Source: Chrysophaeum taylorii
Taxonomy: Eukaryota > Sar > Pelagophyceae > Pelagomonadales > Pelagomonadaceae
Direction of reading: 5' to 3'
Assembly: GCA_029834535.1 (NCBI GenBank)
Contig: JAQMWT010000367.1
Location: 1 to 64,000 of the forward strand
Length of the DNA: 64,000 nt
A program made the position numbers and the translations under genes. Below, in pieces: positions 1-64,000 of this stretch (within the stretch, counting starts at the first letter, position 1; each line of letters opens with the position of its first letter). The notes beneath the pieces were generated by a model that was given only the letters and a program-made list of their open reading frames with translations, was not told the origin of the DNA and searched no databases.

Positions 1-346
1 TATGATGTGTCGTTCGCTCGTAGCACCATATTCATACTGGGATGCCGTCTGGAACGTCCGCGACGGAGGTGAGATATGCACGGCTTGGTGTCCTGCAAAC
101 GCAGCAGCCATTGTGGTTGCAGTTGTAGCAGTCATGGTTCGTTGCTTTTGCGACAACCTGGGGAAAGTTTCGGCCGTGGAGAGCGAGAAAGGACTGTCCT
201 TCAACCGACTAGGGAGATGCCGCGCCACGGGAGTGCCAAGAAAAGACATGAGCAACACTCGCCCGACGCGTACAAAAATTTGTGGCAAAAGAAGGTAAGG
301 CCAGGAGCTAGTTTAACGACGTTGCGGTCACTAGAGTTAGGCATCT
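1..346 (-). pseudogene. A1 downstream coding region X1 (partial)
   Basis: Sequence after the RNase H end in A1, matching the start of the region that follows pol in A2. It opens with the recurring S-L-N-Y coding motif (about 309-329). No known domain is recognised. The region leaves the window, so its length cannot be judged. Confidence 0.5.
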
Positions 347-1870
347 TCAATCCTGTAAAGGCTTGTCGTCAGAGGCATGATGCATACCGAGTAGAGAGCG
401 AAAAGTGGAGAACTCAGCAGCAAGTGGCTTTGTAAAACCATCCGCCACGTTTAGCTTGCCGGGAACATGATGGCCTCGTATTTTCTGTAGTGAGATGTAC
501 GAGTCAACAGGATCAGCGGTGTTCTCACCATTAGCATTGTTGACGTAGAAGGTGGGGTTGACGGCAAAGGAGAGTTCCAACAACAGCTTGCGTAGCCAAG
601 CAGCTTCATCAGCACACTACAACATGAGGGCAATCAACTCAGCTTCGTGGGTTGAGCAGGAGACAATCGGTTGAAGTTTGCTTTTCCAACCAGGAAGGCA
701 GTTGAAAAGATAGAAGACAAACCCGGTGGTAGATTTCCTATCTTCCTGTGCTAAGGAAGTGGCATTGTCAGCGTCAACCATGGCAACTAAGGGATCAACT
801 GTCCAGTAGATACATCCTGTGGTTGATAGTCGACCACGGTGGATAGATCGGCTTGCGAGAAGTCGCGTCTGCAGGCAACTTGCATGAATACCAGCTTGCC
901 AATGAGGGTGGCAAAGTGCGAATTGATGTACATCTCTGTTTCAGAGCTGGGAGTGCCATCTTTATACTTGAAGGACGATGACATAGGATATTTAAGCGGG
1001 GTCATTGCTGCAAGACTGTTGATCAGCGAAGAGTTCATCCAGCTTGGCTTGCACATCCAGAGGAATGGAGCCGTCATGGGGAGAGATTTTGGAACCGTGG
1101 CTGGGCCACCACACCGCATACCGTTTGTGGAGGGCATCCTGTAATTCAGTACGAAGAGGGTCGTCATTGGACACAATAACAATGTCGTCTACAGACAGAC
1201 TGCATACGACGAACTTAGCATGTGCGGATACTCGAGCATATAGGCAAGAGTCCGAATGCAGGCGTTTGTAAAGGCCACGGAAAAAGCCGTCTATCTCTTT
1301 GTTCCAAAGGGATGGTGATTGCCGAAGTCCATAAAGTGACTTCAGCAGTTTCGGTAGACGTCGGCCCTTGTACTTAGCGTCATCGGGGTCGATAAGCTTG
1401 ATGCCGTCTGGTAACTGAACATAGACGTTGGCATCAATGTCAGACTGAACGAAGGCGTTCGGGACGTCTGCATGGTAGACAGGCAATTGCTTGTATGCTG
1501 CAATAGCTAGTAGTACCCGGATTGCGGTCATGGTGGCCATGGGGCTGAAGGTACCAAAGAAATCGGCGCCAAGAGATGCTAGGAAGCCACGTAGTACGAG
1601 GCGAGCCTTGTGCTTAACGTATTTGCCTGCAGAGTCTGTTTTAATCTTCAGCACCATCTTGCTGTCAATAGGACGAGAGACACCGTCGGGTAAGGAAAGT
1701 TGAAGCAGCCAAAGCGGATAATGTCGTGGAGTTCCTTGGCGATGGCCTTGAGGTAGGCGTGCCTGTTTTCAGGCGACAAACCGTGGGGGCACTTAAGTTT
1801 ATATTCGTCAATGGAAACGTCCGCTTCTTGGACCTTATATTCGTCAGGACCAACAATGGCTGGTGAATTA
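347..1870 (-). pseudogene. A1 reverse transcriptase and RNase H region
   Basis: Copia RT and RNase H, which copy the element RNA into DNA in cytoplasmic particles. Visible pieces include KHKARLVLRGFLASLG, the palm motif LSVDDIVIVSND with the paired aspartates, YGLRQSPSLWNKE, and the tail VPGKLNVADGFTKPL that ends copia RNase H. An S-L-N-Y motif at about 1871-1892 lies on the upstream side. The region is broken. The family assignment is secure from the matching intact stretches in A2 and A3. Confidence 0.88.
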
Positions 1871-1892
1871 TAGTTTAGCGACGTTGCGGTCG

Positions 1893-2969
1893 AGCAGTGT
1901 GCGCAACTTCGGGGGTAAGCGGAAACAGCGTCAGTAGGAGTAGAAGAGAAGTAGGAGGCAATTCCAGTTAATATGGATAGTAGGGTCGGTGTGTAAGACC
2001 TAGGTGATAAACTCTGTCGAGACCAGAACGAGGTATTCCTCCAAAGTCAGCCAGAGATGCAGAAGTAGCGCCAACTCGAGGAGTTGTGATCATAAAAGCT
2101 GGTCGGCGCCAGGTACGTAAGTGCATTGTAAGGTGGAAAGTGCCAAGGCAGCAGCGTGTTCAGTGAACGCAGATAAAAGGGGCTGAGGAATGGGGGACGT
2201 AGGTGAACCATAAGCAGTTAGAAGGTTGCAGCTGGGATGCTGGATGCGCACTGGCGTGGGCGAAGTAACCATCGACGTGCGGGTAGCGGGCAAGTAAGTC
2301 AGTGCGCAACGGGAGAAGAAGACGAGCTAACAACGCATGTTCCCCCTCTGAGCAGATAGCGGGCAGAGATACCACCATTGAGATGAAGGGCGGAGAGGGC
2401 GGAGACTTGAACGTAAGAAAGTGGTGGCGAAGATCCCAGCGGAAATCGGCGAGTTTGCCACCAGCGGCTTTGTAAGCACCAATAGTAGACGCTTGCAGCC
2501 GGGCTTGGATATTTTTCATAGAAGTGGCCTTTCGGTGTGCTGGGTTGTTTGGAACCTGGGACAAGAATGAGGTCATCTTGTGCAAAAAGGTCTTTGTAAG
2601 AAGGAAGCAAGGGCGGCGGTGACATAGAGCCAGATTCGTCGGCGATAGCTGTCAGAAGATGGAGAAGAGGCCGGAGTAGGGGACGAAGAAGGAGGAGCTG
2701 AAGGAGGTGGGAGTGCCCCCTCTGAGGATGAGAGAGTCTTGTCCCCCTGAATGACATGGTCTGAGCATAGTGGTGTGGGGGAGTAGAATGCGCGAACATG
2801 TAGCGGAGGCTAGTTGTCAGCTTAGGATGCTGCAACACGAATTGTCCGTTTCCAGGGTTGAGGGAATGGGGGTTATGACGACGTCCGCGAGATGGTCGAC
2901 GCGTGGGGAGACGAGCGGGTTTTGCGCGTTGGCGCAACAGAGATAGGTTATTTGCGGCGGCACGGTTCC
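1893..2969 (-). pseudogene. A1 linker between integrase and RT
   Basis: Proline- and serine-rich low-complexity coding sequence followed by a moderately conserved segment before the RT. Copia elements often have a poorly conserved spacer here. No catalytic motif is seen. It aligns with the same spacer in A2 and A3. Confidence 0.6.
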
Positions 2970-3880
2970 CACATTGTGGTGTTCATGGGCTCCAATAGAG
3001 GTAACATTCAGCGCCAAATCTTGAGCATGTCATGTTGGGATTGTTGAGTTGGTTGTAGAGTAGCTGTTGCGGACTCAGAATAGCATGATGAATGCGCTCG
3101 AGCGTGGCGTTCGGGAGAAGGTTGTAGCTTTATAGCTTTGAACGGTGTGTATCACACCGCCCACGGAAAAACATGATGGCTGGTTCCACGATCTTGGCGC
3201 CACGATAGTGAGCATTAAGGAGAGAACGAAGGCGAGTTGAGGAGGCGGAGGCGATGAAACCGATGGCGGACTCAACTTCAAAGTTAAAGTGGTGCATGTA
3301 CGGCGGGAAGGCGATGAGTTGAATGCCCTTATCGACGCGGTACGGGGAGGTAAATGTGCTGGCTAAAGTAGGGCTTGAAGGCATCGGAAGTAGAGGGTGC
3401 GCATGTGCACGTTGAGTTGTGTACGACAAAAGTCATACACAAAATCCAGAGCTTGAGTGAACTCCGTGGCGTTGGTGGTGCGTGTAAAGTACACCAAGAG
3501 AAATTTCGAAATGAGTTCCTTGAAGACGATGATATGTGTGAAGCCTCCCATTCGGATGGGATGGTCACATAGCCGCCGTCGCACGCCCAGACTTCGCCGG
3601 CTTTGTGAGTTTGCTCAAAGAAGAAGCTTGGTCGCATTGAAATGCTTGTGCGGGTGGCGCTCGTTGTGTGCAATGCACTCGGTGCATAAGTCGCGATATG
3701 GTATGTCAGAAGCAGAGAATCCAGGGCGAGCAAGTACGTTGGGGGCCTTGGCAGCGACGTTGTCGGGCAGTGATGCACCCGGTGAAGGCGATTAGCACGC
3801 TCTTTGGCATTCATATATTCGGTGGATCCGTGTGCGAGGACTTACGAGGAATTGGATGAGCGGGAATGTGCCGTTTGCGC
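2970..3880 (-). pseudogene. A1 integrase region
   Basis: Copia integrase, which inserts the cDNA into the host genome. An N-terminal His/Cys zinc-binding segment is followed by the catalytic core, with the first Asp in the context VWACDGGYVT. The copy is broken. The same region is more readable in A2 and A3. Confidence 0.85.
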
Positions 3881-4219
3881 CGAACATCGAACTTGAGTTC
3901 GGTGTCTAAGGCAGGGGAGGCGGTGCGTCGTCATCCTGGTGCGCAGCAGGGTCACTTGAGGTGCATCCTCATCATCACGTAGCAGAGTATCTTCGTAGGA
4001 CGAAGATATATAGTTTAACGACATTTCGGTCAAGCAGTTGCTGGAAATATACATCATAAAAAAAATAAAAAAAAGATTGTGCCAAAGGCAAGGTATCTGT
4101 GCTGCACGTGGTAGAAGCTTGGTCAACAGTCATGAAATTGGATACATAGGATTTCTTCGTCACGGCAGCAGTATGTTGGAAGGTAGGGTCCAACATAAAG
4201 GGATTTAATATCGGCGACG

Positions 4220-5740
4220 ATGAGCGGCGAGGTGCTTGTACAGAGTGCTGTACGTACCGGCAGGCAGAGCATTGCTGAGCATGTCACAGCAAAGGTCATG
4301 GCGTAGAGACAAGAGGAAAGATTCCTGTTGTTTGGTGTGGTTGTTAGCACGAATCAACTCCGGTCGAGTGGGGTAGCGTAATTTCCCGTTGCGGGGGTCG
4401 AGTAAAATAATATTGGCGTACCCTCGGACGGTGGGCAATGGAGCATGCATGGAGGGATTTTAGAGCCGAGTTTGCGGTCACTTCCACGAAGGTACCCTAT
4501 ATAGCGACTATGAGATAAGTGGTGATCTTCCAGAGCAAAATGAGAATCCTTGTAGTCGAAAGAGTTGTCGGTGGCCTTGTAGGTAAGGCAGCCAGGCATC
4601 ACAAGAGAGCATCTGGACAAGCGCTTTGTGTAGGCGGTGCCATAGGTGGCAGCGGAGCCGACTTGGGGAAGGGCTTGGACTATCCACAAGTAACCCACAA
4701 ACGGCTCCAAATATATGGACCCGACCCGGTCGCGGGGAATGTCGGAAGCAGTGAACGTATACGTGCTTCCAAACGCGTCAATATAAGCATGATATTTGGT
4801 GGTGGCGTTCTCTATGGTGAGGTTGCCGTCAGAGTGGTGGCCACCAGTTAAGAAGTGGGAGTTGTGTGATGTTGATGAGGTTGTAAGTAGTAACAGAGTG
4901 AGTACGTTGTTCGTGAGCCTGTTGTGAGTGAAGGCGAAGCAGTAACATATTGAGGGATTCAAGGTCAGCCATAGTAAGCTGAACAGAACCTGTGCGAGAG
5001 TAAGGTGCAAACGTTTTAGGAACGGGGACATATGGAGGATCGGGAACACCCGGATCCAGTCTTTGGATACGTGTTTAGGTAGCCAAAGACGCTTGGGAAT
5101 AGCTTGTAGATCATCCACGATCTTTAGGAAGGGGCGTGGATGGAGGATAGGCCACGACAATAATTTAATTGGTCCAGTAGAATACCTGCGTGCGATGCAT
5201 ATCCATCTTTCTCTAGATTGGTAGTCGCCACAGAGTAGGTCGGGAACCTATCAACAACATCACACAGTAATCAGTGTTGCATGGATAAGGTTGGCCATGT
5301 GATGTGGTCTTGATGACAGTACTTATGCGGAGGCGTCATCTCAAGCCGTAGTACCAAGGGCTGGAGTAACTTGATGACAGACAGCATGCTGTCGAAAAGA
5401 GAATCGTCCAGCAGGCTGTGTAAGTCTTCTGTCTTATGCTGCTTTAGTAGATTCCTGTTTGTGCAGGGAGGAGTAATCTCAATTATATCACAATAGAATG
5501 TGCGCCTTCCTCTGGTGAAATTAGGTGAAGATGGTCAATAAAGGCGGGGAGAGATTCAAAAATAATACAGTAGGCAAAACGGTGGCGTAACATACGAACA
5601 AGCGTATCATCAGACTCAACAACAACTTTTACATTGATATTTAAGCCTAAGTCATTAGTGGCTTGAGACAGGAACGCCGGAGTTGACAAACCAGAACAAA
5701 GTAACATGACAGAGGGTTTGCGGGGATTGGACTCTTGTGA
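4220..5740 (-). pseudogene. A1 C5-cytosine DNA methyltransferase domain
   Basis: Domain lying between protease and integrase. Recognisable C5-methyltransferase motifs in order: motif I region VMLLCSGLSTPAFL, motif II with VVESDD, motif VIII as GDYQSRERWICIARR (the QxRxR signature), motif IX as RYPTRPELIRAN, and motif X as NALPAGTY. The family transfers a methyl group from S-adenosylmethionine to carbon 5 of cytosine. The copy is a fossil. A3 shows the same domain more clearly. Confidence 0.85.
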
Positions 5741-5989
5741 GAGAAACACTGGGCGTGAGAGTAGTCAGGTTAATGGCTGCGTGTGTGAACAAACTTGTTC
5801 TGTTTCCGAAGATTGAGAACCAAAGGGCGAATCCACGGGCGATCTGGTAAAACTCTTTGGAGTAGGTAGTTGTAGTATGCCAGTAGATCCCTGTTTTCAT
5901 GGTATCGCTTGAGGGGAAATGCGAGGGAACGAAGTTCGAGTTGCTTGTCGCGAGCGATGTTGTAGGTGAGACAAGGGAGAGCAGGTAAG

Positions 5990-6819
5990 TTAGCTGCTAT
6001 GTAGTGTATGGGAATACGTACATCTTTGTCTATGCGGCTCGTGACAGCGCTGAGCTTTGGCTCAGCTCGATCATTGAACACAGTGGTCAGGTTCGTCTGG
6101 TTCCACTCGAGCATGCTCAGGATAGCGAGATGTCGGTCGTGCACTGGCTGAAGGCATAAGCGAAGTCGATCTTAACATAGCCAACTTGTGGGTGATCTGG
6201 TAGGGGAACAACAATGTTACGTGTTAACATCATGTGTGAGGCACGTTGTTGTCCAGTGGCTGTTTGAATAACAATCGGCGCGTATTTGGAGTCCAGTGGA
6301 ATAATGTAATTGGGTATTGCAAAATCCCAAGTGGACATCAATGAGATGGTAGCACAAGAGTCAATATATAGAAAAGAACAATGTGGAGGGACAGTGTTTA
6401 CCTTCATGTGGTTGGTGAGGAAGGCGTTTTCCGAATGCGGGCAAGTAGTTGAGAGGCTGGCTTTGAAGAAGTTATCCAGCAATAACAGATTCGTTGGAAT
6501 AATTATCGGTTGAACAGGTGGTGATGGCTCGTCAGCCTCATCAGCCATGCCGTGCTTTTCGTCAAATGACGATAGGGAGGTGTGGTCGGCATCCCTGTTG
6601 GGTTCGGCTTGTGGTGGTAGGTTGAGGGCAGATTGGACCTGTGAAGATAGCGAGGACAGTAATGCTGGTGGTAAAGCCGAGATGGCGGAAGCAGTAAAGA
6701 GGTCAGGCACAATATTGGAAGGATTACCCAGTGTGTTGGGGGAATTCTTCGTGTCTGTAGTAGGAGGAGTTGCCTTTGGGGTGGGAGCAGTAACAACAGT
6801 ATGGTGTTGTGGCTCCACG
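5990..6819 (-). pseudogene. A1 protease region
   Basis: Retropepsin-like segment that would cut the polyprotein. The active-site-like stretch is YIDSCATISLMS, and a C-terminal segment HLAILSMLEWNQ resembles the 'ILG' strand of retropepsins. It follows the S-L-N-Y site at the gag boundary (about 6820-6841). The assignment rests on position and these two motifs, so it is less certain than the RT. Confidence 0.7.
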
Positions 6820-6841
6820 TAGTTTAACGACTTTTCGATCG

Positions 6842-8558
6842 AGGATAGATGAACGTCTACATCATAAATGATGTCTCCTGCAAACATGAGTTGTTCGTTT
6901 AGACGAAGTAAATTATTGTTGTCCTCAGTAGATGTCGTTGACAGAATGTCAGCTGATTGTAATAGAGTCTCGAATAACTTGTTGATATTCTGTTGTAGCT
7001 AAGCCGTGGTATCATTATCTGTCACATGCTTCGTAGGTTCACTACACTGTTCTCGCAGGGTGTTTAAGGTGTGATTTGTTCGATCTAATAATTTCATGTT
7101 AGACCGAGAGGACCTGTCAAAAGCAAAAGAGCGGGGGTAAATTGGACCGTCATGGGATTGTCCAGCAGTTTTCTTGGTGGCGTAAGAATCACCAGAACGA
7201 AAATACGATAAGTCGCTGCGAGAGAAAGGCTGGCGAGCATCACTAGAGTTACGCAAGCGTCTAGCATTTAACGTGGAAGATGTACCAGGTTGAGACGCAG
7301 TGATGAGGGCGAGTGTGTTAGCAGTTTGAGTCAGACTTTTGTCTGCTAAATCCAGCGTATTTGTAAGTAGTAACTTTGGCTTTGGTTGAGATGATAAACC
7401 TTAGACATGGGGTTGCCAAGAAACGGGGCGTTCTAAGTGTCTTTTGTTCGACCCATTTGATACTACATTGTATAAGTCTAATGCGTATTCTAAAATGTAG
7501 CTAGGGTTGGTAGGGTGACACAATCGTTCAGCTTCTGGCACAGGCCGAGATGAAGATCGGGTTTCATACATACAACACCAATCTACCCAACCACGATCGT
7601 AACGATTGTTGCTGGTATTATCGGCATAATGCCGATGTATCTCTTCATAAATTTTTATACAAAGAGTACCAAAGTCGAATTGAACGTCAGTCTCTTCCTG
7701 GTTAAGTTGGTAAGAGATTTGCCTAAATGCTAGGACAGCTTCGATAAACACGTGGACATACCAGTTAGGATTATAAACAACAGTGTTAAATTGCTGTTTC
7801 AAATAGGACACATCAGTAGTCGTAACAGACTCGTAGTGACTAAAAGCGATGAGCATGATGGCTCGAGCCTTGTTGGGTAAATAACTTTTGTTACATACCT
7901 CATTGATGGCGGGCCAGGCCGCAAGTGCTGGTTTTCCAACACTTTCAAGATTGGAGTAAGTATGCAAGAATGTAGCATACGCGTTTTGATAAGTGTGCCA
8001 GTCAGCTGCAGTTAACGAAAACATAGTAACAGGGGCACGAACACGGGTGTCGAAAGCTAATGCCCTCGGGTGCGCGCGATTTAAGATTCGTTCCTCTTCT
8101 AAGAAACGGGCATTGATTTCAGGACGTAATGCCTTGACTTCATAGTCGTAACAGACAGTAGCTAGCTGAGCTACTTCTGCATCAGGTATGTGGGGGAAAG
8201 CTTCGTTAGTGAAATGCCATTCCTGATACTCAGGGGGCAATTCATCAACAGCTAAACGGAGATCAGCAGCCCTATCGGTCTTCCATTCCAGGAAAACGCG
8301 ATCGAGAATTTGATTCCGGAGGATCTCGTAGTCCTTGCATGACCGAGTATATGCTTCGTACGAGTCGTACTCGAGGAAGGCATCGGCATGACTGGACCGT
8401 AATAATTGCTTAATATGCTTGATTTGCAAGGATACCTTGCGAGTCTGAAGCTGAAATCGATTTCCATCGTTAAGAAACTCAACTACAGGAGCTTCGAGCT
8501 TCAATATATCCGCACCTGTGATCGCCTTGGGTGCGGCTCGTGCTGCGTGTTCTGCCAT
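6842..8558 (-). pseudogene. A1 gag region
   Basis: Capsid-type gag starting at the ATG of MAEHAARAAPK and followed by a helical capsid-like region (residues about 30-330) that matches A2, A3 and A4. Its C-terminal part is Ser/Arg/Tyr-rich and probably binds RNA. I see no CCHC zinc knuckle. The start was chosen because the same ATG and context recur in all four family A copies. Confidence 0.82.
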
Positions 8559-9078
8559 AGCAGTTGACGGGGAACCTGTGGGTTCAGTCACGCAGGTGAC
8601 TCTGTCTAAACATTATAAGGGGGTCTGTCTATCGGTGTCTATGTACACTCATCGTTTTCGATGGAAAGATGTCTATTTGACGACTGTGCAAGCTGTAAGT
8701 CCAGAGTAGTGTCGCTAAGCGTAGTCACTCAGGCAGCTGGTTAGTTTTGGTGCTCTCAAGGAGCTTGTTAAGTGCATTGCCATGGAATGTACGAGCGGAC
8801 GTACCCAAAATATTCCATAACATGTGTGCAAGAGTACAGGTTAGCCAATTACACACACATCAACATTGACATGACAATACGATACTATGAACAGGTGCAC
8901 ACAAGGTTACACGATCACGTGTGCAAAATGTGTTATATACAGCCCAATGGTAATGGCGTTGTATTCACAAGCGTGTTTACGTGGCGAGGCTGAACCGGCG
9001 CGGTAACAGTCCAAAAACCCTAGGTTACGTGCACGTTTTAACAGGTGGTTTCTCAGGGACCCGCCTGGGCCCATAACC
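8559..9078 (-). other. A1 5' leader and primer-binding site
   Basis: Untranslated leader of about 520 bp conserved between A1, A2, A3 and A4. The primer-binding site GGTTATGGGCCCAG directly abuts the LTR (plus-strand 9065-9078). It matches the anticodon-loop region of initiator tRNA-Met, as in Drosophila copia. Confidence 0.8.
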
Positions 9079-9394
9079 TGCAGAACATTTAGCAAGCAGT
9101 GGTAAGTCACCTGGGCAACCATCCCGTCTCATCATGAGCGTCTGGAAGTATTTAATTCGGGGAATGAAAAGGTATGTTCCCTATATCCTCAGAACACGAC
9201 AGGCGGCATCCATAACTACACGAGAAAAGGCAAAGTGTATAGTGCTACATACCTCGGGACGCGCTAGACCATGATGATGAGCGTAAGCACAAATCAGAGG
9301 ACTATTTGATTGTGTAGAAAGGAAGAAGGAGGGTAAGGATGAGATCACGTTCTCAACGGACGGATAAGGGTAAGAGGCAGCAGATTTCTCTGCA
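9079..9394 (-). repeat. A1 5' LTR (family A)
   Basis: 316-bp LTR with ends TGCAGAG...(T)TCTGCA and terminal TG/CA dinucleotides. It is nearly the same as the LTRs at 20305, 29346, 43356 and 62518. Orientation follows from the primer-binding site on its inner side. Confidence 0.92.
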
Positions 9395-9732
9395 GGTCTT
9401 TTGCGCGTATTTGGAGATCAAGAATTAATAAACGCAGGGGCTAACGGATTAAAAGGCGACAGTGCCGATATTCCGCCACGTCCGCGAGAAAACACTGAGT
9501 GTCGGCGTCGAGCATCGTCTTTGTTTCTTGTCGGGTTCATCCTCAGCAAACAAATATTGCATGCATGAGGGAGATATTGTTTTCAGTAGCCGCATCTTAG
9601 AGAGCTTTGTGATTCCGTTGCTGCGAGGGCTAGTTTACTGTCATTGCGGACATAGAGATGGGGGTAATGATTGATCGTCTTGCAGGGCGATGGGTTGTTG
9701 TCGACTGTGGCGGCAACTCCTGACCGCGGAGG
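9395..9732. other. Unassigned spacer between A1 and element D
   Basis: About 340 bp with no recognisable gene, repeat or LTR end. The short open frames here show no known motif. It may be old host DNA or worn element sequence. Confidence 0.5.
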
Positions 9733-10008
9733 CTTAACCCCCCCTCTCAAGGCTTGATACCCGTTCAACGGGACGCCTTTTCTTACTTTCCTAGTGACGT
9801 CGTACCTCTCCCTCGAGAGAGGCGTATCTTGCTATCATAAATCGACTCTCCATCCTCAAGTTGAGAGGCTTGGTGAGCGTGAGCAAGGTGTGTGGCGAGC
9901 ATAACCGACCCCGAGTCCGTGTTGGCCTCGTTCAGTGAGGTCTAGGGCAAGTCGGTGAGTACCCCCTTTGTCACCTGGGGGTCGGGAGTGTTTTTCTGTG
10001 CCGCCATA
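9733..10008 (+). repeat. Element D 5' LTR
   Basis: Direct repeat of 16759-17034. It contains a near-perfect palindrome CCCGTTCAACGGG and a hairpin CCTCTC-CCTCGA-GAGAGG, both kept in the two copies. The outer edge is approximate, because a C-rich run (CTTAACCCCCC) precedes both copies and could belong to the LTR. Confidence 0.8.
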
Positions 10009-10010
10009 CG

Positions 10011-10026
10011 TGGTGGAGGATACGAG
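10011..10026 (+). other. Candidate primer-binding site of element D
   Basis: TGGTGGAGGATACGAG lies two bases inside the 5' LTR. It begins with TGG, the complement of a tRNA CCA end, and would pair with a tRNA acceptor stem. I could not name the tRNA. This differs from the anticodon-loop priming of the copia families in the window. Confidence 0.4.
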
Positions 10027-10437
10027 ATTGTGCGACTATATCGGTCGCCGACGAACGAGTGCCCCGTACGCACTGTATTGCGCGGTCCGAATTTGCGCGC
10101 GTGCCCTGATCAAGCACGCGGAGTTCCAGCGGACCGAATTGCGTTGAAGAGTATACGCGGATTTTGTTTCGTTCGTACGTCCCGAGAGACGACGAACACG
10201 CGCGCGAGTTGGAAATCGCAGCGCATTCACCCGGGATTGATTTTGGTATAGCTGAACGGCGGAAGCTGTTAGCGAGTGGGATCGCTACCCACCGGCATTT
10301 TGGATTGCCAGGCGGACAAGAACTCCGTGAGTGCTGTTTTGACAGCGACAGATCGCGTCATTGTTAACGACGTGCATTGCTTCGAGTGATCGAATCCGGA
10401 CTTGGTTCGAGATTCCTCATCGACATTTTGATACAGT

Positions 10438-12744
10438 ATGGAAGAAGACGCAGACGTGCGTGAGGAAGGATCTCCTCCAGTGCTTCCCGCCGCCACTGAG
10501 ACCGGCCGCGAGGAAGGTGAATTACGAGAGGCCGAGGCAGTCGACGCTACCGAATTGCCCCCTGAAGCGCCTCCAGAAACAGCAATTTTTTCGCCGATGA
10601 GTCCAACGACCCCGGACCGTGGCGAGCGCACTACTATTGAGCGCGGATCCGTGACTCGACGTCGACTTCGTGAAGACCTCGAGCGGAGACGACGCGAAAA
10701 CGAGCGACTAGCTGAGCAATTCGCCCGTGAAAGGGCTGAAGCTAGGGAAGAAGCAGCTCGACAAGAACTTAATTTGCTAAATGAAGCGTTGCGGCAAGAG
10801 CTCGAGACAACGAGGACCTTACGTGAAGAGGCTGATCGATTTCGTCGTGAGCGAGACGAATTAGCAGCAGAACGTGTTATGCGACGTGAGAGCAGCCGTG
10901 AACGACCCGTGAGTCGGCCCGAACCGGAAACACCCGCGAGGCGGACTGAACCGGAAAGGAGCACTGAAACGGGGGATGAACCTCCGCCCCGAGTCGATAC
11001 GGAGACTGAGGGTAGGGCGGAAACCGAAGATGAAGGCACGAAATTATTACGGGGATTATCGCAGACGTTTGCGGACGCTTTCGAGAAGGCCAGCTTGGGC
11101 CGATCTCGTCGCCCCACTTCCGGTTTGAAGGCTGACAACTTCAAACTCGTCATCGAAGGCCGAGATCAACGACAATTTGATTTGGATTCGGCAGCGGTGA
11201 TGCATACTTTGGCTGACGACCATTACTCGGTCGAGAAGCTACGTTATTTATTGCCCGTGCATCTACGTGATACGGTTGCCCCAATTTTCGAGGAGCATTT
11301 GAAAAATACGAAGAGCTCTGCGATGAGCTGCCGCACGGCCCGTCATTTTATTTGAAATTGGATGCGGACGACGAAGAGCATGGAGCCGCGATTCGGCGCC
11401 TCCGTCGTCTGAATAAAACCTATTGTGATAGGGTTTTGGATCATTCGTGAATAGGTTTTTTTTTTTTAGATCGACTTGCCGACCTCCGAGCACGCAGCAG
11501 GAGCTGCTCGATAAGCTGCGGAAGGTCACTCAGGCTTCGGTTCCGAAAAAGAGTGGTGAAAGGCATGTGCAAACCTACTGCACCAAGTTCCAGAATGAGG
11601 CGTTAGCCTTTTGTACCGAGTCCAGCCGCACGATGGACGACGTTGATATTATCGACCAGCTTATTAGCGGTTTGGCGTCCAAGGACTTACGGACCCGTGT
11701 GCGGACTATGCGGAGCGGTCACCCGGATAGCTACGTGACTTTTACGTCGACGGTGGCGCTCACTACGAGACTCGAGAACGACTTTCGGAAGTTGATGGAG
11801 GAGGAAAAGGACCAAGGGACCTCAAATCCGAAACTAAATAAACCGCCGCGAGGGCGGGGAGGTCGAGCTATGGCCTCCGATCAACAAGCCAAACAAGATG
11901 CGGACACTAACTAGCGAACTAACTTCAGACCGCTCCCGAGCATGGGAGCCAGGCCGGACCGGCAGGAGCCGGTCCGGAATCACAGAGGAAAATCACGCAG
12001 TTGGGGCAGAGGCGAGGGACGAGGACGGACTTGTTGATGGTGGACCGCCACTGCGCGCGGTCTTGTGCGAGGTCGTGCAAAAGCGTCGCAGGCCGCGGAC
12101 GTGTTGGTCCACGAACAATCGATCTGTCCGCCGCGTTCTGCCCAACCGAGCGAACCTCATCCCAGCGCGGACTTTCCGGGTGCTAACCGGCCAGCCCGGG
12201 AGGCGAGCAGGCACCGTCTCACTCCGGGACGGCCGGGGCCGCCGCAGGGAGCAAGCGTGTTAGGCGCCGTCCTCCATCGCAACCAACTTTTAGCGATCGC
12301 AGGGTTTGCGGACAAACCGTCTGGAAATACGGTTCCGCTGATCTTACGATATCCGTTTTGGCGGTACAAGAAGACCTGCAAGGAGTGCGGATTCTTCTGG
12401 TCCACCCATGTTGAAGATGAACACGAAAATCGCGTGGTTTGCAACCGCGATCCGGACCGTTATCACTGTGCGATGTGGAAGCGCATTCGGAACACAAAAA
12501 GCAACCCATATCGCGTTCCGATTGGGAGAAGCGCGACGATGCATCTAATGCGCACGCTACGCGCGGATCGGAGCCTCCTACCGAGATTCAAACGGCCCTC
12601 ACCGAGCTTGGAACCACAATGGCGACCATGGTGAGCGAGGTCAGAAGCATCAAAGATAGCAAGTCGTCTTCTACACGACAGCGAGACGGACGGTCACCTT
12701 CTAGACGATCGTCGCGCCGACGCCGAAGTAAGAGCCCTGGCTGA
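10438..12744 (+). pseudogene. Element D gag region (holds a SINE)
   Basis: Begins at ATG of MEEDADVREEG. An acidic N-terminus is followed by a long charged coiled coil (about residues 65-155, Arg/Glu-rich heptads) and a capsid-like part containing LKADNFKLVIEGRDQRQF. The later stretch DIIDQLISGLASKDLRTRVR is typical of retrotransposon gag capsid domains. A Cys/His segment (CKECGFFWSTHV) and an Arg/Ser-rich tail follow the SINE. It is broken. The family within LTR elements is not fixed; the style is nearer Ty3/gypsy than copia. Confidence 0.65.
11907..12306 (-). mobile_element. SINE-like TTAG-tail element, subfamily II, in D gag
   Basis: About 400 bp, with the TTAG-type tail at its left end (minus orientation) and the head CCCTGCGATCGC at the right. 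It is flanked by an 8-bp target-site duplication TGCGGACA (11899-11906 and 12307-12314). It shares both ends with subfamily I but has a different middle. Its only close relative here is 37357-37750. Confidence 0.85.
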
Positions 12745-13647
12745 TCAAAAGGCCAATAGTCCTACACCCAGTCCGAGCCCCCGCCGTCGCCGCAATAGCC
12801 GGAGTTCTAGTCGCAATTCGCGCCGGCGCAGACGACATCGGCCGCGCGATGACGAATATGACGGAGGCCGATACCAGGACAGTTCGGGACATTCGAGCGC
12901 AACCTTCGCGTTCCAATCTCTATGCGAAGCGCAGCCATCGTCGGGAGTTGTCGTTTACCCGACGGCGCGCCCCGCCCGAGTCTCCTATGATGTTGCCGAT
13001 GCCGCCCCGACGGGCAGCCATCGCTTGCAACAGGAGCAAACTACCACCGACGCTCGGATCGTTCGGTGGCCTTCTACATCGTATGTGGAAGCATATCAGG
13101 TGGGGCTTTGGATTCTCCGCGCTACTGGGAAGACTCAACTCGGAGACCGACGAACCCGCGCTGCAGGTTCCAGTGTCCCCCCATTCGTCAATGTGCACGT
13201 CTTGCAGGGAAGTTCACGACGACGACGTTGGACCCTTTGAGTTGACGTCGGGGACGACGTCTTCTTTTCCTACGCCCCCCCCCCCGAAACGGTTTTGGCC
13301 GATACAGTTTTGGTCGCAGCAGAGCAGACAACAGCGGCGCCGATGGAGGAGAAGTGGACGGGAATGTCCGATTTGATGGACGAGAAACGAAAATCGTCAG
13401 AGGAGACAAAGGAGGAAGTATCTGTGCCTCCAATTGAGAAGTGTCGGAGTTTGTTGCCAGCGAAACTTAGGAATGAGGAAGCAGCCGAGGCGCCGAGCCC
13501 ACCCGAGGTTGCGATGGAAAAAGAGAGAGAGCCACCAGACAAAGAGACCGCGGCGAACGCCAATGTAGATTCAGAGGCGAGACGCGGGACGCCAGAGATG
13601 GCAGCGGTGACGATGCAGATGCCGGGCGGTGCGAACCCGGAGGGGCG
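12745..13647 (+). pseudogene. Element D region between gag and protease
   Basis: Coding-like sequence in several frames, with an Arg/Ser-rich stretch continuing from gag (about 12660-12850) and a Glu/Lys-rich stretch at 13330-13560 (MEEKWTGMSDLMDEKRKSSE). No enzyme motif is seen. It probably belongs to the gag-protease protein of D. Confidence 0.45.
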
Positions 13648-14647
13648 ATGCCATCATACTGCACTTTCGTCGCGCGATGGGGAAAGATCGAGCAAGACCT
13701 CATCACCATTGCTTGTCTGGACCCTGGCACACTTACGTTCATAGACGGACATATTTACAGACGACGAGACGGGCCGAAATTCGCAACGACTTTAGGCGTC
13801 GATGGAATGGCTGATGTCTCCTATATTTGTCGTGGGATGGTCGACAACCTGGCGAAGGATAACATAATCCTCGACCGAGGCGACCTCCCAGTCGAGCGCA
13901 CCCTGTACGGGTCGGGGATGAATAAGACGACTATCCACCAATGGGTCGCACTACGAATTGCGCTCGCGGACGACGTGGCAGTCCCAGTGGTTGCCATCGT
14001 GGCCGATACTAATCATTTATTTCTGCTGGGAGCGCGCGATATTCGGGTGTTGGGAGCCATAGTGGACTACCCGCGAAATCGCATTGCGTTCCTCCGCACA
14101 CAAGTCGCCTATGGGCGCAAGAAGTTTAAGGTGCAGGATCGACGAGTCGATTCTCCGATTTTGACGTTCAGATCGACTTATGATGAGCACAACCCCGTGG
14201 TAGTTCAGGTCTATGGACAACAGCACCATGCGATGCAAAAGAGCCTGAGCACGGTGGAGGACCGCGTTTACGCTCGCTTGTGCAAGATTGAAGACCTCGA
14301 GCGTCCACCGCCGAAACGGGCGGCAGCTACGACGACTTGGGGAGTCCCGACAGTTACGCCTTCTCAAAGCTCGAACAGCGATGCCCATGAAGTGGTAGCC
14401 TATGCTGCGCGCACGATGAAAGTCGAGCCTGGGCGCACTTACTGCGTGCTAGTCACTCTTTCAGAGCCCATGGAAACCGGGCAAGTTTTCGTTGCTACGT
14501 CTCCTGGATACGAGCAACTTGGGGTAGTCGATGGAATGTGTTCTTCTCCCGAGGATCGCGACAAGTTCGCCGCTCGAGTTGCGATCTCCTCTACCCAGGA
14601 TGTGCCGACCGTGATTCCTCAAGGTGATGTTCTCGTTTTGGGAGATA
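13648..14647 (+). pseudogene. Element D retropepsin-like protease region
   Basis: Open frame whose middle reads as a retropepsin fold. An early strand pair around LDPGTLTFIDGHIYRR precedes VDGMADVSYICRGMVDN at the expected flap-proximal position, and LLGARDIRVLGAIVDYPRNR matches the 'ILGxDFL...' C-terminal strand of Ty3/gypsy proteases. A long tail of unknown role follows. A Helitron interrupts its 3' side at the A of an AT dinucleotide. Confidence 0.6.
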
Positions 14648-14659
14648 CAAGTGCAGGCC

Positions 14660-14742
14660 AGTAGGTTCACCTAGTCCCAATCTCTGACGCTAGTAAGTTC
14701 ACCTGGTCCCAGTAAGTTCACCTGGTCAGTTAGTTCACTTAG
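14660..14742 (-). repeat. Minisatellite near the 3' end of Helitron 1 (part 1)
   Basis: Tandem units of about 19 bp (AGTTCACCTGGTCCCAGTA on the plus strand, with variants). The array continues at 15255-15365 on the other side of the SINE and recurs in the other two Helitrons. Confidence 0.8.
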
Positions 14743-15107
14743 CTAACTTAACTAACTTCAGACCTCTCCCAAGCATCGGAGCCAGGCCGGACCGACAGGA
14801 GCCAGTCCGGAATCACGGGCCTGTAGACGACGGGCGCCGAAAGGTGGGTCGGCGGAGAGTGATCATCAAGCTTGTCGCCATGCGACGAGGAGACCGCGAT
14901 GTGACTGACAACCAACTCGTCGATAACCTTCCGTCCGCGCCCCCCGGCCATACCCCGTCCCATTGCGAACGTTCCGGCTGCCAACCGGCCCGCCCGAGAG
15001 GCGAATAGGTGCCAACCTACGCCGGGAGGGCGGATGCCCTCGCAAGGCTCAGGATTCATGAGGCACCGTCCTCCATCGCAACCATGCGGTCGGCGATCAG
15101 GGTAAGG
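14743..15107 (-). mobile_element. SINE-like TTAG-tail element, subfamily I, nested in Helitron 1
   Basis: Full-length minus-strand copy with the tail at the left. Candidate 6-bp target duplication ACTTAG (14737-14742 and 15119-15124). Eleven extra bases lie between the SINE head and the right duplication. Confidence 0.8.
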
Positions 15108-15254
15108 AAAGCCGTATTACTTAGTCCCAATCTCTAACCCGGCGCAAACCCATTCGCGCACACACCCACTCTCATTCGAGCTCGTCGCTCCCCCCCCCGC
15201 CAATCTAAGCTGCTTTGATCCGCACACGCCGCCAACCTTCGCGCTTACTCTTAA

Positions 15255-15365
15255 AACCCCCGTAAGTTCACCTGGTCCCAGTAAGTTCACCTGGTCACTA
15301 AGTTCACCTAGTCCCAATCTCAAACCCCGGTAAGTTCACCTGGTCCCAGTAAGTTCACCTACAGT
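15255..15365 (-). repeat. Minisatellite of Helitron 1 (part 2)
   Basis: More copies of the roughly 19-bp AGTTCACCTGGTCCCAGTA unit, in the same phase as part 1. Confidence 0.75.
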
Positions 15366-15479
15366 GCGCGTGTAGACGCCGGGAGGGGGCTTATCGGTAT
15401 TGCGCAGCACGTGTGGGGTAGGGTGGCGTCGTCGACCCAGAAGAGGATATCCTCGGGGTTGCCGACTCGCCGACTCGAC

Positions 15480-15977
15480 AGAGAGCCACTTAGAGCTGGA
15501 CGTGGCAGAAGACGGGCTTGGGCAAGAGGACGCCAACTTTACGGGGCGTCTGCCCCTGGCTCTTGTTGATCGTTTGGCGTAGGCGGGGCTTAAGGGATAC
15601 AAATTTGGTGGGAGGAGCCTCGGTGACACGACACGATTGATGATGTATCGGGTACCGTTGCAGTGGCCGTGCGACGGGTCGAGGTTGCGAAGACCTTAAG
15701 CTCGCGCTCAAAGTCAGCATGCTGTTGGTTGTCAGGGAGTTGACAACTCGACTGTAAAGAGCGAGGCACCGTCTTCCGACCCAACCTAGTCGGCCGAAAT
15801 GAACTCCGAAGCCTCGTCTCCGGGAAAGGCCGCGGTCATGCGCGCGTTGTCAGCATCGACAACATTGTTTCGACGGGGCGTGAGAATGTCGCGCTGAAAG
15901 TGCCGCCGCGGGTTGTGGAAATAGTCTGCGAGGTCGCCGTATACGGCTTGGATGATCACCTTATTAACCTTCCTCAC
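15480..15977 (-). pseudogene. Helitron helicase C-terminal fragment 1
   Basis: Pif1-like helicase end of the Helitron Rep/Hel protein. Motifs in order: LTPRRNNVVDADNARM (the 'LTPKN..V..LN' segment), then TINKSQGQT (motif V/VI block) and LLPKPVFCHVQL before the usual YVALSR. They lie in more than one frame, so the gene is frameshifted. The N-terminal helicase motifs and the Rep HUH nuclease are absent. It cannot be functional. Confidence 0.85.
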
Positions 15978-16041
15978 TTCTCTGAGTACGGATTGTTTGT
16001 CCGATCCTAAACCCTGGGGACAAACAGATTAGTAGTAAGGA

Positions 16042-16758
16042 TTGTTTTTTTTGTTAATTTCGAGCTGAATGTTGAGACGGTCGACGAATTAACGAAGGAC
16101 TGTGAAGCCGAGGGTGACAAGGCCAACCTATCGTTAGCTGTTTCGGTCGCAAGCCATCTGACTCAAGGCGATGCGGCTCCCGAACCGATGCTTTTGAGCT
16201 CGGTGCAGAAGGCGTCTCCTTCTGCCGATAAGGATAGGAACTCTCGTCAAGAATCGCACGGTAACGGCGCTTTCGACCGACGAACCCACGAGGAGGAAAA
16301 GAAGTGTCGAGAGACTACAGAAGGCGAGATTCGCCGAAGATGTGAAGGGGTCCAATGGCTGCCGATAACGTATCGCAAGGTGAGCTTTTAGCGGCGCCGG
16401 AGGCAGTACTTTAGGGCTGCAACGAGCGAATGAGTTGTGCGGGACGTCGTTTCGAGTCGTCCTTGCTCTTGACTCTTCAACAGCTGCCAACAAGATTCAT
16501 CAGAAGAATTTTCCGAAGATACCTGTGGTTCAGCACACGCTCTGCGGACGATATGACACGACCCTCCGATTGATCCAGGCTTATTTGCCTGAAGCGGAAT
16601 GGTCATCGTCGATGTGTATCGCGCCTCCACCCTGCGTTCATTCAGCACTCTGCAACTTGATCGGGCGTGTGGTGGTTTCACCCGTGGTTCAGGTTTGGAG
16701 AACCCTTGAGGCCTCTGGCCGGGCCAGGATGGGCGGGTATCTGAGAAAACCACTACAG
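16042..16758 (+). other. 3' internal part of element D
   Basis: About 700 bp between the Helitron and the 3' LTR, coding-like at first (Lys/Glu-rich) and then without a clear frame. No RT or integrase motif is visible on either strand. Confidence 0.5.
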
Positions 16759-17034
16759 CTTACCCCCCCTTCTCAAGGCTTGATACCCGTTCAACGGGAC
16801 GCCTTTGCTTACTTTCCTACTGACGTCATACCTCTCCCTCGAGAGAGGCGTATCTTGCTATCATAAATCGTCTCTCCATCCTCAAGTTTAGAGGCTTGGT
16901 GAACGTGAGCAAGGTGTGTGGCGAGCATAACCGACCCCGAGTCCGTATTGGCCTCGGTCAGTGAGGTCTAGGGCGAGTCGGTGAATACCCCCCTTGTCAC
17001 CTGGGGGTCGGGAGTGTTTTTCTGTGCCGCCATA
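16759..17034 (+). repeat. Element D 3' LTR
   Basis: Direct repeat of 9733-10008 with the same palindrome and hairpin. A C-rich run directly precedes it. Confidence 0.8.
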
Positions 17035-17186
17035 TAGACCAAGTAACGTGCGAAACGTAGAAAAGAGGGGAGCCCCGAAAGGCTTAGTGAATCCGTCGGC
17101 GATGTTTTGGGTGCCTGAAATATGGTGCAAACGAATGCGTTTTAGTTGAACATAGTCACGAATGCGAAACCAGCGCGTGCTGATGG
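17035..17186 (-). pseudogene. Fragment of family C copia RNase H
   Basis: Minus-strand coding fragment STRWFRIRDYVQLKRIRL...VSGTQ-like...NIADGFTKPFGAPLF, matching the end of the C1b pol at 35035-35185. It lies between the D 3' LTR and the C1a 5' LTR, so it is a relic cut by both insertions. Confidence 0.8.
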
Positions 17187-17599
17187 TCCAGAGAGCGACA
17201 GCTACACTATAATGTTTACGATACTGGAGTTCCTCGCACCTCTTTTTCACACTCCTTCTACTTGAGGGTTTTCTCTCCGTAATACGGCTTTCCCTCATTC
17301 CTTCCTTACCCTTCCGCAATTATTACTTTCAAGACTATGAAGATCTAGGTCTGAAGCTTTCTTCCAACAAGGAGAAATCCTCCAGGTGCGTACCGTCGGT
17401 TACGGGGTCTTCTGCTTAATTAGCAGCAGCGTCGTTCCTCGTTGTCCGTGTAAAAGCTTCTATGGGACCTAATGTCCTTCAGGAGTTAGGGCCTAAATCC
17501 CTACCTTGTGTAATAACATGTGACAAGCGGAATGGTCTGTACACGCCTAAGCCCGCACACGGTCTCTACCATGTACCCGGAGAGGGTCAAATCTCTCCA
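17187..17599 (+). repeat. C1a 5' LTR (family C)
   Basis: About 413 bp, starting TCCAGAGAG and ending ATCTCTCC(A). It matches copies at 37846, 38576 and 60066 (minus). The ends lack the usual TG...CA. It contains two adjacent hairpins (see findings). Confidence 0.8.
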
Positions 17600-17613
17600 G
17601 GTTATGGGCCCAG
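17600..17613 (+). other. C1a primer-binding site
   Basis: GGTTATGGGCCCAG immediately after the LTR, complementary to the anticodon loop of initiator tRNA-Met. Confidence 0.8.
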
Positions 17614-17871
17614 ATGCGTAGGTGTGTCAGCCCAACTGTGTTGTGAGTATAATGGAGTGATCAGTTTATGCCTGATTGCGAGTACAACGCGAGAATGTGT
17701 TTGGCGGTGGTCTACTGTACATATTCGTTGTGTGACGGTGCGTGTTCACCAATTAAATTGGTTCGTGACCGAGTTGGGTCGATCACTGGTGACGTGTCCT
17801 CGCATAATCAATAAAATAATTTTTTTCCTACACAAGCTGCGGAACTTGCGTGGGTTTTTCCTTGCATTCCC

Positions 17872-18147
17872 GGCGTAGGTTGGCACCTATTCGCCTCCCG
17901 GGCGGGCCGGTTGGCAGCCGGAACGTTCGCAGTGGGACGGGGTATGGCTGGGGGGCGAAGACGGAAGGTTATCGACGAGTTGGTTGTCAGTCACATCGCG
18001 GTCTCCTCGTCGTATGGAGACAAGCTTGATGGTCACTCTCCGCCGACCTACCTTTCGGCGCTCCTCGTCTACAGGCCCGTGATTCCGGACTGGCTCCTGT
18101 CGGTCCGGCCTGGCTCCCATGCTCGGGAGAGGTCTGAAGTTAGTTAG
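17872..18147 (+). mobile_element. SINE-like TTAG-tail element, subfamily I, shortened at its 5' end
   Basis: 276-bp copy in the C1a leader. It begins inside the element (GGCGTAGGTTGG) and ends in the TTAG tail. A short duplication TTCCC flanks it (17867-17871 and 18148-18152). Such 5' shortening is typical of LINE-driven insertion. Confidence 0.8.
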
Positions 18148-18360
18148 TTCCCAACAAAAGACTGACTGCTAGAGAATTAATCCATTCTTCAGTCTCAAAT
18201 CATCATGTTTAAATGGCATGTTGCTTTGTTTGGTCTTGTAAATAAACCCACGCTTAAATATAGCGTACTGTACATATGTACCCGCACTCAAGAAACCCTT
18301 CATTCTTATGTGTCGAGCCTGTTTATCAATCCTCTAACCTACCTCGAGTAGGTCACAACA

Positions 18361-20007
18361 ATGTCAAGACCCAAACCAATATCCACCACGGATATTTATA
18401 AGCAAGAACAAGCTCTATTTGATAAGCTTAACGAAGGCCTTCGCTTTCAGGACAACTCAACTAAGGTCAGTATGCAACTTGAAATGCTTCGTAGGCACGT
18501 GACAAGCCCATACGCGGACGCGCTGTTCTGCTTCGATTCATTAGACGCTTACACCCGTAATGCTCCGGAATACAACCAGCTTATCGACCACGAAGTTAAT
18601 ATCATTTTTTCTTGATGGAAATCAGAGAACGTTAACGAACTCCATCTTCCAGACGAAGATGCACTCCCTGACCACCTCAAAGCGTGGTATATAAATCACG
18701 CCCATCGACTATCTGCCGATGAGCGTAATGACCTTGAACGACTCTTCTTTTAAGAGTCATTAAATCTTGTTCGTCCCGAATTAAACGACGATGTCAAACT
18801 TGTACTAAACCATTTAAACACCCAATTCCCTAAATCAATTGTGTACGATACATCTCTAACCAATATATACTTCTCAGGTCTTTCTGATGCCGATTGGTGC
18901 AAATACTGCGAGACCTACGCGGGGTTCTTGTACACGTTTTTCAATTTAGAATCTCAAGATCGCCCCGCCCTCGCTATGTGGGCACAACTTAAGGAAACTT
19001 ATGCGCTAACTGCGCATCCAAACAAAACCAGAGCAATAATGTTATTGTCCTATTACTACTACGAGACTATATCTTGTACGGATGTTACTCAACTTAAATC
19101 ACAATTCAATCGAATGTAATTAAGTGTTTATTGGTACGCTCATGTGTTTGTTGAACAGCTTCTTGCTTTTCAAACTCAGGCCAAAGAACTCAACGAAGAC
19201 GAGGCCTCAATTCAGTTTAATGACTGAATAATTGCCCTCGAGGCTCGCGAGGAGATCTATCGTTTATATGCCAACCCCACTGATCATGAACGCTATTCAC
19301 ATTCTCTGTTAGAGTGGTGTAAACTATATGAATCACGTTCGGGTAACACCTCTACTCGCGATCCTGATGTTTTAAAGCTAGTGGATCCCACTGATGTTCG
19401 CCCGTTACTGGAGTTTTTTTTGAAGGTCTACAATGAGACGAAGTTTTCAACAAACCGACGCTTGGATAAACCAGCCTCATGGGTTCCTTATATTCCTGGT
19501 ACCACCGCCACTAAACCACCTAAAGTACTGCGGATGGATACCATTCACCTGTCCCATGACTCATTAAACAATCCGTACTCATTGTTAGCAACAGTCGCTG
19601 GACAATCTGGCTTTAACGCTCGTAAACTGCGTAACGCTAAAGATAAAGCGCCTACGCTCGTAAACTGCGTAACGCTAAAGATAAAGCGCCTACGATCTCA
19701 CCTCGGGATACGTCTTACTATCGCCCACCTTCAAATAATAATAATAAAGGCACTAGTTTCGACCGTCCTTTTTATTCACGGTCCACTAACCGCAACTCTC
19801 GCTCTAATATGTCATTAATGGATCGGGCTACTTATCGAGTTGACCGTCTTCGCCATCTGTTTGGTAAACAACAGGACGCGAATCCCAATCCTTCTACCGA
19901 CTCTAGAATGGTACAAGAAGAAATGAAGAGCCTACTAAGTACCCTCTGGACTACTGCTTCTCGAGCTTCTACGCAGACTCTTGATCCTGAGGAAGCCACT
20001 CAAGTAC
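18361..20007 (+). pseudogene. C1a gag region
   Basis: Starts at ATG of MSRPKPISTTDIYKQEQ, a start repeated in C2 (39470). The helical capsid-like body shares the pattern of family A gag, for example the N-K-T/A-R-A-I/V-M-L block near 19020 and the W-Y-x-H-V-F block near 19130. A Ser/Arg/Tyr-rich tail follows. It is broken in several places. Confidence 0.8.
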
Positions 20008-20304
20008 TGCAGAGCATTTAGCATGCAGTGGTAAGTCACCTGGGAAACCATCTCGTCTCATCATGAACGTCTGGAAGTATTTAATTCGGGGAATGAAAGG
20101 TTATGTTCCCTATATCCTCAGAACACGACCGGCGGCATCTATAACTACACGAGAAAGGTTAGGTGTATAGAGCTACATACCTCGGGACGCGCTAGACCAT
20201 GATGATGAGCTTGAGCACAAATCAGAGGACTAACTGACTGTGTAGAAAGGAAGAAGAAGGGTAAGGGAGAGATCCCGTTCTCAACGGACGGATAAGGGTG
20301 AGAG
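20008..20304 (-). repeat. Partial family A LTR abutting the A2 3' LTR
   Basis: 297 bp matching the family A LTR, joined head to tail to the next LTR at 20305. It is more diverged from the A2 pair than those are from each other, so it is not a simple duplicate. It marks an earlier family A insertion or an LTR recombination. Confidence 0.85.
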
Positions 20305-20616
20305 TGCAGAGCATTTAGCAAGCAGTGGTAAGTCACCTGGGAAACCATCCCGTCTCATCGTGAACGTCTGGCAGGTTAATTCGGGGAATGATAGGTATGT
20401 TCCCTATATCCTCAGAACACGACAGGCGGCATCTAGAACTACACGAGAAAGGTTAAGTGCATAGTGCTACATACCTCGGGACGCGCTAGACCATGATGAT
20501 GAGCGTAGGCACAAATCAGAGGACTATCAGATTGTGTAAAAAGGAAGAAGAAGGGTAAGGAAGAGATCACGTTCTCAACGGACGGATAAGGGTAAGAGGC
20601 AGCAGATTTCTCTGCA
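20305..20616 (-). repeat. A2 3' LTR
   Basis: 312 bp with TGCAGAG/CTCTGCA ends, preceded on the element strand by the polypurine tract. Confidence 0.93.
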
Positions 20617-20626
20617 CCCCCTCGAG
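20617..20626 (-). other. A2 polypurine tract
   Basis: CTCGAGGGGG on the minus strand, directly before the 3' LTR. It is the expected primer for plus-strand DNA synthesis. The same tract precedes the LTR at 58999-59308. Confidence 0.8.
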
Positions 20627-20869
20627 ATGCCTTAAGCGCAAGGTGCGACTGTAGAGCATCTCTTGAGAAAGATGATGATGAAGAGAAAAAAAGAAAAAAA
20701 AGGAAGGAATACAGTCTTGATGGTCACAGAGGTCACATACGAAGCATCAAGAGTGTAGAAGGGTCTTGGGACTTGGACTTGGACTTGGTGAAGCTGGGAG
20801 TCGATTTGACCCTTTTGAACATAACATTAAGGAACACAGATACAACAGACAGTGAGTTAGGATTATTAT

Positions 20870-21386
20870 TCATCGTCAGCTTCTGCTGTAAGGTGGTGAA
20901 CACCAATAGCTGAACGATGTGGTGCCAAGAGAAGGGTGAGTGCAAGTAGAGCATTCAGTATGGATGGTGATAGAGAATCTAGTTGAAAGGTGTCCAGTTG
21001 GTTTTCCAAAAAAAAAGGTTGGACTTGGCGAACGAAGAACGAAGATAGAAGAGTCTTCAGATTCACATGAGAGCGGACGGAATGCTCTGAAGCATGAAAG
21101 CAACTTGTCACGTAGATGAAGGAGGTGATCGTCCGGGGAGGAGTAGTTGGTAGCATGTTGATCATGAGCCGTGAGTATTAAGCGAGACAACAGCTCTGTG
21201 ATCTTGTACATTGTACAAGTAACAAGTGGTTGTTGGCTGTAGGAGGGAAGAGCCGGTTCTCCAGGGAGGTGTTTCCTGGAGTTGGTCGACTTGTTGGCAC
21301 AAGAAGTCGGAATCAACAAGCGAAGCAGAAGGCGTAGGTGACGGTGGCGAAGATATCTCCAGAGTAGCGTCTAGCGTGGAGTGTGA
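20870..21386 (-). pseudogene. A2 second downstream coding region (X2)
   Basis: Coding sequence after a further S-L-N-Y motif (21387-21409). One segment, LILTAHDQHATNYSSPDDHL, has a clear relative in element F (LALHDQHDLKYGVPDDTL near 59880), so this region is a real conserved part. No known domain is recognised. It is broken. Confidence 0.55.
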
Positions 21387-21409
21387 GTAGTTTAACGACG
21401 TTTCGGTCA

Positions 21410-22606
21410 ACGTTAAAAAAAAAAAGAAAGGGGTGCAGGAAGCCTTAATGTTCTGCCTGAACATAAGTGTGGCCGAACATTACATCCCGGAGTAATAGCG
21501 GTTCTGTATCATCAGAGGATGATGCGTAGTTGTTAAGATGTTGTACACGCGATCAGATAACAGTATGAATCACATGGTGGTATTTGGTGGCTTGAAGCCT
21601 GAGTTTTACGAGCTTGTGTTTGCTCGAGCGTTACAAGAAGGTTAAGATGCTCCAGGTGCATCTGAGTAATAAGCCGAAGATCCAGTGCCAATGGTAATTG
21701 AGTAGTGGCGTCTGTGGCTGCATCGGTTACTGATAAGACTACATGAGCAAGTGACGAATGCTGTGTTAGATTGCTGGTCAAAAGATGTAGCTCCTTTGGC
21801 AAATAATACGTGCGTATGATGGTTGCGCGTATATGACCAACTGAGCACCCGTTACAGGAGGGTTGGAAAGAAGTAGCATTACGTGCACATACGTTAGGTT
21901 GTATGGGCGCCTGATCGGTGTTGTGACAAGCACAACAAATGTTAGTGGTGATAGTTGAGATGGGAATATGACCATTCTTCTTGTGGTCATCTGTGTTAAG
22001 GTGACTCAGCACTTCAGTGGGGAGTTCACTAGGTGCTTGTGACTTCGAATTATATGTGGTAGAAGCAAGAAATGTAGGCTGTCCTAAATCGCTGAGACAC
22101 TGCGTACAATAGGATGACAGGATGAAACGTTCACGTTTGGGGCCCCTGTAGCAGCCAATAGAAGTAATAGCAGTAGCAGCTTCCCAAAATGTAGTAATGG
22201 GTAGGCGCATAGATATGAAGGTCGTAAGTTCCACAAACAGTAAAGAGTCAGCAGATTCATATATCGAGTTGAGTGCCGTAGAGATTTCCGCTCGCATAAC
22301 AGAAGAGAGAAAGGGCGTAGCAGGAGTACGGAAACTCAAAAAAAAAAAAGAGAATCCTCGTTCAATCAGGGTAAAATCCATGTTGAGGCCATCGCTGGTG
22401 TCGGTGAGACAGTAGCAGCCTGGGAGGTAGTAGGAGTGACAGTAGTTATGGGTTGTCGCTTTTGAAACAACTTGGGAGAGATGCCACGGCCACGGGAGTG
22501 TCAAGAAGACATGAACAACACTTGCCCGTGTACAAAAAAATTGTGGCAAGAGAAGGTAAGGCCAGGGATAGTTTAACGACGTTGCGGTCACTAGAGTTAG
22601 GTATCT
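21410..22606 (-). pseudogene. A2 first downstream coding region (X1)
   Basis: Long coding stretch directly after the RNase H end, beginning with TATSLNYPWPYLLLPQ. It has several Cys pairs, for example YCTQC, ICCACH and CNGC, suggesting metal binding. An S-L-N-Y motif lies at each end (22569-22589 and 21387-21409). I do not recognise the protein. Ty1/copia elements usually end at RNase H, so this is an addition. Some plant copia elements have an env-like extra frame, but I see no clear signal peptide or membrane anchor here. Confidence 0.6.
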
Positions 22607-24476
22607 TCAATCCTGTAAAGGATTGTCGTGAGAGGCATGATGCATACCGAGTAGAGAACGAAAAGTGGAGAACTCAGCCGCAAGTGGTTTTGTAAAGCCA
22701 TCCGCCACGTTCAGCTTGCCGGGAACATGATGGACTCGTATTTTCTGAAGCGATATGTACTCACGAATCTTAAACCATCTAGTCGACAGTGCCTTGGATC
22801 GAGAGGACCCATCTGGGTTATTAGAGGTGTGGACAGCGGCAGCATTGTCAGACAAAAGAGGTAGGCTTCTGATGAAGCGCATATCTTCAGCAATTGGGTT
22901 GTCATTGTCATCGAAGTCAACAGGGTCAGCAGTGTTCTCACCATTAGCATTGTTGACGTAGAAGGTGGGGTTGACGACAAAGGAGAGTTCCAACAGCAGC
23001 TTGCGTAGCCAAACAGCTTCATCAGCACAAATACTGAGGGCAATCAACTCAGCTTCGTGAGTTGAGCAGGAGACAATCGGTTGAAGTTTGCTTTTCCAAC
23101 CAATAAGGCAGTTGAAAAGATAGAAGACAAACCCGGTGGTAGATTTCCTATCTTCCTGTGCTAAGGAAGGGGCATTGTCAGCGTCAACCATGGCAACTAA
23201 GGGGTCAAACTGTCCAGTAGATACATCCTGTGGTTGGTAGTCGACCACAGTGGATAGATCAATTCGATTAGCGGAGACAGTGCGAAGGTGAGCTTCAATG
23301 GCATTACCTTTAGGATGGAACCAGAGGCGAAGTGAGCGGTTTTCCGGCCTCTTGAGGTAGCGAAGCAAATGCTCTAGCATTTGGACGTGAACATATGTGG
23401 GTGCATGCATACCACGCGAACATCTGCCCAAGGCTTGCGAGAAGTCAGGTCTGCAGGCAACTTGCATGAACACCAGCTTGCCAAGGAGGGTGGCAAAGTG
23501 CGAGTTGATGTACAACTCTGTTTCAGTGCTGGGAGTGCCATCTTTATACTTGAAGGACGATGACATAGGATATTTAAGCGGGGTCAGTTGCTGCAAGACT
23601 GGGTGATCAGCGAAGAGTTCATCCAGCTTGGCTTGCACATCCAGAGAAATGGAGCCGTCAGATGTGCGACACACACGCATGCCTAGGAGGGTATGGACAG
23701 GTTCAAACTGCTCTACAGCATACCGTTTGTGGAGGGCATCCTGTAATTCAGTACGAAGAGGGTCGTCATTGGACACAATAACAATGTCGTCTACAGACAG
23801 ACTGCATACGACGAACTTAGCATGTGCGGATACTCGAGCATATAGGCAAGAGTCCGAATGCAGGCGTTTGTAACCAAGGCTACGGAAGAAGCCGTCTATC
23901 TCTTTGTTCCAAAGGGATGGTGATTGCCTAAGTCCATAAAGTGACTTCAGCAGTTTCGGTAGACGTCGGCCCTTGTACTTAGCGTCATCGGGGTCGATAA
24001 GCTTGATGCCGTCTGGTAACTGAACATAGACATTGGCATCGATGTCAGACTGAACGAAGGCGTTCGGGACGTCTGCATGGTAGACAGGCAATTGCTTGTA
24101 TGCTGCAATAGCTAGTAGTACCCGGATTGCGGTCATAGTGGCCATGGGGCTGAAGGTACCAAAGAAATCGGCGCCAAGAGATGCTAGGAAGCCACGTAGT
24201 ACGAGGCGAGCCTTGTGCTTAACGTATTTGCCTGCAGAGTCTGTTTTAATCTTCAGCACCATCTTGCTGTCAATAGGACGAGAGACACCGTCGGGTAAGG
24301 AAAGTTTGAAGCAGCCAAAGCGGATAATGTCGTGGAGTTCCTTGGCGATGGCCTTGAGGTAGGCGTGCCTGTTTTCAGGCGACAAACCGTGGAGGCACTT
24401 AAGTTTATATTCGTCAATGGAAACGTCCGCTTCTTGGACCTTATATTCGTCAGGACCAACAGTGGCTGGTGAATTA
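22607..24476 (-). pseudogene. A2 reverse transcriptase and RNase H
   Basis: Well-preserved copia RT: KHKARLVLRGFLASLGADFF, YHADVPNAFVQSDID, YGLRQSPSLWNKEIDGFF and the catalytic LSVDDIVI. RNase H follows, with VDADNA, EDRKSTTGFVFY, CSTHEAELIALS and the terminal VPGKLNVADGFTKPL. The S-L-N-Y motif at 24477-24499 marks its N-terminal side. By eye it is about as long as typical copia RT-RNase H. Confidence 0.93.
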
Positions 24477-24499
24477 TAGTTTAGCGACGTTGCGGTCGA

Positions 24500-25609
24500 G
24501 GCAGTGTGCGCAACTTCGGGATAAGCGGAAACAGCGTCAGTAGGAGTAGTAGGGGCAGATTCCAGTTGGATATGGATAGTAGGGTCGGTACGTAAGACCT
24601 GGGTGATAAACTCTGTAGAGACCAGAAGGTATTCCTCCAAGTCAGCCAGAGATGCAGAAGTAGCGCCAAACTCGGATGAGTTGTGATCAATAAAGCTGGT
24701 CGGCGCCAGGTACGTAAGTGCATATTGTAAGGAAGAAGTGCCGAAGGCAGCAGCGTGTTCAGTGAACGCAGATAAAAGGGGCTGAGGAATAGGGCACGCA
24801 GGTGAACCATCAGCAGTTAAAAAGGTTGCAGCTGGGATGCTGGATGCGCACCTGGCGTGGGCGAAGTAACCATCGACGTGCGGGTAGCGGGCAAGTAAGT
24901 CAGTACGCAACGGGAAAAGAAGACGAGCTAACAACGCATGTTCCCCCTCTGAGCAGATAGCAGACCAGAGGATACCACCACGGAGATGAAGGGCGGAGAG
25001 GGCGGGAGACTTGAACGTAAGAAAGTGGTGGCGAAGATCCCAGCGGAAATCGGCGAGCTTGCCACCAGCGGCTTTGTAAGCACCAATAGTAGACGCTTGT
25101 AACCGGGCTCGGATAGTTTTCATGGAAGTGGCCTTGCGAGTGTTAGGCTGTTTGGAACCTGGGACAAGAATGAGGTTATCTTGTGCAAAAAGGTATTTGT
25201 AAGAAGGAAGCAAGGGCGGCGGTGACATAGAGCCAGATTCGTCGGCGGTAGCGTTAGAAGATGGAGAAGAGGCCGGAGTAGGGAACGAAGAAGGAGGAGC
25301 TGAAGGAGGTGGGGAGTGCCCCCTCTGAGGATGAGAAGTTCTTGTCCCCCTCTGAACGACATGATCTTGCATAGTGGTGTGGGGTGTGAGCAATAAAGGC
25401 GCGGAAGGAGCGTGTGGCGGAGGAGCTAGTTCAGGATCAGGAGTAGGATGCTGCAACACGTAGAGGAATTGCAGCTTGGACGAAACACGAATTTGGCCGT
25501 TTTTAGGGTTGAGGACGACGTCAGCGAGATGGTCGACGCGTGGGGAGACGAGCGGGTTTCGTGCGTTGGCGCAACAGAGATACAGATATTTGCGGCGGCA
25601 CGGTTCCCA
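24500..25609 (-). pseudogene. A2 linker between integrase and RT
   Basis: Pro/Ser-rich low-complexity segment (HPTPDPELAPPPHAPSAP region), then a conserved globular-looking stretch with KATSMKTIRARLQASTIGAY before the RT. It is shared with A1, A3 and, more weakly, C1b. Confidence 0.7.
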
Positions 25610-26500
25610 CTAGTGGTGTTCATGGGGCTCCAATAGGAGGTAACACTCAGCGCCAAAAATCTTGAGCATATCGTGTTGGGGAGTGCTGAGTTGGTTGTAG
25701 AGTAGCTGTTTCGGGCTCAGCATAGCATGATGAATGCGCTCGAGCGTGGCGTTCGGGAGAAGGTTATAGCTTTGATCGGTGTGTATCACCGCCCATGGGA
25801 ACATGATAGCGGGTTCCACGATCTTGGCGCCACGATAGTGAGCATCAAGGAGAGAACGAAGGCGAGTTGAGGAGGCGGTGGCGATGAAACCGATGGCAGA
25901 CTCAACTTCAAAGTTAAAGTGGTGCATGTATGGCGGGAAGGCAATGAGTTCAATGCCCTTATCGACGCGGTACGGGGAGGTAATGTGCTGGCTAAAGTAA
26001 GGCTTGAATGCATCGGAGTAGAGGGTGCGCATGTGCACATTGAGTTGTGTACGACAGAAGTCATACACAAAATCCAGAGCCTGAGTGAACTCCGTGGCGT
26101 TGGTGGTGCGTGTAAAGTACACCAAGAGAAATTTCGAAATGAGTTCCTTGAAGACGATGATATGTGTGAAGCCTCCCCATTCGGATGGGATGGTCACATA
26201 GCCGCCGTCGCACGCCCAGACTTCACCGGCTTTGTGGGTTTGCTCAAAAGAAGGCTTAGTCGCATTGAAATGCTTGTGCGGGTGGCGCTTGTTGTGTGCG
26301 ATGCAGTCGGTGCGTAAGTCGCGATATGGTATGTCAGAAGCAGAGAATCCAGGGCGAGCAAGTACGTTGGGGGCCTTGGCAGCGACGTTGTCGGGGCAGT
26401 GATGCACCCGGAGAAAGCGATTGGCACGTTCTTTGGCATTGAGATATTCGGTGGATCCGTATGCGAGGGACTTACGAGGAATTGGATGAGTGGGAGGGGA
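25610..26500 (-). pseudogene. A2 integrase
   Basis: His/Cys zinc-binding N-terminus (MHHCP...CIAHNK), then the catalytic core with Asp in VWACDGGYVTIP, a second Asp in TLYSDAFKPYFSQH, and Glu in FNFEVESAIGFI. This is the D,D,E set of copia integrases. The C-terminal part runs to LEPHEHH. Confidence 0.9.
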
Positions 26501-26509
26501 ATAACGATG

Positions 26510-27094
26510 TTGCGTGTTAACATCATGTGTGATGGCCGTTGTTGTCCTGTTGCCGTCTGAATAACAATCGGAGCGTACGCAGAGTCCAATGGTATTATAT
26601 GGTTGGGTATAGCGAAATCGTAGGTGGACATCAATGAGATGGTAGCACAGGAGTCAAAATATAGAAAAGAGCAATGTGGAGGGACACTGTTTACCTTTAT
26701 GTAGTTGGTGAGGAAGGCGTTTTCCGAATGTGGGCAAGTAGTGGAGAGGCTGGCAGTAATGAAGTTCTTCAGCAATAACAGACTCGTTGGAATAATGATC
26801 GGTTGAACAGGTGGTGAAGGTTCGTCAGCCTCATCAGCCATGCCGTGCTTTTCGTCAAATGACGATAGAGAAGTGTGATCGGCAGCCCTTTTGGTTTCGG
26901 CTTGTGATGGTAGGTTGAGGGCAGATTGGACCTGTGAAGATAGCGAGGACAATAATGCTGGTGGTAAAGCCGAGATGGCGGAAGCGGTAAAGAGGTTAGA
27001 CACAGTATTGGAAGGATTACCCTGTGTGTTTGTAGTAGGAGGAGTTGTTGTTGGGTTGGGAGCAGTAACGACAGTATGGTGTTGTGGCTCCACG
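26510..27094 (-). pseudogene. A2 protease region
   Basis: Retropepsin-like stretch around YFDSCATISLMS and QTATGQQRPSHMMLTRN, downstream of the gag S-L-N-Y motif (27095-27116). In A2 it leads straight towards integrase. Confidence 0.7.
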
Positions 27095-27116
27095 TAGTTT
27101 AACGACTTTTCGGTCG

Positions 27117-28826
27117 AGGATAGATGAACGTCTACATCATAAATGATGTCTTCTGCAAACATGAGCTGTTCGTTTAGACGAAGTAAACTACTGTTGTCCT
27201 CCGTATATGTCGTTGACAGGATATCGGCTGATTGTAGCAAAGTCTCAAATAACTTCTTGGTATAATGTTGTAGCTGAGCCGTGGTATCATTATCTGTCAC
27301 ATGCTTCGTGAGTTCGCTACACTGTTCTCGCAGGGTGTTTAAGGTGTGGTTTGTTCGATCTAATAATTTCATGTTAGACCGAGAGGACCTGTCAAAAGTG
27401 CGGGGGTAAATTGGACGGTCATGGGACTGTCCGGCAATTTTCTTGGTGACGTAAGAATCACCAGGACGATAATACGATAAATCGCTGCGAGAGAAAGTCT
27501 GGCGAGCATCATTAGAGTTACGCAAGCGTCTAGCATTAAACGTGGAAGATGTACCAGGTTGGGACGAAGTGATGAAGGCGAGTGTGTTAGCACTTTGAGT
27601 CAGACTTTTGTCCGATGAGTCCAAAGTATGTATAAGGAGTAACTTTGGCTTGGGTTGAGATGATAAACCTTCGACATAGGGTTGCCAAGAAACAGGGCGT
27701 TCTAAGCGTCTTGTGTTCGACCCATTTGATAAGACATTGCAAAGGTCTAATGCGCATTCTAATATGTAGCTTGGGTTGGTAGGGTGACACAGTCGTTCAG
27801 CTTCTGGTACAGGTCGAGGTGAAGATCGGGTTTCGTACATATAACACCAATCTACCCAACCACGATCGTAGCGGTTGTTGCTGGTATTATCGGCATAATG
27901 CCGATGTATCTCTTCATAGATTTTCATGCAAAGAGTGCCAAGGTCGAATTGAAGGTCAGTCTCTTCCTGGTTAAGTTGGTAAGAGATTTGCCTAAATGCT
28001 AGGACAGCTTCGATAAATACATGGACATACCAGTTAGGATTATAAACAACAGAGTAAAATTGCTGTTTCAAATAAGACACATCAGTAGTCGTAACAGACT
28101 CGTAGTGACTAAAGGCGATGAGCATAATAGCTCGAGCCTTGTTGGGTAAATAGCTTTTGTTGTATATCTCGCTGATGGCGGGCCAGGCCGCAAGTGCCGG
28201 TTTTCCAACACTTTCGAGATTGAAGTAAGTATGCAAGAAGGTAGCGTACGTGTTCTGGTAAGTGTGCCAGTCAGCTGCAGTTAACGAAAACATGGTAACC
28301 GGGGCACGAACACGAGTGTCGAAAGCTAGTGCCTTCGGGTGCGCGCGATTTAAGATTCCTTCCTCTTCTAAGAAACGAGCGTCGATTTCAGGACGTAATG
28401 CCTTGACTTCATAGTCGTAACAGACGGTAGTTAGCTGAGCTACTTCTGCATCAGGTAAGTGGGGGAAAGCTTCGTTGGTGAAATGCCATTCCTGATACTC
28501 AGGGGGTAACTCATCAACAGTTAAACGGAGATCAGCAGCCCTATCGGTCTTCCATTCCAGGAAACGCGATCGAGAATTTGATTCCGGAGGATTTCGTAGT
28601 CCTTGCATGACCGAGTATATGCTTCAGACGAGTCGTACTCGAGGAAAGCATCGGCATGACTGGACCGTAGTAATTGCTTGATATGCTTGATTTGCAAGGA
28701 TACCTTGCGGTTCTGAAGCTGAAAGCGGTTCCCGTCATTAAGGAACTCAACTACAGGAGCTTCGAGCTTCAATATATCCGCACCTGTGATCGCCTTAGGT
28801 GCGGCTCGTGCTGCGTGTTCTGCCAT
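27117..28826 (-). pseudogene. A2 gag
   Basis: From ATG of MAEHAARAAPKAITGADIL. Helical capsid-like body with AWPAISEIYNKSYLPNKARA and NPNWYVHVFIEAVLAFRQIS, then a Ser/Arg/Tyr-rich tail (RSDLSYYRPGDSYVTKK). No zinc knuckle is seen. Confidence 0.85.
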
Positions 28827-29345
28827 AGCAGTTGACGGGGAACCTGTGGGTTCAGTCACGCAGTTGACACTGTCTAGACATTCTAAGGGGGTCTGTCTAT
28901 CGGTGTCTATGTACACTCATCGATTTTTCGATGGAAAATGTGTCTATATGACGACTGTGCAGGCTGTGAGTCCAGAGTAGTGTCGCTAAGCGTAGTCACT
29001 CAGGCAGCTGGTTAGTTTTGGTGCTCTCAAGGAGCTTGTTAAGCATTGCTATGTCATGTACGAGTGGACGTACCCAAAATATTCCATAACATGTGTGCAA
29101 GAGTACAGGTTAGCCAATTACACACACATCAACATTAACATGACAATACGAAGCTATGAACAGGTGCACACAAGGTTACACGATCACGTGTGCAAAAAGA
29201 TATTATATACAGCCCAATGGTAATGGCGATATATTGACAAGCGTGTCACATGTCGAGGCTAGGTCGGCGCGGTAACGACCCAATACCCATAGGTTACGTG
29301 CATGTTGACACATGGTTTCTCAGGGACCCGCCTGGGCCCATAACC
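28827..29345 (-). other. A2 5' leader and primer-binding site
   Basis: Leader conserved with A1, A3 and A4. Primer-binding site GGTTATGGGCCCAG next to the LTR (29332-29345 on the plus strand, reverse complement). Confidence 0.8.
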
Positions 29346-29659
29346 TGCAGAGCATTTAGCAAGCAGTGGTAAGTCACCTGGGAAACCATCCCGTCTCATC
29401 GTGAGCGTCTGGAAAGGTTAATTCGGGGAATGAAGGTTATGTTCCCTATATCCTCAGAACACGACAGGCGGCATCTAGAACTACACGAGAAAGGTTAAGT
29501 GTATAGTGCTACATACCTCGGGACGCGCTAGACCATGATGATGAGCGTAGGCACAAATCAGAGGACTATTTGATTGTGTAGAAAGGAAGAAGAAAGGGGA
29601 AGGAAGAGATCACGTTCTCAACGGACGGATAAGGGTAAGAGGCAGCAGATTTCTCTGCA
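29346..29659 (-). repeat. A2 5' LTR
   Basis: 314 bp, TG...CA ends, about 96 percent identical by eye to the A2 3' LTR. Confidence 0.93.
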
Positions 29660-31100
29660 CTTTCGAGCGAGATATGGACGACTCTTTATTTCCAAGTGCT
29701 CTAAGCGTACTTGAACTTTTAGAGCCCCTCGTTCTTTTTATGGAGACGACACCACCACTCTGCATCGTATGGAGATCATATACGAGTTGCTCATCTGATC
29801 TTCTATACAATGAATTATACGGGGGATATAAGTGATCGCTTTCCATGTTACTTGTGTGGAGATTATCAAGCCAGAGAAAGATGGATCCTTGTTGCTCGCA
29901 AATATAATACCGGTCCTTTAGATTTGCTCTCCTGCCCTAATAAGCGAGTTACTTCCTTCCTGGACATTGCGGATCACGTTAACTCCATTAGTCGCAAGTT
30001 AATTGTCGACGAACCCTGGACGCAGGTTTTCTCGGATATACCATTCGTTTCCATCCCCAAAACTTACAGCAGCTTCAGTCGCACAGGATCCGTTCGCCTA
30101 ACGGTTACTGAGCTAGAGACATTAACTATGCTGTTTATCCGTTTGCATTCAAACAAAACAATTGAACATCCAAGTCAAGGCGAAATGGAGGGCATTTCTA
30201 ACTTTCGCATAGGATTCTTAACGAATTCAAGAAAGCCCCTCACATGTATGACTTCTCCTATTGAACTCAAGGCTTTTGTTGTCCTCTATAACATTACGGG
30301 GCGCTTGTTCCCAAATTCCACTACATTACATGTGTATTTCGCATTACAACTGTCGAATCTAACCAACCATCTCACAGGTTATTCTTAAATAAATCCTTTA
30401 CTTCCTCCGTTATTTGCATCAATGGTGGAAGACACACAGGTGGAGACATCGTAGTTTCCAACTCCTCTTCTAAATACCAGGCTCACATAAATGCATTTGG
30501 GGAAACCTACATCTTGCAAACACATGATACAGGAATTGATAAGACTGCTTCTCTCAATCCTGTTACGGGTTTTCTTTGGTTATGCCAAGCTTATCACCAT
30601 CATAATGAAACTCAAGACACCCGTCGTCTCGTGCAAACATTGCTTTCCTACACTCCACCTGTGCTTCATGATTCTTTCATCTTTTATCCAAAGACAAATC
30701 ATCTTGAGTTCATCGATAAAACTTTTGCTTTAAGTGACATGCATTTGTCTCAAAGCAGGTACCTTGGCTTCATCACATCTAGTGATAGAAAGATGGGCGC
30801 CAAAGTTCATTCTATACACACCCCAACTCCCACTATTCGTGGATTTGCTAACATGGTCCTTTACGATCCACGGCTTGATCGCATTCGACATTATTCAACG
30901 CGTGAACTGGCACGCGCCAATAACTTCTCAGCGTACCAAATTAATTTTCTTCTGTCTTTGTCCCCGGACCTGTGCTGTGACATAATTGCTAATGCTATTC
31001 CGGCTGGAACCTATCACGTAATTTATACACATTTGTGTCAGATTGTCTATGATTTGCGTAAATTAACGTTATCACCATCCTTTGACCCTGATCACGCTTC
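29660..31100 (+). pseudogene. C1b C5-cytosine DNA methyltransferase domain (later motifs)
   Basis: Contains a motif VI-like segment PLVLFMETTPP, motif VIII GDYQARERWILVARKY (QxRxR), motif IX YSTRELARANNF and motif X NAIPAGTY, in that order before integrase. These match A3 residue for residue at the key positions in otherwise diverged sequence. The earlier motifs are not in this fragment. Confidence 0.82.
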
Positions 31101-31349
31101 TCTAACCAAAAACTATAGGTCAACCTTTTTCACAAACATATTCCCCACTGACACATACTTAATATTAAACCAGAGTTCTATCACAATGTTATACATCTCT
31201 AATAAAGTCTTCCAATGTTGTGACAACATCTCTTCCAAACACGAACTTCCACTATTTCATCTCGATTCAGTGGCTCACGTCATCTTATCTAACATCTCGT
31301 CCGCAGATACATCATCTCCTACAAAATCGAAATATATTCCCCTCATAAC

Positions 31350-32330
31350 TCCAAGACAGTTACATGAAAAACATGCTTCATTTGACAGAAAAGTCCATGC
31401 CAGAGGCACTCTCGCTTTTCGAGATGCTCAGCGACGAGCTACCAATTCTCACAATATTCATCATTCTAGTGATTCCCAAGCTATAAAAGCTGTTCAGGTT
31501 ATTACCAGTCCGGGACATCATCCTTCAGATGTGCCTTACCGTAAGTTTTGTGTGGATTGTACCTTACACAAAAAACGTCTTCCACATCCACATCATCTTA
31601 CCAAGCAACCTTCATTTGAAAAAGTCTTTCAACCTGGTGAAGCATGGGCATGCGATGGTGGTTGCGTATCTGTCCTATCCGAATGGGGCTCTTTTCGCCA
31701 CATTTTAGTTTTCAAACGCCTCATCTCCAAATTTTTGTTAGTGTACTTTTGTCGTACCACCAATGCCAGTGAATTTTGTAATGCCCTCGAGTTTGTTCGC
31801 AACTTTTGCTCCACCTATGTTCATGTACAATTAAATCAAATTTATTGTGATTCTTTTAAACCCTATTTATCTCAACACGTTACTACTCCCCTTCGTTTTG
31901 AACATGGTATTAATATGTCTTCCCTCCCTACTTGCACGTGTTTAATCATGAAGTAGAGGCCGCTGTTGGTCATATAGCAACTGCTGCGTCTACACGACTC
32001 CGGCATATGCTTAATGTATCATATAAAGGTCACCCCCTAACAGATCCGGCACCACACTACCCGTGGGCTGTTATACATGTTGTTCTTATAATCTCCTTCC
32101 TAATGTTTCTCTCGAACGTATTTATAATAAAGTCCTAAGCCCCCAACAAGTTTTTTTGTTGGATCAATGTAATGTTCCCCAACAAGATTACCTCAAACCT
32201 TTTGGTTCTGTTTGTTATTTGCATCTGGAATCTAATGAATTTCATAAATATGAACCTCGATGTCGTCCCTATATCTACTTATGTGGTGCTAATGTCATAA
32301 ACCCTTTAATCACACCCCATGTTAACCACT
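31350..32330 (+). pseudogene. C1b integrase
   Basis: His-His-Cys-Cys N-terminus ending CVDCTLHKKRLPHPHH, catalytic Asp in EAWACDGGCVSVLSEWG, second Asp in IYCDSFKPYLSQHV, and the Glu in the context NHEVEAAVGHIATAASTRL. The C-terminus around FGSVCYLHLESNEFHKYEP follows. Confidence 0.88.
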
Positions 32331-33379
32331 TAGCTGATGTTGTCCTTAATCCTGAGAACGGCCAAGTCCGTGTTTCTTCTAAACTTACCTTTCCTCATCT
32401 CATTTCTAAATCTCCTCCTGATTACGAACACCATCCCCCACCCGCACCTTCGCCCGACATACCCTTTTCTGTTCACAGCACCCCCAGTGATGCGGCGCAG
32501 AGGGGGAATGCTATGCCCACCGACATTGAACACGAGAGGGGGACTCCTTCATCTCTCGCCCACGCTCCTACTCCCGTTCCCTCATGTGCTCCCGCTGCTT
32601 CTGTCGCCACACCTCCGGCATCTGAAGTTCCCTCCAACACTTTACCCATTTTACCACCCTATCGGTCTCTCTATTCTCAGGATGTCCTTCGTCTCACCCG
32701 TGGTCCTCATCACCCTCAACCTCGTCGCAAGACTAATCTCAAGGCTGTCCTTATTCGTATTGCTTCGCCAACCGTTGCCGCTTATAAACAAGCTGGTGGT
32801 ACGCTTGCTGACTTCAAGTACGACCTCTCCAAGCAGTATATAACCTTCTGCGACTCCACCCTCCACTCCCTTCATGTTGCTCATGGCATCCACTGGACGG
32901 CTATACCTCCAGAGGGGGAATTTACACAAGCTCTTCATCATCACGTTTACCAAGCGCTATTCCAGTCTTCTTCTGATATGTGTCATAGGAGCCTTAGCCA
33001 TCAGTCGACGGATGCCACTCATGTTCATCTCCTCGACGACCTCAGCCTCGCAGACTTTCACCTTCCTCGTGCTCTCGTTCATCTCATTTCCGAACACGCT
33101 CAAGCTCTTCGAGTTCCTCCCGCTCAATATGCTTATGCTTCGCAAACGCCCCATTCTATTTTGGATCATAATGATGCGCCTTATGGTGTCTCCGAGCCTC
33201 ACCTCTCCGCCATCGAAGACTACATCACCGTACAGTCTCATTACATTGATGCACACCTTGGAGACGACCATCTACTAGTTATTCAGCTTGTCGAAGATCC
33301 AGATCCCGCTCACAATAACGATATGGTCGCTTCTTACACAATCATCCATCTTACCAACGCTCAAGACCCCAGCACTGTT
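32331..33379 (+). pseudogene. C1b linker between integrase and RT
   Basis: Pro/Ser-rich segment (PPPAPSPDIPFSVHSTPSD) and then the conserved pre-RT stretch with TVAAYKQAGGTLADFKYDL, the counterpart of the family A linker. No S-L-N-Y is present at its end; the aligned position reads SYTIIHLTN. Confidence 0.65.
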
Positions 33380-35218
33380 GGTCCGGACGAATATAAAATT
33401 CAAGCCAAAGATATCAAGATTGATGAATATGAGTTGACCTGCCTCAAAGGTCTCTCTGACGCTGATCGTAAGGCTTATATCTCCGCTATCTCCAAGGAGA
33501 TTTTTGACATTGTTAAGTTTGGCTGCTTTAAACTCTCACTGCCTATGGTTAACTCCAAGCCTATTGATACCCGACTGGTATTACGTATAAAAACCAATGC
33601 TGCCGGTGAATACATCAAACATAAAGCGAGATTGGTCCTACGAGGATTCTTAGCTTCTCTGGGCACTGACTTTTTAAACACATTTAGCTCAATGGCGCAG
33701 CTCACTGGTATCCGTTGTGTTCTGGCGCTTGCAGCCCACCTACGACTTCCCGTCTGCCACATAGACGTTCCTAATGCTTTTGTTCAAGCTCCCATAGATT
33801 CTCATGCCTATGTTAAACTGCCAAAAGGTATTTACCTACTCGACCCTGAAGATGTAGAATATCAAGGACGACGTCTCCCAAAACTACATAAATCTCTTTA
33901 TGGATTACGACAGAGTCCTGCCCTTCGGAACCAAACCACAAATGGTTTCTTTGACGCATTCGGCTATAAACGTTTTCGAACAGATACATGCATCTATGCT
34001 AAAGTCCAAGCTGATGCTTCGTTTTTACTATGTACGCTATCAGTGGATGATGTTGTTATCACTCGTACATCGGAAAGTCTACGTCGCGAATTCCAGCAAG
34101 CCATGAAGAAGGAATGCTCGGTCGAAAACTTCGAAGAAGTTCATACTCTCTTATGTATGCGCATAACTCGAACTACCGATGGTTCCATCTCACTTGACTG
34201 TCAAGCTAAGATTGATGCATTGTTTGAAGAGTATCCCATTTTAACACAGTTACGTCCTACTTCTACTCCTATGTCCCCCTCAGCCACGTATAAAACTGGA
34301 GAGCCATCTTCGGATATGGACAAGTTCATCCAACACACCTTTTTAAACCTTACTTGACAAGCTTACTTTTGTACAGTTGGCCTGTCGCCCTGACTTATCA
34401 CAAAGCCTTAGTCGTCGTTCCCGAGGAATGCACAATCCAGCATATTTGCACGTCCAAGTAATAACAGGAACTCTTCGCTATCTGCGCAAGCCTGAAAATC
34501 GTAATCTTCGACTATGGTACTACTCCGGTTCTTCCGCTCTAATGGACCATCATAGACTTCTCATCGGCAATCGTACTGACATGGCAACAATGTTGGATTA
34601 CACTAAAGAACAAGTAAATTCAGGTAATTTTGATCCACTGGTGCGTTCGTCGTTGCTGATAACGCACCCTCTTATGAACAAGACCGCAAATCTGCAACTG
34701 GTTATGCCATCTTTTTGTTCGGTTCTCTCATCACCTGGAAGTCCAAACTACAGCCTATCACAGCTACTTCCACGCATGAGAGTGAACTCATCGCCCTTAA
34801 TATGTGTGCTGATGATGTGGTCTTGTTACGCAAATTGTTAACGGAAATGGCGTTTGCTATAACTCCACACTACGATCTTCGCCAACCTCCAGGGAAAGAT
34901 TTGTTATTAGATTATGATGCTCATGACAACCCTCTCCCATCAGACATGTCAATTATGCGTAACAGTCCTATACTTGGAGACTCTGCTTCTGCTATCCATC
35001 TATCAAATAATCCGGACAGTGCGACCAAAGCCAAAGCTATTAGCACACGCTGGTTTCGTATTCGTGATTACGCACACTTAAAACGTATTCGCTTACATCA
35101 TGTTTCTGGCACTCAGAATATCGCTGATGGATTCACTAAACCCTTTGGTGCTCCGCTTTTCACTAGATTTCGCACGTTACTTGGTTTACTACAACCCATA
35201 ACCCAGCAAGATGCTTAA
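33380..35218 (+). pseudogene. C1b reverse transcriptase and RNase H
   Basis: RT blocks KHKARLVLRGFLASLGTDFL, CHIDVPNAFVQAPID, YGLRQSPALRNQ and catalytic LSVDDVVI. RNase H has TSTHESELIALNMCADDVV, GDSASAIHLSNNPD and the ending VSGTQNIADGFTKPFG. It is broken, but the motifs are clear. Confidence 0.9.
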
Positions 35219-35328
35219 TCCTTACCCTCCACTACGTGCGCAATGACATTAAACTAACCCTCATGGAAAACGGTATCGTGGTTCGCCAAAATGTGAAATA
35301 AAATACGCAATGTGAGGACTTCTATAAA

Positions 35329-37305
35329 ATGAATCCTGCCAAGACCAAGGATGCCGCGAACCGACGTTGCTCTGTGTTAAACCGTGGACGTGGCGGCATG
35401 TCTTCGTTATCTTCTCCGTTTAATGCTCTGAACCCAGGAATTGCCCCTACTGGTTCCCCCAATCGCCGTAAACATCAAACGTATCTTTCTGTTGCTCAAG
35501 GAAATCCGTCCTCCCCAGTGACTCCCACGTCTCAAGCTACACAACATCATACTAAATCTCATGTTGCAAACACAGAATACTTTCTTTTAAAGCATTGTAA
35601 ATTCGATGTTATGGCGATGATGTCTGGGAACGTTCTTTCGCTTGGCACACAGCCACCTAATTTCTTGCTACCGTCACCTAAGAATCCTCAATGTTGGCAT
35701 CAGTCCATCCAACAGCTACTTACTAAGGCACAACAACACAACTTCGTTGACAACCTCCACTTCCTGAGTTCTCTACTGTGTCTAAAGGCGAAGCGCGTAC
35801 GTGATGCTCCTAACATACCGGCAAACGAGGGCATCGATACCCACCCATTAAAGGCGTTGTCAAGGTACACGTAATGTGTGCGAAATGCTTCAATAAAACC
35901 GATGCGCCGGGTACGCCCCATGTACTCGCCATCTGCACTGAAGACGAAATCAAAACGGATAACATCATTAAAATCATCGAAGACCACCTAGCCTCGGAAC
36001 AACATGCTTCGCATTGCTTTGACGTACCGCGTCCATTTTCCCTTTTGATCTGTGTCATGTGTAATTTGTCACAGCATGGGACAGCATTAACTAGGAACAG
36101 TCTTCAGTCGTTTCACCTTTCATGCCATAATGATCCAGCTGCACATATGCGAGCCATCATTCTACGTTTGGGGAAATCCATTGCAATTAACAAGCTGCTT
36201 AAAGAGGCGTTCATGAAATGTATGGCTACCCATAATCTTAATGCTTCTAAAATCATCGTGAACCCTGACGATCATGCACCCCTCTTGCTACAGCTACCTC
36301 ATCTCTCGACTGTCAAACTTGAAATTCTTGTAGCGGCTTGGTCATTACTACAGTCTGTCGAAGATAAAGTCTGTGTCGTGACCAACCCTGATGAGCTACT
36401 TGCTGTGCTCATTGAAAGTTTCGTTAGCGATGTCTTTCACCAGCTTAATGACACTTCTCACGAGATGTTATCGCCAATGTTGGACTACTTTCTTAAACTG
36501 TCACCTGAGCATCAAACTGCCTTCAGGAACGTATTGATCCAAGTTGGTTATCCCTCTGCCATAATATACGCATTCTCAGGCACTAAATTGTCTGAGGATA
36601 AAAAACCTGCACCAGTCGAACCGACGCCAGACGAACTTTATGACAATATAATTGAATCTTTGCGTCAGTTAAGAGAAGAAGTACAATCTATATATTCGCA
36701 TATCACCAAGAGTGATCAGCAATCAATAGAACGTGATCAACAACTTTCTGATGCCTTGAAAACTATAACTCAGTTAAAAATAAGCTATCGACACTGTTAA
36801 TGCGCAAGTAACTGAGAATATCAAGCATGTCTCGCTCTTAGACAATATACTATCAAGCTACCAAATGCACCTGGATATTACGCCGTCCACCCTTGCTGTC
36901 TTTGCTCATATAATTTCGAGATCACTTATCTCGTCTATTGGCCAGTTTTCTCCAAATACTTCTGATGAGGCACAGCAAGCTATAATCGACGACACAGCTA
37001 ACTAACTTATATACCGCTATGTCTGATGCACAGGATCATGTTATTCCTGCAGCAGATTTGCACACTTTGACACCGGACGCAGCTATGTCCTATCTATTTC
37101 TGTCATGGCACCCCTGGTCGCTCTCAGTGGTGCAATCACTATAAACCATGCTTCTAACGACCAACCCGAAGATCATGACTCATCCTCTCCAGAATCAAAA
37201 AAACTTGAAGACAATAGAGATGATGAGTTGGACCACACATCTGACGTTGTGGATGCCGCTTCTCTACGCAATGTAATAACACGTCCAACTTCATCATCCT
37301 AGACT
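35329..37305 (+). pseudogene. C1b downstream gene ORF3
   Basis: A coding region of about 2 kb after pol, starting MNPAKTKDAANRRC. In order: a basic Ser/Thr-rich N-terminus; a Cys/His segment around LLICVMCNLSQHG and LSCHNDPAAH that could bind metal; a helical domain containing SLLQSVEDKVCVVTNPDEL; a coiled coil (IIESLRQLREEVQSIYSHI to LSDALKTITQ); and an acidic C-terminus DDELDHTSDVVDAASLRN. A homologue is in C3. I recognise no known family. It is broken but selection-marked (see findings). It could be an RNA-binding, anti-silencing or envelope-replacing accessory protein; none of these is shown. Confidence 0.65.
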
Positions 37306-37356
37306 TAATTGTCATGTTACTTCTTCCTTTGTATTATTGTTGTTTGTTCAATTTAT

Positions 37357-37750
37357 CCCTGCGATCGCTAACCGTTGGTTGCGATGGAGGACGGCGCCTA
37401 ACACGCTTGCTCCCTGCGGCGGCCCCGGCCGTCCAGGAGTGAGACGGTGCCTGCTTGCCTCCCGGGCTGGCCGGTTAGCACCCGGAAAGTCCGCGCTGGG
37501 ATGGGGTTCGCTCGGTTGGGCAGAACGCGACGGACAGGTCGATTGTTCGTAGACCAACACGCCCGCGGCCTGCGACGCTTTTGCACGACCTCGCACAAGA
37601 CCGCGCGCAGTGGCGGTCCACCATCAGCAAGTCCGTCCTCGTCCCTCGTCTCTGCCCCAGCTGCGTGGTTTTCCTCTGTGATTCCGCACCGGCTCCTGCC
37701 GGCCCGGCCTGGCTCCAATGCTCGGGAGAGGTTTGAAGTTAGTTAGTTAG
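37357..37750 (+). mobile_element. SINE-like TTAG-tail element, subfamily II, in C1b 3' region
   Basis: 394 bp, from CCCTGCGATCGC to a TTAGTTAG tail. It is flanked by a perfect 13-bp target duplication TTGTTCAATTTAT (37344-37356 and 37751-37763), the cleanest of the seven copies. Confidence 0.92.
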
Positions 37751-37838
37751 TTGTTCAATTTATTCGCTGCTCTCATGTATCATACACAAGCTCCGCACTC
37801 AAGAGCGTCTGAAATGCATAAAGCATTATTCACACGTT

Positions 37839-37845
37839 GAGGGGG
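37839..37845 (+). other. C1b polypurine tract
   Basis: GAGGGGG directly before the 3' LTR. The same tract precedes the C3 LTR. Confidence 0.75.
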
Positions 37846-38244
37846 TCCAGAGCGCTACACTATCATGTGTACGACACTGGAACTCCTCACTCCTTTCACA
37901 CCTTTCTCCACTAGAGGGTTTTCTCTCCGCAATACGGCTTTCCCTCTTTCCTTCCTTACCCTTCCGCAATTACTATTTCATGACAATGAGAATCGCCTGA
38001 AGCTTTCTACCAACATGGAGTAGGCCACCAGGTGCGTACCGTCAGGTACGGGGTTTTCTGTTTAATTAACAGAGGCTCCGTTCCTCGTCGTCAGTGTGAA
38101 CGCTTCTATGGGACTTAATGTCCTTAAGAAGTTAGGGCATATATCCCTACCTTGTGTAGTAGCATGTGACAAGCGGAATGGTCTGTACACGCCTAAGACT
38201 GCACGCAGTCTCCACCATGTACCCGGGGAGGGTCAAATCTCTCC
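37846..38244 (+). repeat. C1b 3' LTR (family C)
   Basis: About 399 bp, TCCAGAG to CTCTCC. It has the A/T version of the LTR hairpin (TCTGTT-TAATT-AACAGA at 38057-38073). Confidence 0.85.
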
Positions 38245-38575
38245 ACTAATAAAACCCGAGCCGTAATGCTTATTGCCTTTAACTTGTATGAAACTGTTTC
38301 CAGTACGGATGTTTCGTATTTGTAACAGCAATTAACGCTGTCGTGTGCAATCCTAACTGGCATGTACATGTATTCATTGAGTGTGTGCAGTCCTTCAGAC
38401 ATCTCTCTTTTCAGCTTGACCAGGAAGAGACAAATATACAGTTCGACGAATCTACACTTTGTTGCAAAATATATGAAGAGCTTTATAAGTGCTTTGCTGA
38501 TAATACTAACAATAATCGCTATGATAGGGGATGGGTCGACTGGTGTCTCACTTATGAGACACGATCTTCTGCCAG
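38245..38575 (+). pseudogene. Copia gag fragment between C1b and C2
   Basis: A gag piece reading NKTRAVMLIAFNLYET, NPNWHVHVFIE and NNNRYDRGWVDWC, nearer to family A gag than to family C gag but distinct from both. C1b ends and C2 starts inside it, so it is an older relic. Confidence 0.8.
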
Positions 38576-38982
38576 TCCAGAGAGCTACACTATTATGTGT
38601 GCGACACTGGAACATTTCACACCTATCTCTACACGAGGGTTTTCTCTCCGTAATACGGCTTTCCCTCGTTCCTCCTGTCCTTCCTTCCTTACCCCTTCCG
38701 CAATTATATTTTCATGACTATGAAGAGCCCAATCTGAAGCTCTTTTCCAACATGGAGTAGGCCTCCAGGTGCGTACCGTCAGGTACGGGGTTTTCTGTTT
38801 AATTAACAGAGGCTTCGTTCCTCGTTGTCAGTGTAAACGCGTCTATGGGACCTAATGTCCTTAAGGAGTTCGGGCTTAAATCCCTACCTTGTGTAGTAGC
38901 ATGTGGCAAGCGGAATGGTCTGTACACGCCTAGGACTGCATGCAGTCTCTACCATGTACCCGGAGAGGGTCAAATCTCTCCA
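38576..38982 (+). repeat. C2 5' LTR (family C)
   Basis: About 407 bp, closest to the C1b 3' LTR, with the A/T hairpin at 38794-38810. Confidence 0.85.
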
Positions 38983-38996
38983 AGTTATGGGCCCAG
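38983..38996 (+). other. C2 primer-binding site
   Basis: AGTTATGGGCCCAG, one base different from the C1a and family A site. Confidence 0.75.
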
Positions 38997-39609
38997 ATGC
39001 GTAGGTGTGTCAGCCCAAATGTGCTGCACGTATAAATGGAGTGATCAATTTGCGCCTGATCACGAGTACAATGCGACAATGTGTTTGGCGGTGGTCTACT
39101 GTACTTATTTGTTATGTGACGGTATATGCCCACCAGTTAAATTGGTTTGTGACCGAGTTGGGTCGGTCACTGGTCATATGCACTCGCATAGCTAATAAAA
39201 TTAAATAATTTTTCCTATACAAGCCGCGGAAAACTTGTATGGGTATTTCCTTCCATTCCCCAACAAAAGACTGACTGCTCGAGAATTAATCCATGCTTCA
39301 GTCTCAAGTCATCTTGTTTAAATAGCATGATGATTTGTTTGGTCTTGTAAATAAGCCCACGTTCAAAATAGCGTACTGTACATAGAACCCGCACTCGAGA
39401 AGCCCTTCATTCTTATGTGTCGAATATGTCTATCAATCCTATAACATATTTCTTAATAGGTCACAATCATGTCAAAACAAAAGCCAATATCCACTACGGA
39501 TCCTTACTACTAATCGACAGATGTTTGTCTGTTTGTCTGTTTGTCTGTCTGTTTGTTTGTTTGTTTGTCCCCCGATTTAGGGTAAGGATCATGTAGACCC
39601 GCGAGCCAC

Positions 39610-40130
39610 ACATTGATCCTCCAAGCCGTCTACGGCGACCTCGCAGACTATTTCCACGACTCGCGGCGGCTCTTTCAGCGCGCCATTCTCACGCCCCGTC
39701 GAAACGATGTTGTCGATGCTGACAACGCGCGCATGACCGCGGCCTTTTTTTCCCGGAGACGAGGCGTCGGAGTTCTTTTCGGCCGACTAGGTTGGGTCGG
39801 AAGACGACGCCTCGCTCTCAAGAGTCGAGTTTTCAACTCCCTGACAACCAACGGCATGCTGACTTTGATCGCGAGCTTAAAGTCTTCGCAACCTCGACCC
39901 GTCGCACGGCCACTGCAACGGTACCAGATACATGATCGATCGTGTCGTGTCAACGAGGCTCCTCCAACCTGTATCCCTTAAGGCCCGCCGACGCCAAACG
40001 ATCACCAAGAGCCAGGGCCAGACGCCCCGCGAGGTCGGCGTCCTCGTGGCGAAGCCCGTCTTCTGCCACGTCCAGCTCGACGTGGCTCTCTGTCGATCAG
40101 CAACCCCGAGGATATCCTCTTCTTGGTCGA
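39610..40130 (+). pseudogene. Helitron helicase C-terminal fragment 2
   Basis: ILTPRRNDVVDADNARM in one frame and TITKSQGQTPREVGVLVAKP plus VFCHVQLDVALCRSATPR in another, so there is at least one frameshift. Only the last part of the helicase is present, with no Rep domain. It is close to fragments 1 and 3 in content. Confidence 0.85.
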
Positions 40131-40204
40131 CGACTCCACCCTACTCCACACGTGCTCCGCAATACCGATAAGCCCCCTCCCGGCGTCTACGCGCGCACTA
40201 TAGG

Positions 40205-40560
40205 TTAACTTACTGGGACCAGGTGAACTTACTGGAACCAGGTGAACTTACTGGGGTTAGAGATTGGGACTAGGTGAACTTAGTGACCAGGTGAACTTAC
40301 TGAGACCAAGTGTGAACTTACTGGGGCTTTTAGAGTAAACTCAAAGCTTAGCGGCGTGTGCGGATCAAAGCAGCTTAGATTGGCCGGGGTGAGAGCGACG
40401 AGCTCAAAGGAGAGTGGGTGTGGGTTTACGCCGAACTTACTGGGGTTAGAGATTGGGTTTACGCCGAATTTGCTGGGGTTGGAGATTGGGACTAGGTGAA
40501 CTTAACGGGAACAGGTGAACTTGCTGGGGTTAGAGATTGGGACTAGGTGAACTTACTGGC
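40205..40560 (+). repeat. Minisatellite of Helitron 2
   Basis: Repeated AGGTGAACTTACTGGGACC units with variants, split by a unique stretch (about 40330-40430). It runs up to the element's 3' terminus. Confidence 0.8.
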
Positions 40561-41474
40561 CTGCACTTGTATCTACAAACAAGAACAAATCCTCGTTGAT
40601 AAAATTAACGCAGGATTGCGTTTCCAAGACAACTCAACCAAGGTGAGCTTGCAAATTGAGGTGCTTCACAGGACACATATGAAAAGTCCATATGTGGACG
40701 CGTTATTCTGCTTCGATTCATATGAAGCTTACACCCGGAATGCTCCGGAGTATAATCAGCTTCTTGAACAAGAAGTTGATATTATCTTCGCTCAATGGAA
40801 AGCCGAAGAAGTAAACGATTTAAACTTACCTGATGAAGATGCCCTGCCTGATCATTTTAAAACTTGGCATGTCAATCCATCACATCAACTAACAGTCGCC
40901 GTAACAATATCGAACGACTTTATTACCAAGAGTCCTATAATCTCGTTCGTCCCGAATTAAATGAGGATGTTAAACGCGCCCTTAATCTATTAGATACCCG
41001 ATTCCCTAAATCAATTGTGTATGATTCTTCTCTAACTAACATATCCTTTACAGGTCTCTCTAGTACCGACTGGATCAAACACTGCGAAACTTATGCTGGT
41101 TTCTTGCACACATTTTTAAACTTTGAATCACAAGACAAACCAGCACTCGCTATGTGGCCTCAATTAAAGAAGATATATGCACTTACTGCACATCCTAATA
41201 AACTACGTGCAGTAATGCTTTTAGCTTACCATCGCTATGGGACAGTGTCTTGTACAGACGTTACTGAGCTTAAATCTCAGTTTAATCGAATGTCTTTAAA
41301 TGTTAGTTGGTATGCCCATGTATTCGTCGAACAACTTCTTGCTTTCCAATCTCAGGCAAATCAATTAAATAATGATGCAGCATCAATCCTTACTACGAAT
41401 CGACAGATGTTTGCCTGTCTGTTTGTCTGTTTGTTTGTCCCCCGATTTAGGGTAAGGATCAGGTAGGCCCGCGA

Positions 41475-41990
41475 GCCAGGCATTCATCCTCCAAGCCGTC
41501 TACGGCGACCTCGCAGACTGTTTCCTCGACCCGCGGCGGCTCTTTCAGCGCGCCATTCTCACGCCTCGTCGAAACGATGTTGTCGATGCTGACAACGCGC
41601 GCATGACCGCGGCCTTTCTTTCCCGAAGACGAGGCGTCGGTGTTCTTTTCGGCCGACTAGGTTGGGTCGGAAGCCGACGCCTCGCTCTTTACAGTCGAGT
41701 TTTCAACTCCCTGACAACCACGGGCATGCTGACTTTGATCGCGAGCTTAAAGTCTTCGCAACCTCAACCCGTCGCACGGCCACTGCAACGGTACCAGAAA
41801 CATGATCGATCGTGTTGTGTCACCGAGGCTCCTCCAACCTGTATCCCTTAAGGCCCGCCGACGCCAAACGATCAACAAGAGCCAGGGCCAGACGCCCCGC
41901 GAGGTCGGCGTCCTCTCGCCCAAGCCCGTCTTCTGTCACGTCCAGCTCTACGTGGCTCTCTGTCGCTCGGCAACCCCGAGGATATGCTCT
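41475..41990 (+). pseudogene. Helitron helicase C-terminal fragment 3
   Basis: LTPRRNDVVDADNARMTAAF, then in another frame TINKSQGQTPREVGVLSPKP and VFCHVQLYVALCRSATPR. The TINKSQGQT and YVALCR motifs identify it. It is frameshifted and lacks all N-terminal motifs. Confidence 0.85.
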
Positions 41991-42069
41991 TCTGAGTCGA
42001 CGACTCCACCCTACTCCACACGTGCTGCGCAATACCGATAAGCCCCCTCCCGGCGTCTACACGCGCACT

Positions 42070-42410
42070 GTAGGTGAACTTACTGGGACCAGGTGAACTT
42101 ACTGGGTCTAGACATTGGGACTAGGTGAACTGAGTGACCAGGTTAACTTCCTGGGACCAGGTGAGCTTACTGGAGTTTTTTGACAACTCAAACTCAAAGG
42201 ATGGCGGCGCGTGCGGATCAAAGCAGCTTAGATTGGCGGAGGTGAGAGCGACGAGCTCAAAGGAGAGTGGGGTGAGTGGGTGTGAGCACGAGTGGGTTTG
42301 CGCCGGGATAAAGATTGGGACTAAGTGAACTAACTGACCAGGTGAACTTACTGGGACCAGACCTGAACTTACTAGGGTTAGAGATTGGGACTAGGTGAAC
42401 TTACTGGCCT
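42070..42410 (+). repeat. Minisatellite of Helitron 3
   Basis: Same AGGTGAACTTACTGGGACC-type units as in Helitron 2, again split by a unique stretch. Confidence 0.8.
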
Positions 42411-42417
42411 GCACTTG

Positions 42418-43355
42418 TGTACTCTTAGTGAGCAAACATAAGGGTTCAATGCCAAAACTAGGGCCGCCGTGATCAGGCTTTCAGCGGTTCTGCATGTCGC
42501 GCTGTGACTCCGGAGCGTCCTTCGACTTCGAAACGAGCGACGAGGAGGACGGTATCGATGCGGGCTTCGCTCAGGTCGAGCGGGAGCGTGGTGGTAACAC
42601 GCCGACGTCGGTTGACCACGACGCCGAGAAAGAAAACAAGAAGTCGCGTGCCCAGACGAAGGTAAACGACTATGAGAGATCGCCGAGTACGCTGTCGCAG
42701 CTCAGAGCGCGCAAATACGAGGCTCCACTTTTCTCGATCTAACCAAGATGCCAAGTTCAGCATGTGTGTTCTCGAGGCCGACTTGCAGCAGATGATGTTC
42801 GACATGGGCGGCAAGTTGACGGCGTGTACAACATGGTCTATAGCGCGACAGCGCTGTCGTTCAAGTGCTATATGCAAGGTGCAGCTTTTATGTGCGTGCT
42901 GCTCGTTGTGATGTGCAAGTAGACAATATCGTCGCGTGTGCTAAAAGGCACACCTGTTCCGAACCTTCGTGCCGACAAAGATCCAGCTATCGCGCGAAGC
43001 ACTTCTGCGAGGCCGTGTCGGTCCTCATCAAGGGCTTTATGGAGGGCAAGTCAGGCGGCTCTTCTCGGCATATGCGTTTGATAGACATATGCAACAATGT
43101 CATCCGCTAAAGGCACGAGATGACGAACCGGGATCGTTTGCTGTAGTCTGTCATAAACATCGAACTAATTAGGCGCATCCGAATAATCTTGGGCGACGAA
43201 ACAGCGTGGTATCCGCGCTGTCTTACGCAGGCCTTGTTTGTGGTTGTTCTGCAAGTATTCGCATGTTGATGCGTATGTATGGTCAAACTTCGAGGCTGTG
43301 TGACCAAACTTGTAATATCGTTGATCAAACTTTGTGACCAAACTTGCGACCTTGT
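42418..43355. other. Unclassified stretch between Helitron 3 and A3
   Basis: About 940 bp, GC-richer and coding-like in places, for example CVLEADLQQMMFDMGGKLTA (42762 onward) and VSVLIKGFMEGKSGGSSRHM (about 43014-43075). No domain is recognised and no frame runs through. It could be a decayed host exon or an unknown element. Before the LTR, GACCAAACTT recurs three times (43298-43350). Confidence 0.45.
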
Positions 43356-43669
43356 TGCAGAGAAATCTGCTGCCTCTTACCCTTATCCATCCGTTGAGAA
43401 CGTGATCTCTTCCTTACCATTCTTCTTCCTTTCTACACAATCAAATAGTCCTCTGATTTGTGCCTACGCTCATCATCATGGTCTAGCGCGTCCCGAGGTA
43501 TGTAGCACTATACACTTTACCTTTCTCGTGTAGTTCTAGATGCCGCCTGTCGTGTTCTGAGGATATAGGGAACATGCCTTTTCATTCCCCGAATTAAATA
43601 CTTCCAGACGTTCATGGTGAGACGGGATGGTTTCCCAGGTGACTTGCCATTGCTTGCTAATGCTCTGCA
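43356..43669 (+). repeat. A3 5' LTR
   Basis: 314 bp. It starts TGCAGAGAAATCTGC, a GCAGA-GAAA-TCTGC hairpin, and ends CTCTGCA. Confidence 0.92.
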
Positions 43670-44190
43670 GGTTATGGGCCCAGGCGGTCCCCTGAGAAGC
43701 CATGTGTTAAAACGTGCACGTAACCTATGGGTTTTGCACAGTTGCCGCGCCTGTTTAGCCTCGACACGGAAACACACTTGTGAATACAACGCCATTACCA
43801 TTGGGCTGTATATAATATTTTTTTGCACACGTGATCGTGTAACCTTGTGTGCACCTGTTCATAGCATCGTATTGTCATGTCAATGTTGATGTGTGTGTAA
43901 TTGGCTAACCTGTACTCTTGCACACATGTTATGGAATATTTTGGGTACGTCCACTCGTACATTCCATGGCAATGCACTTAACAAGCTCCTTGAGAGCACC
44001 AAAACTAACCAGCTGCCTGAGTGACTACGCTTAGCGACACTACTCTGGACTCACAGCTTGCACAGTCGTCAAATGGACATCTTTCCATCGAAAACGATGA
44101 GTGTACATAGACACCGATAGACAGACCCCCTTAGAATGTCTAGACAGTGTCAGCTGCGTGACTGAACCCACAGGTTCCCCGTCAACTGTT
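43670..44190 (+). other. A3 primer-binding site and 5' leader
   Basis: GGTTATGGGCCCAG abuts the LTR, then about 500 bp of leader conserved in A1, A2 and A4. The leader contains a TATA-like TGTATATAATAT (about 43808-43819) and a GCACAC...GTGTGC inverted pair. Confidence 0.8.
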
Positions 44191-45899
44191 ATGGCAGAAC
44201 ACGCAGCACGAGCCGCACCCAAAGCGATCACAGGTGCGGATATATTGAAGCTCTAAGCTCCTGTAGTTGAGTTTCTTAACGATGGAAATCGATTTCAGCT
44301 TCAGACTCGCAAGGCATCCTTGCAAATCAAACACATTTAGCAATTATTACGGTCCAGTCATGCCGATGCTTTCCTCGAGTACGACTCGTACGAAGCATAT
44401 ACTCGGTCATGCAAGGACTACGAGATCCTCCGGAATAAAATTCTCGATCGCGTTTTCCTGGAATGGAAGACCGATAGGGCTGCTGATCTCCGTTTAGCTG
44501 TTGATGAATTGCCCCCTGAGTATCAGGAATGGCATTTCACCAACGAAGCTTTCCCCCACTTACCTGTTGCAGAAGTAGCTCAGCTAGCTACTGTCTGTTA
44601 CGACTATGAAGTCAAGGCATTACGTCCTGAAATCAATGCTCGTTTCTTAGAAGAGGAACGAATCTTAAATCGCGCGCACCCGAAGGCACTAGCTTTCGAC
44701 ACCCGTGTTCGTGCCCCTGTTACCATGTTTTCGTTAACTGCTGCTGATTGGCACACTTATCAGAACACGCATGCTACATTCTTGCATACTTACTTCAATC
44801 TTGAATGTGTTGGAAAACCGGCACTTGCGGCCTGGCCCGCCATCAATGAGGTATACAACAAAAGTTATTTACCTAACAAGGCTCGAGCTATTATGCTCAT
44901 CGCCTTTAGTCACTACGAGTCTGTTACGACTACTGATGTGTCTTATTTGAAACAGCAATTTAACTCTGTTGTTTATAATCCTAACTGGTATGTCCACGTA
45001 TTTATCGAAGCTGCCCTAGCATTTAGGCAAATCTCTTACCAACTTAACCAGGAAGAGACTGACCTTCAATTCGACTGTGGCACTCTTTGCAGAAAATCTA
45101 TGAAGAGATACATCGGCATTATGCCGATAATACCAGCAACAACCGTTACGATCGTGGTTGGGTAGATTGGTGTTATATGTACGAAACCCGATCTTCATCT
45201 CGGCCTGTGCCAGAAGCTGAACGATTGTGTCACCCTACCAACCCTAGCTACATTTTAGAATACGCATTAGACCTATACAATGTAGTATCAAATGGGTCGA
45301 ACAAAAGACGCTTAGAACGCCCTGTTTCTTGGCAACCCTATGTCGAAGGTTTATCATCTCAACCAAAGCCAAAGTTACTACTTACAAACACTTTGGACTC
45401 ATCAGACAAAAGTCTGACTCAAACTGCTAACACACTCGCCTTCATCACTTCGTCCCAACCTGGTACATCTTCCACGTTTAATGCTAGACGCTTGCGTAAC
45501 TCTAATGATGCTCGCCAGCCTTTCTCTCGCAGCGATTTATCGTATTATCGTCCTGGTGATTCTTACGTCACCAAGAAAACTGCCGGACAGTCCCATGACC
45601 GTCCAATTTACCCCCGCACTTTTGACAGGTCCTCTCGGTCTAACATGAAATTATTAGATCGAACAAACCACACCTTAAACACCCTGCGAGAACAGTGTAG
45701 TGAACTTATGAAGCATGTGACAGATAATGATACCACGGCTCAGCTACAACAGAATATCAACAAGTTATTTGAGACTCTATTACAATCAGCTGACATTCTG
45801 TCAACGACATCTACTGAGGACAACCGTAGTTTACTTCGTCTAAACGAACAGCTCATGTTTGCAGAAGACATCATTTATGATGTAGACGTTCATCTATCC
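44191..45899 (+). pseudogene. A3 gag region
   Basis: ATG of MAEHAARAAPK. Body with AWPAINEVYNKSYLPNKARA and NPNWYVHVFIEAALAFRQIS, then the basic Ser/Tyr-rich tail. It ends at the first S-L-N-Y motif. Confidence 0.82.
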
Positions 45900-45922
45900 T
45901 CGACCGAAAAGTCGTTAAACTA
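45900..45922 (+). other. S-L-N-Y motif 1 of A3 (gag/protease boundary)
   Basis: Encodes STEKSLNY. The DNA core TCGACCG-AA-GTCGTTAAACTA recurs at every other site in the family. Confidence 0.8.
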
Positions 45923-46940
45923 CGTGGAGCCACAACACCATACTGTTGTTACTGCTCCCACCCCAACGGCAACTCCTCCTACTACAAACACACAGGGTAA
46001 TCCTTCCAATACTGTGTCTAACCTCTTTGCCGCTTCCGCCATCTCGGCTTTACCACCAGCATTATTGTCCTCGCTATCTTCACAGGTCCAATCTGCCGTC
46101 AACCTACCATCACAAGTCGAAACCAAAAGGGATGCCGATCATACTTCGCTATCGTCATTTAATGAAAAGCACGGCATGGCTGATGAACCATCACCACCTG
46201 TTCAACCGATCATTATTCCAACGAGTCTGTTATTGCTGAAGAACTTCTTCACAGCCAGCCTCTCCACTACTTGCCCACATTCGGAAAACGCCTTCCTCAC
46301 CAACTACATGAAGGTAAACAGTGTCCCTCCACATTGCTCTTTTCTATATTTTGACTCTTGTGCTACCATCTCATTGATGTCCACCTACGACTTTGCAATA
46401 CCCAATCATATAATTCCATTGGACTCCAAATACGCGCCGATTGTTATTCAGACGGCTACAGGACAACAACGGGCATCACACATGATGTTAACGCGCAACA
46501 TTGTTATTCCCCTACCAGATCATCCACAAGTTGGCTATGTTAAGATCGACTTCGCTTTATGTCTTCAGCCAGTGCATGACCGACATCTCGCTATCCTGAG
46601 CATGCTCGAGTGGAACCAGACGAACCTGACCACTGTGTTCAATGATCGAGCTGAGCCAAAGCTCAGCGCTGTCACGAGCCGCATAGACAAAGATGTACGT
46701 ATACCCATACATTATGTAGCAGCTAATTTACCTGCTCTCCCTTGTCTCACTTACAACATCGCGCGCGACAAACGGCTCGAACTTCGGTCTCTCGCATTTC
46801 CCCTCAAGCGATACCATGAAAACAGGGATCTACTGGCATACTACAACTACCTACTCCAAAGAGTTTTACCAGATCGCCCGTGGATTCGCCCTTTGGTTCT
46901 CAATCTTCGGAAACAGAACAAATTTGTTCAGCAAAATACG
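45923..46940 (+). pseudogene. A3 protease region
   Basis: After a Thr/Pro-rich stretch, a retropepsin-like core: YFDSCATISLMSTYDFAIPN (likely catalytic Asp), IQTATGQQRASHMMLTRN and HLAILSMLEWNQTNLTTVF. Then a segment (RSLAFPLKRYHENRD) of unknown role leads into the methyltransferase. The protease would process the polyprotein. Confidence 0.75.
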
Positions 46941-46989
46941 CAGCCATTAACTTGACTACTCTCACGCCCAGTGTTTCTCTCACAAGAGT

Positions 46990-48720
46990 CCAATCTCCGC
47001 AAACCCTCTGTCATGTTACTTTGTTCTGGTTTGTCAACTCCGGCGTTCCTGTCTCAAGCCACTAATGACTTAGGCTTAAATATCAATGTAAAAGTTGTTG
47101 TTGAGTCTGATGATACGCTTGTTCGTATGTTACGCCACCGTTTTCCTACTGTATTATTATTTGAATCTCTCCCCGCCTTTATTAACCACCTTCACCTAAT
47201 CTCACCAGAGGAAAGGCGCACATTCTATTGTGATATAATTGAGATCACTCCTCCCTGCACAAACAGGAATTTACTAAAACAGCATAAGACGGAAGACTTA
47301 CACAGCCTGCTGGACGACTCTCTTTTCGACAGCATGTTGTCTGTCATCAAGCTACTCCAGCCCTTGGTACTACTGGCTGAGATGACGCCTCCGCATAAGT
47401 ACTGTCATCAAGACCACATCACAGTGGCCAATCTTATCTATGCAACGCTTGATTACTGTGTCGATGTTGTTGATATGTTCCCGACCTGCCTCTGTGGCGA
47501 CTACCAATCTAGAGAAAGATGGATATGCATCGCACGCAGATATTCTACTGGACCAATTAAACTATTATCGTGGCCCATCCTCCATCCACGCCCCTTCCTA
47601 AAGATCGTGGATGATCTACAAGCTATTCCCAAGCGCCTTTGGCTACCTAACCACGTATCCAAAGACTGGATCCGGGTGTTCCCCGATCCTCCATATGTCC
47701 CCGTTCCTAAAAACTTTTGCACCTTACTCTCGCACAGGTTCTGCTCAGCTTACTATGGCTGACCTTGAATCCCTCAATATGTTACTGCTTCGCCTTCATT
47801 CACAACAGGCTCACGAACAACGCACTCACTCTGTTCAATCCGAGTGTACTTATCATCAGTTGTGCTTTAAACGCTCCTCTATGGAGCCATTACCCAATGC
47901 AACACATCCTATACACGTCAAGGTTTTTACAATCCTCTATAACTTGTTTGCCAGCTTACATACTAACTCACCCACACCTGTGTCCTATTACATAACCGTT
48001 TTTGAAACTAACCAACCGTCACACAGGTTATTACTTACAACCTCATCAACATCACACAACTCCTACTTCTTAACTGGTGGCCACCATTCCGACGGCAACC
48101 TCACCATAGAGAACGCCACCACCAAACAGCAAACTCCCATCAACGCCTTTGGAAGCACGTATACGTTCACTGCTTCCGACATCCCCCGCGACCGGGACAG
48201 GTCCATATATTTGGAGCCGTTTATGGGTTACTTGTGGATAGTCCAAGCCCTTCCCCAAGTTGGCTTCGCTGCCACCTATGGCACCGCCATACAAAAACTC
48301 TTGTCCAGGTGCTCTCTTGTGATGCCTGGCTGCCTTACCTACAAGGCCACCGCCAACTCTTTCGACTACAAGGACTCTCATTTTGCTCTGGAAGACCACC
48401 ACTTATCTCATAGTCGCTATATAGGGTATCTTCGTGGAAGTGACCGCAAACTCGGCTCTAAAATCCACTCAATGCTTGCTCCATTGCCAACCGTCCGAGG
48501 GTATGCCAATATTATTTTACTCGACCCTCGCAACGGGAAATTACGCTACCCCACTCGACCGGAGTTGATTCGTGCTAACAACTACACCAAACAACAGGAA
48601 TCCTTCCTCTTGTCTCTACGCCATGACCTTTGCTGTGACATGCTCAGCAATGCTCTGCCTGCCGGTACGTACAGCACTCTGTACAAGCACCTTTCGCTCA
48701 TCGTCGCCGATATTAAATCC
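46990..48720 (+). pseudogene. A3 C5-cytosine DNA methyltransferase domain
   Basis: Motifs in the canonical order: motif I region VMLLCSGLSTPAFLSQATND (AdoMet pocket); motif II acidic VVESDD; motif IV EITPPCTNRN with the Pro-Cys of the catalytic loop (about 47241-47265); motif VI LLAEMTPP; motif VIII GDYQSRERWICIARR; a long variable stretch where the target-recognition region belongs; motif IX RYPTRPELIRANNYTKQQES; and motif X NALPAGTYSTLY. The family methylates cytosine at C5. The domain sits between protease and integrase, so it would be made as part of the polyprotein. It is a fossil copy. Confidence 0.88.
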
Positions 48721-48873
48721 CTTATGTTGGACCCTACCTTCCAACATACTGCTACCGTGACGAAGAAATCCTATGTATCCAATTTCATGACCATTAATCA
48801 AGCTTCCACCACGTGCAGCACAGATACCTTGTCTTTAGCACAAGCTTTCATGATGTCTATTTCCAGCAACTGT

Positions 48874-48897
48874 TCGACCGAAATGTCGTTAAACTAT
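48874..48897 (+). other. S-L-N-Y motif 2 of A3 (methyltransferase/integrase boundary)
   Basis: Encodes STEMSLNY, followed by ISSSYED and an acidic stretch before integrase. Confidence 0.8.
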
Positions 48898-48989
48898 ATA
48901 TCTTCGTCCTACGAAGATACTCTCGTTACTCGTGATGATGAGGATGCACCTCCAAGTGACCCTGCTGCGCACCAGGATGACGACGCGCC

Positions 48990-49870
48990 GCCTTCCCCTG
49001 CCGTAGACACCGAACTCAAGTTCGATGTTCGGCGCAAATGGCACATTCCCGCTCATCCAATTCCTCGTAAGTCCCTCGCACACGGATCCACCGAATATCT
49101 CAATGCCAAAGAACGTGCCAATCGCTTTCACCGGGTGCGTCACTGCCCCGACAACGTCGCTGCCAAGGCCCCCAACGTACTTGCTCGCCCTGGATTCTCT
49201 GCTTCTGACATACCATATCGCGACTTATGCACCGACTGCATCGCACACAACAAGCGCCACCCGCACAAGCATTTCAATGCGACCAAGCCTTCTTTTGAGC
49301 AAACTCACAAAGCCGGCGAAGTCTGGGCGTGCGACGGCGGCTATGTGACCGTCCCATCCGAATGGGGAGGCTTCACACCATCGTATTCAAGGAACTCAGT
49401 TCGAAATTTCTCTTGGTGTACTTTACACGCACCACCAACGCCACGGAGTTCACTCCGGCTCTGGATTTTGTGTATGACTTCTGTCGTGCACATTGAGTTG
49501 TGTACGACAGAAGTTGCCTTCCCGCCGTACATGCACCACTTTAACTTTGAAGTTGAGTCTGCCATCGGCTTCATCGCCTCCGCCTCCTCAACTCGCCTTC
49601 GTTCTCTCCTTAATGCTCACTATCGTGGCGCCAAGATCGTGGAACCAGCCATCATGTTCCCATGGGCGGTGATACACACCGTTCAAAGCTATAACCTTCT
49701 CCCGAACGCCACGCTCGAGCGCATTCATCATGCTATTCTGAGTCCGCAGCAGCTACTCTACAACCAACTCAACACTCCCCAACACGATATGCTCAAGATT
49801 TTTGGCGCTGAATGTTACCTCCTATTGGAGCCCCATGAACACCACAAGTGGGAACCGTGCCGCCGCAAAT
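48990..49870 (+). pseudogene. A3 integrase region
   Basis: Zinc-binding N-terminus with HRVRHCP and LCTDCIAHNKRHPHKH, catalytic core opening VWACDGGYVTVPSEWG, later FNFEVESAIGFIASASSTRL with the Glu. The C-terminus is LEPHEHHKWEPCRRKYLYLC. It is broken. Confidence 0.88.
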
Positions 49871-50958
49871 ATCTGTATCTCTGTTGCGCCAACGTGCAAA
49901 ACCCGCTCGTCTCCCCACGCGTCGACCATCTCGCTGACGTCGTCCTCAACCCTAAAAACGGACAAATTCGTGTTTCGTCCAAGCTGCAATTCCTCTTCAT
50001 GTTGCAGCATCCTACTCCCGATCCTGAACTAGCTCCTCCGCCACACGCTCCTTCCGCGCCTTTATCGCTCACACCCCACACCACTATGCAATATCATGTC
50101 GTTCAGAGGGGGACAAGGACTTCTCATCCTCAGAGGGGGCACTCCCCACCTCCTTCAGCTCCTCCTTCTTCGTTCCCTACTCCGGCCTCTTCTCCCTCTT
50201 CTAGCACTCTCGCCGACGATTCTGGCTCTATGTCACCGCCGCCCTTGCTTCCTTCTTACAAAGACCTTTTTGCACAAGATGACCTCATTCTTGTCCCAGG
50301 TCCCAAACAGCCTAACACCCGCAAGGCCACTTCTATGCAAACTATCCGAGCCCGGTTACAAGCGTCTACTATTGGTGCTTACAAAGCCGCTGGTGGCAAG
50401 CTCGCCGATTTCCGCTGGGATCTTCGCCACCACTTTCTTGCGTTCAAGTCTCCCGCCCTCTCCGCCCTTCATCTCCGTGGTGGTATCCTCTGGTCTGCTA
50501 TCTGCTCAGAGGGGGAACACGCGTTGTTAGCTCGTCTTCTTCTCCCGTTGCCCACTGACTTACTTGCCCGCTACCCGCACGTCGATGGTTACTTCGCCCA
50601 CGCCAAGTGCGCATCCAGCATCCCAGCTGCAACCTTTTTAACTGCTGATGGTTCACCTACGTGCCCTATTCCTCAGCCCCTTTTATCTGCGTTCACTGAA
50701 CACGCTGCTGCCTTCGGCACTTCTTCCTTCCAATATGCACTTACGTACCTGGCGCCGACCAGCTTTATTGATCACAACTCATCCGAGTTTGGCGCTACTT
50801 CTGCATCTCTGGCTGACTTGGAGGAATACTTTCTGGTCTCTACAGAGTTTATCACCCAGGTCTTACGTACCGACCCTACTATCCATATCCAACTGGAATC
50901 TGCCCCTACTACTCCTACTGGCGCTGTTTCCGCTTATCCCGAAGTTGCGCACACTGCC
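49871..50958 (+). pseudogene. A3 linker between integrase and RT
   Basis: Pro/Ser-rich segment (PPSSFPTPASSPSSSTLADD) followed by the conserved pre-RT stretch, as in A1 and A2. Confidence 0.7.
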
Positions 50959-50983
50959 TCGACCGCAACGTCGCTAAACTATA
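50959..50983 (+). other. S-L-N-Y motif 3 of A3 (linker/RT boundary)
   Basis: Encodes STATSLNYNSP, directly before VGPDEYK at the start of the RT part. Confidence 0.8.
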
Positions 50984-52604
50984 ATTCACCAGCCATTGTT
51001 GGTCCTGACGAATATAAGGTCCAAGAAGCGGACGTTTCCATTGACGAATATAAACTTAAGTGCCTCCACGGTTTGTCGCCTGAAAACAGGCACGCCTACC
51101 TCAAGGCCATCGCCAAGGAACTCCACGACATTATCCGCTTTGGCTGCTTCAAACTTTCCTTACCCGACGGTGTCTCTCGTCCTATTGACAGCAGGTTGGT
51201 GCTGAAGATTAAAACAGACTATGAAGGCAAATACGTTAAGCACAAGGCTCGCCTCGTACTACGTGGCTTCCTAGCATCTCTTGGCGCCGATTTCTTTGGT
51301 ACCTTCAGCCCCATGGCCACCATGACCGCAATCCGGGTACTACTAGCTATTGCAGCATACAAGCAACTGCCTGTCTACCATGCAGACGTCCCGAACGCCT
51401 TCGTACAGTCTGACATCGATGCCAATGTCTATGTTCAGTTACCAGACGGCATCAAGCTTATCGACCCCGATGACGCTAAGTACGAGGGCCGACGTCTACC
51501 GAAACTGCTGAAGTCACTTTATGGACTTCGGCAATCACCATCCCTTTGGAACAAAGAGATAGACGGCTTCTTCCGTAGCCTTGGCTACAAACGCCTGCAT
51601 TCGGACTCTTGCCTATATGCTCGAGTATCCGCACATGCTAAGTTCGTCGTATGCAGTCTGTCTGTAGACGACATTGTTATTGTGTCCAATGACGACTCAC
51701 TTCGTACTGAATTACAGGCTGCCCTCCGCAAACGGTATGCTGTAGAGCAGTTTGAACCTGTCCATACCCTCATAGACATGCGTGTGTGTCGCACATCTGA
51801 CGGCTCCATTTATCTGGATGTGCAAGCCAAGCTGGATGAACTATTCGCTGATCACCCAGTCTTGCAGCAACTGACCCCGCTTAAATATCCTATGTCATCG
51901 TCCTTCAAGTATAAAGATGGCACTCCCAGCTCTGAAACAGAGTTGTACATCAATTCGCACTTTGCCACCCTCCTTGGCAAGCTGGAGTTCATGCAAGTTG
52001 CCTGCAGACCTGACTTCTCGCAGGCCTTGGGCAGATGTTCGCGTGGTATGCATGCACCTACGTATGTTCACGTCCAAATGCTAGAGCATTTGCTTTGCTA
52101 CCTCAAGAAGCCGGAAAACCGCTTACTTCGCCTCTGGTTCCATCCTAAAGGTAATGCCATTGAAGCTCACCTTCGCACTGTCTCCGCTAATCGAATTGAT
52201 CTATCCACTGTGGTCGACTACCAACCGCAGGATGTATCTACTGGACAGTTTGACCCCTTAGTTGCCATGGTTGACGCTGACAATGCCCCTTCCTTAGCAC
52301 AGGAAGATAGGAAATCTACCACCGGGTTTGTCTTCTATCTTTTCAACTGGCTTATTGGTTGGAAAAGCCAACTTCAACCGATTGTCTCCTGCTCAACTCA
52401 CGAAGCTGAGTTAATTGCCCTCAGTATTTGTGCTGATGAGGCTGTTTGGCTACGCAGGCTGCTGTTGGAACTCTCCTTTGTCGCCAACCCCACCTTCTAC
52501 GTCAACAATGCTAATGGTGAGAACACCGCTGACCCTGTCGACTTCGATGACAATGACAACCCAATTGCTGAAGATATGCGCTTCATCAGAAGCCTACCTC
52601 TCTT
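50984..52604 (+). pseudogene. A3 reverse transcriptase and RNase H (end not present)
   Basis: RT blocks KHKARLVLRGFLASLGADFF, YHADVPNAFVQSDID and catalytic LSVDDIVIVSND. RNase H follows with VDADNAPS, EDRKSTTGFVFY and CSTHEAELIALSICADEAV. The element stops before the RNase H C-terminus. Confidence 0.92.
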
Positions 52605-54401
52605 AGGTGGCATCCAAGGAGGCAAGAATGGTGTGGAGGACGGCGCGGGTTTCGGAGTAGGAGTTGCGGATGTCAGCGAGGGCAGTTTCGAGTGCCTTGA
52701 GCTGGATGTCCTCGAGATGGAGTTCAGCGTGGGTGGAGGCCGGTTCGCGGGCTTGGATGGCGAGCTTGGCGGTGGCGAAGGCTAATGCAGCGTCGGCTAT
52801 GGTGAGTTTGGCGGCTGTGGAGGACAAAGCGTCATCCTTGAGGGTGAGCGTGGCCTTGGTTGTGGCTAAGTCGGCGGTTTGGGAGTCGAGTGCAGCCTGG
52901 GTGGTGGCCAACTCGCGTTGGAGCGCAGACGGAGGTGCATTGGAACTTGGAGAAAGAAGGTGGAGTGATGCTTGGGTGGTGACGGGAGAAGGGTCGTAGC
53001 CGTGGAGTGCGTAATATGCGGGTGGAGGTGGAAATCGGGGGGACAGCGACTTTCGAAAGGTGATGAAGATCGGGCAGGAGAGTCCGATGTTGTGGCGGCG
53101 GGAGCTTGAGCCGCGGAAGGAGCTTGGGTAGGAATGGAAGTGCCGGGGCCGTCGTGGCCGTAGGTGGCATGGTCTTGTGGGTGGAGATGAAAGTCGTGAG
53201 GAGAGTGACTTGCGGAAGATGATGGATATCGGACAGGAGGGTCAGATGGTGGGGCGGCAGGAGCTTTAGCCGCGGTGGGGGCTTGGACATGAATTGCGGT
53301 GCCGGGGCCGTTATGGCCATAGGTGGCATGATCGTCGGGAAGGGAGTGGGTGTTGCAGCGAGTGGGTGGACGAGGATGTTGGGGAACTTGAAGAGATGGT
53401 GAAGGGGGAGTCGCCGAAAGTGGGGAGCTAGGCTCCAGTGAAGGAGGCGGAGGCTCCGGTGGAGTTGGTGGAGTGAAGGGAGTAATGAAGAGTGGTGGTG
53501 GTGGTGGAGTGTTCAACATCGCTGGTGCGATATTCGAACAAGGTGGAGTGTCCTCGTGTATGTGGGGTGTGCCGGGTTGTGGAGTAACATGGGCGATGCC
53601 AGGGTCCGGAGTGACGGCTGTTGAGGCCGAGACTTTGGCGTGGGGGGTGTGACATCCGGCGGGGTGGACGGCAGAGGGTGGTGGTTGTCCATTTTCGAGA
53701 ACTTGTTGGATAACAGGAGGGGGGGGGGGGCATCGAGACAGTGGGGTCTTGGGTCGCAACTTCGAGGAAGTTTGCTTGAGGGGGTTTCCATAAGAACAGC
53801 TGGTGGGGAAGCCAGTTCAAGTTGCTCGTCCTGGTCTTGTTGCTCGTTCAGAGCTTCGATTCTTGCGGCGAAATTAGCATGTTCGGCAGCAAGTTTTGCG
53901 GCGAGCGCATCATGTTTGGCATGGAAATCAGCGTTGATATCTTTGATCTCTTGCAAGAGCCAGTGAGCTTATTCTTGTGATGGGGTGAATTGCATCAAAT
54001 AATCCAGACTCAGACTTGTGACGTTGGGGTCTTGAGTCGCCATGTTGTTGGGGTTGCTTTTTGCGCTGTTGCTTGGTTGCTTTCACACTTTTTGCACCAG
54101 TAGCAAGCGATTAGACTTGACTACGGTCTTGGAAACTTCAGGAACTTCCAGAGATTGCTCTTACCTGGAAATCCGGGTCTTTGTCCGAGACGTCGATCGA
54201 GATCGATGTCTTTCGGAGGGACGTTTCTCTACCAGTACCGGACTGGGGCCAAACCTAGAGACACGCGAAAATCACGGTGCTCCTGGTAGATAATGATGGC
54301 AGTCGTAGTGCTGCCCTGACGCCCTGTTCCTAACGACACAAAGAGCAGCACGGTGTTCGACACTGCGATTTTATTGGTGATTGGGTGTGAGCGTGATAGG
54401 A
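52605..54401 (-). pseudogene. Unclassified gag-like coding region H
   Basis: Minus-strand coding region from an ATG at 54042 (MATQDPNVTSLSLDYLMQF). An N-terminal Ala/Glu coiled coil (DALAAKLAAEHANFAARIEA) is followed by a very proline-rich middle with a two-copy repeat, and then an Ala/Thr/Leu heptad coiled coil (DSQTADLATTKATLTLKDDA). Upstream (54043-54401) is non-coding and LTR-like, with AATAAA on the minus strand. Composition fits a gag or structural protein of an LTR element inserted in E, but a host gene piece cannot be excluded. Confidence 0.4.
53010..53330 (-). repeat. Two-copy 159-bp coding repeat in H
   Basis: Two tandem units of about 159 bp (53 codons), encoding HATYGHNGPGTAI- and HATYGHDGPGTSI-type segments with DFHLHP. 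The multiple-of-three length keeps the frame. Confidence 0.8.
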
Positions 54402-54418
54402 GGGGGGGGGGGGGGGGG
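54402..54418. repeat. Poly-G tract
   Basis: A run of 17 G directly at the border between H and element E. It may be an insertion scar or an assembly-sensitive homopolymer. Confidence 0.8.
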
Positions 54419-54720
54419 ACTGACCCTAAATCAAACTTTCTATCTCTAGCAATAGCGAGCAACAGTCGGTTGGTAGCGGGCATTGCGGTCGGCGAGGAAG
54501 TGGCATAGAAGTCAATGCCAACACGTGCCAAGAAACAGCTGGCAACTAGGCGAGCTTTATAGCGATCAGAAATGCCGTCAGCAAAATACTTAATCTTCAG
54601 CACGAGGTTCGTTGAGATGGACTCGTTGAGATGGACGAACGATCCGGCGGCAGTGGTTCCAGCTCGAAGACACCATTGGAGCATAATCCTTCAATCTCCT
54701 TGCGAATCGGCGCGATGTGA
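54419..54720 (-). pseudogene. E reverse transcriptase N-terminal region
   Basis: NLVLKIKYFADGISDRYKAR, LVASCFLARVGIDFYATSSP and LLLAIARDRKFDL match the first RT blocks of copia. The rest of the RT is not next to it. Confidence 0.82.
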
Positions 54721-56250
54721 TTTAACTTATCTTCTTCGCTGAGACCCTTGAGTTCTACGATCTTTTCAGGTTCATATACGATGTTGTCGGAGGTTACGAG
54801 CTGTAACGCGACATGGTCAATTTGCTGTGAGTCATAGTCCACAACTTCCCGAATGATGTCTTGGTTCGGGTCGCTTTGGCTTAAGAAGAGATGTCCAAGT
54901 TCGCCGGAGTCGTGCATAAAGGCGTGCCTGTGGCGAGAAGCTACATGGTAGTGCTGGTGTGCAGCGACGTCCCAACTGAGAGAGGAGCTCATACAACAGT
55001 AGTATTGATTCCATTGTCGTGCGTAATACTCTTCGGGTGAGAGTTCGTCATAACACGTGTAGTTCTCGAGAAGATTGTTATCGTTGTCTAGATGGTCGAC
55101 TAGAACAGACGAATGGTGCGGCTTCTTAGGGAAGTCGACATGCAAGAGTTCAGCGTCTGTTTCTATCTGCAGATCCAGCGCGGTGCCGCCTGACATACCA
55201 TAGTCTTTAGTAGTTTGTGCGAGAAGGCATGCTCTCGGGACATCATCCGGTTGCTTAGTATGTCTCCTTATGTTCAGATCTGACACAATGCTGGCGGCAT
55301 GAACTTGGTGCAGATCGCGGACGCTGATGAGAAACATCAATGTGCTAGACATGTTGGCGGTGGCGCGTGCTGTGGGCTGATCCTGCTGGTACTTCCAGTT
55401 GCGACCATACTTGGAGGCGAGAATGCATCTGGTGAACAATTGTCCGTGTTCAACGCGGTACACTATGAAGAGTTCATCCTTAGGGATGCGGAAACCGCGG
55501 TCGTCCGTGAAATCTGCTTGAGTTTGTCACTCTGATTGCGATGGACAATGACCTGGGTAAACCTGAGTCATCGAGGACAACCTGTAGGTGGTCATATCGC
55601 TTTGGCATCGGGATGCTGCCGTCAGGTGGAGGCGGCCTGTTGAGGAATGAGAAGTCCTGCTTGGGCGGCTCTTCATCGTCTGAATTTGGGTTGATACCAG
55701 AGGGTTGTTGGTCCGAGTCGGTGTCTTTGTCATCGGGTTTGTCGTCGTTGTCGGAGACATGAGTCTCGCCCTCTGATGGTGTTTCGCCCTCAGTCAATGA
55801 TTCCTGTCGCGTTGGCTGGTTGCTGAAAGCCGGAGGCGGAGTGTGTTGCCGAGGGTCGGTTAGGAACTGAGCCTTGATGTGCTCAATTTCTATGTTGCGA
55901 TTTACTGGCAAATCTGCGTCGACATGGAAGTCGTTTGACGTGACGATTTTTCCGTACTTCCCCTGATGTACAAGCAAGATGGAGCTATGGGCATCACGAA
56001 CAAATCTGTCAGTGCCGGGGAGGTTGGCCAAGTAGTTGCTGCTGTGGAAAAAGGATGCGGACACGCTGGAGGGTTCCAGTTTCTGGCGTTTCGGGTACAC
56101 GAAGGTGACAGGTTCGCCAAACGGGAGGAGTTTAAGAAGCGGCGCCTTTGACTACATGATACGTATGGGAATGGTGCAAGATATGTGATTGCGTGAGCGC
56201 AAGACAGGAGAGCGTTGATTGTCAGCCTGGACCTTGTGCAGCAGAGCAAA
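54721..56250 (-). pseudogene. E region between integrase and RT
   Basis: Includes an acidic Asp/Ser/Pro-rich stretch (about 55690-55800), KQDFSFLNRPPPPDGSIPMP and the pre-RT segment VELKGLSEEDKLNHIAPIRK, the counterpart of LKCLHGLSPENRHAYLKAIA in family A. Confidence 0.6.
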
Positions 56251-56996
56251 GGGGTAGTAATACTCAACGCGAATGGACTTCCCTCAATGCGGATGTGGTG
56301 TAAGTTCAAGAGGCGAATGACAGTGCCTCGAGTGTTCTCCTTGATGGTGTTTTCTGCGAGGTTCCGCTGGTGGAGGTGGCAACCAAGGATCTGAATTTGG
56401 ATACCGAGCTGCACCTTGAGTGGGTGAAAGACTTCAGAGCGAAATGTCGAGAAGGCGTCGGAGGATATCATCGTTAGTGTACGTCGAATTCGACCTTAAC
56501 GACGTTGACCACATAGAGAATGCCTGCGAGAACATCTTGTGCGTCCAATTTTCGCAGGAAGTACAACCATTTGTGAGCCGAGACGACGCAAAATAAAGTG
56601 CACTATGCAACGAAATCTACCATAGCACTTGCTGATACTCGGGTAGGGAACATCCATGTGGAGATGCTGGCCAGGAGCATAGGCCAATTCGTCATGCGAC
56701 CAAGAATGATTCTTATGGTTGAAACCAATGTGCGACTTGCAGCGCTTGAAGTCGCCGTAGTCCTGCAGGTACCGACCATCACCTGGGCGGAGGTTGGTGA
56801 CATTAGCGGCGATAGTGCGGCGAAGAACGTCTGGCTGTTGGTGGTGGATGCGGTGCCAGCGAGTTACCATTATCACTCTTTGGGCATGCCGAATGGTGCC
56901 GGGCTTGTGAAAGTGGGGCAATGCGGCGGTCGATGTGCTTGGAGGGTTGGCTCTTTTGTCGACTCTTACATTGGCGGCGGTAGCGGCGGCGAGCAA
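56251..56996 (-). pseudogene. E integrase region
   Basis: HRIHHQQPDVLRRTI and CKSHIGFNHKNHSW in the zinc-binding part; LHMDVPYPSISKCYGRFRCI at the first catalytic Asp; SDAFSTFRSEVFHPL and NLAENTIKENTRGTVIRLLN with the later Asp and Glu regions. It is a broken copy. Confidence 0.75.
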
Positions 56997-57023
56997 GGTT
57001 TCGCGATTTGTCGAGTCGTGCGA

Positions 57024-58955
57024 CTATTGAATCGCAGCGCGGCGCGCGTCCGCAACAGCACCGAACAGGGAGGCGAATTTGAGTTCCTCTACTGCTAGGA
57101 GACGGCCAGATATTGTTGAGAAGAAGTCCGTGATATGGCAGATGGCTCCAGGACTAGAAATGCCATTGCGAAGAGTGTCCCATTCGAGATGAAGGTTCAC
57201 GTGGTGATGCGAGGCATGGAGGGTGAGGACAGCATCGTACCTGGCCAGCAGCATGTTGTGCGGGACAGCGTTGTCCAGTGCCTTAAACGCGAAGAACGGT
57301 GGGTGCTGACGGAACCGGCGGAGGAGCTCTGGGTCCGAGTGGTGACCGAATCGTGCGATCTCGTTGAGAGTCGCGTATCGAATGCGATCTGGGGAGACCA
57401 GGAAGGGTGCGTTCGAGTAACTGTTGTTGGTGGGGTACGAGCCAGTGACCGAGTAGCACTTGGTGCTTTTCTGGAGTGTGTCGCCGACATGGCCGACATA
57501 GTCCGCGTACGTGGGGCGTGCCTCGGACATTATTAGTCCTGTGGGGTCATCGATAGTAATTATCCCTCGTGAGTCGATCGCGGCAAAGCCTGGATGCGAA
57601 CGGTTCATATAATGGACCCACGTTGAGCGGCGCGAGGAGTTGTGTGCGGCAGCTAAAGAGGTGGTGAAAGCCACGACTAGAAAGGCGGTACCCTCGGGAA
57701 CAGACATAGAGGAGGCGTGTAGCGGCGAAAAGGCGGCGGTCTGGTGGGGACAATCCAGGATCTGGGGAACTCGCGAATGGATCGTGAGAGATGCGCGCTC
57801 GAAGTAGCCGCATGCGAGCGCGGTAGCGGCAGTGCCTGGGATGGGTCCATCCAACTGGTATGCGTGTGCAGACTCTGATGCATGATAGCAGCGAAGCGTG
57901 ATCCAAGCAGCAAGAGTGGGATGCGATAGCAGATGATAGTGCAGCAATGTGAAGACCAGGAGATTTGGTATGAAAGCCATGGAGGCAAGGGGGTGCCGTC
58001 TGCGTCCAGTCCGAGATCCAGGAAGGGCGCCTTTAGACGTGCGACCATCTGACAGATGCGGGCGTTTTCGGAAATCGAGAGCCACGCATCGGTTGTGGGT
58101 GTGTACAAGAAGAGGGCCTTGTGGCTATAATAATCCAGGGTCGAGCGAGCGACAGTGCCGCGAAGAGCGGGGGCAGATACCCATAGGACTGCTTGGATGG
58201 TTTGAACTGGATCCAAGAAGGGAACCATGCTCGGAGGGGATATGAGCCAGGGGGAGGCATTTTTCTCGCGATTGTAGCCATCTAGAGGGTGCCGAGCGAA
58301 AACTGCGAGGTAGCGGTTCTTGCTGATGGCGTCGCCGAAGGATGAGGCGTTGTAGACACCGGAGTGTGACGGAAGTAGCCCATACCTTTATAATGTTTGG
58401 CGAGTTGCAAATACTCGTGGTGTGTTTTCGGGTTTGGGGGAACGTTCTCGACATAGCGTAGGTTGGGAGCGTACAACGAACGAAGCGAGCTTGCTCCTTG
58501 ACAAAAAGGTCGGCAGTCGCTGGGGTCGCATAGCCGTCGTAGTCTTTCATGATGCTCAGATGTTGACATGGTAGAGTGAAAACTGCCATATCGAATCGAG
58601 GCATGCGAACTTTTCCGTTTTGGAGGTCGGCAGTGAGTTGCCGAAGATCCCCATAGTGCTGGGCGTCTGGAAACAGACGTTGCGTGCGAGCACGCAGGGT
58701 GGGGTTAATTTCGCAGGTGGCTACGACAATGATTTGTTTGTCGAATCTTTTTGCGAAAGGAAGCGAAACCCTCTTGGTGGAGTCCACCTGCAATGATGGC
58801 AACGTGTAGCGGAGGTGGTTGTGTGGACACAGGGAGGTCCGCGGTGCCAGTGAGTGCATATTCTAAATAAGGGCTGGGCAGTCTGAAAGACTCCGTCAAG
58901 AAAGCAGAGTGGACTTGTAGTTTGGCGAAATCGAGGGTGTGAGACATGGACCGAG
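57024..58955 (-). pseudogene. E C5-cytosine DNA methyltransferase domain
   Basis: Motif I-like AIIAGGLHQEG (58769-58811); motif II CEINPTLRARTQRLFPDAQ; motif III YGDLRQLTADL; motif IV DMAVFTLPCQHLS with the catalytic-loop Pro-Cys-Gln (about 58551-58577). Further on, motif IX-like RYATLNEIARFGHHSDPELL and motif X DNAVPHNMLL before integrase. The PCQ form and motif II/III spacing resemble classical Dcm/DNMT proteins more than the PPC form of family A. It is broken. Confidence 0.85.
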
Positions 58956-58998
58956 CTTTTGAGACCTTAGTGGTGATTGCACAGAACTTAGTAGTGAT

Positions 58999-59308
58999 TG
59001 CACAGAATTCGACTAGGCAGTGGTTAAGGCACTGAGAGACCATCCCGCCCCACCGTGTGATTTTGGCAGGGCAGATTTCAGGGAACAAAGGTTAGGTCCC
59101 CCTAGCCTCGGCACACGACAGACGATACATAGAAACACACCAGGTTAACATGTGGTCCTACATACGTACGGGACGCGCTAGTTCATGACGAGCTTGGACG
59201 CAAATCAGGGACTAGAGATTTGGTGTGAAAAGGGAAAAAAAAAGGTAAGGAAGAGATCGCGTTCTCGACGGACGGAATTAGGGTAGGAGTTAGCAGATTT
59301 CTCTGCAC
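58999..59308 (-). repeat. F 3' LTR
   Basis: 310 bp, TGCAGAGAAATCTGC at its 5' end and GTGCA at its 3' end. It aligns over its whole length to the family A LTR with many differences. Confidence 0.85.
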
Positions 59309-60065
59309 CCCCTCGAGATGTCTTGATGCAGAGCAATATGGCATCTCGTTTGAGAAATGTGATAAGAAGGACGAAAGGACGAGATCGGGACGAACAAGTA
59401 GTGCACCTCAGAGGTCACATAAGTGGTACAACATGTTCATCATCAGACACAAAGGTGTCAGGACTTAGATGACTTGGTCAGAGAGGTAACGCTCTGAATG
59501 CTTTCGGCGAGAGAAGCTTTGAAAGAAGGTAGCGTATGTGGGGTAGTTAATGGTGACGGTGAGGAGATTGCTTGATCCTCGAGTATTTCGCATATGGCGG
59601 AAACATCATCATCCTCAGGTTCAGCAGAGGGATTGATGCTCTTTGCTGAGCAATGCTGAGGTATGATGCGGTGAGTAAGTGCAAGCAGTTGATTTCAGAT
59701 TTGCGGAATGAGACTGCTCAATTGTAGATCGTCGAGATGATCTTCAATAAACTGCGGAGTAGCAAAAGAGTCTTGGAGTGACTCCACCTGTTGTAGAGAC
59801 GGGTGATGAGTCAGTTGAATTAGATCATGACGAAGTCGAAGAAGGGTGTCATCGGGCACACCATACTTGAGATCATGTTGGTCGTGAAGCGCAAGGGTGA
59901 GTCGATTCAACAGTCACACACTTTGAATAATGTCACTAGTAGAATATTGGTGCTGGAAGTAGCAGGGAATAGTCGGTTCTCCATGTCACTTATGTTTGTG
60001 ACATCATTGCGCAAGTCAGACCGTAGATCGGCATTTTCAGTTGTCAGGTCATGGATGCGTCGCGG
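58999..60065 (-). mobile_element. 3' end of A-like copia element F
   Basis: 3' LTR (58999-59308), polypurine tract CTCGAGGGGG (59309-59318 on the minus strand) and about 750 bp of internal 3' sequence. Includes the X2 relative LALHDQHDLKYGVPDDTLLR (59695-59910). LTR and X2 are clearly diverged from A2, so this is a separate subfamily. The rest of the element is missing, replaced by the C3 LTR at 60066. Confidence 0.82.
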
Positions 60066-60476
60066 GGAGAGATTTGACCCTCTCCGGGTACATGGTAGAG
60101 GCCGCGTGCGGCCTTAGGCGTGTACAGACCATTCCGCTTGTCACATGCTACTACACAAGGTAGGGATTTAGGCCCTAACTCCTTAAGGACATTAGGTCCC
60201 ATAGAAGCTTTTACACTGACAACGAGGAACGAAGCTTCTGCTAATTAAGCAGAAGACCCCATACCTAACGGTACGCACCTGGTGGATTTCTCATTGTTGG
60301 AAGAAAGCTTCAGACCTAGTTCTTCATAGTCTTGAAAGTAATAATTGCGGAAGGGCAAGGAAGAGGGAGATATGAGGGAAAGCCGTGTTACAGAGAGAAA
60401 ACCCTCATGTATAAGGAGTGAGAAAAGAGGTGCGAGAAATTCCAGCGTCGTTCACATTATGGTGTAGCTCTCTGGA
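60066..60476 (-). repeat. C3 3' LTR (family C)
   Basis: About 411 bp, TCCAGAG to CTCTCC. It carries the G/C version of the hairpin (60237-60253), like C1a. Confidence 0.85.
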
Positions 60477-60590
60477 CCCCCTCAGCGTGTGGAAAAAGCT
60501 TAATGCGTTCCAGATGTTCTTGAGTGTGAAGCTTGTGTACGATACATGAAAGCATCGAGTAACTTAAACAAAAACAACAACATAAACGAT

Positions 60591-60805
60591 AACTAACTAA
60601 CTAACTTCAGACCTCTCCCGAGCATGGGAGCCAGGCCGGACCGACAGGAGCCAGTCCGGAATCACGGGCCTGTAGACGAGGAGCGCCGAAAGGTCGGTCG
60701 GCGGAGAGTGACCATCAAGCTTGTCGCCATACGACGAGGAGACCGCGATGTGACTGACAACCAACTCGTCGATGACCTTCCGTCTTCGCCCCCCAGCCAT
60801 ACCCC
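60591..60805 (-). mobile_element. SINE-like TTAG-tail element, subfamily I, shortened at its 5' end
   Basis: Only the 3' 215 bp. Target duplication of 14 bp ACAACATAAACGAT (60577-60590 and 60820-60833). Fourteen extra A/T-rich bases lie between the shortened 5' end and the right duplication. Confidence 0.88.
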
Positions 60806-60840
60806 ATATTTATGTTTATACAACATAAACGATGAGGTTA

Positions 60841-62505
60841 CATAACAATTAACATGAGGAGGATGAAGTTGGACGTGTCGTTACGTTACGTAACGAGTCT
60901 GCATCCATCGTGTCTGACGTATGGTCCAATTCATCATCACTATTTTCGTCAAGTTTCTTTCCCCTTACCCTGATCGCCGACTGCGGTTGCGATGGAGGAC
61001 GGTGCCTCATGAATCCTGAGCCTTGCGAGGGCATCCGCCCTCCCGGCGTAGGTTGGCACCTATTCGCCTCCCGGGCGGGCCGGTTGGCAGCCGGAACGTT
61101 CGCAGTGGGACGGGGTATGGCCGGGGGGCGAAGACGGAAGGTTATCGACGAGTTGGTTCTCAGTCACATCGCGGTCTCCTCGTCGCATGGCGACAAGCTT
61201 GATGGTCACTCTCCGCCGACCGACCTTTCGGCGCTCCTCGTCTACAGGCCCGTGATTCCGGACTGGCTCCTGTCGGTCCGGCCTGGCTCCCATGCTCGGG
61301 AGAGGTCTGAAGTTAGTTAGTTAGTTAGTTAGTTTCTTAAATTATGGGGAAGACGTGACATGGTCTTCGAGATCATCGTTATTAGTAGTGTTGTTCACAG
61401 CCGTCGCGTCACCGAGATCAGCAAGTGGTGAAATCACGGAAGACAAGTAGGACATAGCAGCAGCAGGTGGTAGAGTACGCAACTCTGTTGCAGGGATAAC
61501 ATGTTCCTGTGCGTCAGACATAGCGGTATGTAAACCAACAGCTGTATTTTCGATTATAAGTCGTTGCGCTTCCTCAAACGTGTTTGGAGGAGACTGACCA
61601 ACTGAAGTGATGAGTGACTTTGAAACGAGGTGAGCTAAAACAGCAAGAGTGGGCAATATGGCATCCTGACATCTGGTAGTTAGAAAGCAAATCATCCAAG
61701 AGTGACACATGCTTGGTGTTATCAGTTAATTGCGCGGTGAGAGCATCATTTGTACTTTGAAGTTGAGTGATGGTCTCCAAAGCATCGGAAATTCGTTGGT
61801 CACGTTCTGATAGTTGCTTATCACGCTTGGCGATGTGCAAAGAAAGTGACTGGATTTCCTCTTTTCGAAGTCGCAAAGTTTCGGGAACGTTATCGAGAGG
61901 CTCTGCTGTAGGGGTAAGCACAGCTTGTTCATGTTCGTACTCAACTTAAGACAATTTAGTGTCTGAAAATGAGTCTATGATTACGGAGGGATAACCAGCA
62001 TAAGCACATTCTTGAATGCGGTCTGGTGATCTGGGACTATTTAAGGCAGTAGTCCACCATCGGCGGCAATGTCTCACGAGAGGAAGTGTGAATCTGACGT
62101 GAGACATCGCTAACGAAACACTCAATGAGAACTGCAAGAAGTTCTTCAGGGTTTGTGACGACACAAACTTTGTCTTCGACGGACTGTAACAGTGACCAGG
62201 ACGTGACAAGTATTTCAATGTTTACAATTGAAATATGGGGAAGTTGCAAAAGAAGCGGAAAGTTATCATCGTCTGGGCTGACTACTATGTCAGAGCTATC
62301 AATGTTGTGAGCAGCCATGTATTTTAGTAGCGCGCTTTGAGCAGTTTTTATTAATTGGAATGGACTTTCCAAAGCGCGGAATGGCGGCTCTAATATGGGC
62401 TGAAGGGTCATTATCACATGAAAGTAGAAACTGGTATAGACGGCTCTTCATTAATGCGGCACCGTGCTGTGAGAGGTTACACATAACACATATCCATAAG
62501 TAGAT
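60841..62505 (-). pseudogene. C3 ORF3 (holds a SINE)
   Basis: Homologue of C1b ORF3. Conserved blocks: CNLSQHGAALMKSRLYQFLL, WSLLQSVEDKVCVVTNPEEL, a coiled coil IAKRDKQLSERDQRISDALE, MSDAQEHVIPATELRTLPPA and the C-terminal DDELDHTSDTMDADSLRN. It is broken, but the protein-level conservation is strong. Confidence 0.65.
60960..61330 (+). mobile_element. SINE-like TTAG-tail element, subfamily I, in C3 ORF3
   Basis: Full-length plus-strand copy ending in four to five TTAG units. 8-bp target duplication AGTTTCTT (60952-60959 and 61331-61338). Confidence 0.88.
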
Positions 62506-62517
62506 GGGGCGTGCGAT

Positions 62518-62832
62518 TGCAAAGAAATCTGCTGCCTCTTACCCTTATCCGTCCGTTGAGAACGTGATCTCTTCCTTACCCTTATTCTTCCTTTATACAC
62601 AATCAAATAATCCTCTGATTTTTGCTTGCGCTCATCATCATGGTATAGCGCGTCCCGACGTATGTAGCACTATACACTTTACCTTTCTCGTGTAGTTCTA
62701 GATGCCGCCTGTCGTGTTCTGAGGATATAGGGAACATACCTTTTCATTTCCCGAATTAAACACTTCCAGACGTTCATGATGAGACGGGATGGTTACCCAG
62801 GTGACTTACCACTGCTTGCTAAATGCTCTGCA
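62518..62832 (+). repeat. A4 5' LTR
   Basis: 315 bp, TGCAAAGAAATC to CTCTGCA, directly abutting C3. Confidence 0.92.
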
Positions 62833-63353
62833 GGTTATGGGCCCAGGCGGGTCCCTGAGAAACCATGTGTAAAAACGCGCACGTAACCTATGGGTATTGG
62901 GCTGTTACCGCGCCGGCCCAGCCTCGCCACGTAAACACGCTTGTGAATACAGCGCCATTACCATCGGGCTGTATATAATATTTTTTTGCACACGTGATCG
63001 TGTAACCTTGTGTGCACCTGTTCATAGTATCGTATTGTCATGCCAATGTTGATGTGTGTGTAATTGGCTAACCTGTACTCTTGCACACATGTTATGGAAT
63101 ATTTTGGGTACGTCCACTCGTACATTCCATGGCAATGCACTTAACAAGCTCCTTGAGAGCACCAAAACCAACCAGCTGCCTGAGTGACTACGCTCAGCGA
63201 CACTACTCTGGACTCACAGCTTGCACAGTCGTCAAATAGACATCTTTCCATCGAAAACGATGAGTGTACATAGACACCGATAGACAGACCCCCTTAGAAT
63301 GTCTAGACAGTGTCAACTGCGTGACCGAACCCACAGGTTCCCCGTCAACTGCT
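62833..63353 (+). other. A4 primer-binding site and leader
   Basis: GGTTATGGGCCCAG at 62833-62846, then the conserved family A leader. Confidence 0.82.
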
Positions 63354-64000
63354 ATGGCAGAACACGCAGCACGAGCCGCACCCAAGGCGATCACAGGTGC
63401 GGATATATTGAAGCTCGAAGCTCCCTTACCCTGATCGCCGACTGCGGTTGCGATGGAGGACGGTGCCTTATGAATCCTGAGCCTTGCGAGGGCATCCGCC
63501 CTCCCGGCGTAGGTTGGCACCTATTCGCCTCCCGGGCGGGCCGGTTGGCAGCCGGAACGTTCGCAGTGGGACGGGGTATGGCCGGGGGGCGAAGACGGAA
63601 GGTTATCGACGAGTGGGTTGTCAGTCACATCGCGGTATCCTCGTCGCATGGCGACAAGCTTGATGGTCACTCTCCGCCGACCGACCTTTCGGCGCTCCTC
63701 GTCTACAGGCCCGTGATTCCGGACTGGCACCTGTCGGTCCGGCCTGGCTCCCATGCTCGGGAGAGGTCTGAAGTTAGTTAGTTAGTTAGAAGCTCCTGTA
63801 GTTGAGTTTCTTAACGATGGAAGTCGATTTCAGCTTCAGAACCGCAAGGTATCCTTGCAAATCAAGCATATTAAGCAATTATTACGGTCCAGTCATGCCG
63901 ATGCCTTCCTCGAGTACGACTCGTACGAAGCATATACTCGGTCGTGCAAGGACTACGAGATCCTCCGGAATCAAATTCTCGATCGCGTTTTCCTGGAATG
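63354..64000 (+). pseudogene. A4 gag start (holds a SINE)
   Basis: ATG of MAEHAARAAPKAITGADILK, split by the SINE, then resuming with PVVEFLNDG and continuing to the window edge in the same pattern as A2. Confidence 0.82.
63424..63788 (+). mobile_element. SINE-like TTAG-tail element, subfamily I, in A4 gag
   Basis: 365 bp, CCTTACCCTGATCGCC to TTAGTTA. 7-bp duplication GAAGCTC (63417-63423 and 63789-63795). The empty site is seen in A1 and A2 gag, which proves insertion. Confidence 0.92.

Follow-up and report, generated by a model that had tools for sequence, protein, structure and literature searches.

Introduction

Does the stretch between positions 46956 and 48720 of this DNA encode a C5-cytosine DNA methyltransferase (C5-MTase) that has become part of a retrotransposon polyprotein? 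The window, by which we mean the whole 64,000-nucleotide stretch of Chrysophaeum taylorii DNA that was analysed (source assembly of 70.8 Mb in 697 contigs), had been annotated in a first pass from its letters, and that annotation proposed a C5-MTase built into a copia polyprotein as a case possibly separate from those known in other algae. Few retrotransposons are known to encode a cytosine MTase of their own, and these are mainly other kinds of mobile elements in dinoflagellates and a green alga; an affirmative answer adds to them Ty1/copia and an enzyme that does not look like DNMT3.

Organization of the carrier element

The domain lies in element A3, which runs on the plus strand from a 5' LTR to a truncation (Table 1). 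Its coding order is Gag, a protease-like motif, a TGA codon, MTase motifs I to VIII, a large region, motifs IX and X, integrase, a copia reverse transcriptase (RT) and an RNase H-like segment. Several frameshifts break A3, and one of them falls inside the MTase domain. The carrier is a Ty1/copia element, as judged by its RVT_2-type RT (E 1.2e-39 in the window and 7.7e-42 in genomic copy L047), by the integrase-RT order and by the LTRs. The order was read from L047, in which Pfam places the integrase family rve at 784-866, upstream of RVT_2 at 1431-1651; this rve match scores 16.9 bits, under the rve cut-off of 32.6. The LTR evidence consists of the LTR pair of copy A2 and the 5' LTR of A3. No 3' LTR of A3 was seen in the window, whereas A2 does have a 3' tail and LTR. 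The Gag-protease region, which is frameshifted in A3, forms one open frame of 892 aa in genomic copy L048, where the protease-like motif reads FYSCA as against FDSCA in A3.

Further copia copies occupy other parts of the window (Table 1). In A2, an internal deletion of 2.5 kb takes out the whole MTase, and two tandem LTRs (20008-20616) are found at its 3' end. The subfamily C copy is 41-47% identical to the Pol of subfamily A along most of its length; its gag part lies at 18328-19973 (plus strand), and A2 sits between that part and the remainder. Just beyond the truncation of A3 there are proline/serine-rich open frames on the minus strand (52603-53759) and a 159-bp tandem repeat (53020-53330). 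Arrays of 17-19-bp tandem repeats of the AGGTGAACTTACTGGGACC type recur in the window at 14692-15360, 40202-40490 and 42072-42173.

Table 1. Features of element A3 and of the other copia copies in the 64,000-nucleotide window.
Feature	Position	Strand	Remarks
5' LTR of A3 (TG...CA, 314 bp)	43356..43669	+	common to LTR copies 29346-29660, 20305-20616, 9079-9394, 62518-62832
Candidate primer-binding site, GGTTATGGGCCCAGGC	43670..43685	+	sequence read directly; presumably pairs with initiator-Met tRNA around its anticodon
Gag and protease coding region	44191..46952	+	Met at 44191; frameshift of A3 near 45.09 kb
Protease-like motif FDSCA	46350..46364	+	by motif alone; no Pfam match
TGA CTA, conserved stop between Gag-protease and MTase-Pol, same frame	46953..46958	+	candidate readthrough site
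C5-MTase catalytic part, motifs I-VIII	46956..47720	+	Pfam, joint profile, motifs, model
Motif I, LLCSGLST	47016..47039	+	
Motif II, VVESDD	47097..47114	+	
Motif IV, ITPPC	47244..47258	+	
Motif VI, LAEMTPPH	47373..47396	+	
Motif VIII, QSRERW	47505..47522	+	
Region between motifs VIII and IX	47560..48540	+	~330 residues; target-recognition position
Frameshift-bearing stretch of A3	47701..47720	+	
Motifs IX and X	48544..48666	+	
Motif IX, RYPTRPELIR	48544..48573	+	
Motif X, LSNALPAG	48643..48666	+	
Integrase zinc finger and core start	49129..49344	+	zinc finger 49129-49239, ACDGGY 49327; motifs
Copia reverse transcriptase	51379..51672	+	HADVPNAF to SVDD; RVT_2
RNase H-like motif STHEAELIAL	52393..52422	+	named by motif
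3' truncation of A3	52604	+	match to L047/L048 stops here
A1, second A copy	214..9394	-	MTase motifs I, IV, VI, VIII, IX, X in differing frames, partly deleted
A2, third A copy	20305..29660	-	LTRs 29346-29660 and 20305-20616, 96.5% identical
Fourth A copy	62518..64000	+	extends past window end; interrupted 63424-63789
B-subfamily copy	54433..59001	-	MTase remains in differing frames: GGLH 58777, TLPC 58566, ENV 58441, TLNEI 57357
Subfamily C copy	29756..35218	+	motifs VIII (29867), IX (30895), X (30985); integrase, RT, RNase H motifs

The domain is a divergent C5-MTase

The seven motifs follow one another in the order of C5-MTases and are flanked by the protease-like motif on one side and the integrase zinc finger and core on the other. 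The order given in the first-pass annotation thus stands. In this copy, motifs I to VIII and motifs IX and X are in different frames because of the frameshift at about 47.70-47.72 kb. The whole domain is contained in a single frame in copies L047, L048 and L039. The catalytic Cys of motif IV and the Glu of motif VI are invariant in all 14 A copies and all 4 B copies aligned. The Cys stands in PPC in each of the A copies, in LPC in each of the B copies and in PC in two relatives found outside the window, P0001 and P0002; the Glu is kept throughout an 8-row alignment of A, B and P sequences. The other motifs are more divergent. Against F-x-G-x-G, motif I reads CSGLS in A and the relatives and AGGLH in B, with the first Gly present and the second replaced. 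Motif VIII is QSRER in A and QARER in C and the relatives, and B retains just the last Arg. The Gly-Asn position of motif X reads SN or AN instead of the canonical GN.

Could a resemblance of this kind arise by chance, with no methyltransferase behind it? Asked alone whether it is a METHYLTRANSFERASE, the window open reading frame matched PF00145 at E 0.014 with 15.3 bits, below the curated cut-off of 22 bits, and this is the one result that leans towards chance. In the Pfam search suggested in the first pass, the cut-off was exceeded by the B copies L031 (32.1 bits) and L032 (29.9 bits) and by P0002 (23.0 bits), the window copy and P0001 (20.2 bits) remaining below it. When motifs I to VIII of 14 A copies were searched, PF00145 was the one family listed, and 12 of the copies matched it at E<=1 (best 0.0032). 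At this threshold PF00145 was matched neither by a longer stretch of L039 nor by the Pol of L047 taken whole. Of four element proteins compared with the NCBIfam models, that of B was the only one to match a methyltransferase model, TIGR00675, and its 33.6 bits fall short of the cut-off for that model (100.65). The region between motifs VIII and IX matched no family in the Pfam scan.

Profile searches against PDB were then compared. It can be seen that, first, a profile of A alone found no MTase at E<=10 and one of B alone found a single MTase at 0.039. Secondly, the joint A and B profile matched 8yf3 at 1.6e-6 and HhaI at 0.0026, with C5-MTases in 42 of 48 rows. Thirdly, when P0001 and P0002 were included the values were 3.8e-8 for 8yf3, 2.7e-6 for M.HhaI and 1.2e-5 for 3g7u, with C5-MTases in 21 of 22 rows; DNMT3 was absent among these 22 rows, and DNMT2 was found at 0.17, far behind HhaI and 8yf3. 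Chance would hardly make two subfamilies reinforce each other in matching unrelated enzymes. Tblastn with the B domain found 18 phage records (best E 4e-6), and 15 of them were listed, 9 annotated as DNA methyltransferase or methylase, 5 as hypothetical protein and 1 unannotated. Finally, an AlphaFold2 model of the window residues, with a pLDDT of just 54, aligned with C5-MTases in 49 of the 50 entries listed (Z to 11.6); DNMT classes are not told apart in this list, and the fold was therefore not used to assign one. Chance resemblance is refuted by these profile and fold results, namely the Pfam scores of B and P0002, the 12 A matches, the joint profiles, the phage records and the model, and its probability is negligible. 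The window domain is a genuine C5-MTase domain, though this copy is decayed.

Copy number and reading frames

With the window domain as query, subfamily A was found at no fewer than 145 places in the genome (146 rows, window included), all at E<=1e-37 and mostly 88-96% identical to the window domain, the lowest being 73%. This count is a lower bound, 145 of 1197 candidates having been scored, and it rules out an artefact of one odd copy. A genome search with PF00145 found 57 places. Two of these (L001 and L002) look like host genes, and all 28 further places fetched, of 55, carry subfamily B as shown by tblastn. L001 (G000:C634), which we take to be DNMT2-like by its motif, overlaps or adjoins a light-harvesting-type gene whose best matches are antenna proteins named VCPI, FCP and acpPCI; the host is accordingly likely to be an alga of the chlorophyll-c or related lineages. 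L002 (G000:C621), probably a host MTase, has an open frame of 2086 aa, and its motif IV is unusual (AGTSCVDYSSLN); it possibly belongs to the DNMT5 class.

Six larger regions were fetched for frame reading. In L047 the MTase, integrase and RT are in one frame of 1691 aa, and Gag is broken. In L031 a frame of 1952 aa holds the protease region, MTase, integrase and RT, with a stop inside RT. L048 has its Gag-protease frame, one stop and then a frame of 1230 aa with MTase and integrase, its RT part being broken. In two copies other than that of the window the MTase thus shares an open frame with integrase and RT, and no copy intact from end to end was found among those fetched. The MTase precedes RT in L031 and L032 as located by Pfam, and precedes integrase and RT in L047 as located by alignment. 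When the frameshift site of A3 was compared with 14 other copies, a length change at the same spot was seen in L038, and some others have their own nearby. A programmed frameshift common to the family is ruled out, 1 of the 14 being changed at that spot; the frameshift of A3 may share its origin with that of L038.

The domain is mostly under purifying selection

Over motifs I to VIII, dN/dS was 0.18 across 14 A copies and 0.15 across 9 B copies (10 loci tried, one dropped for stops); in the former value dN is biased downwards, 12 of the 14 A copies having been those that matched best as protein among the 145. Pairs free of frame problems were also compared. For the A pair L047/L048, dN/dS was 0.31 in motifs I-VIII, 0.41 in the VIII-IX region and 0.30 in IX-X, with 0.24 in integrase and 0.81 in the integrase-RT linker. 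For the B pair L031/L034, the corresponding domain values were 0.10, 0.10 and 0.12, with 0.09 in the protease region and 0.30 in integrase. A further B pair, L031/L032, gave 0.53, 0.34 and 0.11 in the domain, and 0.19 in the protease region, 0.17 in integrase, 0.30 in the linker and 0.21 in RT; a local frame slip in L032 has probably inflated the value of 0.53. In the A pair the linker is thus under less constraint than the domain, which does not hold for L031/L032. For the decayed window copies, motifs I-VIII gave higher values, 0.41-0.60 in pairs with A1 and 0.53 for A3/L047, as against 0.15 for A3/L048. The mean over 28 pairs was 0.28 for motifs I-VIII, as against 0.45 for RT and 0.22 for Gag; the integrase and linker values of this set, which from their size seemed to reflect wrong-frame alignments, were not used, and those of the frame-safe pairs stand in their place. 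These values indicate that the domain is constrained broadly like other parts of Pol, and it is mostly under purifying selection, with dN/dS of 0.1-0.5.

The Gag-Pol junction

A TGA codon separates Gag-protease from MTase-Pol in the same frame in all 13 A copies read (the 14 A loci less L036 and L043, which did not match the search pattern, plus A1 of the window). Its context is TGA CTA in 11 copies, TGA CCA in one and TGA ATA in one. UGA followed by CUA favours stop-codon readthrough. This conserved UGA(-CUA) suggests that MTase-Pol of subfamily A is made by readthrough. RNA structure downstream of the UGA was not significant (z -1.0). In subfamily B, Gag and Pol lie in overlapping frames. 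A and B, although related copia subfamilies, thus appear to use two different strategies of Gag-Pol expression.

The copia class includes an element, Tca2, with which this junction can be compared. Tca2 of Candida albicans is a gag-UGA-pol element, for which a pseudoknot was proposed and whose junction alone gave no readthrough in S. cerevisiae, according to its abstract and outline (PMC2194720). In both elements a UGA stop separates Gag and Pol. They differ in the pseudoknot proposed for Tca2 and in the MTase, of which the abstract and outline make no mention for Tca2.

Origin of the domain

Over ~600 aa, motifs IX and X and the large spacer included, A and B align colinearly with ~21% identity. 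Two relatives were found outside the window: P0001, an MMETSP transcript with 40% identity over full coverage, and P0002, an ENA contig with 37% identity. Known from the domain alone, they appear to be members of the same family. A second-round search with the 8-row alignment of A, B and P sequences (A7) returned P0001 alone. No relatives were found in viral contigs (query sets A2 and A6) or in genome contigs (query set A6), none of P0002 in plasmids, and none at E<=0.01 in a protein search with the Pol of B, in which candidates were limited to proteins of at least ~1070 aa.

Did A and B acquire the domain separately? Their low identity would be consistent with it, as would the absence of a tblastn link between them at 1e-5 and an hhalign comparison of two small alignments that was not significant (E 0.065, probability 0.85 of 100). 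However, the domain has the same place in Pol in both, with the same motif order and the very large spacer between motifs VIII and IX, and solved MTases are matched at 1.6e-6 by A and B together, as against 0.039 by B alone. A maximum-likelihood tree set A, B, P0001 and P0002 apart from four phage MTases and the probable host enzymes L001 and L002, this split having a UFBoot value of 98. As a quick tree of 13 sequences and 203 columns, with long branches and lacking DNMT1 and DNMT3, it is suggestive. Independent captures therefore seem improbable. A single capture, before the split of A, B and C, is the probable origin as far as these alignments go, and a separate, old capture by copia is the best reading.

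Possible function of the MTase

We propose that the decayed window copy belongs to an abundant Ty1/copia family in which the Pol polyprotein includes, between protease and integrase, a C5-MTase domain with motifs I to X and a target-recognition region of unusual size. A single capture, preceding the divergence of A, B and C, was probably its source, and selection has kept it since. In subfamily A, occasional readthrough of the UGA after Gag-protease would yield the MTase together with integrase and RT; carried along in Gag-Pol, the enzyme would enter the virus-like particle and, by the time of integration or during it, would methylate the DNA newly copied from the element. Such methylation would serve as a short-lived self-mark and not as a lasting genomic mark. 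Taken jointly, from the MTase-bearing copia family and its single capture through readthrough and packaging to methylation of its own cDNA, this proposal is in our opinion moderately probable.

As an indirect test, singleton transitions were counted among the copies. There was no CpG-specific excess, with 21 in 246 CpG sites (0.085 per site), 64 in 786 CHH sites (0.081) and 18 in 208 CHG sites (0.087). CpG observed/expected was 0.92 in A3 and L047 and 1.04 in L031, below the 1.26 and 1.46 of two host-gene loci, and TpG was raised in A3 (1.29), so that some older CpG loss is possible. The absent CpG-specific excess narrows the hypotheses on any mark and hints that it is transient or lies outside CpG.

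It might be argued that the domain, a C5-MTase by descent, no longer methylates and has been retained for a structural, nucleic-acid-binding or spacer role in Pol. The degenerate motif I in A and B, the mostly lost motif VIII in B and the lack of a CpG-specific excess would fit such inactivity. The catalytic Cys and Glu, however, are invariant in the 14 A and 4 B copies and shared with P0001 and P0002, and QxRER of motif VIII is retained in A, C and both relatives; we therefore regard inactivity as rather unlikely. The same missing excess would be compatible with an enzyme acting on RNA (genomic RNA, the tRNA primer or an RNA:DNA hybrid) instead of cDNA, and RNA methylation was raised for SymbioLINE by de Mendoza et al. 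in a passage of their paper (PMC5890265). Against this, no match was specific to the RNA-acting DNMT2, which at 0.17 is far surpassed by HhaI and 8yf3, and action on RNA is correspondingly unlikely.

Alternatively, the enzyme may act on the host genome, methylating insertion sites or perturbing silencing to the benefit of element or host. The high copy number would accord with this, as would the other PF00145 genes of the genome (L001 and L002) and the scarcity of CpG in the elements (0.92-1.04) relative to the two host-gene loci. Yet the singleton changes show no excess at CpG, and nothing in the results links the domain to host chromatin, which makes an action on the host very unlikely. Methylation of the element's own cDNA remains the preferred reading. 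An extended form of it, to which we give tentative credence only, is that a whole copia lineage, found in more than one eukaryote, goes back to one ancient capture of a C5-MTase of bacterial- or DNMT1-like type. The enzyme would have diversified along with the element as its 'modification subunit', with a very large recognition region and with targets that differ between subfamilies. It would mark the cDNA (or the RNA:DNA hybrid) as self in the particle, leaving no lasting genomic trace.

Selection on the domain, more than 100 copies and several open-frame domains make it a testable question why a retroelement should carry the kind of enzyme used for silencing retroelements. Natural variants of the enzyme and of its recognition region are at hand in a fairly small genome (70.8 Mb), in subfamilies that have diverged deeply.

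Comparison with known MTase-bearing elements

That MTase-bearing retrotransposons exist in dinoflagellates and a charophyte, as the first-pass annotation stated, is borne out by the relevant parts of the 2018 paper (PMC5890265). The carriers described there are SymbioLINE-Dnmt (a LINE) and SymbioDIRS-Dnmt3 (a DIRS element) in the dinoflagellate Symbiodinium, and KnitGypsy-Dnmt3, a Ty3/gypsy element, in the charophyte Klebsormidium nitens; the copia elements of Symbiodinium are stated to lack a DNMT domain. One clause of a later article (PMC12344493) places some DNMT3 members in 'LTR Copia and DIRS' elements and cites the 2018 paper, which in the parts consulted reports gypsy, not copia; from this clause, there may be an earlier copia-DNMT3 case. 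Among titles and abstracts of the open-access literature, we found none that reports a copia element with a C5-MTase. With LINE, DIRS and Ty3/gypsy as the carriers described in those parts (PMC5890265), the case looks separate, as surmised, and Ty1/copia would be a further carrier class of C5-MTases among retrotransposons.

The present family resembles KnitGypsy-Dnmt3, as described there, in having a C5-MTase in the Pol of an LTR element, purifying selection and several copies. It differs in that KnitGypsy-Dnmt3 is Ty3/gypsy and of DNMT3 class, whereas the present carrier is Ty1/copia and DNMT3 was absent from the rows of the profile search. With SymbioDIRS-Dnmt3 and SymbioLINE-Dnmt it shares, on the same source, an MTase in retrotransposon coding regions and copy-number expansion, the carriers there being DIRS and LINE. 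DIRS elements with a Dam-type N6A MTase (PMC5890265) and a Sola1 transposon of Ectocarpus with a ParB-MTase protein (PMC12477816) are, from the passages concerned, likewise cases of transposon-borne DNA MTases, but of N6A or N4C and not C5 type. Among enzymes, M.HhaI, M.HaeIII, 8yf3 and DNMT1 are alike in profile and fold matches and in motif order, and a further likeness to bacterial-type C5-MTases and DNMT1 is the PCQ that B and P0002 have in motif IV. From these the domain described here is set apart by ~330 residues between motifs VIII and IX, by a degenerate motif I and by its place within a polyprotein.
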